From positions 62,001-126,000 of the forward strand of contig JAHHIL010000006.1 of the NCBI GenBank assembly GCA_019358975.1: a DNA stretch of 64,000 nt, written 5' to 3'. The translations under genes were made by a program, and so were the position numbers. Shown here one piece after another: positions 1-64,000 of the stretch. Numbering within the stretch: position 1 is the first letter of the stretch; the number at the start of each line of letters is the position of its first letter. Under the pieces are notes generated by a model. That model was given only the letters and a program-made list of their open reading frames with translations. It was not told the DNA's origin and searched no databases. Source of the DNA: Trichocoleus desertorum ATA4-8-CV12. Lineage in GTDB: Bacteria > Cyanobacteriota > Cyanobacteriia > FACHB-46.

Positions 1-1586
1 TACCAGCTATTCAGGGTCAGGACAACTGCCAGCACCACAAGCAACGGAGTTAACCAATCCCCCCACCGTACAAAAAGAGTTTGGGTTTGGCGACGGTAAA
101 TAGTTGCTGCATGAAGTTGGTAGATGTTTAGCCCTGACAGCCATTGAGTTCTGCCGTGGGGATCAATGACACCAGAATAGCCTGTATTGGTAGCACGGGC
201 TACCCAACGATCCGTTTCCACGGCCCGCATGACATCTTGAGCATGATGTTGGGCTGTCATGGCTGGGCTGTAATGGGCATCATTAGAAGCACTGAGGATA
301 AATTGCCCTCCCCGTGCTGCTTGCCACCGAAAATGCTCCGCAAAAGCAGATTCATAACAAATGCCCGCGATCGCTCTGCCAAAAGGAGTTTCGAAGAGGT
401 GCCCCGTTTGCCCAGGTAGCATGTGAGCATCAAGAGGAGACAAACGATCGATTACCCGCCCTAAGACATCCTCAAAGGGAATGTATTCGCCTAAAGGCAC
501 CAATCTCACTTTGTCGTAACGACTGAAAATCTCACCATTGCCTAGCACGGTAAACAAGCTATTGGTAATGCTGCGACCTTCTTGGCCAAAAGCGCCCACC
601 CAAGCTACAACACCGCGATCGCGCACTGCTTGGTAAAAAGAACTCTGCGTCAAGTTCGACCCACTCCATAGAAAAGGTAGTGCCCCTTCCGGTGTTAGTA
701 CCGCTGCTACACCCTGGTCGGCTAGCTGATTGTAGCCAGTGGTATAGCCATCCAAAGCCCGCCGCCAACCTTGCACATCTAGCTTAATTTCGTTAGGAAT
801 ATTGCCTTGAATAATGCCTACTTTTAAGGCTGCATCTGGAGGGGACACTAAAGCTCGACTGTACAAATTCCACCCTGTGAGATGCAGTCCTACAAACAGA
901 GCTACTGCTATGACAAAGGGAGCGATCGCCAACTTTCGGACTCGACTTTCAGAAATTTGCCCTTGGCGCGATCGCTGGTAACTCATCCAAGCTTCTGCAA
1001 GCAAACCATTCACAGCTACGATTGCCGCCGTAATCACCATCGGGCCAGACAGTTGCCCTAAGTGCAAAATGGCTAAGTTATGAGGGCTTTGGGTATAAGA
1101 CACCGAAGTCCACCACAAAGGCCCCCAACTCCAGAAGGACTCCAAACTACACCAAAGCGCGACCCCAGTTAATAAACGAACTCCGAATGGCAGCTTTAGC
1201 GTTTGCGCCAGCCAGCCCCAGCAACCAGCCCACATTGCCACCAGAACAGCGCCCCACAGGGTGAGAAGTATCCAGCAGAAGAGAGCGATCGCTAAACTAG
1301 CCAACCAAGGCACCCCCATCCAGGTCATCGGATGGACCCCCGTAATCCAACTCACCGCTAGCCCGTGATAACCAATTCCCCATGCCAAACCTAAGAGCGA
1401 TCGTTCTCGATGATTCCCCTTGGCAAACTGTAAAGCCACAGCCCACAAAGGGACTAACGCGATCCAGGCTAACGGCCAAGCATTAACTGGGGCAGGAGTT
1501 AGCCCCATCAGAATGCCTCCCCCTAACGCTATGCCCAACCGCCACAGTTGAGAGAGCTTGAGTTCAAGATTCAAAAATTTCGGCAT
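1..1586 (-). CDS. lnt: Apolipoprotein N-acyltransferase (partial, 3' end cut by window edge)
   Basis: Lnt adds the third acyl chain to the N-terminal cysteine of lipoproteins in the cytoplasmic membrane. Reading from the ATG at 1586 gives 528 open codons to the left edge, close to the family's full length, so only a short C-terminal piece is missing. The N-terminal half is hydrophobic and Trp-rich with several membrane segments. The second half is a nitrilase-type domain with all three catalytic positions visible: Glu in TPEGALPF, Lys in RYDKVRLVPLGEYIPF and Cys near residue 410 in GICYES. The gene starts 38 bp after the mdh stop on the same strand, so it is probably co-transcribed with mdh. 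Identification rests on motifs and overall architecture and is secure. Confidence 0.93.
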   Translation of the reverse strand, partial: MPKFLNLELKLSQLWRLGIALGGGILMGLTPAPVNAWPLAWIALVPLWAVALQFAKGNHRERSLLGLAWGIGYHGLAVSWITGVHPMTWMGVPWLASLAIALFCWILLTLWGAVLVAMWAGCWGWLAQTLKLPFGVRLLTGVALWCSLESFWSWGPLWWTSVSYTQSPHNLAILHLGQLSGPMVITAAIVAVNGLLAEAWMSYQRSRQGQISESRVRKLAIAPFVIAVALFVGLHLTGWNLYSRALVSPPDAALKVGIIQGNIPNEIKLDVQGWRRALDGYTTGYNQLADQGVAAVLTPEGALPFLWSGSNLTQSSFYQAVRDRGVVAWVGAFGQEGRSITNSLFTVLGNGEIFSRYDKVRLVPLGEYIPFEDVLGRVIDRLSPLDAHMLPGQTGHLFETPFGRAIAGICYESAFAEHFRWQAARGGQFILSASNDAHYSPAMTAQHHAQDVMRAVETDRWVARATNTGYSGVIDPHGRTQWLSGLNIYQLHAATIYRRQTQTLFVRWGDWLTPLLVVLAVVLTLNSW

Positions 1587-1624
1587 GACAAATCAGATGT
1601 GAACGAGCCCTCAGTCCCCTTATT

Positions 1625-2596
1625 TTAAGGAGTAACCGGGCTGGCACTCGCTTCAAGTAAAGCCTGAGCCTGATTGATACTCTCACGCACCGAGTGAGCA
1701 GAGGCTTGTAAAGCAGCTCGTTCCGCATCAGTAAGGCTGAGTTGCAACACCTCTTCGACCCCACTACAGCCCAAGCGGCACGGCACCCCAATAAAAATAT
1801 CTTCTAAGCCATATTCTCCCTGCAAGTGAGCTGCAACCGGGAGCAGCCGCGATTGATTCAAGAGAACGGCTTCTACCATCAAACAAGCCGCCGAAGCAGG
1901 TGCAAAATAGGCGCTACCTGTTTTCATCAGTTCGACGATTTCAGCGCCACCATTGCGGGTTCGTTCGATCAGGCGATCGATGGTGGGAGCGTCCATGAGT
2001 TCTGTGATCGGCACACCGTTGACTGTGGAATAACGCGGTAACGGCACCATCAAATCTCCATGACTGCCCAGGACGGTCGCTTTCACATCAGCAGTAGAGA
2101 GACCCAACTCCATTGCAATAAAGGTTTGAAAGCGAGCTGAGTCCAGGATTCCTGCCATGCCCATGACTTGAGCGGGTGGTAACCCACTAGACTGCCAAGC
2201 CAAATAAGTCATCACATCTAATGGATTTGTCACCACAATCATCACTGTACCTGGTGAATAGGTGACCACTTGACGAGTGACATCCAACACAATTTTGGCG
2301 TTGATTTTGAGCAGGTCTTCGCGACTCATCCCTGGCTTGCGGGGAATGCCAGCCGTGATCACGACCACATCTGAATTCACCGTATCGGCGTAGTTATTAG
2401 TACCCACAATCACGCGATCGTGCCGTTCGATGCCTCGCGCTTCCATCAAATCCAGGGCAATGCCTTGAGGTCGGCCTTCCAAAACATCTAACAGCACCAC
2501 ATCAGCCAGATTTTTTTCGGCAATCCGCTGTGCCAGAGTACTACCAACGTTACCAGCCCCAATAATGGATACGCGAGTTGGATGACAGACAGTCAT
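1625..2596 (-). CDS. mdh: Malate dehydrogenase (LDH/MDH superfamily)
   Basis: 323 aa. It oxidises malate to oxaloacetate with NAD in the cytoplasm. The N-terminal Rossmann motif is IIGAGNVGSTLAQ (residues about 10-22), followed by the acidic strand-end VVLLDV and the conserved TAGIPRKPGMSREDLL loop. The substrate-side residues are VTNPLD and the catalytic histidine in GSHGDLMVPLPR. The Arg in the mobile loop (RKPGMSR) is the pattern for malate rather than lactate dehydrogenase. The ATG at 2596 has a GGGAG ribosome-binding site about 8 nt upstream. The gene lies in a minus-strand run psaE-fpg-ndhO-mdh-lnt. Confidence 0.93.
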   Translation of the reverse strand: MTVCHPTRVSIIGAGNVGSTLAQRIAEKNLADVVLLDVLEGRPQGIALDLMEARGIERHDRVIVGTNNYADTVNSDVVVITAGIPRKPGMSREDLLKINAKIVLDVTRQVVTYSPGTVMIVVTNPLDVMTYLAWQSSGLPPAQVMGMAGILDSARFQTFIAMELGLSTADVKATVLGSHGDLMVPLPRYSTVNGVPITELMDAPTIDRLIERTRNGGAEIVELMKTGSAYFAPASAACLMVEAVLLNQSRLLPVAAHLQGEYGLEDIFIGVPCRLGCSGVEEVLQLSLTDAERAALQASAHSVRESINQAQALLEASASPVTP

Positions 2597-2672
2597 AGGA
2601 AAGCTCCCAAAGACAAGCGCTATGCTGCCAGCCTAGCTCACTGCCTGCATTGATTGGGGTGATTTGATGCGG

Positions 2673-2888
2673 TTACTTAACACTCTCCAGTTGATCAACT
2701 CGCAACCAGATATTAGGAGTGGGAACTTGGCCAAATTTCACCAAGGCATAATCGCCTCGCATATCCACAATCTCCCCCTTTGTCTCGAACAGATAGGGAG
2801 GGAAGCGAGAATCGCTAGCCTGGGCTTCCAGACTATTCTCCAATTTCTCTCGAATGGCACGGACCAGATCACCTTTTTTGACTGCCAT
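2673..2888 (-). CDS. ndhO: NAD(P)H-quinone oxidoreductase subunit O
   Basis: A 71-aa soluble subunit of the cyanobacterial/chloroplast NDH-1 complex, which carries out respiratory and cyclic electron flow at the thylakoid membrane. The reading frame is open for 13 codons upstream (ATG at 2927), but the family starts at [19 protein letters not shown], so I place the start at the ATG at 2888. The conserved core [14 protein letters not shown] and the end [10 protein letters not shown] are present. The longer 84-aa form cannot be excluded: a GAGGAG lies about 20 nt before the chosen ATG, inside the longer frame. It sits between fpg and mdh on the same strand. Confidence 0.9.
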
Positions 2889-2990
2889 AGCTTGTATCGA
2901 ATCTCTAGACTCCTCTTCAGGATTCATTGTAGAGCTTAACTGCGATCGCCTACAGCAACTCTGGCCTTAGTCGGACAAATGCTCTTTAGT

Positions 2991-3902
2991 TTATTTTGGC
3001 TTGGGATGAGATTGACATTGCGGGCAAAAGTGAGCGGAGCGACCTGCCAGCTTTAGCCGCTCAATTGGACTGTCACAAACTCGGCAAGCCGTGCCTGTGC
3101 GGTTATAAACCCAGGCGGCTCGGCCATAGTTGCCATTCACGCCTTGAACGCTGAGGAAGTTACTAAAGGTGGTTCCTCCCGCCTCAATACTGGTTTCTAA
3201 AACCTGAATAACAAATTGACGCAGTCGGCTAATTTGCTCTGGCGTTAAGTCTGTGCAGAGGGTTTGCGGATGAATCTGGCTGAGAAATAAAGCTTCGTCT
3301 GCGTAAATGTTGCCAACCCCTGCCACTAGAGTTTGATCGAGCAACGCATTTTTGATGGGACGACGCCGATTATGCAGTTGCTGCGCCAGGTATGCCACCG
3401 AAAACTCATCCGAGAAGGGTTCAGGGCCAAGTTTTTGCAATCCTGTCATCACGCTTTCAGGCTTTTGTCCAGGGGGCACCCACCACATATGGCCGAAGGT
3501 ACGCTGGTCTACAAATCTGAGTTCGCGATCGCCTGCTAAAAACAACCTGACTCGCGTGTGCTTCTGCAACGGCTCCCTTGGATCAACCCACAGTAACTGC
3601 CCAGTCATGCGTAAATGAACACCTAGCCAACCTCTAGGCTCTGCTGGTTGATCTTCTGCTTGTTGGCTTTCTGCTTGTTGACTCTTTATGGGGGTAGACC
3701 GTTCAAGTTTGGCGAGCAAGTATTTACCTCGGCGCTGCCAAGCCGCGATCGCGCTTCCCTTTAAGCCAGTCAAAAAATCAATACTAGAAACTGGGTAGGC
3801 AATGCTGCGTTCCAGCAATACATCACCCCCCAGAATTGCTTTGTTCAGGGTCACCTGTTGGAGACCCCGACGAACTGTTTCAACTTCAGGCAGTTCAGGC
3901 AC
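2991..3902 (-). CDS. mutM: Formamidopyrimidine-DNA glycosylase (Fpg/MutM)
   Basis: 303 aa. A base-excision repair enzyme that removes oxidised purines such as 8-oxoguanine and cleaves the AP site. The start is GTG at 3902, giving the obligatory N-terminus PELPEVETVRRGL, where Pro after Met removal is the nucleophile and Glu follows. The lysine of the beta-hairpin, the H2TH region (NRRRPIKNALLDQTLVAGVG) and a C-terminal zinc finger (CRVC...CPQC) are all seen. A glutamine/alanine/glutamate-rich insertion of about 20 residues at roughly residues 71-90 (SQQAESQQAEDQPAE) sits in the N-terminal domain and is encoded by short direct repeats. The gene begins 26 bp after psaE; psaE-fpg linkage is known in cyanobacteria. 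Confidence 0.95.
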   Translation of the reverse strand: MPELPEVETVRRGLQQVTLNKAILGGDVLLERSIAYPVSSIDFLTGLKGSAIAAWQRRGKYLLAKLERSTPIKSQQAESQQAEDQPAEPRGWLGVHLRMTGQLLWVDPREPLQKHTRVRLFLAGDRELRFVDQRTFGHMWWVPPGQKPESVMTGLQKLGPEPFSDEFSVAYLAQQLHNRRRPIKNALLDQTLVAGVGNIYADEALFLSQIHPQTLCTDLTPEQISRLRQFVIQVLETSIEAGGTTFSNFLSVQGVNGNYGRAAWVYNRTGTACRVCDSPIERLKLAGRSAHFCPQCQSHPKPK

Positions 3903-3928
3903 AACCCAACCTTAGAATTCGGTTTACC

Positions 3929-4303
3929 CTAACGGGAATCCGTTCCCTGGTTAGCTCCGCCTTCCACAGTAGCATTCGCTTCACCAGCTTCCGGCTTAGC
4001 AGTTTGCTTCGCGTTAGTCTTGGTGTCTTGTCCAGTTCTACGCTTAGCAGAGTCGAGAGTAGTGTTTCCACCGCCAGGTGCAGCAGGAACTCCCTGCTTC
4101 GCCTTAGCTTTTGGAGCTTCGATCTCTACGACTTCCTCGGTCGCAAAGTTATTGGTATTGACACCAGCGTAGTTAACCTTGTCAAAGCGAACGATGACTG
4201 GATACTTAATACCACTCTGGTCAATTGAGGCAACAGTGCCTACATCTTGGAACCAGAAGGATTCTTTACGGAGGATACGGACTTTAGAACCACGTTGAAC
4301 CAT
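3929..4303 (-). CDS. psaE: Photosystem I subunit IV PsaE, with long C-terminal extension
   Basis: 124 aa. PsaE is a stromal-side, SH3-like subunit of photosystem I that helps ferredoxin docking and cyclic electron flow. Residues 1 to about 67 match the family ([44 protein letters not shown]). Known cyanobacterial PsaE proteins usually end there at about 70-76 aa. This one continues for some 55 residues of Ala/Gly/Thr/Lys-rich, probably disordered sequence ending in [11 protein letters not shown], with no frameshift or alternative stop visible. The ATG at 4303 is clear; upstream AAGGA is rather distant. The short 104-bp gap to the previous gene must hold its promoter. fpg follows at 26 bp. Confidence 0.95.
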
Positions 4304-4407
4304 GAGTGTTTTTTTCCTTAACTAATTTTCAACACATATGGCTAATCGATCCTCAGAGTACTACTCCAGAAGGCCTCTCGGTTCGTTCTGCTCTTTAAGT
4401 TTTATTT

Positions 4408-5061
4408 CTACTCTGTCCAGCGAACCCGCACAAAATGGGCTGGTCGTCCCCAATCATCTCGAATTGCTGCTACGCCTGCGATCGCTAAATTGAAGGGAAT
4501 TGCAGTTGTCACATATTGTTGGGCCACGCTGCCTAAGCCAGGTGCCAATTGAGCTGCTGTGGTCGTGGCTAGCCCTAGCCCTAGCAATTGCTCGATCGGA
4601 CCTCGCGGCAGGACCAAGTGAATTCCCAGTGCTAATCCCACCGTGAGCAACATATTGACCGATAAATTGGTGCCACAACGAGGATGAACCGCCAAGTTCC
4701 ACTCACCTTCAGTCACTCGTTGTAACGCTTGATGTACCGCTCGCCGTAAATACATTGTCTCTACTTGACCATAGAGATAAAACCCTTGATCCGTAGACAT
4801 TCCTCCCAACAACTCATTGTCCGTCGAGGAGGTTCTAGAAACTATGCTAGAACTAGGACCAACCGAAGATTCACTTAAAACCCACACAGTTGCATGTTCT
4901 AAGGCATGCACTTGTCGCAACATCAAAAGCTCTTTGAGGCCAGGAATAAAGTTGAGTTGTCTCAAGAGATCAACGTCTTGGGTCTGGCTGGGAGTGACTA
5001 GATCCGTGCCCCAAAAGCGAAAAGGAAATTGGCTGTTCTCTTCAGAAGTAAAGGTAGCCAT
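4408..5061 (-). CDS. DUF6391-like membrane protein of unknown function
   Basis: 217 aa. The conserved-looking core begins LRQVHALEHATVWVL (around residues 48-62), followed by a variable Ser-rich stretch and the block HPRCGTNLSVNMLL. Two or three hydrophobic segments follow in the C-terminal half (about residues 130-150 and 165-200), suggesting an integral membrane protein. I recognise the LEHATVWVL / RCGTNL pattern as a cyanobacterial family that I believe is DUF6391; this assignment is from memory. No enzymatic motif is apparent. It lies directly upstream of psaE on the same strand with 104 bp between them. Confidence 0.7.
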   Translation of the reverse strand: MATFTSEENSQFPFRFWGTDLVTPSQTQDVDLLRQLNFIPGLKELLMLRQVHALEHATVWVLSESSVGPSSSIVSRTSSTDNELLGGMSTDQGFYLYGQVETMYLRRAVHQALQRVTEGEWNLAVHPRCGTNLSVNMLLTVGLALGIHLVLPRGPIEQLLGLGLATTTAAQLAPGLGSVAQQYVTTAIPFNLAIAGVAAIRDDWGRPAHFVRVRWTE

Positions 5062-5178
5062 AACAACCCAACTTAACTCACCAATTCAGCAATAGCAGTC
5101 TTCCTCAACTCTAACGTTCACGAGCAGAAACAGCTGCAAATCTTTATTTCCACCTTGCAGATTCAGCTTCAGCAACAT

Positions 5179-5210
5179 AAAAAAAGAAGCTGAGCGATCG
5201 CCCAACTTCT
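5179..5210 (-). terminator. HIP1-cored rho-independent terminator
   Basis: Positions 5185-5210 form a 26-nt near-perfect palindrome (13 base pairs counting two G-U pairs) whose centre is the HIP1 octamer. On the minus strand it is followed by seven T residues (5179-5185). It lies about 60 bp beyond the stop of the lipoprotein gene at 5268 and is well placed to end that transcript. Confidence 0.75.
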
Positions 5211-5267
5211 CTATTAATAGCTATCAAAGTTTTGGGAAGGTAGTTTTTTTCAACCTTAGTAATAGCG

Positions 5268-6203
5268 CTATGAAATAGCAGCGCTCTGGTGACGTCTTAA
5301 CCAAGGCGCATTAAAAATAGCAGCCGTTGGAGTACCCGTTGCTGGCTGAACTACTTCTCCTACCCGTTTGGCAACTTCAATCCCATACTGCTCAAAAATT
5401 ACAATGGGATCTGAGCCTTGATTCATTTCAATCCTCTTCACTAACACTTGCCCATTGGCTAGTCGCTGCCCCACGCTGACATAGCGACTCGTATTTTCGT
5501 TAGGTGCCTTGATGATCGCCTGAGCCTGTTCGCCCACTTGAACCACACCTGAAACCTCAACTGCTTGGGCCAGCGCAGGTTGTGGCAGGGGTGGCAACGC
5601 GGCGATCGCAGGTGGTACGGATTGAGGCAGAGTTCCAGGGCGGATAGGCGTCGCTCCTGCTGGCCGTGCCCCTGTCGCAGTTGTTCTTGGTCGTGCCCCT
5701 GGCCGTGTCCCTGCCGTAGCTGTCCCTGGTCGTGCCCCTGGCCGTCCTCCCGCACCCGCAGGAGTTCCAGGAGATCTACCACCAGCACGAGTTGTATTGG
5801 GTCGTGAGGCTACTGCAGGGGTTCCTGGCAAAGTACGCACTTGGGGAACTGGACGTGGGGCACCAGGTGTAGTTGCATTTGGAGAAACTACAGGAACAGG
5901 TGGAAACGCCAACAAAGCAAATGGGTCTTGACGACCCTGTTGAACTTGGCGAGCTCGCTCGTCTGGGTTAGTGGATTGAATAAGAGCAGGTGCAGCAGGT
6001 CTCTGCTGTGGGGCCACAAGCGGTGGCTTCGCTGAGAAAGGTTGAGCTTTTGCGGGGGCGGGGCTAGCAGGGGCTTGAGGTGTGGGAGTCGGAGCAACTG
6101 AAGGCGTAGGAGCAACAGCTTGTTCTCCCCCTTCATCCCCCGCGCACCCACTGAGCAAGAGGGCCAGTATCCCTGTAAATGCAATCACTTTCGCTTGACG
6201 CAT
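5268..6203 (-). CDS. Pro/Ala-rich lipoprotein with a small conserved C-terminal domain
   Basis: 311 aa from the ATG at 6203, preferred over an upstream in-frame TTG at 6209 because GGGGA lies about 9 nt before it. The N-terminus is a lipoprotein signal: MRQAKVIAFTGILALLLSGC with lipobox LSGC. A long low-complexity linker follows, rich in Pro, Ala, Arg and Thr, with degenerate TRPGARP repeats near residues 130-185. The last ~95 residues look folded: VSGVVQVGEQAQAIIK, then YVSVGQRLANGQVLVKRIE and VIFEQYGIEVAKRVGE. This pattern resembles the small beta-domain of PilP/GspC-type pilus and secretion proteins, but that is inference. It appears monocistronic, ending at a strong terminator. Confidence 0.8.
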   Translation of the reverse strand: MRQAKVIAFTGILALLLSGCAGDEGGEQAVAPTPSVAPTPTPQAPASPAPAKAQPFSAKPPLVAPQQRPAAPALIQSTNPDERARQVQQGRQDPFALLAFPPVPVVSPNATTPGAPRPVPQVRTLPGTPAVASRPNTTRAGGRSPGTPAGAGGRPGARPGTATAGTRPGARPRTTATGARPAGATPIRPGTLPQSVPPAIAALPPLPQPALAQAVEVSGVVQVGEQAQAIIKAPNENTSRYVSVGQRLANGQVLVKRIEMNQGSDPIVIFEQYGIEVAKRVGEVVQPATGTPTAAIFNAPWLRRHQSAAIS

Positions 6204-6798
6204 TGCCAATTCCCCAAAACTTTACTTACAGAATAGCTTTTTTCGCACTATCTTGTGCTAAGGATTCGACTAAAATCCCACAAAAAACAATGTTATTTCT
6301 ATCCAATGGCTTGGATAGATTTACATCTTGACTACCATTGATCAACCCACCCTTAAAAGCTAGTGAATTTACACAGTTTTAAGGTAAAGTTTCACAAAGC
6401 GAGTTAGTTAAAAGCCAAAAGATGGGTAAGCTCCAAAGCACAACAGCTGAAGCAACAGGTCATTATTGTGGCTTGAGAGTTTGATTAGCAACAAGCTCTA
6501 GTTCACCCTGTTCTTCTGTCAGGTAGGTCTGACTTTGTACCAATCCAATCTCTAGCCCTAATGAACAGAATTCGCTCCGCGATCGCCCATTTAGTTTTAC
6601 TCAAATAGACTTACTTAGCTTGAGTTAAAAACGGCTTGAATTAAAAGCGAATAAACCTGAATCAGTAGAACACTAGGAGCCGACTAATGCTCTCAGAAAC
6701 TTCAGATCAAACGGGATGGCATACCACCACAGTTCTACGCCATATCTGTATGTCATTGCCTGAAAGACAGCGTGAGATAAATCTAGCCGAGAGCCAAC
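6204..6798. other. Intergenic region, no gene seen
   Basis: About 595 bp between the lipoprotein gene start and the sigF stop. AT-rich near the lipoprotein gene, which must contain its promoter. No convincing ORF, tRNA or terminator. A plus-strand ORF of 48 codons from 6687 overlaps the sigF 3' end and has no recognisable features. Confidence 0.6.
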
Positions 6799-7575
6799 TT
6801 ACTCTTCTACAGCCGCCATTGACTGCTTGAGGAGATGCAATCCTTTTTTCACCCGACGAGAAACCGTAACAGCGCTAATGCCCAAGCGCTCAGCAGTTTC
6901 CTTTTGAGTCAAATCATATAGAAAAACAAACTCCAAGATCTCACGGGTTCGATGTTCTAGTTGCAGTAGCGCCTGCTGTAAACGAATTTGGTCTTCCTGA
7001 GCCAGCTGAAAACTACGATACTGATTATCAGGAACCAACTCTCCTAGGGAAGCTGAACCTTCATCTTCATCCCGCACTGGGGCATCTAAGCTCAATGGTG
7101 AACGATTCTTTAGGGCTAGTTTAATTTCTTGCCACTCTGAGACTGCAATCTCTAGCTTCGCTGCCACCTCAGCATCTGTCGGTTGACGATTCAGCTGAGT
7201 TTGTAAGTTTTGAATTGTCCAAGCCGCTTGCTTTTGTAGCGCCTGCCAACGACGAGGAATGCGAATAGAAGAGCCTCTATCCCTTAAATAATGTTGAATC
7301 TCACCCCGAATGTAAGGAATCGCAAAGGAGCTAAAGGCATGCCCCTTTGACATATCAAACCGCTCGATCGCCCGAATCAAACCGATGCAGCCAACTTGAA
7401 GCAAGTCCTCATAGTTTTCTGTACACTGGTTGATCCAATGATGAGCCTCTCTCCTCACCAGTCCTAAATTCAGATTAACTAGTTGATTTCGAAGTTTGGC
7501 AGAAGGATTTTTTTGATACTCTCGCAACAGTTGCAAGCTTTCGCTCTTAAGTTCGTTGGCGGCGGTAGTTTGCAT
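6799..7575 (-). CDS. sigF: RNA polymerase sigma factor, SigF type (group 3)
   Basis: 258 aa from the internal ATG at 7575 (MQTTAANELKSES), matching the usual length of cyanobacterial SigF. The open frame extends 31 codons upstream to 7668, but that part looks unconserved. Sigma-70 region 2 is clear (DLLQVGCIGLIRAIERFD, then FSSFAIPYIRGEIQHYLRD), region 3 follows (RIPRRWQALQKQA), and region 4 has the helix-turn-helix LTQKETAERLGISAVTVSRR. In cyanobacteria SigF is linked to type IV pili, motility and cell-envelope or extracellular products, so it could plausibly control surface genes such as those at 15.7-29.8 kb; that is inference. No anti-sigma factor is adjacent. Confidence 0.88.
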   Translation of the reverse strand: MQTTAANELKSESLQLLREYQKNPSAKLRNQLVNLNLGLVRREAHHWINQCTENYEDLLQVGCIGLIRAIERFDMSKGHAFSSFAIPYIRGEIQHYLRDRGSSIRIPRRWQALQKQAAWTIQNLQTQLNRQPTDAEVAAKLEIAVSEWQEIKLALKNRSPLSLDAPVRDEDEGSASLGELVPDNQYRSFQLAQEDQIRLQQALLQLEHRTREILEFVFLYDLTQKETAERLGISAVTVSRRVKKGLHLLKQSMAAVEE

Positions 7576-8081
7576 GACGACGTTCAGGTGGTAGAGCAGT
7601 GAACTTAGTAAACACCAGATATAGTCTTGTCTAGTCTTATCAGACCCTTGCAGTTTCGGTTGTGACATGTAACATATCCAACTGCAAAACCTGTCGATAA
7701 ATTCCTAGCTTCTAGGTAAAAAACAAGATGATTGGAAGGTAGAAAGAACAGAATTAACTCGAAATAAACTTCTATATTGTGAGTTAGCTTCTGTGCCTTT
7801 ATGTCTTCTCGATGAAGCTATACAGTTGCACCTTAAAGTTATTCTTATCCCAAATCTGAAACAACTGCATTTCTACGGAACCTAATCGTAGGCCACCAGC
7901 AACGCTCGCCGAAATTATTTTGATAGGTTACAGCCCCATTAAGCATAAAATCCCGATCTGCAATATAAGATAAATCGACTTTTGAACATGACTTCATAAA
8001 CCCTAGTTATATGACTAGCAGCCTCCTTGCCAGTAGAATAGCTTGGCGGTGCTATTTGAGAACTATATAGGATAAATCACA
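7576..8081. other. Divergent intergenic region between sigF and mtnP
   Basis: About 506 bp separating divergently transcribed sigF and mtnP. It must hold both promoters and 5' leaders. I see no tRNA, no obvious structured RNA and no credible small ORF. Confidence 0.6.
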
Positions 8082-8960
8082 ATGGCTCAGGCAAAGATTG
8101 GCATCATTGGTGGTAGTGGTCTCTACAAGATGGAGTCACTCAAAGACATAGAAGAGCTACAGGTGGAAACACCCTTTGGCCCACCTTCAGATGCCTTGAT
8201 TTTAGGGACTCTAGAAGGCAATCGAGTTGCTTTTCTAGCAAGACATGGTCGCAGTCACCACCTGCTTCCTTCAGAGCTGCCATTTCGGGCTAACATCTAT
8301 GCCATGAAAAGCTTGGGCGTAGAGTACTTAATCTCAGCTTCTGCGGTGGGTTCTCTGAAAGCAGAAGTTAAACCACTAGATATGGTAGTACCCAATCAAT
8401 TTATTGACCGCACTAAAAACCGCATTTCTACCTTCTTTGGTGATGGCATCGTCGCTCATGTTGCCTTCGGTGATCCAGTGTGCCTAAACCTTGCTCAAGT
8501 GCTTACAGATGCGGTCACCAGCCTGAATTTACCTAATGTCACACTCCATCAAGGCGGCACTTACGTCTGCATGGAAGGACCCGCATTTTCTACAAAGGCT
8601 GAATCGCATTTATATCGAAGCTGGGATGCCACAGTCATCGGTATGACTAACCTTCCGGAGGCAAAGCTGGCTAGAGAGGCGGAAATGGCCTACGCAACTC
8701 TAGCACTCGTTACGGATTATGACTGCTGGCATCCAGACCACGATAGTGTAACGGTGGACATGGTCATCGCCAACCTACAGCGCAATGCCGTCAATGCTCA
8801 AAAGGTTATTCAGGAAACGGTTCGTCGTCTCAGTGAACATCCACCGGGTTCTGATGCCCACTCCGCTTTAAAGTATGCCATTCTGACTCCCTTAGACAAG
8901 GTTTCGGATGCCGCTAAGAGCAAGCTAGACTTACTACTCCGTAAGTACTTACCTAAATAG
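8082..8960 (+). CDS. mtnP: S-methyl-5'-thioadenosine phosphorylase
   Basis: 292 aa. It cleaves methylthioadenosine with phosphate to adenine and methylthioribose-1-phosphate in the methionine salvage pathway. The family signature is complete: [10 protein letters not shown] at the N-terminus (phosphate loop), [20 protein letters not shown], the ISASAVGSL strand, [15 protein letters not shown] and [20 protein letters not shown], then TDYDCWH with the conserved aspartate. The ATG has AGGATA about 9 nt upstream. The 3' end overlaps the convergent SRPBCC gene by 12 bp. Confidence 0.95.
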
Positions 8961-9560
8961 CTCTTCTACCCGCTGACGAATGGCTAAAAGGTTTAATGGC
9001 AAATCTTGCTGCAAGCGACGTTCTAGAAACCCAACAGGCATTGCCCGCTTAGGCCAGACTAAAACTGTATAGCTAAGGTTGGTGCCTGAGCGATCGCCTT
9101 CCATCTGAGGCTCTAGTCGCCAGCAGCCTGAGTATGAGTTAAAGTCTCCTTCAACCATACTGAAGCGAATTTCTTGCAAGAATACTTCTTCAAGATCTAA
9201 AACAACTCGCGCTGAAAAGTTAAATCGGAGCAGCTTTTGAGTACCAACTTGTTCTAAACGAATTCCCCCTTGAGGATGCTCTAAGCGATCGCTTTTACTC
9301 AGGTTAGGGATGAAATCAGGTAGGGCCTCGTAGTTGGTCAGAACTTGCCAAACTTGCTCAGCTGAACGTGGAATGTGAACTTTGGCAGAGATTTGTCGTT
9401 TTCTCCCTTCTACAGCCGCAGTCTCAACTTCTACAGTTTGGAGCAGGGCTGGGTCAGCAGCTTCAACAGCAAGATCGAGTCCTGCTTCTAGCTCTTCGGC
9501 ATCTGCGGACAGGTTAGGGTCTAAGTTGGAAGTGAATTCATTAATCACAAGTTTTCTCAA
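8949..9560 (-). CDS. SRPBCC (polyketide cyclase/START-like) family protein
   Basis: 203 aa from a TTG at 9560; a GTG at 9548 is an alternative and neither has a good ribosome-binding site, so the start is uncertain. After an acidic, variable N-terminal 55 residues comes a typical SRPBCC fold: [30 protein letters not shown], a central beta-sheet ([16 protein letters not shown]), SGCWRLEP, and a C-terminal helix ([24 protein letters not shown]). Such proteins bind hydrophobic ligands; no specific ligand can be deduced. It follows the histidine kinase gene by 27 bp on the same strand, so they are likely co-transcribed. Confidence 0.85.
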
Positions 9561-9587
9561 ACAAAACTACGACTATTCGATAAAAGT

Positions 9588-11747
9588 CTAAGGATTATCA
9601 CTACGGAAAATGTGCGGCAAAGTCAAGGTAAAAGACGTTTCACAGTGACCTATTTCTTCTAAGGGGCGGCTGGCGACTGTAATCGTACCATTCAAATGTT
9701 GAACTAGACATTTCACTAGGGCAAGTCCTAAACCTGTTCCTTGAACTGCTCGTTGAGTCACGCCTTGCCCGCGCCGAAACTTATCAAAAATGTAGGGCAG
9801 TTCTTCCTCAGCAATACCAGATCCTGTATTAGACAAGGTTAAAACTGTTTGATTTTCTTGTGCTTCAGCTTGGTGCGCCACAGCTAAACGAATGGTACTG
9901 TTAGGTTCTGCATACTTACTAGCATTGGTTAATAGCTCTACTAAGATGCGGTTTAGACTGTCGTAATCGGTTTGCAAAAATAGCGATCGCTTGGGTAGAT
10001 CTGTAATTAAGGTCAAACCTTTACTCACCAACTTCTCTGCAAAAGCATCTACTAGTTCTCCAATTAAACTTTTGAGATCGACCTTTTGCAGGTAAACAGA
10101 TGCTTGATTTGATTCTAGTTTTTGCAATGCCAATAAATCATTAATCAAGTTTGTTTCTTGATTGCATTGCTGCTCTAAGATATCAAGGTATTTATTTTGG
10201 CGCTCCGGTGTTAACTCTGCTTGGCGTAACATCCGAATTGCTAAAGTCATACTGGTTAAAGGCGTCAGCAGCTCATGGCTCATAGTGCTCAAAAACTCAT
10301 CTTTGAGCTGGTTAAGTTGCCGTAGCTGGTCGATTTGCTTGCGAGTTCTCTCGTAGAGCTTGGCTTGAACTTCTAAACTTCGCTGTAGTTGAACGGTACG
10401 TTCTTCTGCTAAAGCTTGCACTTGGCGTAAGGTTTGCGACTGAATAATGGCAGTACTCACTTGAGCCCCAACCAGCTCTGTCAGTTTCAGTTCTTCTGGT
10501 TGCCAGTGCCGAGGCTGGCGATGCTGGAGAACTAGAAATCCTAAAATAGTCCCTTGGTTTTCTAGGGGAATCATCAAAAGAGCGGGGAAGGCATGAGGAG
10601 TAAAAATGGGGGCCACACCTGCCCTACGAGCCGTATCGGTGGATTCGTACCCGTTCGTCAGCACGACCGGACTGCCAGAGTTTGTAAATGCTTGCTGACA
10701 AAGTATACATTCTGACAACCAAAATCCTTCGTTCAGAGAGGGATCTAAGGTAGCTAACTCAAGACCATTCCCGCCCTCCGGTTTGAACCATTCGGAGACA
10801 ACTGTAGCTTTAACTCGCAGCGATCGCTCTAACGATCGGCTTTTAACCACCGGGTCAGAATACTTGAGCATTAAGATCAAGCTGCGATCGGCTTGGAGGG
10901 CCTGGGCTGCTCCAGAAGTTGCCAACCTCAGAATTTGATTCAGTTCTACGGCATTACGGATAGCTACAGTTAGCTGATCAACTAAAGCTTGCCGATCATC
11001 TTGCTGTCGGATTCGCTGTTGAGCATGAAACTGTGAGATCGCGATCGCAACTTGATCTAACACATTATTTAGATTTGTAATTTCCTTATCTGTCCAGTCG
11101 TGAGGCTGCGAACGGATTAAACCGACTATGCCATTCTGCTGGCCTTGAAATTGGGTTGTACTACCCAAAAGTGCATGAACGGGTGGGCCATCCCACTGCC
11201 AATCAACCCCTATCTCAGATTGAACAGCTTGTAGATCAGAAAGACTACACAAGCTCTTAGAAGCACTAGAAGCACAGTGCAGGATAGTTTGGAGAACAGG
11301 ATGCTGGGCAATACCCACTGAAGAATCACATACGACTCTATGCTCTAGAGCTTGCCACCAATAAAGCGCCTGAGGCACAATCTCATGATTCCAGCAAACG
11401 GCTAAGTAACAATCAGCCTGAAATGTTTCTCCTAAAACTTGAGCAATTTGTTGTAAGACTGCTTCTGGTTCAGTAGCAGTAACCAAGATACGGTTCAACT
11501 TTTGCAGAAGAGAGACATTGCCTACAACATGGGGCATAGATGAAGGCAGGGTCTCCTGCGCCAAGACCAATTTTTTTGAGGGAGGCGATGGCAAAGTACT
11601 TGTAGTCGCAATAGGTGCCTGCAATTCTACTGGTAGCAATGTTTCTAGCGGCGGAGTGGGGCCGCACTGGTTCTGTAATACATGATGCTTGGAAACACTT
11701 CTTGAGTGCTGTGCAGCAAGTCCTGTTGTTTCCTGTGAGTCCATCAT
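9588..11747 (-). CDS. GAF-domain sensor histidine kinase
   Basis: 719 aa, apparently soluble (no membrane segment). The order is a variable N-terminus (1-75), GAF domain 1 (about 85-240), GAF domain 2 (about 265-440), a coiled-coil linker (440-480), HisKA with the phospho-acceptor H491 in MSHELLTPLTSM, and a HATPase domain (about 590-712) with N box LLTNASKY, G1 TGSGIAEEELPYIF and G2 GTGLGLALVK. No bilin-binding cysteine in a recognisable phytochrome context was seen. No receiver domain or adjacent response regulator is present, so the partner is elsewhere. The divergent neighbour is the HerA-type gene; an SRPBCC gene follows. Confidence 0.9.
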   Translation of the reverse strand: MMDSQETTGLAAQHSRSVSKHHVLQNQCGPTPPLETLLPVELQAPIATTSTLPSPPSKKLVLAQETLPSSMPHVVGNVSLLQKLNRILVTATEPEAVLQQIAQVLGETFQADCYLAVCWNHEIVPQALYWWQALEHRVVCDSSVGIAQHPVLQTILHCASSASKSLCSLSDLQAVQSEIGVDWQWDGPPVHALLGSTTQFQGQQNGIVGLIRSQPHDWTDKEITNLNNVLDQVAIAISQFHAQQRIRQQDDRQALVDQLTVAIRNAVELNQILRLATSGAAQALQADRSLILMLKYSDPVVKSRSLERSLRVKATVVSEWFKPEGGNGLELATLDPSLNEGFWLSECILCQQAFTNSGSPVVLTNGYESTDTARRAGVAPIFTPHAFPALLMIPLENQGTILGFLVLQHRQPRHWQPEELKLTELVGAQVSTAIIQSQTLRQVQALAEERTVQLQRSLEVQAKLYERTRKQIDQLRQLNQLKDEFLSTMSHELLTPLTSMTLAIRMLRQAELTPERQNKYLDILEQQCNQETNLINDLLALQKLESNQASVYLQKVDLKSLIGELVDAFAEKLVSKGLTLITDLPKRSLFLQTDYDSLNRILVELLTNASKYAEPNSTIRLAVAHQAEAQENQTVLTLSNTGSGIAEEELPYIFDKFRRGQGVTQRAVQGTGLGLALVKCLVQHLNGTITVASRPLEEIGHCETSFTLTLPHIFRSDNP

Positions 11748-12022
11748 GAACTACAAAATCTCACCTAGCTTTACCGACGTAACTCCCCTGCTTAAGATTA
11801 GGATTCCCATCTCTACTCGGTCTTTAGCAGGCTGAGGGGCTCGATTTAGAAGTAAAAAATTGTTGATTTGTGTTTACTTTCCAGATGCCATTCGCCTCAG
11901 AGTACACTGACCTCAACGGCAAAAGTAACCGTGATTTCCCTGCGATTTTTGATTAAAGTCAAATATTGCAGCTTTGCCGTTATGTTGATACATAAGAACT
12001 GCTGTTGCTGTAGAGACTTCGT

Positions 12023-13732
12023 ATGACCGCCAAACAACTTTCTTCGGTCAGGCAACCCACTCCCAATGTGATTGGAACTGTGAAGGGACCGGGAGAAAAC
12101 GGAAATCAATACGTGTTCATCACTACAGATAATCGGCAGGTCAAGATTGGTGAGTTTGTCTACTACGAGGTGCAACTACAGGCATCTGGGGTTAAAGCAT
12201 CAACGACACTGCAAATTTTAGGCAAAATTGCGGCTCTACGTCTGATTGATCACTTGCCAGACCGGATCTTTGCAGACACAGAGATCAGTCCAGAGGCAAT
12301 CGCGGCCTTGGTGGGCTTTGCCTATCCCAATCCAGAGATTTACGAAGTAACCGTTGAAGTGGTCGGTTACTTTGACCGTAATCTTGGCTTCATGAACCCC
12401 CGTAAAAGCCCTGATCCAGGAGCCAAGGTTCATTTAGCAAGTGACGAACTTCTACAGCAAATTCTCAACAAAAAGCAGCCGAATGAAATTGGTGCAGCTC
12501 AAATTGGCTCAATTTTGCTACGGGAAGGTGAGGCAGTTCCAATCGTGCTGGATGTGAAAGAACTAGTCAGTACACACATGGCAATTCTAGCGGGCACAGG
12601 ATCTGGCAAGTCTTACACCGCAGGAGTGCTAGTTGAGGAGTTACTACGGCCTTACAATCGAGCTGCGGTGCTGATTTTTGATCCTCACGGCGAATACAGC
12701 ACGTTAGAGCAAATGCGTGGCCATCCTGCTTTCGCTGCCGATGGCTACTCACCTGAAGTCAAGATTTTACGTCCTGACAGTATTCGGATTCGGATTTCGT
12801 CTTTGGATTATTACGACATTTTGATGTTGTTACCAGAGATGAGCGATCGCCAACAGTCGATTCTCAATAAAGCCTTTAATCTAGTGAAGCGGCATAAACG
12901 CGGAGAGTACCGCTGGGACGTGCAAGATTTGATTGCTGCTGTTTATGAAGCAGATAAGCAAACCGATGAGGAAGGCAACGAGAAAGCGGGTTCTTCAGCT
13001 CCGGCGCTAGAGTGGAAGTTAGAGCGGCTGGAGCGATCGCCCTACTTTCATGCTTTTGAGCATTTAACGCCTAAAGATTTGTTTGCCCCAGGACAAGTGA
13101 CTGTCTTGCAGATGAATGAAATTAGTCAAGAAGAGCAGCAGGTAATTTGTGCGGCTGTTCTGCGTCAAGCCAATCATGCTCGAATGAATACACAAAAGGA
13201 ACTTCTGACTCCTGAAGATGAGAACTACTTACCTTACCCTGTGTTTATTTTGATTGAGGAAGCCCATCGCTTTGCCCCAGCTCATGAACCGTCTCGTTGT
13301 AAGGCCGTGCTGCGAACAATCCTGAGTGAGGGCCGCAAGTTTGGCTTAGGGGTGGGGCTGATCACGCAACGTCCGGGTAAGCTTGATGCCGACGTCCTGT
13401 CTCAATGTATGAGCCAGTTTCTGATGCGGATTGTCAACCCTGTGGATCAGGAAAGTTTGAAGTACGGCGTTGAGGCAGCAGGCCGAGACTTGCTCAAGGA
13501 GCTACCTGCTCTGACTAAGGGACAAGTGATCATTTCGGGAGCTTGCGTTAACACGCCCGTATTATGCAAAGTACGGCAACGTCTCACCTCTCACGGGGGT
13601 GAAACTCTGAATGCCCCTGATATGTGGCAAAAGTACTTCCAACCTCATCGAATTCAAGAGCGTGAAGTTGAGGTTGCCCCTGTGGTAGGACGCAAACGCC
13701 CAACGACTTTTAGAGGAGTGAGCATCGACTGA
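12023..13732 (+). CDS. HerA/DUF87-type ATPase (helicase HerA domain)
   Basis: 569 aa. An N-terminal HAS-barrel-like region (about 15-70) is followed by a HerA/FtsK-class ATPase: Walker A AGTGSGKSY (residues 190-198), VLIFDPHGEY, Walker B with adjacent glutamates ILIEEAHRFAP (about 410-420), and a late ILSEGRKFGLGVGLITQRP segment with the arginine typical of ring ATPases. Archaeal HerA works with the nuclease NurA in end resection, and many bacterial members belong to defence or repair systems. No NurA, SIR2 or other nuclease gene is adjacent; the neighbours are a histidine kinase and a convergent DUF3598 gene only 7 bp away. A DNA translocase role is likely but the pathway is unknown. Confidence 0.88.
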   Translation: MTAKQLSSVRQPTPNVIGTVKGPGENGNQYVFITTDNRQVKIGEFVYYEVQLQASGVKASTTLQILGKIAALRLIDHLPDRIFADTEISPEAIAALVGFAYPNPEIYEVTVEVVGYFDRNLGFMNPRKSPDPGAKVHLASDELLQQILNKKQPNEIGAAQIGSILLREGEAVPIVLDVKELVSTHMAILAGTGSGKSYTAGVLVEELLRPYNRAAVLIFDPHGEYSTLEQMRGHPAFAADGYSPEVKILRPDSIRIRISSLDYYDILMLLPEMSDRQQSILNKAFNLVKRHKRGEYRWDVQDLIAAVYEADKQTDEEGNEKAGSSAPALEWKLERLERSPYFHAFEHLTPKDLFAPGQVTVLQMNEISQEEQQVICAAVLRQANHARMNTQKELLTPEDENYLPYPVFILIEEAHRFAPAHEPSRCKAVLRTILSEGRKFGLGVGLITQRPGKLDADVLSQCMSQFLMRIVNPVDQESLKYGVEAAGRDLLKELPALTKGQVIISGACVNTPVLCKVRQRLTSHGGETLNAPDMWQKYFQPHRIQEREVEVAPVVGRKRPTTFRGVSID

Positions 13733-13739
13733 TGCAGCT

Positions 13740-14594
13740 TTAAGCCGAAACCTTTTGCTCAGTCACTAGAGTGAGACTACTCCAACCTCCCTGAGAGTCG
13801 TAGCGACGAACCATGCGTTGCCGCAGATGAGGCTCAATCAACCAACCCACCTCTAAGACAAACGGCTGCCCAACTTTCAGGTGCTGAGGACAATTGGAAG
13901 AGGCACCATCAGGCAAAAACAAAACTTGCACTGCTTGAGCACTTTGATCGAAATGGAGGATAGAGCCATCAATCTTAGTTGTTGATGTGATGGTACGCGC
14001 TGCATCTCCTTCGCCAAACGTTAATTGCTGTGTCAATCGATCAGCGCTATCTTGATGCAGTTTTAAGCGAGTGGGATACGTATCCGGCGATCGCCAGTCT
14101 GGATAAATAGTTACTGCCTCTCCTTGCCATTCTCCTAGCAGATCATCTAATTGTAGGGGAGGCCGCTCCACAGCTTCGGTTCCAGATCGTGTCTCGCGAA
14201 TCAGAGTTAATTGGTGTAAGCTCCCCTCGCGGTTAAACAACTGCACCAAGCGCAATCGTTGGTTCCCAGCAATTAAACCTAATTCAGCTCCAAACTCAGC
14301 AAACGGTCCTAACTGAAGAGAGCCTTGGGAAAACGCTCCATTCTCAAAGAAGAGGGTGCCTCGATTGAGAGAGCTATACTCTAAAACTTTGTCTTGGGGT
14401 TCTAGCTCCTCGGAGCTATTTTGACTAGGTAAAAAACGGCGCACTAGCTGTCGCATCGTTTGATTATTGTTAATGCCTTCAAAGGCGACAAGCGTGGGAA
14501 TATCGGCTAGTACCTCTCCATCAGGGGTGAGCTGAGTGAACGACCCCTGCCATTCTCCTAAGTTTTGTAGCAAGCATTCCCACTGGGATTTCAT
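13740..14594 (-). CDS. DUF3598 family protein (lipocalin-like, two repeats)
   Basis: 284 aa. Two similar halves each begin with the same signature: WECLLQNLGEWQGSFTQ near residue 5 and LDDLLGEWQGEAVTIYP near residue 150. This suggests a duplicated lipocalin-like beta-barrel, as in the cyanobacterial/plant DUF3598 family related to CpeS/CpcS-type folds. No catalytic motif is evident and the ligand is unknown. The gene starts 9 bp after the ftsX stop on the same strand, so the two are very likely one operon. Its 3' end is 7 bp from the convergent HerA-type gene. Confidence 0.85.
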   Translation of the reverse strand: MKSQWECLLQNLGEWQGSFTQLTPDGEVLADIPTLVAFEGINNNQTMRQLVRRFLPSQNSSEELEPQDKVLEYSSLNRGTLFFENGAFSQGSLQLGPFAEFGAELGLIAGNQRLRLVQLFNREGSLHQLTLIRETRSGTEAVERPPLQLDDLLGEWQGEAVTIYPDWRSPDTYPTRLKLHQDSADRLTQQLTFGEGDAARTITSTTKIDGSILHFDQSAQAVQVLFLPDGASSNCPQHLKVGQPFVLEVGWLIEPHLRQRMVRRYDSQGGWSSLTLVTEQKVSA

Positions 14595-14603
14595 TGTTAG
14601 TCC

Positions 14604-15506
14604 CTAGCGCACGGCAAATCGACGCACAGCCAATAAGCTACCCATCAAACCAACTAATCCGCCAAAGCTTACCAGCACAAATGGCAGTAATAGCAGCTTC
14701 ATAGGACTGAGTTGAACGCCAGCTGCTAAAAACTGAATTAGATCAGGTTGTTGAGCCAATAAATTTCCTAGAAAGCGCTGAACCGCCTTAATCAAGGCCC
14801 AAGCGATCGCAGCACCAGCAATGCCAAAGGTAATCCCTTGCAAAATAAAGGGTAAATAAATCCAGGCTGTCGTGGCTCCTACCAACTGCATAATCTCAAT
14901 TTCTCTTCGTCTCGCCATCACAATCAAGCGAATCGTGGTCGTAATCACTGCGATCGCCGTAAGTGTTAATACGCTTGTGATTGTGAAGCTGATCCAGTTC
15001 AATCCTTGATTGAGTTGAGCAATCCGCTTAACTGCCTCATCTACATATTGGACTGCTTCAACACCTTGCAATTTTCTCAACTGCTCAGCCAAAGTTGGTA
15101 CGCCCTTAGAGGTGCGGGCTTTCACCTTGAGTTCATCTACGAGAGGATTGCCGTTCAGTTGCTGCGTTGCGCCTGTAATGTCTGAAATCCCCATTTCTTT
15201 GACCAAGGCCATCCAAGCTTCTTCTTTAGAGACTGCCTTCACAGCAATTACTTCTGGCATGGCCTGCACAATGGGTTCCAGCGTTGTTGCTTCCACCCCT
15301 GTACTGAGGTAAACCGACACCTCTAATTGACTCCCAAACTGGCCTAGCAAGCCCTCCAGTTGCCAGGACGCCTGTAAGCTAATGCCAAACAAGAAGAGCA
15401 GCACCGTTACGGTACTGATTGCTGCCCAGTTCATCCATCCTCCCCGACGGAGACCGAGCAGTGTCTCACGCAATAAATAGTCCAACTTCGTTAGAAATCG
15501 AAACAC
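14604..15506 (-). CDS. ftsX: Cell division protein FtsX (ABC transporter permease)
   Basis: 300 aa. The start is GTG at 15506 with AGGA just upstream. The topology is that of FtsX: cytoplasmic N-terminus (LDYLLRETLLGLRRGGWMNW), one membrane segment (about 27-47), an extracytoplasmic domain (about 50-165, including VSVYLSTGVEATTLEPIVQAM), then three membrane segments in the C-terminal half with the conserved loop VMARRREIEIMQLVGAT. FtsX with the ATPase FtsE regulates peptidoglycan hydrolases at division; ftsE is not in the window. The gene is followed at 9 bp by the DUF3598 gene. Confidence 0.9.
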   Translation of the reverse strand: MFRFLTKLDYLLRETLLGLRRGGWMNWAAISTVTVLLFLFGISLQASWQLEGLLGQFGSQLEVSVYLSTGVEATTLEPIVQAMPEVIAVKAVSKEEAWMALVKEMGISDITGATQQLNGNPLVDELKVKARTSKGVPTLAEQLRKLQGVEAVQYVDEAVKRIAQLNQGLNWISFTITSVLTLTAIAVITTTIRLIVMARRREIEIMQLVGATTAWIYLPFILQGITFGIAGAAIAWALIKAVQRFLGNLLAQQPDLIQFLAAGVQLSPMKLLLLPFVLVSFGGLVGLMGSLLAVRRFAVR

Positions 15507-15678
15507 ACTTCCTCACGTCTTTGGAGTTACTGACAATTCGAAATAATTTTTAGATCATCACAGTGTTAATTCTGACACCGATTCTGTCCATCCTGATTTA
15601 TATTGGTGCCTCTTTAAATATTTTCAGTTTTGCCTTTCAGCTCTCTATCTTAACTTCGCGCTTCAGTAGGTAAATTGC

Positions 15679-16263
15679 ATGAGTCTCAGTTTCAGCGACC
15701 TCTTCGAGGAAAGTTTTTACCTCGCCAATAACCCTGATGTTGCACAAGCAGTCCAAGCAGGTTCTTTTAGCAGCGGCTTCCAGCACTTTATTCAAGTTGG
15801 ACAATTTGAGCTCACCAGCGCTCCTAGCCGTGCTCCTAGCCCCTTGTTTAATGAAGCCTTCTACCTGGCTAATAACCCCGATGTAGCTGCTGCTGTCCAA
15901 GCAGGTTCTTTTAGCAGTGGCTTCCAGCACTTTATCGAAGCTGGTCAGTTTGAGCTGAGCGACAGCCCTACCCGCTTGCCCAGTCCCATCTTTGACGAGC
16001 TCTTCTATTTGTCCAACAACTTAGATGTTGTTGAAGCAGTTCGCAGTGGCACCTTCAGTAGCGGCTTTGAACACTTTGTTAGGTTTGGTCAGTTTGAAGT
16101 CGATTCGCGGTTTAGCCGCAATCCTAGCCTTCGCTATGACGAACGCTTCTACTTAGACCACAATCCTGACATTGCTGCTGCGGTTGCCAATGGTTCGTTT
16201 GCCAGCGGCTTCCGCCATTACATCTTGTTTGGGCAGGCGGAAGGCCGCAGTGCTGTTAACACT
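15679..16263 (+). repeat. Four N-terminal ~48-codon modules (gene 1)
   Basis: Four tandem copies of a module centred on FYLANNPDVAxAVQAG and SGFQHFIxxGQFE. The same four modules open the paralogue at 24840-25424. A 105-nt stretch (15832-15936) is identical to 24993-25097, including third codon positions, which points to recent duplication or gene conversion. Confidence 0.85.
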
Positions 16264-19200
16264 CCTCCTGTGATTGGGATTGACAGCTTCAGTTTCAACG
16301 AAGACACAATTAGTATCACCCCCAACTTGCTCACTAATGACAGCGACCCCAACGGCGATCGCTTAATTATTTCTAGCTTTACTCAGCCTGGTGGTGGCTC
16401 ATTAACTAATAACAATGACGGCACTCTAACTTACACTCCACAGCCTAACTTCAGTGGCACTGACGTTTTCTCCTACACCATTAGTGATACTTATGGGGGT
16501 ATAGTTAGCAATACCGTCACTTTTACTGTTAACCCCATTAATGATGCGCCTGTTGCTGGTAATGATGCAGTTATCACCAACCAGGATACGACTGCGCTCA
16601 TCAACTTTGCTAACCTGCTAGCTAATGATAGTGACATTGATAATAATCCTCTCACTATTACAGGTGTCAGTCGCCAACCTACTAATGGCACCCTAACAAG
16701 TGGCAATGGCTCGTTTAATTATTCCCCACAAGCTGGCTTTTTTGGCAGTGATAGCTTTGTCTACACCATCAGCGATGGGCAGGGAGGACTCTCATCTGCA
16801 ACTGTTAACCTCACCGTTAATTTAGTCAACAATCCACCAGTTGCAGCCAACGACTCCTTAGCCATTAATGAGGACACCCCAGGAACAATTAATGTTCTGG
16901 CAAATGATACCGATGCTGACCGAAATCCTCTCACCGTTACTAGCTTCAGTTCACCGACAAAAGGCAGCGTCACCAACAACAACGGCACCCTAACTTACAC
17001 TCCTAACCCCAACAGCAACGGTACTGATAGCTTTACTTACATTATTAACGACGGCCGAACAGGAACCTCCTCAGCGACAGTTAATGTCACAGTCAACCCA
17101 GTTCAAGATGCGCCGATCGCTGGTAACGATACAATTACCACTAATGAAGACACGCCGTTCCCATTCAGGTTTACTGACTTAACCGCGAATGATGTTGATC
17201 CTGATGGCGAACAAATCTTCCTAAACGGCTTTACTCAACCGAGCCGAGGCAGTGTCGTTGGAAATGGCGATGGCACATTCACTTACAACCCTGCCCCTAA
17301 CTTCAACGGCACAGACAGCTTTACTTACAGCATTCGTGATAGTGCAGGCGGCAGTACAACTGCTACCGTCAGGCTAACCGTTAACTCCATTAACGATATA
17401 CCTGTAGCAACTAACGATGTTGTTAGTGCGACTGAAGATACTGCACTCCCCATTAGCACAGCCACCTTGCTAGCTAATGATTCTGATGCTGATGGAGATC
17501 CAAAAATCATTACTGGCTTTAGCCAAGCTAGAAATGGCCGCGTTGCTGACAACGGCAATGGATTCCTTACCTATACCCCTGGCTCCAACTTTAGTGGTAG
17601 CGATAGCTTTACTTACACCATTACTGACGGCAGAGGTGCTACAGCTTCGGCCACAGTCAACATTGCAGTTGCTCCAGTCAATGACGGCCCCCCAGTTCCT
17701 GGTGCTGATGGAGTTACGACGAATGAAGACACAGCGGTTCTGATCAGCGGTACGACTCTTCTCAACAACGATACAGATCCAGACCCAGGCGATATCCTTT
17801 CCATTACCAGTGTAGGTTCACCATCTAGAGGTTCACTTACCAACAGCAATAATGGAACCTATACCTACACCCCTAATGCCAATATCAATGGTACCGATAG
17901 CTTTACTTATGTAGTTAGCGATGGCAACGGTGGTACAGCCTTAGGGGTTGTCAACTTAACCATTGTCTCAATTAACGATGGTCCTCCCGTTGCTAGTCCT
18001 GATAGTGTCACAACGGATGAAGATGTAGCTAGCGCTAGCTTTAATGTCTTGGCTAACGATACAGATGCTGAGGGTGACCTGATTACCCTTCTCAGCAATA
18101 CATCGCCAGCCAATGGAGCACTAACTAGCTCAAGTAATGGCACGTTTGTTTATACGCCAAGAACGAACTTCAATGGTACTGATAGCTTCAGCTATACCAT
18201 TAGTGATGGCAATGGGGGGACGGCTTCAACGACCGTTCGCATTGTTGTTAACTCTATTCAAGACCCATTGGTTGCTAATAACGATGCAATTACAACTAAT
18301 GAGGATACACGCCTTAGCTTTAGCAGTAATGTTCTGACGGCGAATGATAGTGATGGTGATGGCGATCCATTCAGCATCAGTACCTTTAGCCAGCCTGCAC
18401 AAGGCAGCTTAAGCCGTAATGGGACTGGCGCGTTTACCTATACGCCAAACGCCAATTTCAACGGCAGTGATAGCTTTACTTACACGATCAGAGATAACGT
18501 CAATGGTGGCACGGCAAGCGCAACAGTCAACATTGTTGTCAACTCGGCTAACGATGCTCCCATTGCTGTTAATGATGCGATCGCAACCAACGAAGATACT
18601 CCCACTCTAATCACGATCGATCCGACGCTACTGGGTAATGATTCAGATCCGGATGGCGATAGCTTATTCATCACTGGCTTTGCACAGCCGAGCCGAGGTT
18701 CACTGGTAGATCAGGGAGATGGTACCTATTTCTACACGCCGAATTCTAATATCAGTGGTACTGATAGCTTCAGCTATACCATTAGTGATGGTCGAGGCGG
18801 CACTGCCACGGGGGTTGCCAACATTACGATCGCCCCTGTTAACGATGCGCCCACAGCGCGGGATGACGCCTACACCGTTAACGAAGACGGTCGGATTTCA
18901 ATCACTGGTACAAATGGCGTCCTTAGAAATGACACTGATATTGATGGCGATCGCCTGATTGTTAGCGTTTCTGACACCAACAGCGTTCAAGGTGGAACTG
19001 TCGTTGTCAATAACAATGGTAGCTTCACTTACCAGGCTCCCACTAACTTTAGCGGGACAGATAGCTTTACCTATACGGCTGCTGATCCAAGTGGTGACAC
19101 CGGTTCAGCTACGGTAATTGTGACCGTTAATCCCATTAATGATCGACCTACAGCAACACCTGATGCAGTCACCACAAATGAGGAAGAAGCCGTCACCATT

Positions 19201-22200
19201 GATCTCACCGATAACGTGAGTGACGTGGATGGTGACGTTCTGACCTTTGCCACAGCAACCAATCCTAGAAATGGGGTAGTCGCTAACAATGGTGATGGGA
19301 CTTTCACCTACACGCCAAATGTTGACTTCTTTCGCAGTGATAGCTTTACCTACACGGTTAATGACGGTAGGGGAGGAACGGCTGCTTCTACAGTTGTAAT
19401 TACTGTGGATAATGTCAATGATGCACCAATAGCTCGCAACGATAGTTTTACAACTAGCGAAGATCCGGGTAGTGTCACTATTCCGAATGTCTTGGCTAAC
19501 GATACCGACGTTGATCGAAATCTCCTCTCTATATCAAGCAATAGTGACCCAACTAACGGCATTGTTGTTAATAACGGAGACGGCACTTTCTCGTACACGC
19601 CAAATGCCGAATTTAACGGCACCGACAGCTTTACTTATGTAGTTGATGACGGTCAAGGGGGTACGGCTGAAGCAACCGTTCTCCTAAGGGTCACACCTCT
19701 TAATGATGCACCGACAGCAACCGCTGAAGATGTCAGTACTGCTGAGGAAACCGCGATCGCGATCAACCTGCTAGATAATGCCAGCGATGTTGATGGTGAT
19801 CCACTAACGTTCTCCGTAGGGACTAACCCTAGAAACGGTACTGTTGTCAACAACAATAATGGAGTCTTTACTTACACACCAAGGCTCAACTTCTTCGGCA
19901 GTGATAGCTTCACCTACCGAGTCAATGACGGTAGAGGAGGTACTGCTTTCGCCACCGTTGGCATTAATGTAGGGGACATCAACGACTCACCAATTGCCAG
20001 AAATGACAGCTTCACAGGCAACGAAGATACAGCGTTCACTTTTAGCGTGGTCGCCAATGACACTGATATTGAAAGTGATGCGTTGACTGTCACTGAATTC
20101 ACAGAAGCTGCCAATGGTACCCTGACAAACAATAATGGCACCTTCATATATCAAGCCAATGAAAACTTCAATGGCTCTGATAGCTTCACCTATGTCATTG
20201 ACGATGGCCGAGGGGGCACAGCGACAGCATCTGTCAATCTCACCATTCGACCCGTTAATGACGCACCAGCAGCCAATAGTGATGAGCTAGTCACCAACGA
20301 AGACACCCTTGGCAACATCAATGTCCTAGTCAATGATAGCGACGTTGATGGCGATACATTTAGTGTCCTCAGCTTCACTCCAGCGACTCGCGGCACAGTC
20401 CGCAACCTTGGTAACGGTAATTTCTCCTATCAACCTCGAACTAACTTCAACGGCTCCGACAACTTCAGCTACACCATTCGCGATAGCAGAGGTGCTACTG
20501 CCACTAGCACTGTCAATGTCACTGTCAACTCGGTTAACGATGCGCCTATTGCTCGTAATGACAGCCTAACGATTAACGAGGATGCTGCAGCTACTCCTAT
20601 TAATATCCTCGTTAATGACACGGATGTTGATGGGGATGCACTGACTGTGATTAACTTCACAGAGGCTACCAAGGGAACCCTGCTCTTGGAGAATGGCGCC
20701 TTCAGCTATCAGCCGAATGCCAATGCTAATGGCACCGATAGCTTCACCTACATCATTGATGATGGTCAAGGCGGCTCTGCCAGTGCCACAGTAAACATCA
20801 CCATTCGCTCCCTCAACGATGCGCCTCTGGCAGCTAACGACAGCTTGACGCTGGACGAAGACACTCTAGGCAGAGTTAACGTCATTGCTAATGACACCGA
20901 TGCAGATAACACCTTCAGCGTCCTCAGCTTCACTCAAGCGGCTCGCGGCACGGTGAGGAACCTGGGCAATGGCAACTTCTCCTATCAACCTCTGACCAAC
21001 TTCAACGGTTCTGATAGCTTCACCTACACCGTCCGAGATGCAGCAGGAGCAACGGCCAATGCCACGGTCAGTGTCGGAGTCAACTCGATTAACGATGCCC
21101 CCATTGCTCGCAATGACACCCTGAGCATCAACGAGGATGCAGCTGTAACTCTAATTAATGTCATTGCCAATGACACCGATGTAGACCGTGACCCCCTCAC
21201 CATCGTCAGCTTCACTGATGCTGGCAAAGGCACCCTGATTGACAACGCCAACGGCACCTTCAGTTATCAGCCGAATGCCAATGCTAACGGCACCGATAGC
21301 TTCACCTACATCATTGATGATGGTCAAGGCGGCTCTGCCAGTGCCACAGTGAACCTCACCATTCGCTCCCTCAACGATGCGCCTCTGGCCGTCAATGATG
21401 CGCTGACCCTAGATGAAGACACCACAGGCAGCATCAACGTCATTGCCAATGACACCGATGCAGATAACACCTTCAGTGTCCTCAGCTTCACTCAAGCGGC
21501 TCGCGGTACGGTGAGAAACCTGGGCAATGGCAACTTCTCCTACCAGCCTCTGACCAACTTCAACGGCTCTGATAGCTTCACCTACACCGTCCGAGATGCA
21601 GCAGGAGCAACGGCCAATGCCACGGTCAGCGTCGGAGTCAACTCGATTAACGATGCCCCTATTGCTCGCAATAACACCCTGAGCATCAACGAGGATGCAG
21701 CTGTAACTCTGATTAATGTCATTGCCAATGACACAGATGTAGACCGTGACCCCCTCACCATCGTCAGCTTCACAGATGCTGGCAAGGGCACCCTGATTGA
21801 CAACGCCAACGGCACCTTCAGCTACCAGCCGAATGCCAATGCTAACGGCACCGACAGCTTCACCTACATCATTGATGATGGTCAAGGCGGCTCTGCCAGT
21901 GCCACGGTGAACCTCACCATTCGCTCCCTCAACGATGCGCCTCTGGCAGCTAACGACAGCTTGACGCTGGACGAAGACACTCTAGGCAGAGTTAACGTCA
22001 TTGCTAATGACACCGATGCAGATAACACCTTCAGCGTCCTCAGCTTCACTCAAGCGGCTCGCGGCACAGTCCGCAACCTTGGTAACGGTAATTTCTCCTA
22101 TCAACCTCTGACCAACTTCAACGGCTCTGATAGCTTCACCTACACCGTCCGAGATGCAGCAGGAGCAACGGCCAATGCCACGGTCAGCGTCGGAGTCAAC

Positions 22201-24627
22201 TCGATTAACGATGCCCCCATTGCTCGCAATGACACCCTGAGCATCAACGAGGATGCAGCTGTAACTCTGATTAATGTCATTGCCAATGACACAGATGTAG
22301 ACCGTGACCCCCTCACCATCGTCAGCTTCACAGATGCTGGCAAGGGCACCCTGATTGACAACGCCAACGGCACCTTCAGTTATCAGCCGAATGCCAATGC
22401 TAACGGCACCGATAGCTTCACCTACATCATTGATGATGGTCAAGGCGGCTCTGCCAGTGCCACAGTGAACCTCACCATTCGCTCCCTCAACGATGCGCCT
22501 CTGGCCGTCAATGATGCGCTGACCCTAGATGAAGACACCACAGGCAGCATCAACGTCATTGCCAATGACACCGATGCAGATAACACCTTCAGTGTCCTCA
22601 GCTTCACTCAAGCGGCTCGCGGTACGGTGAGAAACCTGGGCAATGGCAACTTCTCCTACCAGCCTCTGACCAACTTCAATGGCTCTGACAGCTTCACCTA
22701 CACCGTCCGAGATGCAGCAGGAGCAACGGCCAATGCCACGGTCAGCGTCGGAGTCAACTCGATTAACGATGCCCCTATTGCTCGCAATGACACCCTGAGC
22801 ATCAACGAGGATGCAGCTGTAACTCCTATTAACGTTCTAGCTAATGACACTGATGCTGATGGTGACACTCTAACCATCATCAACTTCACTGATGCGACTA
22901 AGGGAACGCTGCAATTCAATAACGGCACCTTCAGCTATCAGCCGAATGCCAATGCTAACGGCACCGACAGTTTCACCTACATCATCGACGATGGCAATGG
23001 TGGGTCTGCTAGCGCCTCAGTCACTATCAACATCACCTCAATCAACGATGTACCACTGGCTGTCAATGATGCGCTGACTCTAGATGAAGACACCACAGGC
23101 AGCATCAACGTCATTGCTAATGACACCGATGGCGACAGCGACCCAATTACGCTGTTCAGCTTTAGTCAGGCTGCTCGGGGCGTGGTGCGAAATAACAATG
23201 GCGCCATTACGTACACCCCAAATGCGAATACGAGTGGGACAGACAGCTTTACCTACAGCATTACAGATGGAAGAGGTGGCACCTCGACCGGTACTGTGAA
23301 TGTCACGATTAACCCTCTGAATGATGCTCCTCTAGCAGTCAACGACAGCGTGACCACTAATGAAGACACACCAGCAACATTTAATGTGTTTACTAACGAC
23401 ACGGATGTAGATGGTGATTCGCTCATTGTGATCAACTTCACTGATCCTGGTAAGGGGAGCGTCACAAGTACAGGTAATGGTTCCTTCACCTACACTCCGA
23501 ATGCAAATGCCAATGGTTCAGATAGCTTTATCTACATTGTGAATGATGCTAACGGAGGTACGGCGGCAGCTACGGTCAACATCAATATCAACCCAATCAA
23601 CGACCTACCAATCGCTGTGAATGATTCCGTCACTACTAGTGAAGACACCACAGTTACTACCGTCAATGTGTTGCTGAACGATACAGATGGTGATGGTGAT
23701 CTACTAACGATTAGTAGTTCTAGCCAAGGTAGCAACGGAGCTGTTACAGACAATGGCAATGGCACCTTCAGCTATACTCCTAACCCTAACTTTAGTGGCA
23801 CCGATAGCTTTACCTACACCATCTCTGATGGCAGTGGGGGCACAGCTACAGCTACAGTCAACGTTGCGATCGCGGCGGTGAATGACTTGCCGATTACAGG
23901 AACTGACTACTTTATTGTTGGTGAAGGAGTTTCTCGTCCGATTAGCGATGCTAATCTCTTGGCTAACGACTTTGATGATGATGATCTGCAAAGCAGTTTG
24001 AGGATTATTGGCCTTGCTAGTTCCCCAACTAATGGCAGCATTACTCGAAGTAACACTGGGTTCAATTACACACCAAGAGCAAACTTTAATGGCAACGATA
24101 GCTTTAGCTATATCGTTCGTGATGCTCAGGGTGGTACCTCGACAGGTACGGTCAATCTTGTGGTAGCTCGCGACGTTGATAGTCGCTCCAGCTATTCTCT
24201 GAACCCTGACAGTAACATTGAGAACGCCACTACCATTCCTCATGCAAGTATCTTGAACGTAGCAGGAGATGGCACGTTTGATTACTACGCCTTTACTGCG
24301 GGAGGAAGTACAGCAATTCTTGATATTGACTTCGGTGCGAAACCAACAGGGTCGATCGATACGGAACTATTCCTCTTCGATCAAACGGGTGCTCTTGTCG
24401 CTCGAAACGATAATGCTTCGACTGCATTGGGTGCAGGTGGTAGTACATCGGGCCTTGATGCTTATATCAAAGCCAGCAATCTCACAGCAGGTCAGCTATA
24501 TATAGTTGGAGTTGCTCAGAGCGGGGCTGGCTTCTCGGGTGGTCAGATATTTGGTAACCCACCAAATTCTGGCCAAACTTACAACCTTCACATCTCTGTT
24601 GAAGGTCATCCTACATCGGCCTTCTAA
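15679..24627 (+). CDS. Giant tandem-95 (cadherin/Ig-like) repeat surface protein, 2982 aa
   Basis: Probably a secreted or surface adhesin/matrix protein. Residues 1-195 hold four copies of a ~48-residue module with the pattern F-x-E-x-FYL-x-NNPDVA-x-AV-x-x-G-x-F-x-SG-x-x-HF-x-x-x-GQ. From about 200 to 2835 I count 28 domains of 88-97 residues, each with N-D-x-P, then (N/D)ED near its start, ANDTD-like acidic motifs, F-x-YTP, GSDSFTYTI-D-G-x-G and a closing VN; this is the tandem-95/cadherin-like pattern and probably binds calcium. The last ~130 residues (FDYYAFTAGG, DTELFLFDQTG, YIVGVAQSG) resemble a PPC-type beta-sandwich. There is no N-terminal signal peptide and no RTX nonapeptide was seen, so the export route is unclear; type I secretion is a guess. 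A 1651-aa paralogue follows at 24840. Confidence 0.92.
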   Translation: MSLSFSDLFEESFYLANNPDVAQAVQAGSFSSGFQHFIQVGQFELTSAPSRAPSPLFNEAFYLANNPDVAAAVQAGSFSSGFQHFIEAGQFELSDSPTRLPSPIFDELFYLSNNLDVVEAVRSGTFSSGFEHFVRFGQFEVDSRFSRNPSLRYDERFYLDHNPDIAAAVANGSFASGFRHYILFGQAEGRSAVNTPPVIGIDSFSFNEDTISITPNLLTNDSDPNGDRLIISSFTQPGGGSLTNNNDGTLTYTPQPNFSGTDVFSYTISDTYGGIVSNTVTFTVNPINDAPVAGNDAVITNQDTTALINFANLLANDSDIDNNPLTITGVSRQPTNGTLTSGNGSFNYSPQAGFFGSDSFVYTISDGQGGLSSATVNLTVNLVNNPPVAANDSLAINEDTPGTINVLANDTDADRNPLTVTSFSSPTKGSVTNNNGTLTYTPNPNSNGTDSFTYIINDGRTGTSSATVNVTVNPVQDAPIAGNDTITTNEDTPFPFRFTDLTANDVDPDGEQIFLNGFTQPSRGSVVGNGDGTFTYNPAPNFNGTDSFTYSIRDSAGGSTTATVRLTVNSINDIPVATNDVVSATEDTALPISTATLLANDSDADGDPKIITGFSQARNGRVADNGNGFLTYTPGSNFSGSDSFTYTITDGRGATASATVNIAVAPVNDGPPVPGADGVTTNEDTAVLISGTTLLNNDTDPDPGDILSITSVGSPSRGSLTNSNNGTYTYTPNANINGTDSFTYVVSDGNGGTALGVVNLTIVSINDGPPVASPDSVTTDEDVASASFNVLANDTDAEGDLITLLSNTSPANGALTSSSNGTFVYTPRTNFNGTDSFSYTISDGNGGTASTTVRIVVNSIQDPLVANNDAITTNEDTRLSFSSNVLTANDSDGDGDPFSISTFSQPAQGSLSRNGTGAFTYTPNANFNGSDSFTYTIRDNVNGGTASATVNIVVNSANDAPIAVNDAIATNEDTPTLITIDPTLLGNDSDPDGDSLFITGFAQPSRGSLVDQGDGTYFYTPNSNISGTDSFSYTISDGRGGTATGVANITIAPVNDAPTARDDAYTVNEDGRISITGTNGVLRNDTDIDGDRLIVSVSDTNSVQGGTVVVNNNGSFTYQAPTNFSGTDSFTYTAADPSGDTGSATVIVTVNPINDRPTATPDAVTTNEEEAVTIDLTDNVSDVDGDVLTFATATNPRNGVVANNGDGTFTYTPNVDFFRSDSFTYTVNDGRGGTAASTVVITVDNVNDAPIARNDSFTTSEDPGSVTIPNVLANDTDVDRNLLSISSNSDPTNGIVVNNGDGTFSYTPNAEFNGTDSFTYVVDDGQGGTAEATVLLRVTPLNDAPTATAEDVSTAEETAIAINLLDNASDVDGDPLTFSVGTNPRNGTVVNNNNGVFTYTPRLNFFGSDSFTYRVNDGRGGTAFATVGINVGDINDSPIARNDSFTGNEDTAFTFSVVANDTDIESDALTVTEFTEAANGTLTNNNGTFIYQANENFNGSDSFTYVIDDGRGGTATASVNLTIRPVNDAPAANSDELVTNEDTLGNINVLVNDSDVDGDTFSVLSFTPATRGTVRNLGNGNFSYQPRTNFNGSDNFSYTIRDSRGATATSTVNVTVNSVNDAPIARNDSLTINEDAAATPINILVNDTDVDGDALTVINFTEATKGTLLLENGAFSYQPNANANGTDSFTYIIDDGQGGSASATVNITIRSLNDAPLAANDSLTLDEDTLGRVNVIANDTDADNTFSVLSFTQAARGTVRNLGNGNFSYQPLTNFNGSDSFTYTVRDAAGATANATVSVGVNSINDAPIARNDTLSINEDAAVTLINVIANDTDVDRDPLTIVSFTDAGKGTLIDNANGTFSYQPNANANGTDSFTYIIDDGQGGSASATVNLTIRSLNDAPLAVNDALTLDEDTTGSINVIANDTDADNTFSVLSFTQAARGTVRNLGNGNFSYQPLTNFNGSDSFTYTVRDAAGATANATVSVGVNSINDAPIARNNTLSINEDAAVTLINVIANDTDVDRDPLTIVSFTDAGKGTLIDNANGTFSYQPNANANGTDSFTYIIDDGQGGSASATVNLTIRSLNDAPLAANDSLTLDEDTLGRVNVIANDTDADNTFSVLSFTQAARGTVRNLGNGNFSYQPLTNFNGSDSFTYTVRDAAGATANATVSVGVNSINDAPIARNDTLSINEDAAVTLINVIANDTDVDRDPLTIVSFTDAGKGTLIDNANGTFSYQPNANANGTDSFTYIIDDGQGGSASATVNLTIRSLNDAPLAVNDALTLDEDTTGSINVIANDTDADNTFSVLSFTQAARGTVRNLGNGNFSYQPLTNFNGSDSFTYTVRDAAGATANATVSVGVNSINDAPIARNDTLSINEDAAVTPINVLANDTDADGDTLTIINFTDATKGTLQFNNGTFSYQPNANANGTDSFTYIIDDGNGGSASASVTINITSINDVPLAVNDALTLDEDTTGSINVIANDTDGDSDPITLFSFSQAARGVVRNNNGAITYTPNANTSGTDSFTYSITDGRGGTSTGTVNVTINPLNDAPLAVNDSVTTNEDTPATFNVFTNDTDVDGDSLIVINFTDPGKGSVTSTGNGSFTYTPNANANGSDSFIYIVNDANGGTAAATVNININPINDLPIAVNDSVTTSEDTTVTTVNVLLNDTDGDGDLLTISSSSQGSNGAVTDNGNGTFSYTPNPNFSGTDSFTYTISDGSGGTATATVNVAIAAVNDLPITGTDYFIVGEGVSRPISDANLLANDFDDDDLQSSLRIIGLASSPTNGSITRSNTGFNYTPRANFNGNDSFSYIVRDAQGGTSTGTVNLVVARDVDSRSSYSLNPDSNIENATTIPHASILNVAGDGTFDYYAFTAGGSTAILDIDFGAKPTGSIDTELFLFDQTGALVARNDNASTALGAGGSTSGLDAYIKASNLTAGQLYIVGVAQSGAGFSGGQIFGNPPNSGQTYNLHISVEGHPTSAF
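20827..23055 (+). repeat. Tandem 558-bp units alternating A/B (superperiod 1116 bp)
   Basis: Four in-phase copies start at 20827, 21385, 21943 and 22501, spaced exactly 558 bp, each encoding two tandem-95 domains. Copies 1 and 3 carry the LGRVN version and copies 2 and 4 the TGSIN version of the same site, so an 1116-bp pair has itself been duplicated. A diverged fifth start is seen at about 23056. Confidence 0.9.
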
Positions 24628-24656
24628 CCATTTGGAAGCTGTCGTTTTCTAGCCCT

Positions 24657-24697
24657 AACACTGCCTCAACTGCGATCGCAGTTGAGGCAGTGTTTCT
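24657..24697 (+). terminator. 38-bp perfect palindrome with HIP1 centre, probable terminator
   Basis: 24657-24694 is a perfect 38-bp inverted repeat with the HIP1 octamer GCGATCGC at its exact centre. It begins 30 bp after the stop of the 2982-codon gene and runs into a short T-rich stretch. It is best read as that gene's terminator, with a minimal loop formed by the central GATC. Confidence 0.75.
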
Positions 24698-24839
24698 AGC
24701 TAGCTGGCTTTTCTATCCATAATCACAGATCAAAACAGATCAAAATTTTTAGAGCTCCATCGCAAATCTAAACTACGCCTTCAAAGGATTCGATGTAGCA
24801 TCTCTTCATCTTCACTTCACGCTTCAGTAGGTAAATTGC

Positions 24840-27800
24840 ATGAGTCTCAGTTTCAGCGACCTCTTCGAGGAAAGTTTTTATCTCGTCAACAACCCTGATG
24901 TTGCACAAGCAGTCCAAGCAGGTTTTTTTAGCAGTGGTTTTCAGCACTTCATCCAAGCTGGTCAGTTTGAACTCAGCAACAGCCCCAGCCGCGCTCCTAG
25001 CCCCTTGTTTAATGAAGCCTTCTACCTGGCTAATAACCCCGATGTAGCTGCTGCTGTCCAAGCAGGTTCTTTTAGCAGTGGCTTCCAGCACTTTATCCAA
25101 GCTGGTCAGTTTGAACTCAGCAACAGCCCTGCCCGCTTGCCCGGTCCCCTCTTTGACGAGCTCTTCTATTTGTCCAACAACTCGGATGTTGCAGAAGCAG
25201 TTCGCAGTGGCACCTTCAGTAGCGGCTTTGAACACTTTGTCAAGTTTGGTCAGTTTGAAGTCGATTCGCAGTTTAGCCGCAATCCTAGCCTTCGCTATGA
25301 CGAACGCTTCTACCTAGACCATAATCCTGACATTGCTGCTGCGGTTACCAATGGCTCTTTCGCGAGTGGCTTCCGCCATTATCTGCTCTTTGGCCAGCAG
25401 GAGCGCAGAAGTGCTGTCAATACCCCGCCTGTCATCGGTAGTGATAGTCTCACCGCCAACGAAGACACCCTGACCATCACCCCAAATCTCCTGGCCAACG
25501 ACACCGACCCCAATGGCGATCGCCTCATCATCTCTAGCTTTACTCAGCCTGGTAATGGAGTACTAGCCAGTAACGACAATGGAACATTCTCCTATACACC
25601 AAATTTAAACTACGAGGGAATTGATAGCTTTAGTTACACAGTGAGCGATGGCTATGGTGGTTTCGTCAGCAGCACCGTTAGCATCAGCATCAATCCCAGC
25701 CCAGACACGCCGGTTGCAGGTAACGATGCTTTTACCACAGACGAAGATACTCAACTTAGCTTCACAAGTAATCAGCTACTAAGTAACGATTTCGACCCTG
25801 AGAACGATCCCTTCTTTTTTAATAGCTTTACTCAGCCTACAAACGGTACTGTTGAAGGATTGGGTAATGGCACCTTCACCTACAATCCCAAGTCCAACTT
25901 CAACGGCACAGATAGTTTTACTTACACGATTACAGATGGTGACGGCACTACAGTCGCTGGCACCGTTAACCTCACTGTTCGTTCGATCAATGATGTGCCC
26001 ATAGCGGGTAATGATACTTTCACTACCGATGAGGATACGCGAGTCAGTTTCAGTCGAGCTACGTTGTTAAACAATGATACTGACGCTGATGGCAATCCTA
26101 TTTTAATTACAGGCTTTACTCAGCCTCTAAACGGTAGAGTCGTTGACCTTGGAGGCTCCTATACCTACACCCCCAATGCCAATTTCAACGGTTCTGATAG
26201 CTTCACCTACACCATTACAGATGGTCGGGGTGGTAATACAAGTGCGGTTGTCACTCTGAACGTTAACGCGATCAACGATGCACCGATCGCAGGTAACGAT
26301 ATCATTACGACAAATGAGGATACATCTGTTACCTTTAGTCGAGCAAACCTGTTATCTAATGACAGCGATGCTGACCAAGATACCCTTCTAATTACTAGCT
26401 TCTCCCAGCCAGGACGAGGCACGCTGGCGAGTAGTAATGGGACTCTTACATACACACCTACTGCCAACTTTAGTGGCAGTGATAGTTTTACTTATGTTGT
26501 TACCGATGGCAAAGGTAGTTCTACAACTGCTACCGTCGCCCTAGTCGTCAACTCAGTTCAAGATATTCCTGTTGCCAATAATGATGCATTCACGACCAGT
26601 GAAGACACAGAACTACTCATTAGTCCTAGTGATCTCCTTAGAAACGATAGTGATGCAGACCAACAGCAACTGCTAATTAATAGCTTTGGTCCAGCATTAA
26701 ATGGCGTCGTCAGGGATAACGGCAACCAAACCTTTACTTATACTCCAAGCCCTAATTTTAACGGTTCTGATAGCTTCACCTACACCATTACAGATGGTAG
26801 TGGTGGAACCGCAACCGCTACGGTCAACGTCAATGTTACGTCAGTCAACGATATTCCTGTTGCTAATAGTGACGCAGTCACCACGAATGAAGATTCGGTG
26901 GCTTTAATCACTAATGTACTGACTAACGATACAGATGCAGACCAAGACGCGATCGCAATTGTTAGCTTCACCCAGCCCAGTAGCGGCACAGTAGACAGTC
27001 GCAACAACGGCTCATTTAATTACATACCTAATCCTGACTTCAACGGCTCTGATAGCTTCACCTACACCATCAGTGATGGCAGGGGAGGCAGTACCACTGG
27101 CGTTGTCAACATCACTGTTAACGCGGTGAACGACCCACCCATTGCCCTCAACGATACAGCAAGTACCGCTGAAGACACACAGGTCACAATTGTCAATGTC
27201 TTAGCCAACGATAGTGACATTGAGGGTAATACCTTTTTCCTCACCAGTAGTACCTCAGCTGCTAATGGTCAGCTCATTGATCAGGGGAATGGCACCTTCC
27301 GATACACCCCCAACACCAACTTCAACGGCTCTGACAGCTTCACCTACACTATTACAGATAGCAACGGCGGCTCTGCTTCTGCCACAGTCAACATCACTGT
27401 TAGCGCGGTGAACGACCCACCCATTGCCCTCAACGATACGGCAAGCACCACTGAGGACACTGTTGTCACCATCCCTGTCCTGACAAATGACACCGATGCT
27501 GAAGGCAATGCTCTCACGATTGACAACTTCTCCACTCCGACCCAAGGCAGCTTGAGCCAAAGTAACGGCGTCTTCACTTACACGCCCAATGCCAATGCCA
27601 ACGGCTCTGATAGCTTCACCTACACCATCAGTGATGGCAATGGTGGAACCGCCTCTGCCACGGTCAGTGTCACCATCACCCCGGTCAATGATGCTCCCAT
27701 TGCCATCAGCGATACGGCAAGCACCACTGAGGACACTGTTGTCACCATTCCTGTCCTAACGAATGACACCGATGTCGAAGGTAATGCCCTCTCGATTACA

Positions 27801-29795
27801 GGAGTCTCTGTCAATCCCACTCTTGGCTCTGTGGTCAACAACAACGGCGTCTTCATCTACACCCCCAATGCCAATGCCAACGGCTCTGATAGCTTCACCT
27901 ACACCATCAGTGATGGCAATGGTGGAACCGCCTCTGCCACGGTCAATGTCACCATCACCCCGGTCAATGATGCTCCCATTGCCATCAGCGATGCTGTCAG
28001 CACTAATGAAGACACTGTTGTTACCATCCCTGTCCTGACGAATGACACCGATGCTGAAGGCAATACCCTCACGATTGACAACTTCTCCACTCCGGCCAAA
28101 GGCAGCCTGAGCCAAAACAACGGGGTCTTCACTTACACCCCAACTGCCAATGCTAACGGCTCTGATAGCTTCACCTACACCATCAGTGATGGCAATAGTG
28201 GAACCGCCTCAGCCACGGTCAATGTCACCATCACCCCGGTCAATGATGCTCCCATTGCCATCAGCGATGCTGTCAGCACTAATGAGGACACTGTTGTCAC
28301 CATTCCTGTCCTAACGAATGACACCGATGTCGAAGGTAATGCCCTCTCGATTACAGGAGTCTCTGTCAATCCCACTCTTGGCTCTGTGGTCAACAACAAC
28401 GGCGTCTTCATCTACACCCCCAATGCCAATGCCAACGGCTCTGATAGCTTCACCTACACCATCAGTGATGGCAATGGTGGAACCGCCTCTGCCACGGTCA
28501 ATGTCACCATCACCCCGGTCAATGATGCTCCCATTGCCATCAGCGATGCTGTCAGCACTAATGAAGACACTGTTGTTACCATCCCTGTCCTGACGAATGA
28601 CACCGATGCTGAAGGCAATACCCTCACGATTGACAACTTCTCCACTCCGGCCAAAGGCAGCCTGAGCCAAAACAACGGGGTCTTCACTTACACCCCAACT
28701 GCCAATGCTAACGGCTCTGATAGCTTCACCTACACCATCAGTGATGGCAATAGTGGAACCGCCTCAGCCACGGTCAATGTCACCATCACCCCGGTCAATG
28801 ATGCTCCCATTGCCATCAGCGATGCTGTCAGCACTAATGAAGACACCATTGTCACGATCGCGGCTCTAGCTAACGACATTGATGTCGAGGGTAATGCTCT
28901 CTCAATTACCGGAAATACTAATCCTGTTCATGGCTCTGTTATCAGCAACAACGGTACCTTCCGCTATACCCCGACAACCAACTTCAATGGTTCTGACAGC
29001 TTCACCTACACCATCAGTGATGGTAACGGCGGGACCGCCTCTGCCACGGTCAATGTCACCATCACCCCCGTCAATGATTTGCCCAAAGCTCTAGGTGATC
29101 TACTTGTAGTCGCTGCTCCTACATCAACCTCGATTAGTCCTGCTGCCTTGCTGGCCAATGATACGGATGTGGATGGTGTGCTCACGATCGCTAGCGTGAC
29201 TCAACCGTCACGCGGTAGTTTAACCACCAATTCGGATGGTACGTACACCTACAACCCAAGCGCTAACTTCAACGGTAATGACAGCTTCACTTACATTGTC
29301 AGCGATGGTGCAGGTGGAACTGCTTCAGCAACCGTGAATCTAATTGTGGCTCAGGCTCTTGATGCTGGCTTCTCTGTGGCCCCTAACTCCAATATCACCA
29401 ATTCGACAACCATTCCTCATGCCTCGGTTGAAGCCATAGGAGATAACAACTTCGACTACTACTCATTCACGGCTACAGCAGGTTCTCAAGGGATTTTCGA
29501 CATCGACTTTGGCGATCGCGGTGGTACTGCTGCTTTAGATACGGAAATCTTCCTGTTCGACGGCAACGGCACCCTTCTGTCCACCAATGATGATGCGACT
29601 ACAGCCGATCCTGGTAGCAGTTCCATCAACGACTCATTCTTGACTTACAACTTCACGTCCTCTGGTCGTTATGTCATTGGTGTTGCCAAATTTGACTCAA
29701 CCAATACCATTGGAGTTGGCATTACAGGAACCCCACTGACACCCAACGATAGCTACACGCTCCATGTTTCAGTTCAAAACCCCACCATTGCTTAG
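24840..29795 (+). CDS. Tandem-95 (cadherin/Ig-like) repeat surface protein, 1651 aa, paralogue
   Basis: Same architecture as the preceding giant gene, on a smaller scale: four ~48-residue N-terminal modules (1-195), 14 tandem-95 domains (about 200-1505) and a C-terminal PPC-like domain (FDYYSFTATAGS, DTEIFLFDGNG, RYVIGVAKFDS). The first ~195 codons and about 25 bp upstream of the ATG, including the stretch GCTTCAGTAGGTAAATTGC, are nearly identical to those of the first gene, while the repeat arrays and C-termini have diverged. The gap between the genes is 212 bp and contains a terminator, so each is probably transcribed from its own promoter. Neither a signal peptide nor RTX repeats are visible. 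Function as an adhesin or sheath/matrix component is inference. Confidence 0.92.
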   Translation: MSLSFSDLFEESFYLVNNPDVAQAVQAGFFSSGFQHFIQAGQFELSNSPSRAPSPLFNEAFYLANNPDVAAAVQAGSFSSGFQHFIQAGQFELSNSPARLPGPLFDELFYLSNNSDVAEAVRSGTFSSGFEHFVKFGQFEVDSQFSRNPSLRYDERFYLDHNPDIAAAVTNGSFASGFRHYLLFGQQERRSAVNTPPVIGSDSLTANEDTLTITPNLLANDTDPNGDRLIISSFTQPGNGVLASNDNGTFSYTPNLNYEGIDSFSYTVSDGYGGFVSSTVSISINPSPDTPVAGNDAFTTDEDTQLSFTSNQLLSNDFDPENDPFFFNSFTQPTNGTVEGLGNGTFTYNPKSNFNGTDSFTYTITDGDGTTVAGTVNLTVRSINDVPIAGNDTFTTDEDTRVSFSRATLLNNDTDADGNPILITGFTQPLNGRVVDLGGSYTYTPNANFNGSDSFTYTITDGRGGNTSAVVTLNVNAINDAPIAGNDIITTNEDTSVTFSRANLLSNDSDADQDTLLITSFSQPGRGTLASSNGTLTYTPTANFSGSDSFTYVVTDGKGSSTTATVALVVNSVQDIPVANNDAFTTSEDTELLISPSDLLRNDSDADQQQLLINSFGPALNGVVRDNGNQTFTYTPSPNFNGSDSFTYTITDGSGGTATATVNVNVTSVNDIPVANSDAVTTNEDSVALITNVLTNDTDADQDAIAIVSFTQPSSGTVDSRNNGSFNYIPNPDFNGSDSFTYTISDGRGGSTTGVVNITVNAVNDPPIALNDTASTAEDTQVTIVNVLANDSDIEGNTFFLTSSTSAANGQLIDQGNGTFRYTPNTNFNGSDSFTYTITDSNGGSASATVNITVSAVNDPPIALNDTASTTEDTVVTIPVLTNDTDAEGNALTIDNFSTPTQGSLSQSNGVFTYTPNANANGSDSFTYTISDGNGGTASATVSVTITPVNDAPIAISDTASTTEDTVVTIPVLTNDTDVEGNALSITGVSVNPTLGSVVNNNGVFIYTPNANANGSDSFTYTISDGNGGTASATVNVTITPVNDAPIAISDAVSTNEDTVVTIPVLTNDTDAEGNTLTIDNFSTPAKGSLSQNNGVFTYTPTANANGSDSFTYTISDGNSGTASATVNVTITPVNDAPIAISDAVSTNEDTVVTIPVLTNDTDVEGNALSITGVSVNPTLGSVVNNNGVFIYTPNANANGSDSFTYTISDGNGGTASATVNVTITPVNDAPIAISDAVSTNEDTVVTIPVLTNDTDAEGNTLTIDNFSTPAKGSLSQNNGVFTYTPTANANGSDSFTYTISDGNSGTASATVNVTITPVNDAPIAISDAVSTNEDTIVTIAALANDIDVEGNALSITGNTNPVHGSVISNNGTFRYTPTTNFNGSDSFTYTISDGNGGTASATVNVTITPVNDLPKALGDLLVVAAPTSTSISPAALLANDTDVDGVLTIASVTQPSRGSLTTNSDGTYTYNPSANFNGNDSFTYIVSDGAGGTASATVNLIVAQALDAGFSVAPNSNITNSTTIPHASVEAIGDNNFDYYSFTATAGSQGIFDIDFGDRGGTAALDTEIFLFDGNGTLLSTNDDATTADPGSSSINDSFLTYNFTSSGRYVIGVAKFDSTNTIGVGITGTPLTPNDSYTLHVSVQNPTIA
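27728..28840 (+). repeat. Perfect tandem duplication, period 555 bp
   Basis: The block 27728-28285 is repeated without a visible mismatch at 28283-28840 (period 555 bp, two tandem-95 domains per unit). Identity ends sharply on both sides, at 27727/28282 and 28286/28841. This indicates a very recent unequal exchange inside the second repeat gene. Confidence 0.9.
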
Positions 29796-29863
29796 ATAGA
29801 AGCATTGACAAAGCTAGCTCACTCCAACTTACTTCCTCGCAGATGTCGGGTTGGCTGTGATTT

Positions 29864-29909
29864 TTAAAAGCAAGAGAGGTGTGGACTGCCACACCTCTCT
29901 TGCTTTTAA
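29864..29909 (+). terminator. 21-bp perfect hairpin after second repeat gene
   Basis: Arms 29864-29884 and 29889-29909 are perfectly complementary (21 bp) around a 4-nt loop, with an A/T-rich base so that the stem ends in TTTTAA. It lies 69 bp after the stop codon and can act in both directions. A strong transcription terminator is the likely role. Confidence 0.8.
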
Positions 29910-30044
29910 GGCAACCAGAGCAAGAGGTAAATTTAGATCAGAAAATTAAGCATTTTCTACCCAGACAATCCAGAGCAAGGGTTGGTAAGATGAATATAAA
30001 GCGGAATCATTCCGGAATTTAGCCCTAATTGTGAGCATACGTTC

Positions 30045-30608
30045 ATGACTTCTGAGGTTCTTGTCGAAAAGAAAAAGTTAGATAGTCCGCCTTTAGAGAT
30101 TCACCATCTTGGCGATCGCGTCTTGCGTCAGCCAGCGAAGCGGATCAACAAAGTGGATGCAGAAATCCGTGAATTGGTTCGTGAGATGCTGCAAACGATG
30201 TATAGCGCTGACGGGATTGGGTTAGCGGCTCCTCAAGTGGCTGTGCAGAAACAGCTGATTGTGATCGATTGTGAACCAGACGACCCCACTAACCAACCGC
30301 TAATTTTGATCAACCCCAGCGTTAAGCATATGGGTCGCGATATCTGTGTGGCTCAAGAAGGCTGCCTCAGCATTCCAGGAGTTTATTTGGATGTTAAGCG
30401 GCCTGCTGCGGTCGAGGTATCTTATAAAGACGAGTACGGACGGCCCCAAAAGCTTAGCGCGACAGGTCTGCTTGCTCGCGCCATTCAACATGAAATGGAT
30501 CACTTAAATGGTGTGTTATTTGTAGATCGTGTCGAGAATGGTCTCGCTCTGAATCAAGAGTTGGCTAAGCATGGTTTCTCAGCCCAAGCTGTCAAGCCTA
30601 TGGCTTAG
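30045..30608 (+). CDS. def: Peptide deformylase
   Basis: 187 aa. It removes the formyl group from the N-terminal methionine of nascent proteins. All three family motifs are present: GIGLAAPQVA (motif 1), QEGCLSIPG with the metal-binding cysteine (motif 2), and IQHEMDHLNGVLF with the HExxH metal site (motif 3). The N-terminal ~20 residues are variable. The upstream gene is the second repeat protein behind a strong terminator, so def probably has its own promoter. Confidence 0.96.
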   Translation: MTSEVLVEKKKLDSPPLEIHHLGDRVLRQPAKRINKVDAEIRELVREMLQTMYSADGIGLAAPQVAVQKQLIVIDCEPDDPTNQPLILINPSVKHMGRDICVAQEGCLSIPGVYLDVKRPAAVEVSYKDEYGRPQKLSATGLLARAIQHEMDHLNGVLFVDRVENGLALNQELAKHGFSAQAVKPMA

Positions 30609-30779
30609 TGTGATTGGCTAAATTCGGAAATGATTCTGGAGGGGTGGTGCTTAGATAGCTGGGAATTTCTCAAGGACTATCCACAGGCCATCCCTAGATT
30701 TCTTAAACACGCTTTAAGCATAGAGTGGCTAATTGCCTCTATTCTTGACTATTGACGCTTAATTAAAGGTGGGACAGCA

Positions 30780-30974
30780 TTGACCCCTAAAAGTGGTGTA
30801 TTCCTAGGCGGTTCTTGTGTAGCGGCGATCGCTGCCGTCGGTTCTGTATTTGAGCTAGCTTCTGGCAAACCAGACCTAGGCGGGCTAATTACAGGAGTCA
30901 TTCTGGCTATTAGCATCCCGTTAACGGCCATATTTTTCTTGGCAGCGGTGCGAGATGCCAGAGCAAACCAGTAA
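30780..30974 (+). CDS. Small membrane protein, unknown function
   Basis: 64 aa from a TTG start at 30780, supported by AAAGGTGGG some 8-14 nt upstream. There are two predicted membrane segments: VFLGGSCVAAIAAVGSVFEL (about 7-26) and LITGVILAISIPLTAIFFLA (about 36-55). They are separated by a short loop with KPDLGG and followed by a basic tail (RDARANQ). I do not recognise the family. It lies 47 bp upstream of the FHA-PrsW gene on the same strand and could be co-transcribed with it. Confidence 0.65.
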   Translation: MTPKSGVFLGGSCVAAIAAVGSVFELASGKPDLGGLITGVILAISIPLTAIFFLAAVRDARANQ

Positions 30975-31021
30975 AAGTGTGGCAAGATATGCCTAGCTGC
31001 TAAAATCCAGCCCTTCTGACG

Positions 31022-32407
31022 ATGACGGGTCAAGATCCTTACGTCGCTTTCCTCTGGCAAGTTCCTCCTCTAGGTTCAACAGAACGAAACTCTCCTTGCT
31101 ACCCGTTGTCGCGCACTGAGTCAGTGACAGTTGGGCGTGATCCCTATTGTCAAATTATTTTAGACTCCAATCTTTTTGGGATGGTTTCGCGGCGTCACGC
31201 CCAAATCCGCCCTATTCTAAATCTTAGAACTCAGACTAGAGAACCCGTCTGGGAGATTTGCGATCTCAACAGCGCCAATGGCACTTATCTGAATGGGCAA
31301 CGATTGCAAAGTTGCCAGATCATGCAGATTGGCGATCGCATTACCCTTGGCAACAATGGGCCAGATTTTGTCTTTGAGTGCCACCGCGTTGAGCCTCCAG
31401 TCGCCTCTCGCTTTGCAGTTACTTCATACGGCAGTTCTGCACCGCGTCAATCTGCTCATGCAGCGACAGTACCGCCTGCCAGAGGTGCTCAACTGACCCC
31501 AGCAGATTCAGTCACTTTGACCCAGCTCTTTCCCATTCTTTCTACTGGAAAAGAGCTAGCCCGCAAAGCTTACCTTGTTCCTGGCATCATTACCGTCGGC
31601 TTTGTCGTCTTGATGTTTGCAGCGGTTGGTCAGCCCATCGCCTTCAATCTACTGCTAGCTACCTATCTAGTAGGAGTGGCTTATTATCTCGTTTACCAAC
31701 TCTGTGGTAAGCGCAAACCTTGGTGGGTTTTGTTTGGCGCTCTCGGCATTATGGTGTTGATTTTACGTAGCCCCATTTTGTCTACGTTTATCGTCTTTTT
31801 CCGACAAGTTCTGCCGGGTCATCTTCCTACCCCAAATGAACCTGTAGGCTTCTTTAGACTCATAATCAGCATGTTTTTTGGCGCAGGCTTGATGGAAGAA
31901 CTGCTGAAAGCTTTACCAGTTTTAACGGCTTACTGGCTTGGTCGGTTGGTGCGATCGCCTTGGCGCGAACAAATCGGAGTTTGGGAGCCACTCGATGGCA
32001 TTTTGCTGGGCACTGCTGCTGCCGCCGGATTTACGCTAGTGGAAACGTTGGGCCAATATGTTCCAGAAATTGAGCAGCAATCGGGTTCCTTGGAAGGACT
32101 ACAACTTCTAATTCCAAGAGTGCTCGGCTCTGTAGCAGGCCATATTGCCTACAGTGGCTACTTAGGCTATTTCATTGGGCTGAGTGTGCTCAAGCCGAGA
32201 AAGCGTTGGTCTATTTTGGGAATTGGCTACCTGAGCGCAGCCATCCTTCATGCTCTATGGAATGCTGCTGGCACGATTAACGCTTTGTTGCTCATGATCG
32301 TCGGTGTCGTGTCTTATGCTTTTTTAGCAGCAGCAATCCTGAAAGCTCGCCAATTATCACCCACCCGCTCCCAAAATTTTGCCACTCGACTTTCCAATTC
32401 CTCTTAA
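31022..32407 (+). CDS. FHA domain fused to a PrsW-family intramembrane protease
   Basis: 461 aa. An N-terminal FHA domain (about 25-120) has the phosphothreonine-binding signature VGRDPYCQI, MVSRRHAQI and NSANGTYLNG. After a linker come about eight hydrophobic segments (185-440) forming a PrsW/CPBP-type glutamic intramembrane protease: MEELLKALP (E292/E293, K296), FTLVE (E341), GHIAYSG (H374) and LHALWN (H410). PrsW cleaves anti-sigma factors in Bacillus; this fusion would couple proteolysis to recognition of a phosphorylated partner, which is inference. The gene converges on a CHAT-FHA / PP2C operon (32645-37625), suggesting a shared phospho-dependent pathway. Confidence 0.88.
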   Translation: MTGQDPYVAFLWQVPPLGSTERNSPCYPLSRTESVTVGRDPYCQIILDSNLFGMVSRRHAQIRPILNLRTQTREPVWEICDLNSANGTYLNGQRLQSCQIMQIGDRITLGNNGPDFVFECHRVEPPVASRFAVTSYGSSAPRQSAHAATVPPARGAQLTPADSVTLTQLFPILSTGKELARKAYLVPGIITVGFVVLMFAAVGQPIAFNLLLATYLVGVAYYLVYQLCGKRKPWWVLFGALGIMVLILRSPILSTFIVFFRQVLPGHLPTPNEPVGFFRLIISMFFGAGLMEELLKALPVLTAYWLGRLVRSPWREQIGVWEPLDGILLGTAAAAGFTLVETLGQYVPEIEQQSGSLEGLQLLIPRVLGSVAGHIAYSGYLGYFIGLSVLKPRKRWSILGIGYLSAAILHALWNAAGTINALLLMIVGVVSYAFLAAAILKARQLSPTRSQNFATRLSNSS

Positions 32408-32644
32408 TGTTTCTCTTACACCTTCAGCGATCGCATGGATAACTAAGTCCAGCACCTGTTTGCAGCTTGAATCAGCTTCGAGAAAGCTTAGACAAGACCT
32501 TAAACCCCTACACCCCTACACCCTGTACCTTTCTGGCTCAGTTCGCCCAGTTGGGCGATGATGCAATCAGGCGAGGATGGTTGAATATAATTATTGAAAG
32601 CAACTTTTTATACCCAAAAACAGCGGAGCTTGTTGATGCTTAGA

Positions 32645-33262
32645 CTATTGCTCACCATCCTCATCAGCTTCAGTGCTATTAGTTTGGTGCAGTTGGGCCA
32701 AAGCACATCGAGCGATCGCCAAGCTCAGGCGGGCCTGTTCTAGTTCCGATAGCTCTTCCCAACTCAAGGGTCGCACTGATTGAAGCGTAGATTCCACAAC
32801 CTGAGCAGTTTCTGTTTCTACACCCCGCATCGCATAGGCCAATGGACGCGCCAAAACCTGCAGGTCATCGACATTCCAATCGGGTAGACTTTCCTGCACA
32901 CACTGAATCAATTGGTCAGCCAGGGACAAATTGCTTGCTACTACCTTTTGAGCTTGCTGCACGATCGCGTTTAGTACACTTTGGGGTGCCCAAGCTGCGA
33001 AGCGCTGCGACAAAGCAGTTTGAGCCCAAATTCCGTCCAAACGAGCAAAGAAATCTTGCGATCGCTGAGCTATTTCTTCATCTAGCCAGCTATCCAAGGA
33101 AAACTCTTGCTCTAATTTCTCTATATAAGTGGCAGAGGCTGGGTCTGTGAAATCCCAGGGGTAAGGCGTGTCAGTACTCAGGACAGCATCTAGCAAGTCG
33201 TCTAGCTCGACTTGAAATTGAGAATGTTCAAAATAATCTGATGACATAGTTCCGTTTCTCAT
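32645..33262 (-). CDS. Conserved-looking hypothetical protein, acidic, helical
   Basis: 205 aa from the ATG at 33262, chosen because AGGAG lies 7 nt upstream; a second ATG 5 codons later has no such site. The protein is acidic, mostly helical by composition and has no membrane segment. Recognisable blocks are YPWDFTDP, SLDSWLDEEIAQRSQDFF, and the C-terminal LSWEELSELEQARLSLAIAR. I do not recognise a domain. It is the last gene of the minus-strand group PP2C phosphatase, CHAT-FHA protease, this gene (about 87 bp after the CHAT gene stop), so it may be a substrate, adaptor or regulator of that group. No function is claimed. Confidence 0.75.
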   Translation of the reverse strand: MRNGTMSSDYFEHSQFQVELDDLLDAVLSTDTPYPWDFTDPASATYIEKLEQEFSLDSWLDEEIAQRSQDFFARLDGIWAQTALSQRFAAWAPQSVLNAIVQQAQKVVASNLSLADQLIQCVQESLPDWNVDDLQVLARPLAYAMRGVETETAQVVESTLQSVRPLSWEELSELEQARLSLAIARCALAQLHQTNSTEADEDGEQ

Positions 33263-33349
33263 CGTGCTACTCCTGATTGCATTTGACGTGGGTAGCTACA
33301 CGCCGATTTTTGAGAGTTCCGCAAGCAATTACAATTTAAGCCAATTGGC

Positions 33350-35020
33350 TTAGAAGTTGTGTTCCCCTAAAGTTAGAGACTCATGTTCAACCAAAAACTC
33401 TACCGCCTCCCCCTTAGGATTGCCAAATTTTAGCTGAACTCCAGAGTTTAAAGAGACTTCCTGTTGATGGATTTTTTGCCAACCATTGGCTCCCAAAACC
33501 AGAGTGCCAAACCGAGAAAAATCTCTGAGGAAATAGGATGGCTGACTATTAGCATCATTGGAAGCGTCTCGGTAGAAAATTTCGGCATGATAACGAGATA
33601 CACCAGGTTCCGGTAATACCAAATCGTTGTCTTCCTTGCTACCAACTTGAATTCTGCCGTCTCGAACTGGCCACTTTTTTGCAGGGGGTCCGACTCGTCG
33701 CAGCGATGCCATCGGAATTCGGGCTGGAATGTCGCTTGGCCCTGGGGGTGGCAGCATTGTGTTCTCTTCGGGCTTAATCAACTGACCATCAAACTGCGGA
33801 TGCATGTACAGCACAGGCAGAGTCCAGGCAGGTTGATTAAACTTATAAAGCATCAAAAGATGCTGTCTAGCCAAGGCAACGGCTCGGTCAACGGGTTGGC
33901 GTTCTCGTAATGCTTGGGCCAGTGCTTGGATAAAGCTGAGGGCTTCTTGATCCGTAATCGAGTCACGCATGCCCAAGACCGCCGGAACTCCATGATGAAT
34001 CAGGACTTCTGCCAAGCTGCTGCGAGGAATCGGTTGCTGGTTTGTGTGGTCGGGTTGGGCTCCCCAACAAGCATTAAACACTGCCAGAATGACACCACGA
34101 CGGGTTAACACTTGAGCTAGTTCTGTTCCACTCAGGGTCGTTCCAGGACTTAATAAGAGCAACCCACCGTCGGGTGCTGGAGTCCCGTGCCCTGCATAAA
34201 AGAAAATGTTGTAATTTCCGGTCTCTAAACGCTCAATCAGTTCTGCTGAGGTTGGCTGAATCAAAGTATCTACTTGAGGCAGATCGGGAACAATTCGTCC
34301 TCCCATCGAGCTAGGGGCTTCGTACCGAGTCAAGATATGGACTAAAGTTTCAGCTTCTTGTTCTAGATCTAGCGCCGGGGATGCAGCTCTGTTGTCAGCC
34401 TTAACCGCAGCCCGGTCAGACAGTGTTTCGGTTTCTTGCCCCAAAACTAATAGGATTTTCAGCGATCGATCGAGGCGTAGAGGCGGCAGGGGCTCTACAT
34501 CACTGGTTGTGCGGCTGAACAAGAGATGTTCACTATTGAGGGCGATCGCGGGCTTACCCATTTGCGATTGCATAATTTCCCAAGGCAGGGCGATCAGCTC
34601 AGGCGCTTGAATTTCTAGCCGTAATTGCAACCGCCCTCCCAAGCCAAAAGCAGCTCCTTGACTCCGATTGAAATTCGCTTCGATTGGGCCATTAAATAGC
34701 CATTGCCACAAACTGACACCCAAATGCTGCATCAACCGCGCCCCGTAGGGCAAGGCGTTAGAATCGGGGGGCAATACAAATGGGGGCGTCGGTGACAGGG
34801 GCGTCGCTGAGAGGTGAGGCACTTGGGGCAGCCCCCGGAGGGAAAACATTTCCTGCCAAGCATGCCAAGTTTGAGACAGTGCATCAGGCCAAACGCGATC
34901 GTGGAGAACGTACCCGCTCGGATACGGAGCGTTTGTCACCCAAATTGCATACCGATTCGCCTCTAAAGCATCTAGGCGTCTAATGGCTAAGCTGAGGCAG
35001 AGAGTTCCTGACACAGGCAT
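33350..35020 (-). CDS. CHAT-domain (caspase-like) protein with C-terminal FHA domain
   Basis: 556 aa. A variable N-terminal region (1-180) is followed by a CHAT domain (about 185-410), a clan CD cysteine peptidase fold. The His is in NIFFYAGHGTPAPDGG (H278) and the Cys in LAVFNACWGAQ (C318), so the catalytic dyad is intact; VPAVLGMRDSITDQEA follows as in other CHAT proteins. After a Pro-rich linker comes an FHA domain (about 455-545) with IQVGSKEDNDLVLP, VSRYHAEIFY and a degenerate final loop (SRFGTLVLG). It lies 94 bp downstream of the PP2C phosphatase gene on the same strand. A phosphothreonine-guided protease is the natural reading but is untested. Confidence 0.9.
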   Translation of the reverse strand: MPVSGTLCLSLAIRRLDALEANRYAIWVTNAPYPSGYVLHDRVWPDALSQTWHAWQEMFSLRGLPQVPHLSATPLSPTPPFVLPPDSNALPYGARLMQHLGVSLWQWLFNGPIEANFNRSQGAAFGLGGRLQLRLEIQAPELIALPWEIMQSQMGKPAIALNSEHLLFSRTTSDVEPLPPLRLDRSLKILLVLGQETETLSDRAAVKADNRAASPALDLEQEAETLVHILTRYEAPSSMGGRIVPDLPQVDTLIQPTSAELIERLETGNYNIFFYAGHGTPAPDGGLLLLSPGTTLSGTELAQVLTRRGVILAVFNACWGAQPDHTNQQPIPRSSLAEVLIHHGVPAVLGMRDSITDQEALSFIQALAQALRERQPVDRAVALARQHLLMLYKFNQPAWTLPVLYMHPQFDGQLIKPEENTMLPPPGPSDIPARIPMASLRRVGPPAKKWPVRDGRIQVGSKEDNDLVLPEPGVSRYHAEIFYRDASNDANSQPSYFLRDFSRFGTLVLGANGWQKIHQQEVSLNSGVQLKFGNPKGEAVEFLVEHESLTLGEHNF

Positions 35021-35114
35021 TCAAAATCTTAAGTTATCAGAACCTGAGCGATCGCTAGTTTTCTTATCAGTCTATCTGGTCTTGTGGTGTAGTAGCCCTC
35101 TTGCAAAATTCCAT

Positions 35115-37625
35115 TTAATCTGGGATAGCTGACGGGCTGAGTTCCTCTGTCGGGGTCGGGGGAGAAGCTGGCGTGGTCTGCGTACAGGCTCCTAACTGAT
35201 TCGGTTGAAGTGTAGCGCTGGGTATAATTAGCGGCGTTAAAACTGCTTCTTCAATCCAGCCACTTTCCCCAGGTGCCAAGAAGCGATCGCTCGTAGGGGA
35301 TGGAGTTGCGGGAACTGTAGCTGGAGTTCTGGGACTAGGAGTTGCGGGGACTGGAGCCGTGCTGGCATTAGAACTCGCATCGCTAGAAGGTGAGCAAAAT
35401 TTTAGTCTGACCCAACTGCCTTGAGCCGGAATCACCTGTTTACTCAGGACTTGCAGCGTCCCACCGACAGGTACTAATCGAGCTGTTGTGGCAGTAGAGG
35501 GGCGATCGCCAGATGCAGTGGTAAAGCTGCCGGGTTGAGGCTGTAGTTCTATCGCTTCAGGCCCACTCTGATTGGGTAGCTGATTGGGTAGCTGATTGGG
35601 TAGTTCAGACCTGTTGGCCTGCCGAATTTGCACCAAAGTCCCTGGAGACAGAAGGAGCGGTGGGGAGTTAGGCGGGGAGTTAGGCGCAGCAATGGTAGCA
35701 ATCGGATCTGGACTCACAGCCGTAGTATCTGGTTGAGGTTCCCAGCCTAACAATGTATCCACGCGACGACTCACACCTGGTAGCAGTAGGTAAGCTAAAA
35801 CACCACCCAAACCTGCAAGCAGCAGAATTCCCAGGAGCAGAGCTGCTGCATTCTGGGAGCGTTGAGGTGGCAAGATTTGAGTTTTGAGGGTGGAAGGTGC
35901 CGTAGCAGTTGGAGTGGGCGGCTCAACCGCGATCGCCGTTTGGGTTAACTCTCTATCCTGAATTGGCTCCCTAAGAGGAGGGACTTCTAGTTCTAGTGGC
36001 TCCGTCAGCAAAGACTCTGGCAATTCAGCGATCGCCTCGCTATGAGTGACGTGATAGTAAAGCATCCCCACGGTGACGTTGTCGTGACCGTTCCGCATAT
36101 TGCCAATCTCAACTAATCTTTGGCAAGCAGTGGCTACATCAACCTTGCCATCTAAAATTGGCAAAATTTCGCTTTCCCAATATTCTTCGACACGATCGTT
36201 GTCACTCAAGCCATCGGAACAGAGCAGGAAGACCCCTGCTTCATCTAGCATGAAACGCTGTACGGTGGGATGTAAGGTCGCGGAACTACTCATGCCTAGA
36301 GCTTGTACAAGCGAACCTGCGACTGGTTGGTGTACGGCATCTCGATACAAGGCATAGCCTAAGCGCACTTCTCGCGAAGCCACGTCATCGTCTACGGTGA
36401 TTTGGTAGCAGCCTGTGCGAGTGATCCAATAAACTCGGCTGTCACCAATATGAGTGATATAGATTTCATGACCACGGGCTAGCGCCATCACAAGGGTTGT
36501 CCCCATACGCTGGCGATCGGTCCGTCTTTCCTGATCGTTGCGCTGGCAAATTAAGTCATTGGCGATGCAAACAGACTGCTCTAGTTCTGCCATCAAGTTA
36601 TCTGGTTGCTGCAAAACCACGTCAATTTCTAGCGCCTGAATGCGTTCCTGAATCGCCGCGATCGTCAGATTAGAAGCAACATCACCGCCTTCGTGACCTC
36701 CGATTCCGTCACATACCAAGGTTAAGGTTTTATGGGCTTCGCCGGGATGCAGGGGCACTGAAAGAGCAGTTCCACTGGCAGGGTAGCAGGCATCTTCGTT
36801 GCGCTGGCGGCTGGGGCCTTGATCGGTGCGGGTAGCAATCTGAGCTAAGCGAGCTTGCGATCGCCCACAGACCGTTAGCCCTCGATCCAGTTGCGCCATT
36901 AACTGTTCGGGCGTACGAATCTGCCTTTGAATCATTTGATGGCATAGAGCTGCCAAGAAACGTGCAATCTCAGGCCGAGCGGTAGGTGCCCATTGCAACC
37001 AAAGCTGTCCCAGTTGCATCAAGGTAGGAGCTGCTTTGCGATCGCTTTGAAGTTCTAGCAAACGGACGAGCGGCCCCTCCACTCGCAGTAGTTGCGGTTC
37101 CAGCAAGCTTGAAGCGACCCCCTCACTGCTGAATGGTTGCCACAGTTGGGCTATTTGCCATAACCAATTGAGCTGTCGCAGTGGCGTTGCCTCTGACCAA
37201 GCATTCGCTAGAGATGGAAAGAGCGGATCAGATAGTTTGGCTGCATTTTGGCTCAGCTCTCTGCTGTTAATCGGCGCTTGCTCTAACAGCACGACAGCGG
37301 CTCCCTTATCTGTCTGCACCTGTCCATAGACTTGAGGAATATGCAGTTGATAGGGAAACAACCTCAGGTAAGAGGCGATCGCCGCCGAAATATCACTAGG
37401 CAGATCTGGCAGCAGCCCCGGCTTCGTATCAAACAGAACTCGGCGACCTTTGAGCACATAGCGATCGCCTAATATATCCCCTATTTGATAGGTATCAACG
37501 CTGGTTCCTACAGCCCAAAGATACCGTTTGGGCAAAGCAGAGCGGCATTGTTGGCAAAAGTTATGGGTCTCCGCATTAAGCGTCTGACAAACGGGGCAAT
37601 AAATTGGTGCCGTAGCATGGTTCAT
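35115..37625 (-). CDS. Zinc-ribbon / pseudokinase / PP2C phosphatase, membrane-anchored
   Basis: 836 aa. Residues 10-27 form a zinc ribbon (CPVC...CQQC). Residues 50-245 resemble a protein-kinase fold lacking the catalytic loop and metal-binding motifs: a YVLKGRRVLFD strand and a VVLLEQAPIN hinge are visible, but no HRDxK or DFG, so it is probably a pseudokinase. Residues 261-525 are a complete PP2C domain: RQRNEDA, VCDGIGGHEGGD, MGTTLVMA, HIGDSRVYW, LLCSDGLSDN and RNGHDNVTV, with all metal-binding aspartates. A Pro/Thr linker, one membrane segment (about 593-615) and a Ser/Pro-rich tail with short repeats (LPNQ x3) follow. It is first in a group with the CHAT-FHA gene. Confidence 0.88.
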   Translation of the reverse strand: MNHATAPIYCPVCQTLNAETHNFCQQCRSALPKRYLWAVGTSVDTYQIGDILGDRYVLKGRRVLFDTKPGLLPDLPSDISAAIASYLRLFPYQLHIPQVYGQVQTDKGAAVVLLEQAPINSRELSQNAAKLSDPLFPSLANAWSEATPLRQLNWLWQIAQLWQPFSSEGVASSLLEPQLLRVEGPLVRLLELQSDRKAAPTLMQLGQLWLQWAPTARPEIARFLAALCHQMIQRQIRTPEQLMAQLDRGLTVCGRSQARLAQIATRTDQGPSRQRNEDACYPASGTALSVPLHPGEAHKTLTLVCDGIGGHEGGDVASNLTIAAIQERIQALEIDVVLQQPDNLMAELEQSVCIANDLICQRNDQERRTDRQRMGTTLVMALARGHEIYITHIGDSRVYWITRTGCYQITVDDDVASREVRLGYALYRDAVHQPVAGSLVQALGMSSSATLHPTVQRFMLDEAGVFLLCSDGLSDNDRVEEYWESEILPILDGKVDVATACQRLVEIGNMRNGHDNVTVGMLYYHVTHSEAIAELPESLLTEPLELEVPPLREPIQDRELTQTAIAVEPPTPTATAPSTLKTQILPPQRSQNAAALLLGILLLAGLGGVLAYLLLPGVSRRVDTLLGWEPQPDTTAVSPDPIATIAAPNSPPNSPPLLLSPGTLVQIRQANRSELPNQLPNQLPNQSGPEAIELQPQPGSFTTASGDRPSTATTARLVPVGGTLQVLSKQVIPAQGSWVRLKFCSPSSDASSNASTAPVPATPSPRTPATVPATPSPTSDRFLAPGESGWIEEAVLTPLIIPSATLQPNQLGACTQTTPASPPTPTEELSPSAIPD

Positions 37626-38241
37626 GAATGGTCCTCATCGGAGCCGCCAAAGGGCACAGCCATAATTTGTGGGACTAGCTGTTGCTATGGATTGTAGCGT
37701 CTGACTTCCACTAGATTAGCTGTTTTTAGGCTAAGTGCCTCCACATCCCCCACCCTGCCGCGAACACAAGGACGATCACCACAACTCATTATGCGGGATT
37801 GATTACTCATCCTGGCAGAAACAGCAACTATATATGAACTAGCGAATTAGAGCTGAGTTCCGTAGAACTTCACTAAAGACAGAAGACAGGAGCCGCCTCA
37901 CTTTATACCTTGTTACTTAGATATTAAAAATCCGATGAATAATTCATTAATTAAAGACCATGAAGAATCAATGCATCCACTGGGTTGACTGGTAGCAGCA
38001 TCTTTATTCGCAGCACCGACCGTTCTACAGCCAATTGTCCTAGCTTTATAACCATTACTGTTTCCACCCCAGATTGGCTACTAAGTCACTAGAGTTTGAG
38101 ACCTTCACTCGAACTCCAGTTAGCTTGCGAATAGGCATCATTCTCAATTTTTTATGACTTTTGTGCCTTCACAAATCGTCTGTACCTTCGTAGGTGCCTC
38201 TGAAATGATCCAACTTCCCTTGCTACCGCCTGTACAGAAAA
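37626..38241. other. Divergent intergenic region
   Basis: About 616 bp between the divergently oriented PP2C gene and the hybrid kinase gene. Short plus-strand ORFs exist (e.g. from 38154) but are frame shadows around the kinase start with no recognisable features. No tRNA or structured RNA seen. Confidence 0.55.
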
Positions 38242-41200
38242 ATGCTGCTAGTCAACCGCTCATTACTACTGCGCTATGGGATTGCTGTTCTAGGAGTGGC
38301 AGTCGCTTTACTTCTGCAATCCCCACTATCTCATCTCTTAGAGTCACAAATTCCCCTTCTACTCCTCTTTAGTGTTGTTATTGGCAGTGCCTGGTACGGC
38401 GGCTTCGGCCCAGGAATGGTGGCCACTCTTTTAGCTACGATTAGCTGTGCCTATTTTTACGTATCACCATTTCCCTTTTTCACTAATCTAGCTTCAGAGC
38501 CAACCATTGAGTTAGGACTGTTTGCCTTAGAGGGAGCTTTAATCAGTTTACTGAGTGCCCAGTTACATACGGCGCAAAAGCGGACAGAAGTGTCGTGGCT
38601 CAGGTCAAAGCAGCATCAGGAAACACTGCGTCGGAGTGAAGAACAGTATCGCCTGCTAGTAGAAAATGTCAAAGATTACGCCATATTCATGCTCGATACG
38701 CGGGGGCGGGTCACTAGTTGGAGCCTTGGGGCTGAGCGCATTTTAGGCTACCAGGAAGCTGAAATTTTAGAGCAGCATTTTTCTTGCTTTTTTACCACCG
38801 AAGATGTGCAACAGGCGCAGCCAGACCAGGAATTAAAGCAAGCGATCGCCGAAGATCGAGCCGAAGATGAGCGTTGGCACGTGCGGAAAGATGGTAGCCG
38901 CTTTTATACGAGTGGAATCACGACTGCGTTGCGCGATCGCTTTGGGCAACTCCAAGGCTTTTCTAAGCTCATGCGCGACATGACCGAGCGCAAACAAGCC
39001 GAAGAAGCACTCCAGCAAGCCCATGATCGCTTAGAGACAGAGGTAATCAACCGGACCTCTGAGCTTTCGGAAGCTAATGTAGCCCTCCAAGCCCAAATTG
39101 CGGAGCGCTTACGCACAGAAGCTTGGTTGCGGAATGATGCCGAGCGACTGGCAGCCATTATTGACACCCAGCATGACATTGCCACCGCAGAACTCGATTT
39201 GTTGCGAGTCATGACTTTAATTGCGGAACGAACCCAAAAAATCACCTCTGCTACAGGTGCAGTAATTTTGTTGCCCAACGGCAATGACATGGTCTATAGA
39301 GTCGCTAGCGGTACGGCAGCTCCCCACACGGGCTTGCGGGTCAGCATAGATTCCAGCCTTTCAGGGCAGTGCTTCCGGACGGGCGAAATTTTGCGCTGTG
39401 ACAATGCCGAAAACGACCCTCGCATCAACCATGAGGTTTATCATCACGTCGGAGCCCGCTCCATGATTGCCGTGCCTCTACGCTATGAGCGTAGAATTTC
39501 GGGAGTTCTAAAGGTTTTATCTTCCGAGGTCAACGCCTTTAGCGACCAGGATGCTCACACACTGCGGTTAATGGCAGGCTTTATTGCAGCAGCTGTGATG
39601 CACGCGGCTGAATTTGAAGCTCGACAAGCAATGGTCGTAGAACACACGATTGCCCTTACAGCTCTGCGGGAAAGCGAAGAGCGCTTTAAAGGAGCCTTTC
39701 ATGATTCAGCGGTAGGAATGGCTTTGATCGCCACAGATGGCCGATTCTTACAAGTGAATCGCTCCCTTTGCCAAATACTGGGTTATGCAGAGTCCGATCT
39801 GCTCAATACCAACTTTCAAGCCGTCACTCACCCAGAGGATCTGGACAGAAGTCTGACCTTTGTCTGCCAAATGCTGACTGGAGAGATTCAGTCGTATGAG
39901 ATGGAAAAGCGCTACTTCCACAAGCAAGGGCAGATCGTTTGGGTTTTGCTTAATGTATCCCTGGTGCACAACTCTCAAGGCGAGCCTGTACACTTTATTG
40001 CCCAGATTCAAGACATTACAGAACGTAAGCAAGCAGAAGAAGAACGAGCCCAGCTGATCTCTGAGCAAGCGGCGCGTGCAGTGGCCGAAGCAGCCGAACA
40101 ACGCTCAACATTTCTGGCAGAAGCCAGCGCTGTCCTAGCTTCCTCTCTGGACTATGAAGCAACGCTGATCAGCCTTGCCCGCTTGGCAGTGCCTTATCTG
40201 GCTGATGTATGTGTCATCGACATGATGGAAGACGAAAAATCTCTGCGCCCTCTCACTGTCGCCCACATTGATCCTTACAAAGAAAATTTAGCGCGGCAAC
40301 TCCAGCAATATTCGCCTCTGCGACTCAACCACTTACGTCCTGTATTCGAAGTCTTACAGACAGGAGAATCACAACTGTTGGAGCATGTTTCAGAAGCAGC
40401 GATCGCCACCTCAACAGATGATCCTGACTATTTACGACTGATTCGATCGCTCTGTCCCAAATCTGTGATGATTGTGCCTCTGATGGCAGCAGGGCGAATC
40501 ATCGGCATCATTTCCTTTGCCACTTCTGAATCAGAGCGACGTTACAACACCATTGACTTAACGCTAGCTGAAGATTTAGCTCGTCGGGCGGCGTTAGCAG
40601 TAGACAACGCCAGACTCTACAAAGAAGCTCAGGATGCGAACCGGATGAAAGATGAGTTTCTGGCTACCCTTTCCCATGAGTTACGGACCCCCTTAAATTC
40701 AATTCTGGGTTGGTCCCGACTGCTGACCAACCGCAAGTTTGATGAAACCACCACGACTAAAGCTTTAGAAACGATTGAGCGTAACGCCCAATCCCAAGCC
40801 CAGTTGGTTGAAGATATTTTGGATGTCTCACGAATTGTGCAAGGCAAGTTGCAATTGCAGGTGCGGCCTGTGGAATTACTGGCTGTGATCGAAGCCGCCA
40901 CAGATGCCGTGCGCCCTGCTGCCGAGGCCAAAGCCATCAGCTTAAAGTCTCGGTTAAATGGGGTAGGCAGTCACGTCCTAGGAGACCCCGATCGCCTGCA
41001 ACAGATTGTCTGGAATTTGTTGTCCAATGCGATTAAGTTCACCCCTAGAGGAGGTCAAGTCGAAATTAGCCTGGAGCCTACAGATACCTGGATTCAAATT
41101 CAAGTGACAGATACAGGTCAAGGCATCCATCCCGAATTTCTGCCCCACGTCTTCGATCGCTTTCGCCAAGCAGACAGCACCAGTACACGATCGTATGGCG

Positions 41201-41793
41201 GCTTAGGCTTAGGTCTGGCAATCGTCCGTCATCTCGTAGAGTTGCAAGGTGGCACTGTCAGTGCCGAAAGCCCTGGGCAAGGCCAAGGTGCTACCTTTAC
41301 CGTAAAGCTGCCGCCTTTAGTTATCCCTTCTACCAATGGAGCGCTTGCTCCTACTTCTCACTGCTTGCTCCAGAGTGCTGCCCACACCTTCGATCCTTCT
41401 CTACTTCAAGGGGTGACTGTCTTAGTAGTTGATGATGAAAACGATGCTAGAGAACTGCTACAAACCATTTTGGAGCAGTCTGGGGCCAATGTGACTGCGG
41501 TTGCTTCCGTCGCTGAGGCGATCGCTGCTTACGAAGCCATCCGACCTGACATTCTCATTAGCGACATTGCTATGCCTGGTGAAGACGGCTATGCCCTAAT
41601 TCATAAAGTCAAAACGTTGGAAGATTACCAAGCCAAGCCGATGCCTGCGATCGCGTTAACCGCCTATGCCAGAGAAGAGGATCAAGATCAGGCATTGAGT
41701 GCAGGATTTCAGATGCATTTTGCTAAACCTGTAGAGCCAACTTCTCTAGTCAGTGCCCTGGCTAACTTACTCGGTCGGAATGTAACAGCCTGA
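38242..41793 (+). CDS. Membrane-bound hybrid sensor histidine kinase (PAS/GAF, C-terminal receiver)
   Basis: 1183 aa. The N-terminal ~110 residues form four membrane segments of the KdpD/DUF4118 type (SAWYGGFGPGMVATLLA, AYFYVSPFPFF). The order is then PAS 1 (about 135-250, ending DMTERKQAEEA), coiled coil, GAF 1 (about 305-455), PAS 2 (478-597), GAF 2 (about 635-790), HisKA with H812 in TLSHELRTPLNS, HATPase (905-1025; N box NLLSNAIKF, G boxes DTGQGIHPEFLPHVF and YGGLGLGLAIV) and a receiver domain (1058-1178) with D1108 in LISDIAMPGEDGY and K1162. All phosphotransfer residues are intact. No partner regulator is adjacent. The ATG has no strong ribosome-binding site. Confidence 0.93.
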   Translation: MLLVNRSLLLRYGIAVLGVAVALLLQSPLSHLLESQIPLLLLFSVVIGSAWYGGFGPGMVATLLATISCAYFYVSPFPFFTNLASEPTIELGLFALEGALISLLSAQLHTAQKRTEVSWLRSKQHQETLRRSEEQYRLLVENVKDYAIFMLDTRGRVTSWSLGAERILGYQEAEILEQHFSCFFTTEDVQQAQPDQELKQAIAEDRAEDERWHVRKDGSRFYTSGITTALRDRFGQLQGFSKLMRDMTERKQAEEALQQAHDRLETEVINRTSELSEANVALQAQIAERLRTEAWLRNDAERLAAIIDTQHDIATAELDLLRVMTLIAERTQKITSATGAVILLPNGNDMVYRVASGTAAPHTGLRVSIDSSLSGQCFRTGEILRCDNAENDPRINHEVYHHVGARSMIAVPLRYERRISGVLKVLSSEVNAFSDQDAHTLRLMAGFIAAAVMHAAEFEARQAMVVEHTIALTALRESEERFKGAFHDSAVGMALIATDGRFLQVNRSLCQILGYAESDLLNTNFQAVTHPEDLDRSLTFVCQMLTGEIQSYEMEKRYFHKQGQIVWVLLNVSLVHNSQGEPVHFIAQIQDITERKQAEEERAQLISEQAARAVAEAAEQRSTFLAEASAVLASSLDYEATLISLARLAVPYLADVCVIDMMEDEKSLRPLTVAHIDPYKENLARQLQQYSPLRLNHLRPVFEVLQTGESQLLEHVSEAAIATSTDDPDYLRLIRSLCPKSVMIVPLMAAGRIIGIISFATSESERRYNTIDLTLAEDLARRAALAVDNARLYKEAQDANRMKDEFLATLSHELRTPLNSILGWSRLLTNRKFDETTTTKALETIERNAQSQAQLVEDILDVSRIVQGKLQLQVRPVELLAVIEAATDAVRPAAEAKAISLKSRLNGVGSHVLGDPDRLQQIVWNLLSNAIKFTPRGGQVEISLEPTDTWIQIQVTDTGQGIHPEFLPHVFDRFRQADSTSTRSYGGLGLGLAIVRHLVELQGGTVSAESPGQGQGATFTVKLPPLVIPSTNGALAPTSHCLLQSAAHTFDPSLLQGVTVLVVDDENDARELLQTILEQSGANVTAVASVAEAIAAYEAIRPDILISDIAMPGEDGYALIHKVKTLEDYQAKPMPAIALTAYAREEDQDQALSAGFQMHFAKPVEPTSLVSALANLLGRNVTA

Positions 41794-42349
41794 GTCAAGG
41801 CATTGACTTCCTTAAACTAGGATGAAGCCACTATTGGGACTGATAGAAACTCAAGCTAGCGATCGCAATAAGAAAGCTAAATTGGTGGGTAGTTTTTGCC
41901 TTAAAAGCCACTCTTTAAGTAATTAGAATCTCTATATTTGTTTGTAGCTTTAATAACAAGCTAAGTTACCATTCAACCTTCTAAGCTTTAGCTCTCACAA
42001 GTTGCTTCTATATCGATTCAAAACAGCTTTTCTAGAGGTTTACTTGATTTAAAGTTGGCCAAAAACTTCTGAATCATCTAAGTGAGATGCCATTTTTTAG
42101 ATTAAATCAGCCGATTCTGACAAAATTTCTTGAGCCTAGCCCTCAATTTCGTCTGTAGACGATTCAGCAACCTCTGCCCTTAATAAACTCCCAATTAAAT
42201 TGTTAAATTGACCCTAAAATGAAGCCGATCAACCGCTCCATCCGCTAACGTTGGAAATTGAGCCCAAGGAGCAAAGTTTCATGCCTGTCTAATAAAACGG
42301 TGTTAGCCCCTCCCTTTGGCACTGCAAGACTAGAAACGCGAGATTAAAA
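41794..42349. other. Intergenic region, no gene seen
   Basis: About 556 bp of AT-rich DNA between the hybrid kinase gene and the FKBP gene, on whose strand it lies upstream. It presumably carries the FKBP promoter and a long leader. No convincing ORF, tRNA or terminator hairpin was identified. Confidence 0.55.
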
Positions 42350-42778
42350 ATGGTACAAGCAAAAATCGGTGATACCGTAACCGTTCACTACACAGGTCGT
42401 CTAGATGATGGCACTGTATTCGACTCCTCGACGAATCGCGATCCTCTGGAATTTACTCTTGGTCAAGGCGACCTAATTCCTGGTTTTGAGAAAGCTGTAG
42501 TGGGTATGAGCCCAGGAGAATCTAAAACCGAGAAAATTCCAGTCGAGCAAGCTTATGGCCCTTACCGTGAAGAAATGGTAGTCGAGATCGATCGGCAGCA
42601 AATGCCAGAAGATTTAGAGCCTGCCGTGGGGCAGCAACTACAAGTTCGCGAAGAAACTGGGGGGGTGATTCCAGTGGTCATCACCGACGTCAACGATGGC
42701 ACCGTCACTCTAGATGCCAATCACCCTCTGGCAGGCGAAGAGTTAACCTTTGACATTCAACTGGTAGAAATCGCCTAA
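42350..42778 (+). CDS. FKBP-type peptidyl-prolyl isomerase (SlyD-like)
   Basis: 142 aa. A cytoplasmic prolyl isomerase/chaperone of the short SlyD-like FKBP class. The FKBP core is split by an insert-in-flap domain as in SlyD: VTVHYTGRLDDGTVFDSS and LIPGFEKAVVGMSPGE at the N-terminus, the flap region VGQQLQVREETGGVIPVVI, and the closing strand LAGEELTFDIQLVEI. It lacks SlyD's His-rich metal-binding tail. It ends at a clear terminator (42809-42845). Confidence 0.93.
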   Translation: MVQAKIGDTVTVHYTGRLDDGTVFDSSTNRDPLEFTLGQGDLIPGFEKAVVGMSPGESKTEKIPVEQAYGPYREEMVVEIDRQQMPEDLEPAVGQQLQVREETGGVIPVVITDVNDGTVTLDANHPLAGEELTFDIQLVEIA

Positions 42779-42808
42779 GCTCACAGCAATCATCTAGCAC
42801 TCAATTGG

Positions 42809-42845
42809 CTGACAAATCTTTGAAATGAGGTTTGTCAGTTTTTAT
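42809..42845 (+). terminator. Rho-independent terminator of the FKBP gene
   Basis: Arms 42809-42818 and 42829-42838 pair over 10 bp (one G-U), loop of 10 nt, followed by a run of T residues (42839-42845). Confidence 0.85.
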
Positions 42846-42971
42846 TTCTTAGTCTTTATCAGTCAATGATCTTTAGGAGATCTTTGGGACAACAGCTTTA
42901 GGAAAACGCAGAGCGAGGCACTCCAGGGCTACAATAGAGCCAAATTGTTGCATAGCTGCAATCTGTATCCC

Positions 42972-44456
42972 ATGACGACTGCTGCTCCAGTTAAGACTCA
43001 GTACGAAGCGATTATTGGCCTTGAAACCCACTGTCAGCTCAAGACTGACACGAAGATCTTTTGCAATTGCTCCACCGAATTTGGCGGCGACCCTAACAGC
43101 CAAATTTGCCCAGTTTGCATGGGTATGCCGGGGGTGCTACCAGTACTGAACCAGAAGGTGCTGGAGTACGCGGTTAAGACAGGCACGGCACTCAACTGCC
43201 AAATTGCCCCCTTTAGTAAGTTCGATCGCAAGCAGTATTTCTATCCCGACTTGCCCAAAAACTACCAAATCTCTCAGTTTGATTTACCGATCGCTGAGCA
43301 TGGCTGGATAGAAATTGAGCTAGTAGACTCAGATGGTAATTCCACCCGCAAGCGCATCGGCATTACCCGTCTGCATATGGAAGAAGATGCGGGCAAACTG
43401 GTGCATGGTGGCAGCGATCGCCTTGCAGGTTCAAGTTTCTCCCTGGTGGACTACAACCGCACCGGAGTCCCTCTACTAGAAATCGTTTCCGAGCCAGATT
43501 TACGCACAGGGCAAGAAGCGGCTGAGTACGCGCAAGAACTCCGTCGCATCATCCGTTATCTGGGTGTGGGTGATGGCAACATGCAGGAAGGCTCCTTGCG
43601 TTGCGATGTCAACGTTTCCATCCGTCCCGTGGGGCAGGAGGCGTTTGGCACCAAAGTCGAAATCAAAAACATGAACTCCTTCAGCGCCATTCAAAAAGCG
43701 ATCGAGTACGAAATTGAACGGCAAACTCAGGCTCTAGAAACTGGGGAACGCATTGTTCAAGAAACTCGCCTTTGGGAAGAAGGCTCGCAGCGCACGATTA
43801 GTATGCGGATCAAGGAAGGGTCCAGCGATTACCGCTACTTCCCCGAACCAGATCTAACCTCGATTCAAGTGACGACTGAGCAGCTAGAGCAATGGCGATC
43901 GGAACTGCCCGAACTGCCAGCGCAAAAGCGGCACCGCTATGAAACCGAGTTGGGCTTGTCTCCCTATGACGCGCGAGTCCTCACCGATGATCGCAGCGTG
44001 GCTGAGTACTTTGAGACCGCGATCGCAGCGGGAGCTAGTTCTAAACCTGCGGCCAACTGGATCATGGGCGACATTGCGGCCTACCTCAACGCCAACAAGC
44101 TCAACATTACCGAAATTGGCCTCAAACCAGAGGCGCTGGCAGAACTCGTCAAGCTAATTGAAGACAACACCATCAGCAACAATGCCGGGAAGGAAATTCT
44201 ACCTGACCTGCTAGCGAATGGGGGTTCTCCCACCAAAATTGTGGAGGAGCGCGGCTTAGCTCAACTCTCTGACCCTGACGCGATCGCCGCCATCATTGAT
44301 GAAGTGATCGCAGCCAACCCCAAAGAACTAGAGCAGTACCGAGGTGGCAAAACCAAGCTGCTGGGCTTCTTTGTCGGTCAGGTGCTCAAGAAAACGAGTG
44401 GACGCGCCAACCCTAAACTGACCAATCAGTTGTTAGCCCAAAAGTTAAATCCATAG
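42972..44456 (+). CDS. gatB: Asp-tRNA(Asn)/Glu-tRNA(Gln) amidotransferase subunit B
   Basis: 494 aa from the ATG at 42972 ([20 protein letters not shown]); the frame is open 9 codons further upstream but without family similarity. GatB is the kinase/tRNA-binding subunit of GatCAB, which amidates mischarged Glu-tRNA(Gln). Family blocks are complete: [16 protein letters not shown], the zinc-site cysteines (CNC...CPVC), [78 protein letters not shown] and the C-terminal YqeY-like tail ([18 protein letters not shown]). It appears monocistronic with a terminator 17 bp downstream. Confidence 0.97.
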
Positions 44457-44473
44457 CTCTCTAGTTACGGAAC

Positions 44474-44518
44474 TCACCAGGGATCGTCCTCGTCGGATGA
44501 GACCTTGGTGATTTTTTT
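44474..44518 (+). terminator. gatB terminator
   Basis: Arms 44474-44482 and 44503-44511 form a 9-bp stem (one G-U) with a 20-nt loop, followed by seven T residues (44512-44518). Confidence 0.85.
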
Positions 44519-44596
44519 GGATGAAATTTTCATGAGGGGTATTACCCCCCACCCCCTTAATGGCATAATGTGATAAGTAGATGCACCCTGATGGCG

Positions 44597-44625
44597 GGGA
44601 GAGTCGCTACAGACTCTCCCTTTTT
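44597..44625 (+). terminator. Second hairpin terminator between gatB and argJ
   Basis: GGGAGAGTC (44597-44605) pairs perfectly with GACTCTCCC (44612-44620), loop of 6 nt, then five T residues. It lies after the gatB terminator, so it may end a separate short transcript (see findings). Confidence 0.8.
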
Positions 44626-44719
44626 CTTATGCGTCTAGCAATTGTGAGCGAAGTAGCAGCCAGTTGATATAATCCCCTTTCAAGCCCTTTCAAGCATGTC
44701 AGTGGTGGCAGGAGGAACA

Positions 44720-46060
44720 ATGTCAGATTGGCGAAAAATTCCCGGTGGAATCACAGCTCCAAGAGGATACCGGGCTGCGGGAATTGCTGCTGGCTTGAAA
44801 CCCTCTGGCCTACCCGACTTAGCTTTGATCTTGTCCGATGTCGAGGCGATCGCGGCGGGCGTTTTTACCACCAGTCAAGTCCGAGCTGCTTGCGTGGACT
44901 ACTGCCGAGAGCGCTTACAAGCTAAAGGAAGTGCCCAAGCCATTCTCTGCAATGCGGGTCAAGCCAATGCGGCCACTGGCTCCCCAGGCTGGATTGACGC
45001 GATCGAAAGTGCCCAAAGTTTAGCCCAGGCTCTCAATATTTCTTCAGACTCAATTTTGCTAGCTTCAACTGGGGTGATTGGTCAGCGCATCCCGATGGAC
45101 GCCTTGAAAGCTGCCATTCCCCATCTCGTCGCCGCCGCTTCTGATCAAGGCTCCGAGCATGCCGCTCAAGCGATCATTACCACTGACCTCGTTACTAAAT
45201 CGATCGCGTTAGAAACCACCTTGCAGGGTCGTCCGGTGCGGATCGGGGGCATTGCTAAAGGCTCGGGGATGATTCACCCCAATATGGCGACGATGTTAGC
45301 CTTTGTTACCTGCGATGCCACCGTTTCCCCGCCCCTCTGGCAAGACATGCTGAGCCGCGCTGCCGATCGCAGCTTTAATCAAATCACGGTGGATGGCGAC
45401 ACCAGCACGAACGATACCCTCTTAGCCCTTGCCAACGGTCAGTCTCGGACTCCTGCCATTACTGAACCTGGACCCGATGCCGACAAGCTAGAGGCGATGT
45501 TGACGGAAGTTTGTGCTTATCTGGCTAAAGCGATCGCCCGTGACGGCGAAGGAGCCACTTGCTTAATTGAGGTGCAAGTCTCCGGTGCGCCAGACGACAG
45601 CTCAGCTCGGCAAATTGCTCGCACGATCGCAGGTTCTTCCTTAGTCAAATCAGCCATTTTTGGTCATGACCCGAACTGGGGCCGTATTGCTGCTGCTGCT
45701 GGCCGTGCGGGAGTTTCCTTTGGACAGGAAAATCTGCAAATCAAGTTAGGTGACTTTTTGCTGATGGATCAGGGTCAGCCTCAGAAGGTCGATCGCGCAG
45801 CTGCCAGCGACTACCTCAAGCAAGCAACTGCCAAAGGCATGCTACCTCCCGATATGGTTAGCACCCAGCTAAGCCATGACTTGATGGTCATGAAGCATGG
45901 CGAGTTAGTTGCCTTCCCTCGCCTTGACACCAGTGAAACCCAAGCTCAAAACGTCGTCGCGATCGCAGTGAGTATCGGTAACGAATCTGGCTCTGGCACC
46001 GCCTGGGGTTGCGACCTCAGTTACGATTACGTCAAAATCAACGCCGAGTACACCACATAA
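44720..46060 (+). CDS. argJ: Glutamate N-acetyltransferase / amino-acid N-acetyltransferase
   Basis: 446 aa from the ATG at 44720, chosen because AGGAGG lies 5-10 nt upstream and the family starts here (MSDWRKIPGGITAPRG). An ATG at 44696 gives eight extra residues. ArgJ transfers acetyl groups from N-acetylornithine to glutamate in the cyclic arginine pathway. It self-cleaves before a conserved threonine, seen in KGSGMIHPNMATMLAF (T191). The substrate loop GDTSTNDTL and the C-terminal GNESGSGTAWGCDLSYDYVKINAEYTT-type end (seen in part as GTAWGCDLSYDYVKINAEYT) are also present. No other arg gene is adjacent. Confidence 0.96.
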   Translation: MSDWRKIPGGITAPRGYRAAGIAAGLKPSGLPDLALILSDVEAIAAGVFTTSQVRAACVDYCRERLQAKGSAQAILCNAGQANAATGSPGWIDAIESAQSLAQALNISSDSILLASTGVIGQRIPMDALKAAIPHLVAAASDQGSEHAAQAIITTDLVTKSIALETTLQGRPVRIGGIAKGSGMIHPNMATMLAFVTCDATVSPPLWQDMLSRAADRSFNQITVDGDTSTNDTLLALANGQSRTPAITEPGPDADKLEAMLTEVCAYLAKAIARDGEGATCLIEVQVSGAPDDSSARQIARTIAGSSLVKSAIFGHDPNWGRIAAAAGRAGVSFGQENLQIKLGDFLLMDQGQPQKVDRAAASDYLKQATAKGMLPPDMVSTQLSHDLMVMKHGELVAFPRLDTSETQAQNVVAIAVSIGNESGSGTAWGCDLSYDYVKINAEYTT

Positions 46061-46388
46061 CTGCAAGGAAAGCAGATTGCTCGTGACCTTTGTAGCTGGA
46101 CGCAAAGCCAAAAGACCAAAAGCAGAAAGTCTGCTTGACTTGGAGCTAGGGCGGAGTTTGCTGGATTACTCAGCCCTTTTACTTGAAGAATTTTCGCATC
46201 AAGCGATTGATTGGCATCAGTCATGGCAAACTTATAGTTAACAGGAGTTGTAAACCTTTTAAGAACTTGAAATATACATACTTTAGTTATTAAAGTTGGA
46301 ACCTTAGAGCCGTGATCTCAAACGGATTTAGGAAATTAATTGTTAAACTCAGTAACAAACATGAGAGGGTAGGGGGATCGTGACCACA
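46061..46388. other. Intergenic region with probable argJ terminator
   Basis: 328 bp between argJ and hemH. It contains a hairpin at 46149-46176 followed by T residues; the AT-rich remainder must hold the hemH promoter. No gene seen. Confidence 0.55.
46149..46180 (+). terminator. Probable argJ terminator
   Basis: GGGC-x-GAG (46149-46156) pairs with CTC-x-GCCC (46169-46176) with one internal mismatch and a 12-nt loop, followed by four T residues. Confidence 0.5.
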
Positions 46389-47552
46389 ATGGGTCGTACT
46401 GGCGTTCTATTACTCAATTTAGGTGGGCCTGATCAACTGGAGGATGTCCGTCCCTTCCTGTTCAACCTATTCTCCGATCCAGAGATCATTCGACTGCCTT
46501 TCCCTTGGTTGCAGAAGCCTCTAGCCTGGTTTATCGCCACGAGCCGAGCCAAGAAATCCCAGGAAAATTATCGGCAGATTGGTGGCGGCTCCCCTCTACG
46601 GCGCATTACAGAAGCTCAGGCTCAAGCCATCCAAGACTCATTGCAGCAGAAAGGGCACGATGCCTCGGTCTACATTGGCATGCGCTACTGGCATCCCTTT
46701 ACAGAGGAAGCGATCGCCCGCATTAAGCGCGATCAAATTGAAAAGGTAGTAATTCTGCCCCTATACCCTCAGTTTTCCATTAGCACCAGTGGCTCTAGCT
46801 TCCGCTTACTAGAGAAGCTTTGGCAAGAAGACCCTGCTCTCAACCAAATTAAATACACAACGATAGCGTCTTGGTACAGCCGTCCTGGTTATCTCCAGGC
46901 GATGGCCCAGTTAATTGCTCAGGAGCTAGATAAATTCCCCAACCCAGAGCAGGTGCATATCTTCTTCAGCGCTCATGGTGTTCCCGTCAGTTATGTGGAA
47001 GAAGCAGGCGATCCCTATCAAAAAGAGATTGAGGAATGCACAGCGCTGATTATGCAGACCCTCGATCGACCCAATACTCACACACTGGCCTATCAAAGCC
47101 GCGTGGGGCCAGTAGAGTGGCTAAAACCCTATACCGAAGATGCGATCGTGGAACTGGGAGCCCAAGGGGTCCAAGATCTAGTGGTCGTCCCTATTAGCTT
47201 CGTTTCCGAACACATCGAAACCTTGCAGGAAATTGACATTGAGTACCGAGAGTTAGCGGAAGAGTCTGGAATTCACCACTTTCAACGGGTGCCAGCTCTG
47301 GATACCCATCCTGGTTTTATTGAGGATTTGGCCAATCTGGTGGTAGAGGCATTGGAGGCTCCGCCCATTGCTCTGTCTCAAGTCACCCAGATCAAGAAGA
47401 TGGTGAAGATGTATCCTCAAGAGCGCTGGGAGTGGGGTCTGACGACTGCGGCGGAAGTTTGGAATGGCCGAATTGCCATGTTGGGCTTCATTGCCTTGAT
47501 GATCGAGCTACTAAGTGGTCATGGTCCTCTGCACTTTGTGGGCTTGCTATAA
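46389..47552 (+). CDS. hemH: Ferrochelatase with C-terminal chlorophyll-binding-type segment
   Basis: 387 aa from the ATG at 46389 ([15 protein letters not shown]). A GTG at 46380 is in frame, but the GGGGG at 46373-46377 is too close to it and well spaced for the ATG. HemH inserts iron into protoporphyrin IX. Core motifs include [25 protein letters not shown], the catalytic histidine in [11 protein letters not shown], and [17 protein letters not shown]. The last ~40 residues are a membrane helix with the Lhc/Hlip motif [19 protein letters not shown], typical of cyanobacterial and plant type-2 ferrochelatases and thought to coordinate haem and chlorophyll synthesis. Confidence 0.96.
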
Positions 47553-47598
47553 GTCCCAATTAAGCAGTCCCAATTACAGCAATTCTCGCCCCCCTAGC

Positions 47599-47614
47599 CC
47601 CCCAAATTTGGGGG
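47599..47614. repeat. C/G-rich palindromic dispersed repeat
   Basis: CCCCCAAATTTGGGGG is a perfect 16-bp palindrome preceded by a CCCCCCTAGC tract, in the 116-bp gap between convergent hemH and DUF4126 genes. This sequence type recurs in many cyanobacterial genomes (knowledge, not checked here). It may also act as a bidirectional terminator. Confidence 0.55.
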
Positions 47615-47668
47615 ACAAGACTCGAAGTCCCTCTGAACGATTAGGCCCTCGCACTTATTTGGTTTTGG

Positions 47669-48265
47669 CTAGTCTGGTTCTCGCTTGCGTCGTCGGGGTT
47701 GCTGGCGATCGCTAGGATGAGCTTGCTCGACATACCAGCGCCGCCACTCTTTAGAACTCCGAATAGCCAGCCACAGCAGCAATAAGGCAATGAGTCCACC
47801 TTCACGGGGAGCATCAAACGCAAAGAGGACTAAGATAACACATAGGCCATCTTGAGCAAAAACCATCCAAAGCGGTAGCTTGCGTAAGCGGTAAAACCAG
47901 CCGATTTGCACGAGCTGTAAAACTAGCGCTAGCAGACCCCCAGTGACACCGATCAGCCCTACTAACCACGTCGGCATCTCAGCGACGCGAGCGATCGCCA
48001 TCCCCATCAAAGCGCCGACAATGGGGCTAAAAATAACTTGAATGATTTGTAAAGCCCGCTGTCCTAATCGCCGCTTCGAGATTGAGACTTCTACTAAGGA
48101 CCAACTCACTAACACCCCAATTACTACAGGGGGTGGAATATGAGCCAAGATTGGCACACGGGACCACAAGTCTCCGCCTTGCAGCAACCCAATAACCAAT
48201 AACGGCAAAGCAATTCTTAAACCTGCTGCCGAAGAAGCGGAGAGCGCGGCTAGAATCTCAATCAT
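47669..48265 (-). CDS. DUF4126 family membrane protein
   Basis: 198 aa with about five membrane segments. The start MIEILAALSASSAAGLRIALP and the block FSPIVGALMGMAIARV match the DUF4126 family. The C-terminus is a short basic tail (DRQQPRRRKREPD). Function unknown. It converges with hemH; the nearest upstream gene is recD2's 3' end region some 210 bp away on the same strand. Confidence 0.82.
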   Translation of the reverse strand: MIEILAALSASSAAGLRIALPLLVIGLLQGGDLWSRVPILAHIPPPVVIGVLVSWSLVEVSISKRRLGQRALQIIQVIFSPIVGALMGMAIARVAEMPTWLVGLIGVTGGLLALVLQLVQIGWFYRLRKLPLWMVFAQDGLCVILVLFAFDAPREGGLIALLLLWLAIRSSKEWRRWYVEQAHPSDRQQPRRRKREPD

Positions 48266-48477
48266 AATGACTATTTAGCCTGCACTGAAACCTAACAGCT
48301 CTCAAGGTTTGTTATCTAGTTTAAGAGATTTGCAGCCAGGGGTTGTAATCAGACTGACATGTTTCTGAACTCTACCCCTAAATAATTCTTCTAGGGGAAT
48401 TTTTAAGATCGGAAGTTTTTGCTGCGGTTTGGCCTCCAAGACCTTAGAAAAAGCCGTTTAGCGTTTTGAGCTTGCTA

Positions 48478-50715
48478 CTACCTCAAGCGACGAGCTAGGG
48501 CTGTGTAACGCTGTTGGTCTTTAACTTGATTCACGGCGATCGCGATCGCCTTCTTCGGCCCGACCAGAATGGCTAATTGCTTAGCACGGGTGAGCGCAGT
48601 ATAGAGTAAGTTGCGACTCAGCATCATATAGTGCTGCAAGTACAACGGTAAAATTACCACTGGGTACTCACTGCCTTGGGCTTTATGGGTTGTGATCGAC
48701 CACGCCAAGGTGATCTCATTTAAGTCGGCGCGATCGTAGTTGATGAGACGATCGCCAAACCGCACGCTCACTTCTTGCTCCTCCGGGTCGATCGCGCTGA
48801 TTACCCCCAAGTCCCCGTTAAACACTTCTCGATCATAGTCATTGACTTGTTGAATCACGCGATCGCCGACTCGTAAGATCATGCCGCCTCTAGTAGTCTC
48901 AGTTTTACCGCTATAGGGCGGATTAATCAGCTGTTGCAATACTGTGTTGAGATTGCGAGTTCCTACTTCGCCGCGCGTCATGGGGCACAGAACCTGCACA
49001 TCTTGGGCAGGGACAAACCCCAATTGAGGAATCAAATCGTTAATCAGGTCATGAATCGCCTGAACACCGTCTTCTGGTTGCGGTGCTCCTAACCAAAGGC
49101 AGTCGGTTTGGGGGGCAGCAGAAACTGGTTCCAGTTGCGGCACCTGTCCTTGATTAATCCGGTGGGCGTTTCGAACAATGTGACTCGCTTGAGCTTGCCG
49201 AAACACTTCTGTGAGCCGAATTACTGGCACCTGTTTCGATCGAATCAAGTCTCGCAGCACATTGCCTGGACCAACACTGGGTAACTGATCAATATCACCT
49301 ACGAGCAGCATCTGGGCATCCAGTGGCACAGCCTTGATCAAGGAGTTGGCGAGAAACAAATCCAACATCGAGGATTCGTCTACAATCACAGCCTGAGTTT
49401 CTAGAGGATTGTCGTAACCGCGTTTAAAGCCAAAAGTTTTCGGGTCAAACTCCAACAGACGATGTAGGGTTTTAGCTTCCTGTCCGGTCATTTCACTCAG
49501 CCGTTGCGCGGCCCGTCCGGTAGGGGCAGCCAGTGCGATCGCCTTCCCCATTGCTTTCCAGAGCGCCACAATTGTCCGTGTGGTAAAGGTTTTGCCGCAG
49601 CCTGGGCCTCCAGTCAAAATCAGCACCCGCTGACTTGCGGCCATTTCTACGGCTTGACGTTGTTGCTCAGAAAGAGCCAATCCAGTTTTGGCGGTAAAGC
49701 GGTCAATCCAAGCTTGGACTCTGGGCAAATCCACGGTGACTGGGCGCTGCAACCATTGCCGCAGCCGCTCTGCCATATTGGTCTCTGCTTGGAAGAAGGC
49801 AGGTTTATAGCAAATGAATTGACCTTGTAACTCGCCAGAGCCACCTTGCATCACCAATTGATCTTCCAAACCCATTTGGGTCACGATCGCCGAGATCTGC
49901 TCCGGGTCTGGCTCGTGGTCCGTCAAGGCTAAGCGCTGCACCGTGCGCTCTACCAACTCTGGCTGGGGTAAAAAGCAATGCCCTTCCTCGCTTGCCTCTG
50001 ACAAAACATGCAACAGACCGCTACGGTAGCGAAATTCTGAATCTGGAGCAATACCGAGATTTCGGGCGATCGCATCTGCGGTGACAAAGCCAATGCCGTA
50101 GACATCAGTTGCCAATTGATAGGGGTTGTTAGTAACCGTGGCGATCGATTCTGCCCCATACTGCTTATAGATTTTGACGGCATAGGTGGTAGAAACGCCG
50201 TGACTTTGGAGAAACAGCATCACCTCTTTGATCGCCTTTTGCGTTTCCCAAGCCGCCTGGATCATTTTGACCCGCTTCTTAGCAATGCCGGGGACTTCTC
50301 CCAGGCGATCGCAGTGATTTTCAATGACCTCTAGAGTTTCTAGGCCAAAGTGCGCCACAATGCGCTTAGCAGTCACAGGGCCAATCCCCTTAATCAGGCC
50401 ACTCCCTAGATATTTCTCAATTCCTGTCAGGGTGGCGGGCTTGGTTTCCTGGTAATAAGTCACCTCAAACTGAGGACCAAACTTGGGATGATCTCGCCAC
50501 AGCCCTTGCATCTGCAACGTTTGACCCGCTTGGATATTAGGAAAGGTGCCCACAATTGTCACCAAGTCCCTGGCACGCGGAGCCTTTAACCGAGCGACCG
50601 TATAACCCGACTCTTCCGAATGAAAAGTTAGGCGCTCCACCACTCCTTGCAGTTGCTCGGTTTGAGCAGATGGGGCGGCATTTGCTTGTCCATAGGATGG
50701 TGAAGAAGTGGACAT
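48478..50715 (-). CDS. recD2: RecD2-type ATP-dependent DNA helicase (SF1B)
   Basis: 745 aa. Unlike E. coli RecD it has the long N-terminal region of RecD2: an OB-like segment (about 20-90), then helix-hairpin-helix motifs (GLIKGIGPVTAKRIV near 107, LGEVPGIAKKRVK near 138, TDVYGIGFVTADAIA near 203). The SF1B motor follows: Walker A ILTGGPGCGKTFTT (366-379), AAPTGRAAQRLSE, IVDESSMLD, LLVGDIDQLPSVGPG, and the C-terminal SITTHKAQGSEYPVVILPL and LYTALTRAKQLAILVG. No recB or recC is nearby, as expected for RecD2. The role is probably DNA repair or mismatch processing. A DUF924 gene lies 50 bp upstream on the same strand. Confidence 0.95.
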   Translation of the reverse strand: MSTSSPSYGQANAAPSAQTEQLQGVVERLTFHSEESGYTVARLKAPRARDLVTIVGTFPNIQAGQTLQMQGLWRDHPKFGPQFEVTYYQETKPATLTGIEKYLGSGLIKGIGPVTAKRIVAHFGLETLEVIENHCDRLGEVPGIAKKRVKMIQAAWETQKAIKEVMLFLQSHGVSTTYAVKIYKQYGAESIATVTNNPYQLATDVYGIGFVTADAIARNLGIAPDSEFRYRSGLLHVLSEASEEGHCFLPQPELVERTVQRLALTDHEPDPEQISAIVTQMGLEDQLVMQGGSGELQGQFICYKPAFFQAETNMAERLRQWLQRPVTVDLPRVQAWIDRFTAKTGLALSEQQRQAVEMAASQRVLILTGGPGCGKTFTTRTIVALWKAMGKAIALAAPTGRAAQRLSEMTGQEAKTLHRLLEFDPKTFGFKRGYDNPLETQAVIVDESSMLDLFLANSLIKAVPLDAQMLLVGDIDQLPSVGPGNVLRDLIRSKQVPVIRLTEVFRQAQASHIVRNAHRINQGQVPQLEPVSAAPQTDCLWLGAPQPEDGVQAIHDLINDLIPQLGFVPAQDVQVLCPMTRGEVGTRNLNTVLQQLINPPYSGKTETTRGGMILRVGDRVIQQVNDYDREVFNGDLGVISAIDPEEQEVSVRFGDRLINYDRADLNEITLAWSITTHKAQGSEYPVVILPLYLQHYMMLSRNLLYTALTRAKQLAILVGPKKAIAIAVNQVKDQQRYTALARRLR

Positions 50716-50765
50716 AATAATTCGATAACCCTGTCAACAGCTACCAAAATCTGATCTCAAAAAAC

Positions 50766-51341
50766 TTAAAATGATGAGCCGCGTTGCTTCAAGAACTCTG
50801 CTTCTTCAGGTGTTGTGGTCCGCCCTAAAACTTGATTGCGATGCGGAAAGCGCCCAAACCGCTCAATAATTTCTTTGTGACGAATCGCGTAGGGAAAGTG
50901 ATCTGCTATTGCAGGCACATCATTTAGCTGCCGCAACAGTTCTACCGACAAACGCTGGTGCTCTAGATTTTCACTGTGCTCAAAGGGTAAATAAATAAAG
51001 ATCCGCTGCACTGGCAGTAAAGCTTGGTCAAAATCTTGCGCGATCGCTTGCTGAGCCGTCACTAAAGCTTGAGCATCCGTGGCAAAAGCTCGGCGATCGC
51101 CCCGAAAGATATGGCGCGAAAACTGATCGAACAACAAAATCAACGCCAAGCAACCATCACGCGAGGCTCTCCAACCATCGTAGTTACCAGCGGCAGCCGC
51201 TTCGTAATCGAGCAGAAAGCGATCGGTCACATCTCGATCAAATTCTGGATCTTTGGAGAACCAAACCTTGCGGCTCTTGCCATAACTTTCGGATTCTGGG
51301 CTACCAAACCAGAAATTCAAGATTTGCTCAATTCGTGACAT
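50766..51341 (-). CDS. DUF924 family protein
   Basis: 191 aa. The family pattern is clear: ILNFWFGSPESESYG and VWFSKDPEFDRDV at the N-terminus, CLALILLFDQFSRHIFRGD in the middle, FIYLPFEHSENLEHQ and a C-terminal RFGRFPHRNQVLGR. DUF924 proteins are small, helical and TPR-like; their function is not established. It ends 50 bp before the recD2 start on the same strand, so the two may share a transcript. The start region of the divergent dehydrogenase gene lies about 200 bp away. Confidence 0.88.
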   Translation of the reverse strand: MSRIEQILNFWFGSPESESYGKSRKVWFSKDPEFDRDVTDRFLLDYEAAAAGNYDGWRASRDGCLALILLFDQFSRHIFRGDRRAFATDAQALVTAQQAIAQDFDQALLPVQRIFIYLPFEHSENLEHQRLSVELLRQLNDVPAIADHFPYAIRHKEIIERFGRFPHRNQVLGRTTTPEEAEFLKQRGSSF

Positions 51342-51442
51342 TTTGCGATTCAGCCAGTACTAGCTCTAATGAAAATTCTAGCGATCGCTACCACTTATGA
51401 TCTGGCAGCTACCCCAGGTAGCATTTTTACTCCAGAGAAAAT

Positions 51443-51456
51443 GTAACGAATTTTAC
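51443..51456. promoter_or_regulatory. Candidate NtcA-binding site upstream of gdh
   Basis: GTAACGAATTTTAC fits the NtcA consensus GTA-N8-TAC exactly. It lies 88 bp before the ATG of the glutamate-dehydrogenase-type gene. A TANNNT at the usual 22-24 nt spacing is not obvious, so this is a candidate only. Confidence 0.4.
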
Positions 51457-51543
51457 CAAAATCCAGAATGATCCCCATTGAGAAGGCTAGGCTACGGATA
51501 GATACCCAGTTCGCAGAGAGACTGCGATTGTGAGAGTAATGTT

Positions 51544-52833
51544 ATGGGTTCACCATCAGTCTTGCCTTTAGAACCTGCTTCACCTGCCCACATTTGTCCC
51601 TTAGATCAAACCTGCAGCTATCTTGACGAAGCGGCTAGAGAACTCCAGCTAGATGCTGGTTTACAAGCCATCTTGAGTCATCCTCGTAAAGTCGTCACCG
51701 TTTCAATTCCCATCAAACTTGATAACGGTACTGTACAAGTTCTAGCGGGCCACCGAGTTCAGCACTGTGATGTCCTCGGCCCTTACAAAGGCGGTACGCG
51801 CTATCACCCCGCCGTGACCTTGAGGGAAGTTTCGGCTCTGGCCATGCTGATGACCTGGAAATGCGCCCTTCTAGGCATTCCCTACGGTGGCGCTAAAGGG
51901 GGCATTGCCCTGAATCCCAACGATTACAGTGTTGCTGAGCTAGAGCGAATTACCCGCCGCTATACCAACGAGCTGATTAAAGATATTGGTCCCTCTGTAG
52001 ACATCCCCGCGCCTGACGTTGGCACCTCCGCGCGAGAAATGGCCTGGATGATGGACACCTACTCTATGAACGTGGGCCACGCTGTCCCCGGAGTGGTCAC
52101 TGGCAAACCCATTTCTATCGGTGGTTCTCGCGGACGAGAAATGGCCACAGGCCGAGGGGTAATGATTACTGTCCGGGAAGCTTTGGCGGCTCAAGGCAAG
52201 TCCCTGGCAGGTGCCCGAATTGTCATTCAAGGATTTGGCAATGTTGGTCGCTCAGCCGCTCAGTTACTGTACGAAGCTGGCGCTAGAATTCTGGCTGTCT
52301 CCACCAGTTCCAACGGTCTATTTGCTGACGCTGGCCTGGATATTCCCGCCTTACTCGCTTACACCGCCGAAAATCATAAAAGCTTGGTTGGCTTTCCGGG
52401 GTCCACGCCGATTAGCAATGATGATCTCTTGCTCCTTCCTTGCGATGTCTTGATTCCAGCGGCTTTAGAAAACCAAATTACCGAAGCTAATGTCGATCAA
52501 GTCAAGGCTCAGATCGTCGTAGAAGCTGCCAATGGCCCGGTGACGTTAGCCGCAGATCAAGCCTTGGAAGCGAGAGGAGTGACGGTATTTCCTGATATCC
52601 TGGCCAACGCAGGTGGAGTGGTCGTCAGTTATCTGGAGTGGGTCCAAGGGCTATCTTACGTTTTCTGGGACGAGGAACGGGTGAACCGCGAAATGGAAAG
52701 CTTGATGGTTCATGCCTTCCAGCGTGTCTTGCAGCAATCACAAAACCGCCAAGTTCCACTCCGCTTAGCAGCCTATACCCTAGCTGTAGGACGAGTGGCC
52801 CAAGCGGTTAGCGATCGCGGTCTCTATCCTTAA
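51544..52833 (+). CDS. gdhA: Glu/Leu/Phe/Val-type dehydrogenase, probably glutamate dehydrogenase
   Basis: 429 aa. It interconverts glutamate and 2-oxoglutarate plus ammonium with NAD(P). The catalytic region has GPYKGGTRYHPAV, MTWKCALLGIPYGGAKGG with the active-site lysines, and VDIPAPDVGT. The Rossmann segment is VIQGFGNVGRSAAQLLYE, and the substrate-side motif is ILANAGGVVVSYLEWVQGL. The length and sequence pattern match the roughly 430-aa hexameric class common in cyanobacteria. A candidate NtcA site lies upstream and a HIP1-armed hairpin downstream; it appears monocistronic. The exact amino-acid specificity is inferred. Confidence 0.9.
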   Translation: MGSPSVLPLEPASPAHICPLDQTCSYLDEAARELQLDAGLQAILSHPRKVVTVSIPIKLDNGTVQVLAGHRVQHCDVLGPYKGGTRYHPAVTLREVSALAMLMTWKCALLGIPYGGAKGGIALNPNDYSVAELERITRRYTNELIKDIGPSVDIPAPDVGTSAREMAWMMDTYSMNVGHAVPGVVTGKPISIGGSRGREMATGRGVMITVREALAAQGKSLAGARIVIQGFGNVGRSAAQLLYEAGARILAVSTSSNGLFADAGLDIPALLAYTAENHKSLVGFPGSTPISNDDLLLLPCDVLIPAALENQITEANVDQVKAQIVVEAANGPVTLAADQALEARGVTVFPDILANAGGVVVSYLEWVQGLSYVFWDEERVNREMESLMVHAFQRVLQQSQNRQVPLRLAAYTLAVGRVAQAVSDRGLYP

Positions 52834-52867
52834 TTCTCGCTCCTCCTGTTTAGAGGATTAGGGTTTT

Positions 52868-52914
52868 AGCGATCGCCCTTGCCTAATTTGAGGGAAAGAG
52901 GGCGATCGCTTTTT
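52868..52914 (+). terminator. Terminator with HIP1 in both arms, after gdhA
   Basis: AGCGATCGCCC (52868-52878) pairs perfectly with GGGCGATCGCT (52900-52910), loop of 21 nt, followed by four T residues. It begins 35 bp after the gdhA stop. Confidence 0.75.
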
Positions 52915-52946
52915 CTCTCTCATTGTTTTTGTTAGTCGCAATAAAC

Positions 52947-53013
52947 GTAGGGGGCGGGTTTAGCAGGAGTACTCGCGTTATCGCAATACCTACATTACAA
53001 AACCCGCCCCTAC
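52947..53013. repeat. Dispersed-type inverted repeat (GTAGGGGCGGGTTT ends)
   Basis: GTAGGGGGCGGGTTT (52947-52961) is matched by AAACCCGCCCCTAC (53000-53013) with one extra G, enclosing 38 bp. Small elements with such ends are widespread in filamentous cyanobacteria (knowledge, unchecked here). It sits between convergent gdhA and fcl and resembles a miniature palindromic element. Confidence 0.6.
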
Positions 53014-53034
53014 AGATGATGGCTCGATTGTGGC

Positions 53035-54015
<981 letters not shown>

Positions 54016-54022
54016 TCAGAGA

Positions 54023-55096
54023 TTAGCTCATTACATTGCTGACTTCGTGACGAATGGTAGCGTGTTCCAAAGACGAACCTCTACCATTTTCCATAGTAAG
54101 TCCCAAAGCTTGCAAGTCAGCTTCCACCATGATGGCGACAAGCTGTGCAAAAGTCACAGAAGGCTCCCAGCCCAACTTCTGCTTCGCTTTAGCGGGATCT
54201 CCAATCAGCAGGTCAACTTCTGCCGGACGCAGGTAGCGCTCATCAAATTCAACGTAGTCGTGCCAGTCCAGGTTGACGCACCTGAAGGACAAATCGAGGA
54301 ACTCACTAATCGAGTGCGTTTCACCCGTTGCCACTACGTAGTCATCTGCCTCATCTTGTTGCAGCATCAACCACATTGCACGCACATAATCTTTGGCGTA
54401 TCCCCAGTCTCGCTTGGAATCTAAGTTACCCAAGTAAATTTTCTTTTGCTTACCTGCCACAATTCGGGCGATCGCTCGGGTAATTTTGCGAGTGACAAAC
54501 GTTTCACCCCGACGTGGAGATTCGTGGTTGAACAAAATCCCATTAGCAGCAAACAGACCATAGGATTCGCGGTAGTTTACAGTTTGCCAGTGAGCGTAAA
54601 CTTTGGCACAAGCATAAGGACTACGGGGATAGAAGGGCGTAGTTTCTAGTTGGGGTACTTCCTGCACCTTCCCAAACATTTCTGAGGAGCCTGCTTGGTA
54701 GAATCGCACTTCTAAGCCTGTACGGTGCTGATAGTCCCGGATCGCTTCCAGTAAGCGAAGTGTCCCCATACCCACTGCATCAACCGTGTACTCTGGCGAG
54801 TCAAAGCTGACGCGCACATGCGATTGAGCCCCTAGGTTGTAAATTTCTTGTGGCTGTACTTCTTCTAAAATACGGCGTAGCGTTGTCCCATCTGTTAAGT
54901 CACCATAGTGCAGAAACAAACGCGCTCCCTCTTTGTGAGGGTCTTCGTATATATGGTCAATCCGATCCGTATTGAAGGTTGAAGTTCGTCGAATAATGCC
55001 ATGAACTTCATAACCCTTTTCTAACAGTAATTCACTGAGGTAAGAGCCATCTTGACCTGTAATACCTGTGATTAGCGCTCGCTTCTGTTGGGTCAT
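54023..55096 (-). CDS. gmd: GDP-mannose 4,6-dehydratase
   Basis: 357 aa from the ATG at 55096 ([20 protein letters not shown]), with AGAAGGA about 9 nt upstream; the frame is open to 55237 but those 47 codons lack family features. Gmd converts GDP-mannose to GDP-4-keto-6-deoxymannose. Seen are the Rossmann [41 protein letters not shown], the catalytic YxxxK in [11 protein letters not shown], and [16 protein letters not shown]. It is followed by fcl at 43 bp. Confidence 0.96.
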
Positions 55097-55583
55097 TTGC
55101 AAAGTTCCTTCTGTGGCTGACATGGGGGCTGGGGAAACAATAACTTTTAGCTGTTTAAGTAGCTGTCTGAGCTTGTCACAGCTCCAAGTAATTCTCGTGG
55201 AATCTGGGAGCGGACAGAGGCTATTTAAAGCTTGCACCTAGCCGTTACACCTTATACATCCCATTTTTGTGGGAGACTGCTCAGGAAAAGACTTTGTCGT
55301 CAATGGTAAGCCATCTTCTGAGGTTGCTTTTCCATAAGCATGCTGCACAAGTAAATAGATACTGCGGGTGTGAGAATCAATCCATACGTTAGCTTGAAAT
55401 TCTCAACAAAACATCAAAAAACTATGTAATGTCTGCAAAGAATCAGGACCCTCTGTATATTTTTGCCAAAGATTGAGATTCAGCTTTCCCAAGAAAAAAT
55501 AAGTCAACTCATATTGTGCTCATACTGTATAGTTGGACACTGACCATAGAGAAATCAGCCCTAATAAATGTGATGGATTAGCT
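55097..55583. other. Intergenic region upstream of gmd
   Basis: About 487 bp between the sugar-transferase stop and the gmd start, both on the minus strand. It includes 141 bp of open frame upstream of the chosen gmd start; the rest is AT-rich and presumably contains the gmd-fcl promoter. No other gene seen. Confidence 0.55.
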
Positions 55584-56288
55584 TCAATAAGCACCATTTT
55601 TGCTGGGGAAGATAACTACACCAATCGTCTTCACGATTAACCAGAGATCCATCCAAAGGTTACGGGCGTTGACGTAGTAAAGATCCATTTGGACACGACG
55701 ATGATAAGGAATATCATTTCGTCCGGAAACTTGCCAGAGTCCTGTAATTCCAGGTTGAATGGTCAAAATTCGATCCATGTATCTGCCGTATTTTGGTAAC
55801 TCTTCCTCTACCAGAGGCCGAGGACCCACGACGCTCATATCACCCTTCAACACATTCCAAAATTGCGGAAACTCATCCAGGCTTGTAACCCGCAAAAAAC
55901 GGCCGATCCAGGTAATACGAGGATCGTATTTCAGTTTGAAATTGGCTTCAAATTCTTGCCGAGCTTCCGGGGAAGTTGCCAACAGTTGGAGCAACACCTC
56001 GTCAGCATTTGCAACCATTGTTCTGAATTTGATGCAGCCAAACGGTTGACGATTCTTACCAATTCGTTCTTGAACATAAAAAATCGGCCCTGGAGAGCTA
56101 AGGGCAATCAACAGGGCCAGGAGCAGATAAACCGGAGAGAACAAAATCAGAACCGCAAGCGAAAACCCAATATCAAACACCCGCTTGGGAAACTCTCCGT
56201 CTAGACTAATTAACGTAACTGGCGGCAAGCTCCGCTTAAAAATCGCCCGAATTGTCTTGCCGGAGATAAGTTGACTTTCGGCAGTCAT
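55584..56288 (-). CDS. Initiating sugar transferase (polyprenyl-phosphate hexose-1-phosphate transferase family)
   Basis: 234 aa. These enzymes move a sugar-1-phosphate from a nucleotide sugar to undecaprenyl phosphate, the first membrane step of surface polysaccharide synthesis. One hydrophobic segment (about 35-60) precedes the soluble core: SSPGPIFYVQERIGKN, FGCIKFRTM, the catalytic Asp-Glu pair in VTSLDEFPQFWNVL, MSVVGPRPL, and PGITGLWQVSGRND. AAGGAG lies 5 nt before the ATG. It lacks the long N-terminal CoA-binding-like half of WbaP/WcaJ proteins, so it is the short form. It follows the GT4 gene by 62 bp. Confidence 0.93.
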   Translation of the reverse strand: MTAESQLISGKTIRAIFKRSLPPVTLISLDGEFPKRVFDIGFSLAVLILFSPVYLLLALLIALSSPGPIFYVQERIGKNRQPFGCIKFRTMVANADEVLLQLLATSPEARQEFEANFKLKYDPRITWIGRFLRVTSLDEFPQFWNVLKGDMSVVGPRPLVEEELPKYGRYMDRILTIQPGITGLWQVSGRNDIPYHRRVQMDLYYVNARNLWMDLWLIVKTIGVVIFPSKNGAY

Positions 56289-56350
56289 TGTACTCCTTCA
56301 ACTCACAAACTCACACCACACAGTCCTGATCATAAAGCCAGAAACACCTT

Positions 56351-57529
56351 CTACGGTGATTTAGGTCTAAAAGACAATGCCCGACTGGGATCGCTAGACC
56401 GAAATTCTTGGCAGCAGTGTTCCACAAAGCTGAGATATTGTTGCACAAACGCTTTAGCGTCAAAGGTTAGGGCATGCGATCGCACCACCTCAGCATTAAA
56501 CGCTTGGGCATGAGCTTCAAAATATTCCACCGCTTCAATTAAAGCCACCTCCGATTGAGTTGAGAACAAAACTCCTGTCGCAGCATCAGGATACTGCCGC
56601 ACATCTCGCACCGTTTCCAAGGCTCCTCCTGCTCCATAGGCAATAACAGGGGTACCACAGGCTTGAGCCTCAACTGGAGCGATGCCAAAATCTTCATGGG
56701 CCGCATAAACAAAAGCCTTCGCCTCGGCCATGTATTTCTCTACGACTGCATCTGGTTGCCAACCCAACACTTGTACATTCGGCTGGGCGATTTTGCGTAG
56801 CTCTTGCAGTTCCGGACCACTCCCAATCACCACCAGCGATCGCCCTGACTGATTAAAAGCACGCACAATCAGCGAGGTTTTCTTGTAGCTCACCAAGCGA
56901 GAAACTGTGAGGTAAAAGTCTTTTTTCTGAGCCTGGAAGGGAAATCGCTCCGTATGCACAGGCGGATAAATCACTGTAGCGGGACGCCGATAGTAGCGCC
57001 AAATCCGACGGGCTGTGTTGCAAGAATTGGCAATGAAATAATCTACCCGATTCGCAGATAAGACATCCCATTGCCGCAGAGAGTGCAGTAGCCAGCGAGT
57101 TACCCAGCCTGGGACTCCACGCCCCAAGGCACTGCTGCGCAAGTAGTCAAAGGTTAAATCCCAGGCATAGCGCATGGGTGTATGGCAATAACAAATATGC
57201 AACTGATGGGGTCCAGTTAGGACTCCTTTCGCAACGGCGTGGGAAGAAGAAAGAATCACATCATAGGGACGCAAATCCAGTTGCTCGATCGCTAAAGGCA
57301 ATAGGGGCAAATATTTCTGCACCCCTTGGCGAGCACCGGGAAAATACTGCAAAAAAGTCGTGCCAATCTGACGCTTAAACAAATAGCTGTCCGGATTTGT
57401 GGATTCGAAATCAATCAATGCATAGAGGTCGGCATCCACATGCTGCAAGATCTCCTGCACAACTAGTTCCGAACCCCCTGTTGCTTTTGGCGTTAACCAT
57501 TCATGAACCAGCGCGTACTTTAATTGCAC
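56351..57529 (-). CDS. Glycosyltransferase family 4
   Basis: 392 aa, GTG start at 57529 without a good ribosome-binding site. A GT-B fold retaining transferase. The N-terminal domain starts YALVHEWLTPKATGGSELVV with the glycine-rich acceptor loop; the C-terminal donor-binding domain has DFYLTVSRLVSYKKTSLIV and the E-x7-E motif in EDFGIAPVEAQACGTPVIAY. The donor sugar cannot be told from sequence; mannose or fucose is plausible given gmd-fcl nearby. It is the first gene of the GT4 / sugar-transferase pair. Confidence 0.92.
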   Translation of the reverse strand: MQLKYALVHEWLTPKATGGSELVVQEILQHVDADLYALIDFESTNPDSYLFKRQIGTTFLQYFPGARQGVQKYLPLLPLAIEQLDLRPYDVILSSSHAVAKGVLTGPHQLHICYCHTPMRYAWDLTFDYLRSSALGRGVPGWVTRWLLHSLRQWDVLSANRVDYFIANSCNTARRIWRYYRRPATVIYPPVHTERFPFQAQKKDFYLTVSRLVSYKKTSLIVRAFNQSGRSLVVIGSGPELQELRKIAQPNVQVLGWQPDAVVEKYMAEAKAFVYAAHEDFGIAPVEAQACGTPVIAYGAGGALETVRDVRQYPDAATGVLFSTQSEVALIEAVEYFEAHAQAFNAEVVRSHALTFDAKAFVQQYLSFVEHCCQEFRSSDPSRALSFRPKSP

Positions 57530-57778
57530 AGTCAGTTTAGAGATTAGGGAGATTAGGGCTGCTTAAAGGTGTTATCACCGAGTTTGTCACACTCTAGCGA
57601 TGATGAGTGACAGAAGTATGAATTGCTGACCAGCCTCAACCTCATTTTGGTCAAGCTGTAGAGAGTATAAAACGTGGATAGTGTTTCACCAAGCCTGAAG
57701 GTGGCAAGAATTCGGTCTCGCTAACTCTCAACTACTAAGTCTTTACGATATAGCGTGCCTTTGTCAGGAAGATCTTGG

Positions 57779-57825
57779 CTCAGGTTGACCACGCTCTTAG
57801 CGCTCAGGTTGGTAACGCTCTTAGC
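57779..57825. repeat. 24-bp tandem duplication at the ABC permease stop
   Basis: CTCAGGTTGACCACGCTCTT (first 20 of 23 nt, 57779-57801) recurs as CTCAGGTTGGTAACGCTCTT at 57803-57825, period 24 bp. The second copy spans the permease stop codon. Confidence 0.7.
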
Positions 57826-58685
57826 TTAGTCAGACTGAGAACGACCAAAAAAAGCACAAATTGAACTAACACAATACTAGGGCCAGAAGCAAAATTCAGT
57901 GTTCCAGATACCAACATGCCCATGATGCTACTGAGCGCTCCGATCGCAACTGATAGGAGCAAGAAACGGGCAAAACGCTGGCTTAGCAACTTAGCAGTCG
58001 AGGCTGGAATAACCAAAAAGGCATTCACGAGCAAAATACCGATCGCTTTGATGGAGACAGCAACTGCCAAAGACAGCAACACCACAAACAAATAACGGTG
58101 CAGTTGAACTGGAATCCCTTGCACTTGAGCTACCGCTTGATTGAGCGTCAGCAAGATTTGTTGTCGGAGCGTCGATAGCAAAAAAATAGCACTGACAATC
58201 AGCAACAGTAGTGTCAGCACTAAGTCGGTGCGGTTGATGGCTAGGATGTCGCCAAACAACACTCCCATCAGGTTGCCTCGGTAGCCCTGAATAAAGCTAG
58301 TCAGGATTACCCCGATCGCTAAAGCGCCTGAGAGCACAATGCTGAGGATGTTGTCACTCCACAAGTCGGTTTGGTCAATCAGGTAAAGCACCGCCAAACC
58401 AAACAGGAGGGTGAAAGGTAGCAGCATCCAAGTTGGGTTTAACTGGAGCAAAACGCCTAAAGCCACTCCAACTAAGGCTGCATGACCCACCGCATGACTA
58501 AAAAATGACAATTGCCGCAAGGTGACAAAGCAACCCAGCAGCCCGCCCAGCACCCCCATCAAAATCCCCCCAGCGATCGCCCGTTGCATGAACGGAAATT
58601 GCAGGAGATCAATCAACTGATTGGGATTAATAGCAGCAAACTGCAACTGATCAACCGGAAACCAGGGTAGACAGCCTAGGAGCAT
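57804..58685 (-). CDS. Metal ABC transporter permease (ZnuB/MntB family)
   Basis: 293 aa with eight or nine hydrophobic segments. The family signature GGLLGCFVTLRQLSFFSHAVGHAALVGVALG-type region is present (seen as LSFFSHAVGHAALVGVALG), as are KAIGILLVNAFLVIPASTAK and a C-terminal SGTLNFASGPSIVL. Such permeases import zinc, manganese or iron with an ATPase and a binding protein; neither gene is in the window, so the metal cannot be assigned. The start at 58685 is the first ATG; no strong ribosome-binding site is seen. The stop lies in a 24-bp tandem repeat. Confidence 0.9.
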   Translation of the reverse strand: MLLGCLPWFPVDQLQFAAINPNQLIDLLQFPFMQRAIAGGILMGVLGGLLGCFVTLRQLSFFSHAVGHAALVGVALGVLLQLNPTWMLLPFTLLFGLAVLYLIDQTDLWSDNILSIVLSGALAIGVILTSFIQGYRGNLMGVLFGDILAINRTDLVLTLLLLIVSAIFLLSTLRQQILLTLNQAVAQVQGIPVQLHRYLFVVLLSLAVAVSIKAIGILLVNAFLVIPASTAKLLSQRFARFLLLSVAIGALSSIMGMLVSGTLNFASGPSIVLVQFVLFLVVLSLTKLRALPT

Positions 58686-59004
58686 AATGAGGAGCCGAAA
58701 AGAATGAATAGACTGGGCGATCGCCGAAAAGCGCTAAGCAGATCTTGAGTGGGCCAAACGGATTTTGATCAGACTGCGGCATAATTGGAAAGGACTGAGA
58801 CTTTAGAGATAAATAACTTTGATAATTTCAGAAACTCAGCTTTTTAGTCGTCTTTGAGTTTACATAAAGAAAAGTTAATCTTTGCATCATAAAGCTTTAC
58901 TCTAGTTTTAGACTGTCCCGCTTTTGGCATAGGTGACTGTGACAACAGCATCCAATGGGCCTTGCGTCCTAGGACAGCTTTGGCATGTGATCGTTTTGAA
59001 AATT
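58686..59004. other. Divergent intergenic region between ABC permease and trpS
   Basis: 319 bp, AT-rich toward trpS. The frame of trpS is open from 58933 but unconserved before 59005. No second gene or RNA seen. A partial Zur-like half-site (TGATAAT) near 58820 lacks its second half. Confidence 0.5.
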
Positions 59005-60015
59005 ATGGTTAAGCAGCGGGTTCTTTCTGGCATTCAACCGACAGGCAATCTCCACTTAGGTAACTACTTAGGAGCCATTCGCAATTGGGTGGAAGGCCAA
59101 AGCCAATACGAAAACTTTTTCTGTGTCGTCGATCTTCATGCCATTACTGCGCCCCACAATCCAGCCACTTTGGCCGCTGACACCTACGCGATCGCAGCCA
59201 TCTATCTAGCTTGTGGCATTGACTTGGAGCACGCCCATATCTTTGTACAGTCCCACGTTCCAGCCCACAGCGAATTAACCTGGTTGCTGAATTGCATCAC
59301 CCCTTTGAACTGGTTGGAAGACATGATTCAGTTCAAAGAAAAAGCGGTAAGACAGGGTGAGAACGTCAATGTGGGCTTGCTCGACTATCCCGTGCTAATG
59401 GCCGCAGATATTTTGCTCTATCAAGCGGATAAGGTTCCGGTGGGAGAAGACCAGAAGCAGCACTTAGAGCTGACTCGTGACATTGCGGTACGCTTTAATC
59501 ACCAGTTTTGCAAAGACAACTCTCCAACCTTTAAGCTGCCAGAACCGTTGATTCGGGCGGCGGGAGCGAGAGTCATGAGCTTGACGGATGGCACTCGCAA
59601 AATGTCTAAATCTGATCCTTCGGATTTAAGTCGGATCAACGTTTTAGATCCTCCTGAGCAGATCCAAAACAAGATTAAGCGCTGCAAAACTGATCCCGTC
59701 AGAGGGTTGGAGTTTGACAACCCAGAACGGCCTGAGTGCAACAACTTGCTAACGCTCTATATGCTGTTGTCAGGCAAAACTAAAGCTGAGGTGGCGGCAG
59801 AGTGTCAGGATATGGGTTGGGGCCAGTTTAAGCCGTTGTTAACTGAAACTACGATTAGCGCCCTGAAACCCATCCAAGACAAATACAACGAAATCATGGC
59901 GGATAAAGGTTATTTAGAGTCAGTGCTGCGCCAAGGTCAGGAAGCTGCTGCCGCGATCGCCAACCAAACCTTGAACGAGGCAAAATCAGCCTTGGGCTAT
60001 GCCTTGCCGTTGTAG
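59005..60015 (+). CDS. trpS: Tryptophanyl-tRNA synthetase
   Basis: 336 aa from the ATG at 59005 (MVKQRVLSGIQPTGNLHLGN), matching the normal family length; 24 upstream open codons look unconserved. A class I synthetase charging tRNA(Trp). The HIGH-type motif is PTGNLHLGNYLGAI and the KMSKS motif is TRKMSKSDPSD. Also seen are LDYPVLMAADILLYQA, VPVGEDQKQHLELTRDIA and the C-terminal helical region. Confidence 0.96.
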   Translation: MVKQRVLSGIQPTGNLHLGNYLGAIRNWVEGQSQYENFFCVVDLHAITAPHNPATLAADTYAIAAIYLACGIDLEHAHIFVQSHVPAHSELTWLLNCITPLNWLEDMIQFKEKAVRQGENVNVGLLDYPVLMAADILLYQADKVPVGEDQKQHLELTRDIAVRFNHQFCKDNSPTFKLPEPLIRAAGARVMSLTDGTRKMSKSDPSDLSRINVLDPPEQIQNKIKRCKTDPVRGLEFDNPERPECNNLLTLYMLLSGKTKAEVAAECQDMGWGQFKPLLTETTISALKPIQDKYNEIMADKGYLESVLRQGQEAAAAIANQTLNEAKSALGYALPL

Positions 60016-60093
60016 CAGGGAGGCTCACTCGCCCATTGCCGCGTAGGAGTACAGAATGCCAGATGAAGTGACGATGGTGAGGTTAATCAAGTG

Positions 60094-61068
60094 ATGGATA
60101 ACGGTCAAAACAATCTCGCGATGCTGAATTCATCCCTATTGCCATCTCCCTCTTGCTTCCGCAATGCGGTTCAGTCTGGTGAGTTTTTAGTTACGGCTGA
60201 GGTCGCTCCGCCTAAAGGTGGTGATGCGGCTCACATGCTGCAAATGGCCCTGCTGCTCAAGCATCGAGTGCATGCCGTCAACATTACCGATGGCAGTCGG
60301 GCCGTGCTCCGCATGAGTTCCCTGGCAGCATCCATCATTCTGCTTCAGCATGGCATTGAGCCGATTTGTCAGGTCGCTTGCCGCGATCGCAACCGCATTG
60401 GCTTACAAGCCGATTTGATGGGAGCCCATGCTTTAGGCGTTCGTAATATTTTGGCTTTAACCGGAGACCCCGTAAAAGCTGGCGATCACCCCGATGCCCG
60501 GGCCGTGTTTGATTTGGAGTCGGTACGGCTGCTGCAACTGATCTCCAAGTTAAATCAAGGCTTTGACGGCAACGACAAACTGATGCCTGATGGCCCCACC
60601 GATTTGCTAGTGGGGGCAGCGGTTGACCCGCAGCTCAATAGCTGGTCAGGCTTACAGCGTCGCTTTGAGCGTAAATTAGCGGCAGGAGCCCAATTTTTCC
60701 AGAGCCAGTTAATTTGCGACTTTGATCGGCTGGAAAAATTCATGACTCAGATCGCGGTAGGTAGCAATAAGCCAGTTCTAGCAGGAATTTTCTTGCTGAA
60801 GTCGGCTAAAAACGCTCAGTTTATTAACCGCAACGTACCCGGTGTTTCCATCCCAGATGACATTATTCAGCGTTTGGAGCGAGCTGCTGACCCCTTGCAA
60901 GAAGGCATTGCGATCGCGGCAGAGCAAATCAAGTTAGCAAGAGAACTTTGCCAAGGCGTACATATGATGGCTGTGCGTCGAGAAGACTTGATCCCCCAAA
61001 TTCTAGATTTAGCTGGAATTCCGCCTATCACTCAAGCTGCTCCTGTCTTTCAACCTGCGGGAAGCTAA
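60094..61068 (+). CDS. Methylenetetrahydrofolate reductase family protein
   Basis: 324 aa. The ATG at 60094 (directly after an in-frame GTG at 60091) has GAGG about 13 nt upstream; an ATG at 60121 is also possible. The fold is the MTHFR TIM barrel: FLVTAEVAPPKGGD with the catalytic glutamate, AVNITDGSRAVLRMS, CRDRNRIGLQADLMGAHALG, NILALTGDP, FFQSQLICD and GVHMMAVRR. It probably reduces 5,10-methylene-THF to 5-methyl-THF for methionine synthesis. The N-terminus differs from E. coli MetF, being the version common in cyanobacteria. It lies 78 bp after trpS on the same strand. Confidence 0.88.
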   Translation: MDNGQNNLAMLNSSLLPSPSCFRNAVQSGEFLVTAEVAPPKGGDAAHMLQMALLLKHRVHAVNITDGSRAVLRMSSLAASIILLQHGIEPICQVACRDRNRIGLQADLMGAHALGVRNILALTGDPVKAGDHPDARAVFDLESVRLLQLISKLNQGFDGNDKLMPDGPTDLLVGAAVDPQLNSWSGLQRRFERKLAAGAQFFQSQLICDFDRLEKFMTQIAVGSNKPVLAGIFLLKSAKNAQFINRNVPGVSIPDDIIQRLERAADPLQEGIAIAAEQIKLARELCQGVHMMAVRREDLIPQILDLAGIPPITQAAPVFQPAGS

Positions 61069-61110
61069 GGGCGATCGCTCAACTTGGCTCACAGGACTTA
61101 TGCAACAAGC

Positions 61111-61986
61111 CTACTCAGGCTTCGTATCGTGATTGAGTGACTCTAGCATCTGCGGTGGGCCAAGCTGCGTGAGCTGGTAACCTTTGGGATAGCTGCGATG
61201 GTGAGCGTCAGTGTAAAACTTGGGCTGTTTCCGAGCTGGCAACCAGCGGAGAACTCGGCCTCGCAATCTCAAGCTGTAGGCGATCGCTTGTCGCAGGAAA
61301 ACGGGTGGAGCGGTGAATCCATAAGCTTCTAGCATTCGGTCATCTAAGAAACTGTGGACGCTCGGTCTAACTAAAGGGCGCAACCAGCTCGGAAACCAAC
61401 TCAGCATCAAGTTTTGGGTAGAGTCACCGACGAGACGATTGGTTCGGGCGTAGCAGAAGTGCTGCCGTTCGTACTCAACGTTGTAGCGCTCAAATCCTTC
61501 GTAGGTGTCAGGAATATCTTGAATCTGCATTCGCTGACCCACTGCCTGCCAGAAATAGAAAGAAGCCAAGCGTTCGTTGTGAGACATAGGTCGCCAGCCA
61601 AAGCGATCGATCCAACGTACAGGCTCATAGATAAATGTAGAAAGCACATACAAGAAATCGGCGTTGCTGATCTGAAAACGCCCATGCATGTGATTCATCC
61701 GTCGAATCGCTTCTTGACCGCGATCGCTGTCATATCCCCATTTCGAAATCTCAGCCACAATCAAGGCTGTATCGTCGTAACGTTTTTGCGGGCGCTGATG
61801 AAACTCTCCGGTTTTGTCGAGTAGCACTGAAATACTCGGCACACAAAATGTCCGAAACAGCGCAATTTCTAGAGCCCGATTAATATCCCAAGGAAATTCG
61901 TAGCCTGCCATCAAGCTGCAGATCTCCTGATGATCCTGCATGGGATCTAACTGCTGAATTTGATGCAGATTTTGATAACGTTTCAT
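61111..61986 (-). CDS. MpaB/DUF2236-family oxygenase-like protein
   Basis: 291 aa from the ATG at 61986, which has AGGAG about 5 nt upstream; the frame is open to 62058. The protein is helical with many aromatic residues and shows the cyanobacterial DUF2236/MpaB-like pattern: LMAGYEFPWDINRALEIALF, RYDDTALIVAEISKWG, MNHMHGRFQISNADFLYVLS, WIDRFGWRPMSHNERLASF and ERQHFCYARTNR. MpaB-type proteins bind haem b and include a latex-degrading oxygenase; histidines suitable as ligands are present, but the substrate is unknown. A terminator-like hairpin lies 79 bp upstream (62065-62085), so its promoter is probably downstream of that or it is controlled by read-through. Confidence 0.85.
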   Translation of the reverse strand: MKRYQNLHQIQQLDPMQDHQEICSLMAGYEFPWDINRALEIALFRTFCVPSISVLLDKTGEFHQRPQKRYDDTALIVAEISKWGYDSDRGQEAIRRMNHMHGRFQISNADFLYVLSTFIYEPVRWIDRFGWRPMSHNERLASFYFWQAVGQRMQIQDIPDTYEGFERYNVEYERQHFCYARTNRLVGDSTQNLMLSWFPSWLRPLVRPSVHSFLDDRMLEAYGFTAPPVFLRQAIAYSLRLRGRVLRWLPARKQPKFYTDAHHRSYPKGYQLTQLGPPQMLESLNHDTKPE

Positions 61987-62058
61987 ACACTCCTGCTGCA
62001 ACTTAAGTCTTACAGAAACTATCAGGCCATACGGCAGTGAATTCGGGTAAAGCGGCAC

Positions 62059-62183
62059 AAAAAAAGCCAGCTCCCATAGCTGGCTACTTTTAATTTTTAA
62101 TGACGTTGTCTTCTCAATTTGGAGGAACCTAAGCTGCGCGTTCCCACACTTGCAGCAGGTATAGGGTTATTGTTCCCGACTCC
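62059..62183 (-). ncRNA. Candidate structured small RNA
   Basis: On the minus strand, an extended -10 box (TGTTACAAT, TACAAT at 62195-62190) is followed by about 125 nt ending in a strong terminator: AGCCAGCT (62078-62085 on minus) loop of 5, AGCTGGCT, then seven T residues (62065-62059). Between them the RNA can fold into an outer stem GGGAAC/GTTCC and an inner stem CCTGCTGC/GCAGC-TT-AGG. No start codon with a ribosome-binding site or sizeable ORF is seen. It is not recognisable to me as 6S, SRP, tmRNA or Yfr1. It might instead be a leader of the DUF2236 gene. Confidence 0.45.
62065..62085 (-). terminator. Terminator hairpin of the candidate RNA / NFACT gene
   Basis: Perfect 8-bp stem with 5-nt loop and, on the minus strand, a T7 run. 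It is also partly usable on the plus strand (ACTTTT after the stem). Confidence 0.8.
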
Positions 62184-62298
62184 AGAAGTATTGTAACAAG
62201 ATACACAAACTTTTTGTCATGAATGTTTACAGCAATTTTTGAGAAGCTGCATCACTCTTTAGCTGGAGCCAGATGACATCCTACCATTCATTTCAACT

Positions 62299-64000
62299 TT
62301 AATTCTCTGGCACGGTTAAATAAAGGCGGGCTCGCTGAGGTTGGCCCCAAATCACTTGCTCTTGCTTATAAATTGCCATCCCTGGTTTTGCCCCCTTGGG
62401 CTTGTAGACATATTTTGGCTCTGTGTAAACCACAGGAACTTGCTCGCTCTGACGGGCACGACTGTAATAGGCGGCTAAGTCAGCCGTAAATTGTAGGTCT
62501 GCTTCTTCAGGAACCTTTCCTGGTTCTAGCCGCAAGAGGACATGACTGCCAGGAATTTCTTGAGTGTGGAACCATAGGTCATAATCGCCAGCGAGTCGGA
62601 AGGTTAACTGATCATTTTGGCGATTATTGCGACCAATGAGTAACTCAAATCCGCTCGGCGTTTGAAAGCGATAGAATTCTGTACTAGTCTTACTCTCCGG
62701 GCGACTGCGATACTCCAGTGACTCCAAATATTGCTGCTGAATCAATTCATCGCGAATTTCTTCTAAAGCGATCAGGTCAGCGGGGACTTGATAGCTAGCC
62801 ATCTGCAATAGGGCCGCTTCTACTTGCTCCAGATAGTCCACCTCTACTTGTACCTCAGCTAGCAACGGCTCCACGGCCAAACGGGCTCGCTTAAGTTTCT
62901 GGTGTTTTTTGTAGAGAGACTGAGCATTCTGTACGGCGTTTTTCTCCGGATCGAGGGCGATCGCCACAGGTTGCTCAGTATGAAAATCTGCCAACGTCAT
63001 AGCTTTCATTCCGGGTTGCCATTCTTGCAAATGGGCCATCAATAAGTCTGCTTGCTCTCGGTATTGGTCGGCTTGGTCCGATTGCGCCAAGCGCTGCCGA
63101 AACAAGTCAGCTTTGAGCCGCACTTTGGCCAAGACATTATTTACTTTTTGGGTCAACTGATGATGAAGCTGCGCAAACTCCTGGCGATTGAGTTGGGCGG
63201 TGTAGTACTGGTTGAGCAAGGTTTGTACAGACTCGACCGCTTGCGTCTGACCCCAACCCAAAACGGTATACCCCTGCTGAGTCCAGCCTGGATGCAGTTC
63301 ACAACTTTCTAGCGATCGCAACCAAGTTTGCCAAGCTGCAAACAACCGCTGCCACTCTGACTCGTCTAGGTCTTCTGTCGATCGCTCTGGGTCAAGTTCT
63401 ATCGCCTGCAACATTGACAACACTAAGGCTGAGCTTAAGCCACGATAATTCTTGATTAAGGTGCGCCGCAAAGCCCCAGGCACCAGGCTAATCCGTTCTC
63501 GCCAACGTTCATACGGCTCACTTAAGCTAGGGGCTGGATCAGTAAGTGCAGGCGGTAATTCATAGGGTTGTCCTGTGAGAATGGGGCGAACGCTGGACTG
63601 CTGGGCACTGACTTGATGAGCCGCTGTCACAATCAAGTTCTCCTGGTTCGCCAGGATGGCATTGCTGTACTTGCCCATAATTTCGACATACAGGTGCCAC
63701 AACGGGGGATCTCCAGGCCGTCGCGCAAACTGTAAATCCAAAGCACGTTCCCAAGGGGCGATCGCCTCAATCGCAACCAGGGCCAAGCCGCCCAGTTGAT
63801 GTTGGAGTTGCTGGCTAAAGGTAAATGTGTCAGGGGTGCGAGGGGGTGGGTCGCCCATGCAAAGACGGGCTGCTTGCGGGTGCCAGGAAATAGTCAGCCA
63901 ACTCCGGTGCTTTAGAGTTCGCAAGGCAATGGCCAGAGTAAAGCGATCGCGCTGATAGACCTGCTCCAGTCGGGATGGCAGCCAATCAGCTCGAAGTTCA
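62299..64000 (-). CDS. NFACT-family protein (RqcH/Rqc2/FbpA homologue), partial 5' end
   Basis: Runs off the right edge: 567 codons are open to 64000 without a plausible start (an internal TTG at 63924 is not the real one, since the 25 codons before it read ELRADWLPSRLEQVYQ, the expected NFACT-N beginning). RqcH binds stalled 50S ribosomes and adds C-terminal alanine tails in ribosome quality control. Seen are the NFACT-N domain (WLTISWHPQAARL, LYVEIMGKYSNAIL), a coiled-coil middle (about 240-390 in the visible part), and the NFACT-R domain with LIGRNNRQNDQLTFRLA, YDLWFHTQEIPGSHVLLR and YTEPKYVYKPKGAKPGM. Only some 10-20 N-terminal residues are missing. Confidence 0.93.
   Translation of the reverse strand, partial: ELRADWLPSRLEQVYQRDRFTLAIALRTLKHRSWLTISWHPQAARLCMGDPPPRTPDTFTFSQQLQHQLGGLALVAIEAIAPWERALDLQFARRPGDPPLWHLYVEIMGKYSNAILANQENLIVTAAHQVSAQQSSVRPILTGQPYELPPALTDPAPSLSEPYERWRERISLVPGALRRTLIKNYRGLSSALVLSMLQAIELDPERSTEDLDESEWQRLFAAWQTWLRSLESCELHPGWTQQGYTVLGWGQTQAVESVQTLLNQYYTAQLNRQEFAQLHHQLTQKVNNVLAKVRLKADLFRQRLAQSDQADQYREQADLLMAHLQEWQPGMKAMTLADFHTEQPVAIALDPEKNAVQNAQSLYKKHQKLKRARLAVEPLLAEVQVEVDYLEQVEAALLQMASYQVPADLIALEEIRDELIQQQYLESLEYRSRPESKTSTEFYRFQTPSGFELLIGRNNRQNDQLTFRLAGDYDLWFHTQEIPGSHVLLRLEPGKVPEEADLQFTADLAAYYSRARQSEQVPVVYTEPKYVYKPKGAKPGMAIYKQEQVIWGQPQRARLYLTVPEN

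Follow-up and report, generated by a model that had tools for sequence, protein, structure and literature searches.

Gene content of the locus

The window analysed here is a 64,000-nucleotide stretch of the genome of Trichocoleus desertorum ATA4-8-CV12. The locus of interest within it is organized in two units. An operon on the minus strand encodes a PP2C phosphatase, a CHAT-FHA protease and p205, and a plus-strand group that begins with def and continues with p64 and FHA-PrsW converges on this operon (Table 1). The list of open reading frames and Pfam searches bear out the five genes of the preliminary description, including the two FHA-protease fusions and a PP2C with a weak zinc ribbon.

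Table 1. Features of the locus and its surroundings, in window coordinates
Feature	Coordinates	Strand	Length	Basis
PP2C, membrane phosphatase	35115..37625	-	836 aa	Pfam PP2C 3e-12
CHAT-FHA, caspase-like protease	33350..35020	-	556 aa	Pfam CHAT 1.4e-21, FHA 4e-12
p205, acidic soluble protein	32645..33262	-	205 aa	without known family
FHA-PrsW, intramembrane protease	31022..32407	+	461 aa	Pfam FHA 2e-16, PrsW 7e-37
p64, small membrane protein with two transmembrane segments, TTG start	30780..30974	+	64 aa	ORF list
def, peptide deformylase	30045..30608	+		domain search
Perfect palindrome	33337-33352		16 bp	TAAGCCAATTGGCTTA
Cadherin/Ig-like repeat protein	24840-29795		1651 aa	
Six repeats within the 1651-aa protein	27303-29078		276 bp each	83% matches
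Neighbouring repeat protein	15679-24627		2982 aa	28 cadherin/Ig-like domains

No structured RNA was found in 29700-38300, and in a simple scan the count of promoter-like sites was not above expectation. The palindrome covers the 3´ end of the CHAT-FHA gene and the gap ahead of p205, and in a simple scan it resembles a terminator on both strands. The two large repeat proteins in the same window have similar 48-aa repeats at their starts.

Conservation and linkage in cyanobacteria

Each protein was searched in 242 cyanobacterial genomes, one per species, and the gene positions were tabulated. Full-type CHAT-FHA is present in 115 genomes, and p205 in 114 of these. The p205 gene lies at most 3 kb downstream of CHAT-FHA on the same strand in 93 of the 114 genomes and elsewhere in the assembly in the other 21. 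The best PP2C match is upstream of CHAT-FHA on the same strand in 78/99 genomes, and FHA-PrsW is convergent to CHAT-FHA within 3 kb in 47 of the 86 genomes compared. When linked on the same strand, the order is fixed (93/93 for p205 and 78/78 for PP2C), and PP2C, CHAT-FHA, p205 and FHA-PrsW all fall within 5 kb in 37 genomes. Across 80 named loci, mostly from filamentous genera (Nostoc, Microcoleus, Okeania, Trichodesmium, Leptolyngbya), the gene order is identical wherever the genes are close. PP2C, CHAT-FHA and p205 thus form a conserved operon. These frequencies argue against the accidental adjacency that unlinked homologues in related genomes would have indicated.

The only families that recur within 10 kb in more than 20 loci are the cluster genes themselves, def, ndhM and a generic histidine-kinase/regulator cluster. 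ndhM, identified by eye from its sequence, lies upstream of PP2C in 26 loci, and because it recurs there, some of the conserved adjacency is plain synteny.

Co-inheritance of CHAT-FHA and p205

Among the 242 genomes, 114 have both CHAT-FHA and p205, one has CHAT-FHA alone and two have p205 alone (phi 0.975, a coefficient that, like the others given here, ignores kinship and is inflated by shared ancestry). The strength of the pairing lies in its being kept across many families and in the 21 genomes in which the two genes are unlinked. This strongly supports the earlier suggestion that the 205-aa protein is a dedicated partner of the CHAT protease. Since the presence profiles separate the parts, CHAT-FHA and p205 make up the core of the system, and PP2C is an operon partner of wider distribution.

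The three exceptions can be described individually. In G181, the sole genome with CHAT-FHA and no p205, only 133 bases separate the end of the CHAT gene from a contig edge. In G037, which has p205 alone, the 711 bp that lie between the PP2C and p205 genes keep a remnant of the C-terminal FHA domain of CHAT-FHA (46% over 48 aa, E 4e-8), and an otherwise invariant Met of p205 is changed. This stretch (C16:52500-60000, positions 3234-3944) reads as what is left of a decayed CHAT-FHA gene, with PP2C and p205 intact on either side; G037 is also without a HetR or HetF match, as if its filament gene set were being lost. In G020, the other genome with p205 alone, the matched protein lacks the p205 invariants and is either distant or unrelated. 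This 323-aa protein (C1:442000-445000, positions 797-1768) is weakly similar to p205 (25%, E 2e-8), has a C-terminal extension and is a possible distant relative; G020 is a HetR/HetF genome without CHAT-FHA. The absence of CHAT-FHA, p205 and a linked PP2C from a further genome, G121, was discarded as a case of joint loss; FHA-PrsW lies there at a contig edge.

HetR and HetF are markers of filamentous cyanobacteria, and CHAT-FHA tracks both. It is shared by 110 of the 121 genomes with HetR (phi 0.87) and by 111 of the 121 with HetF (phi 0.89). Six genomes with HetR and HetF, all from one family, are without CHAT-FHA, and two genomes have CHAT-FHA with HetR and HetF both absent.

The CHAT-FHA protease

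CHAT-FHA combines a CHAT domain with the His-Cys dyad of CHAT proteases, and the dyad (H277/C317) is invariant in 59/59 orthologues. It occurs in one copy per genome and is near-fixed across families. Residues 99-416 match the HetF model NF045509 (E 5e-41) with 140.8 bits, below a cut-off of 1200 bits that likely HetF proteins of most other families also fail to reach. Because likely HetFs miss this cut-off too, the assignment of CHAT-FHA as a HetF paralogue is based on the separate HetF match in each genome and on the FHA fusion. The Trichocoleus genome has its own separate HetF match (at C14).

The phosphothreonine pocket of the FHA domain is degenerate. Among the 59 orthologues, the Arg of the GR motif is kept in 46 and SxxH in all, but the Asn of S-x-N-G-T in only one; the other 58 have Tyr, Phe, Trp or Cys at this position. 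The window protein has S460 for the Arg and F503 for the Asn and so departs from a canonical phosphothreonine-binding domain. This weakens the earlier idea of phospho-gating through the FHA domain of CHAT. With the pocket degenerate and no conserved Thr in p205 (see below), canonical phosphothreonine control of CHAT via its FHA domain or via p205 is unsupported by sequence.

The p205 protein

p205 has a pI of 4.05 and no transmembrane segment. It is predicted to be all-helical with a mean pLDDT of 79; the N-terminus is of low confidence and residues 90-140 are predicted best. Among 70 relatives, 13 residues are invariant, and the conserved motifs are Y-P-W-N-P and, towards the C-terminus, DLxVLARPxAYAMR ... 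LSExEQARLSLAIARYA. The former, at residues 33-37, reads YPWDF in the window protein. No Thr column is conserved in at least 40% of the relatives. Pfam gave chance matches only across the 70 members, and NCBIfam, PADLOC and sequence searches of the PDB gave no match. Foldseek returned nothing under E 0.19, the best Z of 6.1 in VIA-align is inside the noise for helical proteins, and there is no paralogue within the genome. p205 may be a substrate, an inhibitor, an adaptor or a scaffold of CHAT-FHA.

The PP2C phosphatase

PP2C consists of a four-Cys zinc ribbon (residues 9-26), an unassigned kinase-like region (about 35-255), the PP2C domain (257-526), a transmembrane segment (about 596-614) and a C-terminal segment. 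The zinc ribbon is a weak Pfam match with its four Cys invariant in 34/34 orthologues. The metal-binding Asp residues are likewise invariant (34/34), and the model of residues 257-526 matches tPphA/Stp1 with a Z of 24, as befits a PP2C phosphatase. For the N-terminal region, a pseudokinase in the preliminary description, the predicted order of secondary-structure elements is compatible with a kinase, hhalign against nine kinases of the same genome gave a probability of 0.5%, which is not significant, and matches to the PP2C domain took up the whole fold search. Cys 743 and 813, after the transmembrane segment, are invariant (34/34) in a region that appears SH3-like by eye and matched no Pfam model.

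The family has a long class of about 700-860 aa, which includes the window protein, the CHAT-linked members and others, and a short class of about 630-680 aa. A strict tie of PP2C to CHAT-FHA was rejected, as long-type relatives occur in genomes lacking CHAT, e.g., G126, and the coupling between the two is for this reason loose.

FHA-PrsW and p64

FHA-PrsW has the residues of a PrsW intramembrane protease (E292, E293, K296, H374 and H410), invariant in 31/31 orthologues. Together with the CHAT dyad and the PP2C metal ligands, this agrees with the preliminary description, which had called the catalytic residues of proteases and phosphatase intact. The score against the NCBIfam equivalog model is 21.9 for a cut-off of 225. 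The FHA domain is canonical, with the GR Arg, SxxH and the N-G-T Asn kept in all 31. The presence of FHA-PrsW is nearly independent of that of CHAT-FHA (phi 0.27): 63 genomes have FHA-PrsW without CHAT-FHA, and in one large family, with 25 genomes carrying CHAT and p205, only two have PrsW. FHA-PrsW is therefore a convergent, optional neighbour and no core part of the system, and the single two-protease pathway suggested earlier finds no support in its distribution. FHA-PrsW fusions are already on record as one of the architectures of signalling peptidases (PMC3482391). The cyanobacterial protein shares the fusion, described there without partner or function, and the convergent neighbourhood is seen only in these cyanobacteria.

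p64, with its two transmembrane segments, often lies between def and FHA-PrsW. No Pfam or NCBIfam model fits, and the existence of relatives in other genera, with identities reaching 81%, indicates that it is a real gene. It occurs in 211/242 genomes and is missing mostly from the smallest ones, so that p64, proposed earlier as a substrate of the pathway, was rejected as a dedicated substrate.

Discussion

We lean towards the view, with modest confidence, that multicellular cyanobacteria have in the PP2C-CHAT-FHA-p205 operon a regulated proteolytic switch, in which p205 is the dedicated partner, PP2C acts upstream and FHA-PrsW is separate. CHAT-FHA, a HetF paralogue, is predicted from its intact residues to be an active His/Cys protease. 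p205 would most likely be cleaved by this protease, or keep it inactive as long as no signal is received. The membrane PP2C, presumably transcribed with the pair, would control how far some component acting ahead of the protease is phosphorylated, and the optional membrane protease FHA-PrsW would merely happen to face the operon from an ancestral position. The switch may serve the growth of filaments or their differentiation.

A less probable variant is that p205 is not cleaved and serves as an activator, adaptor or scaffold that brings CHAT-FHA to other substrates, e.g., divisome or envelope proteins. Most of p205 is a conserved helical fold, with 13 invariant residues, and this fits such a role, since in a protein that is only cleaved, conservation away from the cut site could be lower; p205 also persists in G037 after the loss of CHAT. 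The p205 of G037, however, already carries a change at an invariant site, and the low-confidence N-terminal stretch with its isolated conserved Y-P-W-N-P is what a cleavable linker could look like. We consider improbable a single phospho-gated pathway with one kinase/PP2C signal that is read by the two FHA proteases alike and with p205 or p64 as substrate. The four large genes do lie within 5 kb in 37 genomes, the FHA domain of FHA-PrsW is fully canonical and the genome has 36 kinase-domain matches, but the two proteases are distributed almost independently, p64 is too widespread, the FHA domain of CHAT is degenerate and p205 has no conserved Thr. From this proposal, made in the preliminary description, the adjacency and the 205-aa CHAT partner are supported; the second protease and the 64-aa substrate are not, and the gating by the CHAT FHA domain is weakened.

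CHAT proteases also function in conflict systems, Craspase among them, and filamentous cyanobacteria carry CHAT genes in their conflict islands (PMC12691664). In Craspase, the TPR-CHAT protein Csx29 acts on a partner protein (PMC10028731), much as proposed here for CHAT-FHA, which differs in having no CRISPR effector, no TPR and a CHAT domain of another subfamily. An anti-phage or cell-suicide function nevertheless appears very unlikely, given the near-fixed, single-copy presence across families, ordinary neighbours such as ndhM, an operon without a killing effector and no PADLOC family match (best SAVED_CHAT, E 0.028, 11 bits).

The closest parallel to the proposed proteolytic switch is HetF (alr3546)-PatU3 of Anabaena. 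HetF can cleave PatU3, which regulates differentiation and division negatively, and so limits it (PMC12288457). CHAT-FHA shares the CHAT subfamily and nearly the same genome set, but is a separate, shorter paralogue with a C-terminal FHA domain and with p205 as partner in its own operon. Whereas HetF can cleave a specific partner, CHAT-FHA and p205 are connected here through co-inheritance.

The window PP2C is probably the orthologue of PrpJ (all1731) of Anabaena, judging by its distribution and by gene numbers in the literature. The prpJ mutant of Anabaena is without the major heterocyst glycolipid and fails in heterocyst maturation (PMC6161253). PrpJ is a PP2C of the plasma membrane, and a pair of similar PP2Cs, PrpJ1 and PrpJ2, has been described, comparable to the two membrane PP2C classes found in this study. 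In spacing and strand, all1731-all1730-all1729 agree with PP2C-CHAT-p205, from which we infer by gene order that CHAT-FHA would be all1730 and p205 would be all1729, a gene listed as filament-specific (PMC2821919). A search of the open literature found no paper that names all1730 or a CHAT-FHA/PP2C operon. One tentative possibility, which we hold to be rather doubtful, is a second pathway parallel to that of HetF, in which an envelope-sensing PP2C (PrpJ) controls cleavage of the filament-specific p205 and hence a step in filament growth or differentiation.

In conclusion, the near-universal pairing of CHAT-FHA and p205 in the sampled multicellular cyanobacteria suggests that filamentous life is linked to a proteolytic switch not described so far. 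Few genes are common to filamentous cyanobacteria yet absent from most unicellular ones, and the present analysis adds a protease and its tightly co-inherited partner to this filament-associated set. If the assignment by gene number is true, CHAT-FHA and p205 are placed downstream of PrpJ, and the PrpJ phenotype may be exerted through these two proteins, on a route parallel to HetF-PatU3.
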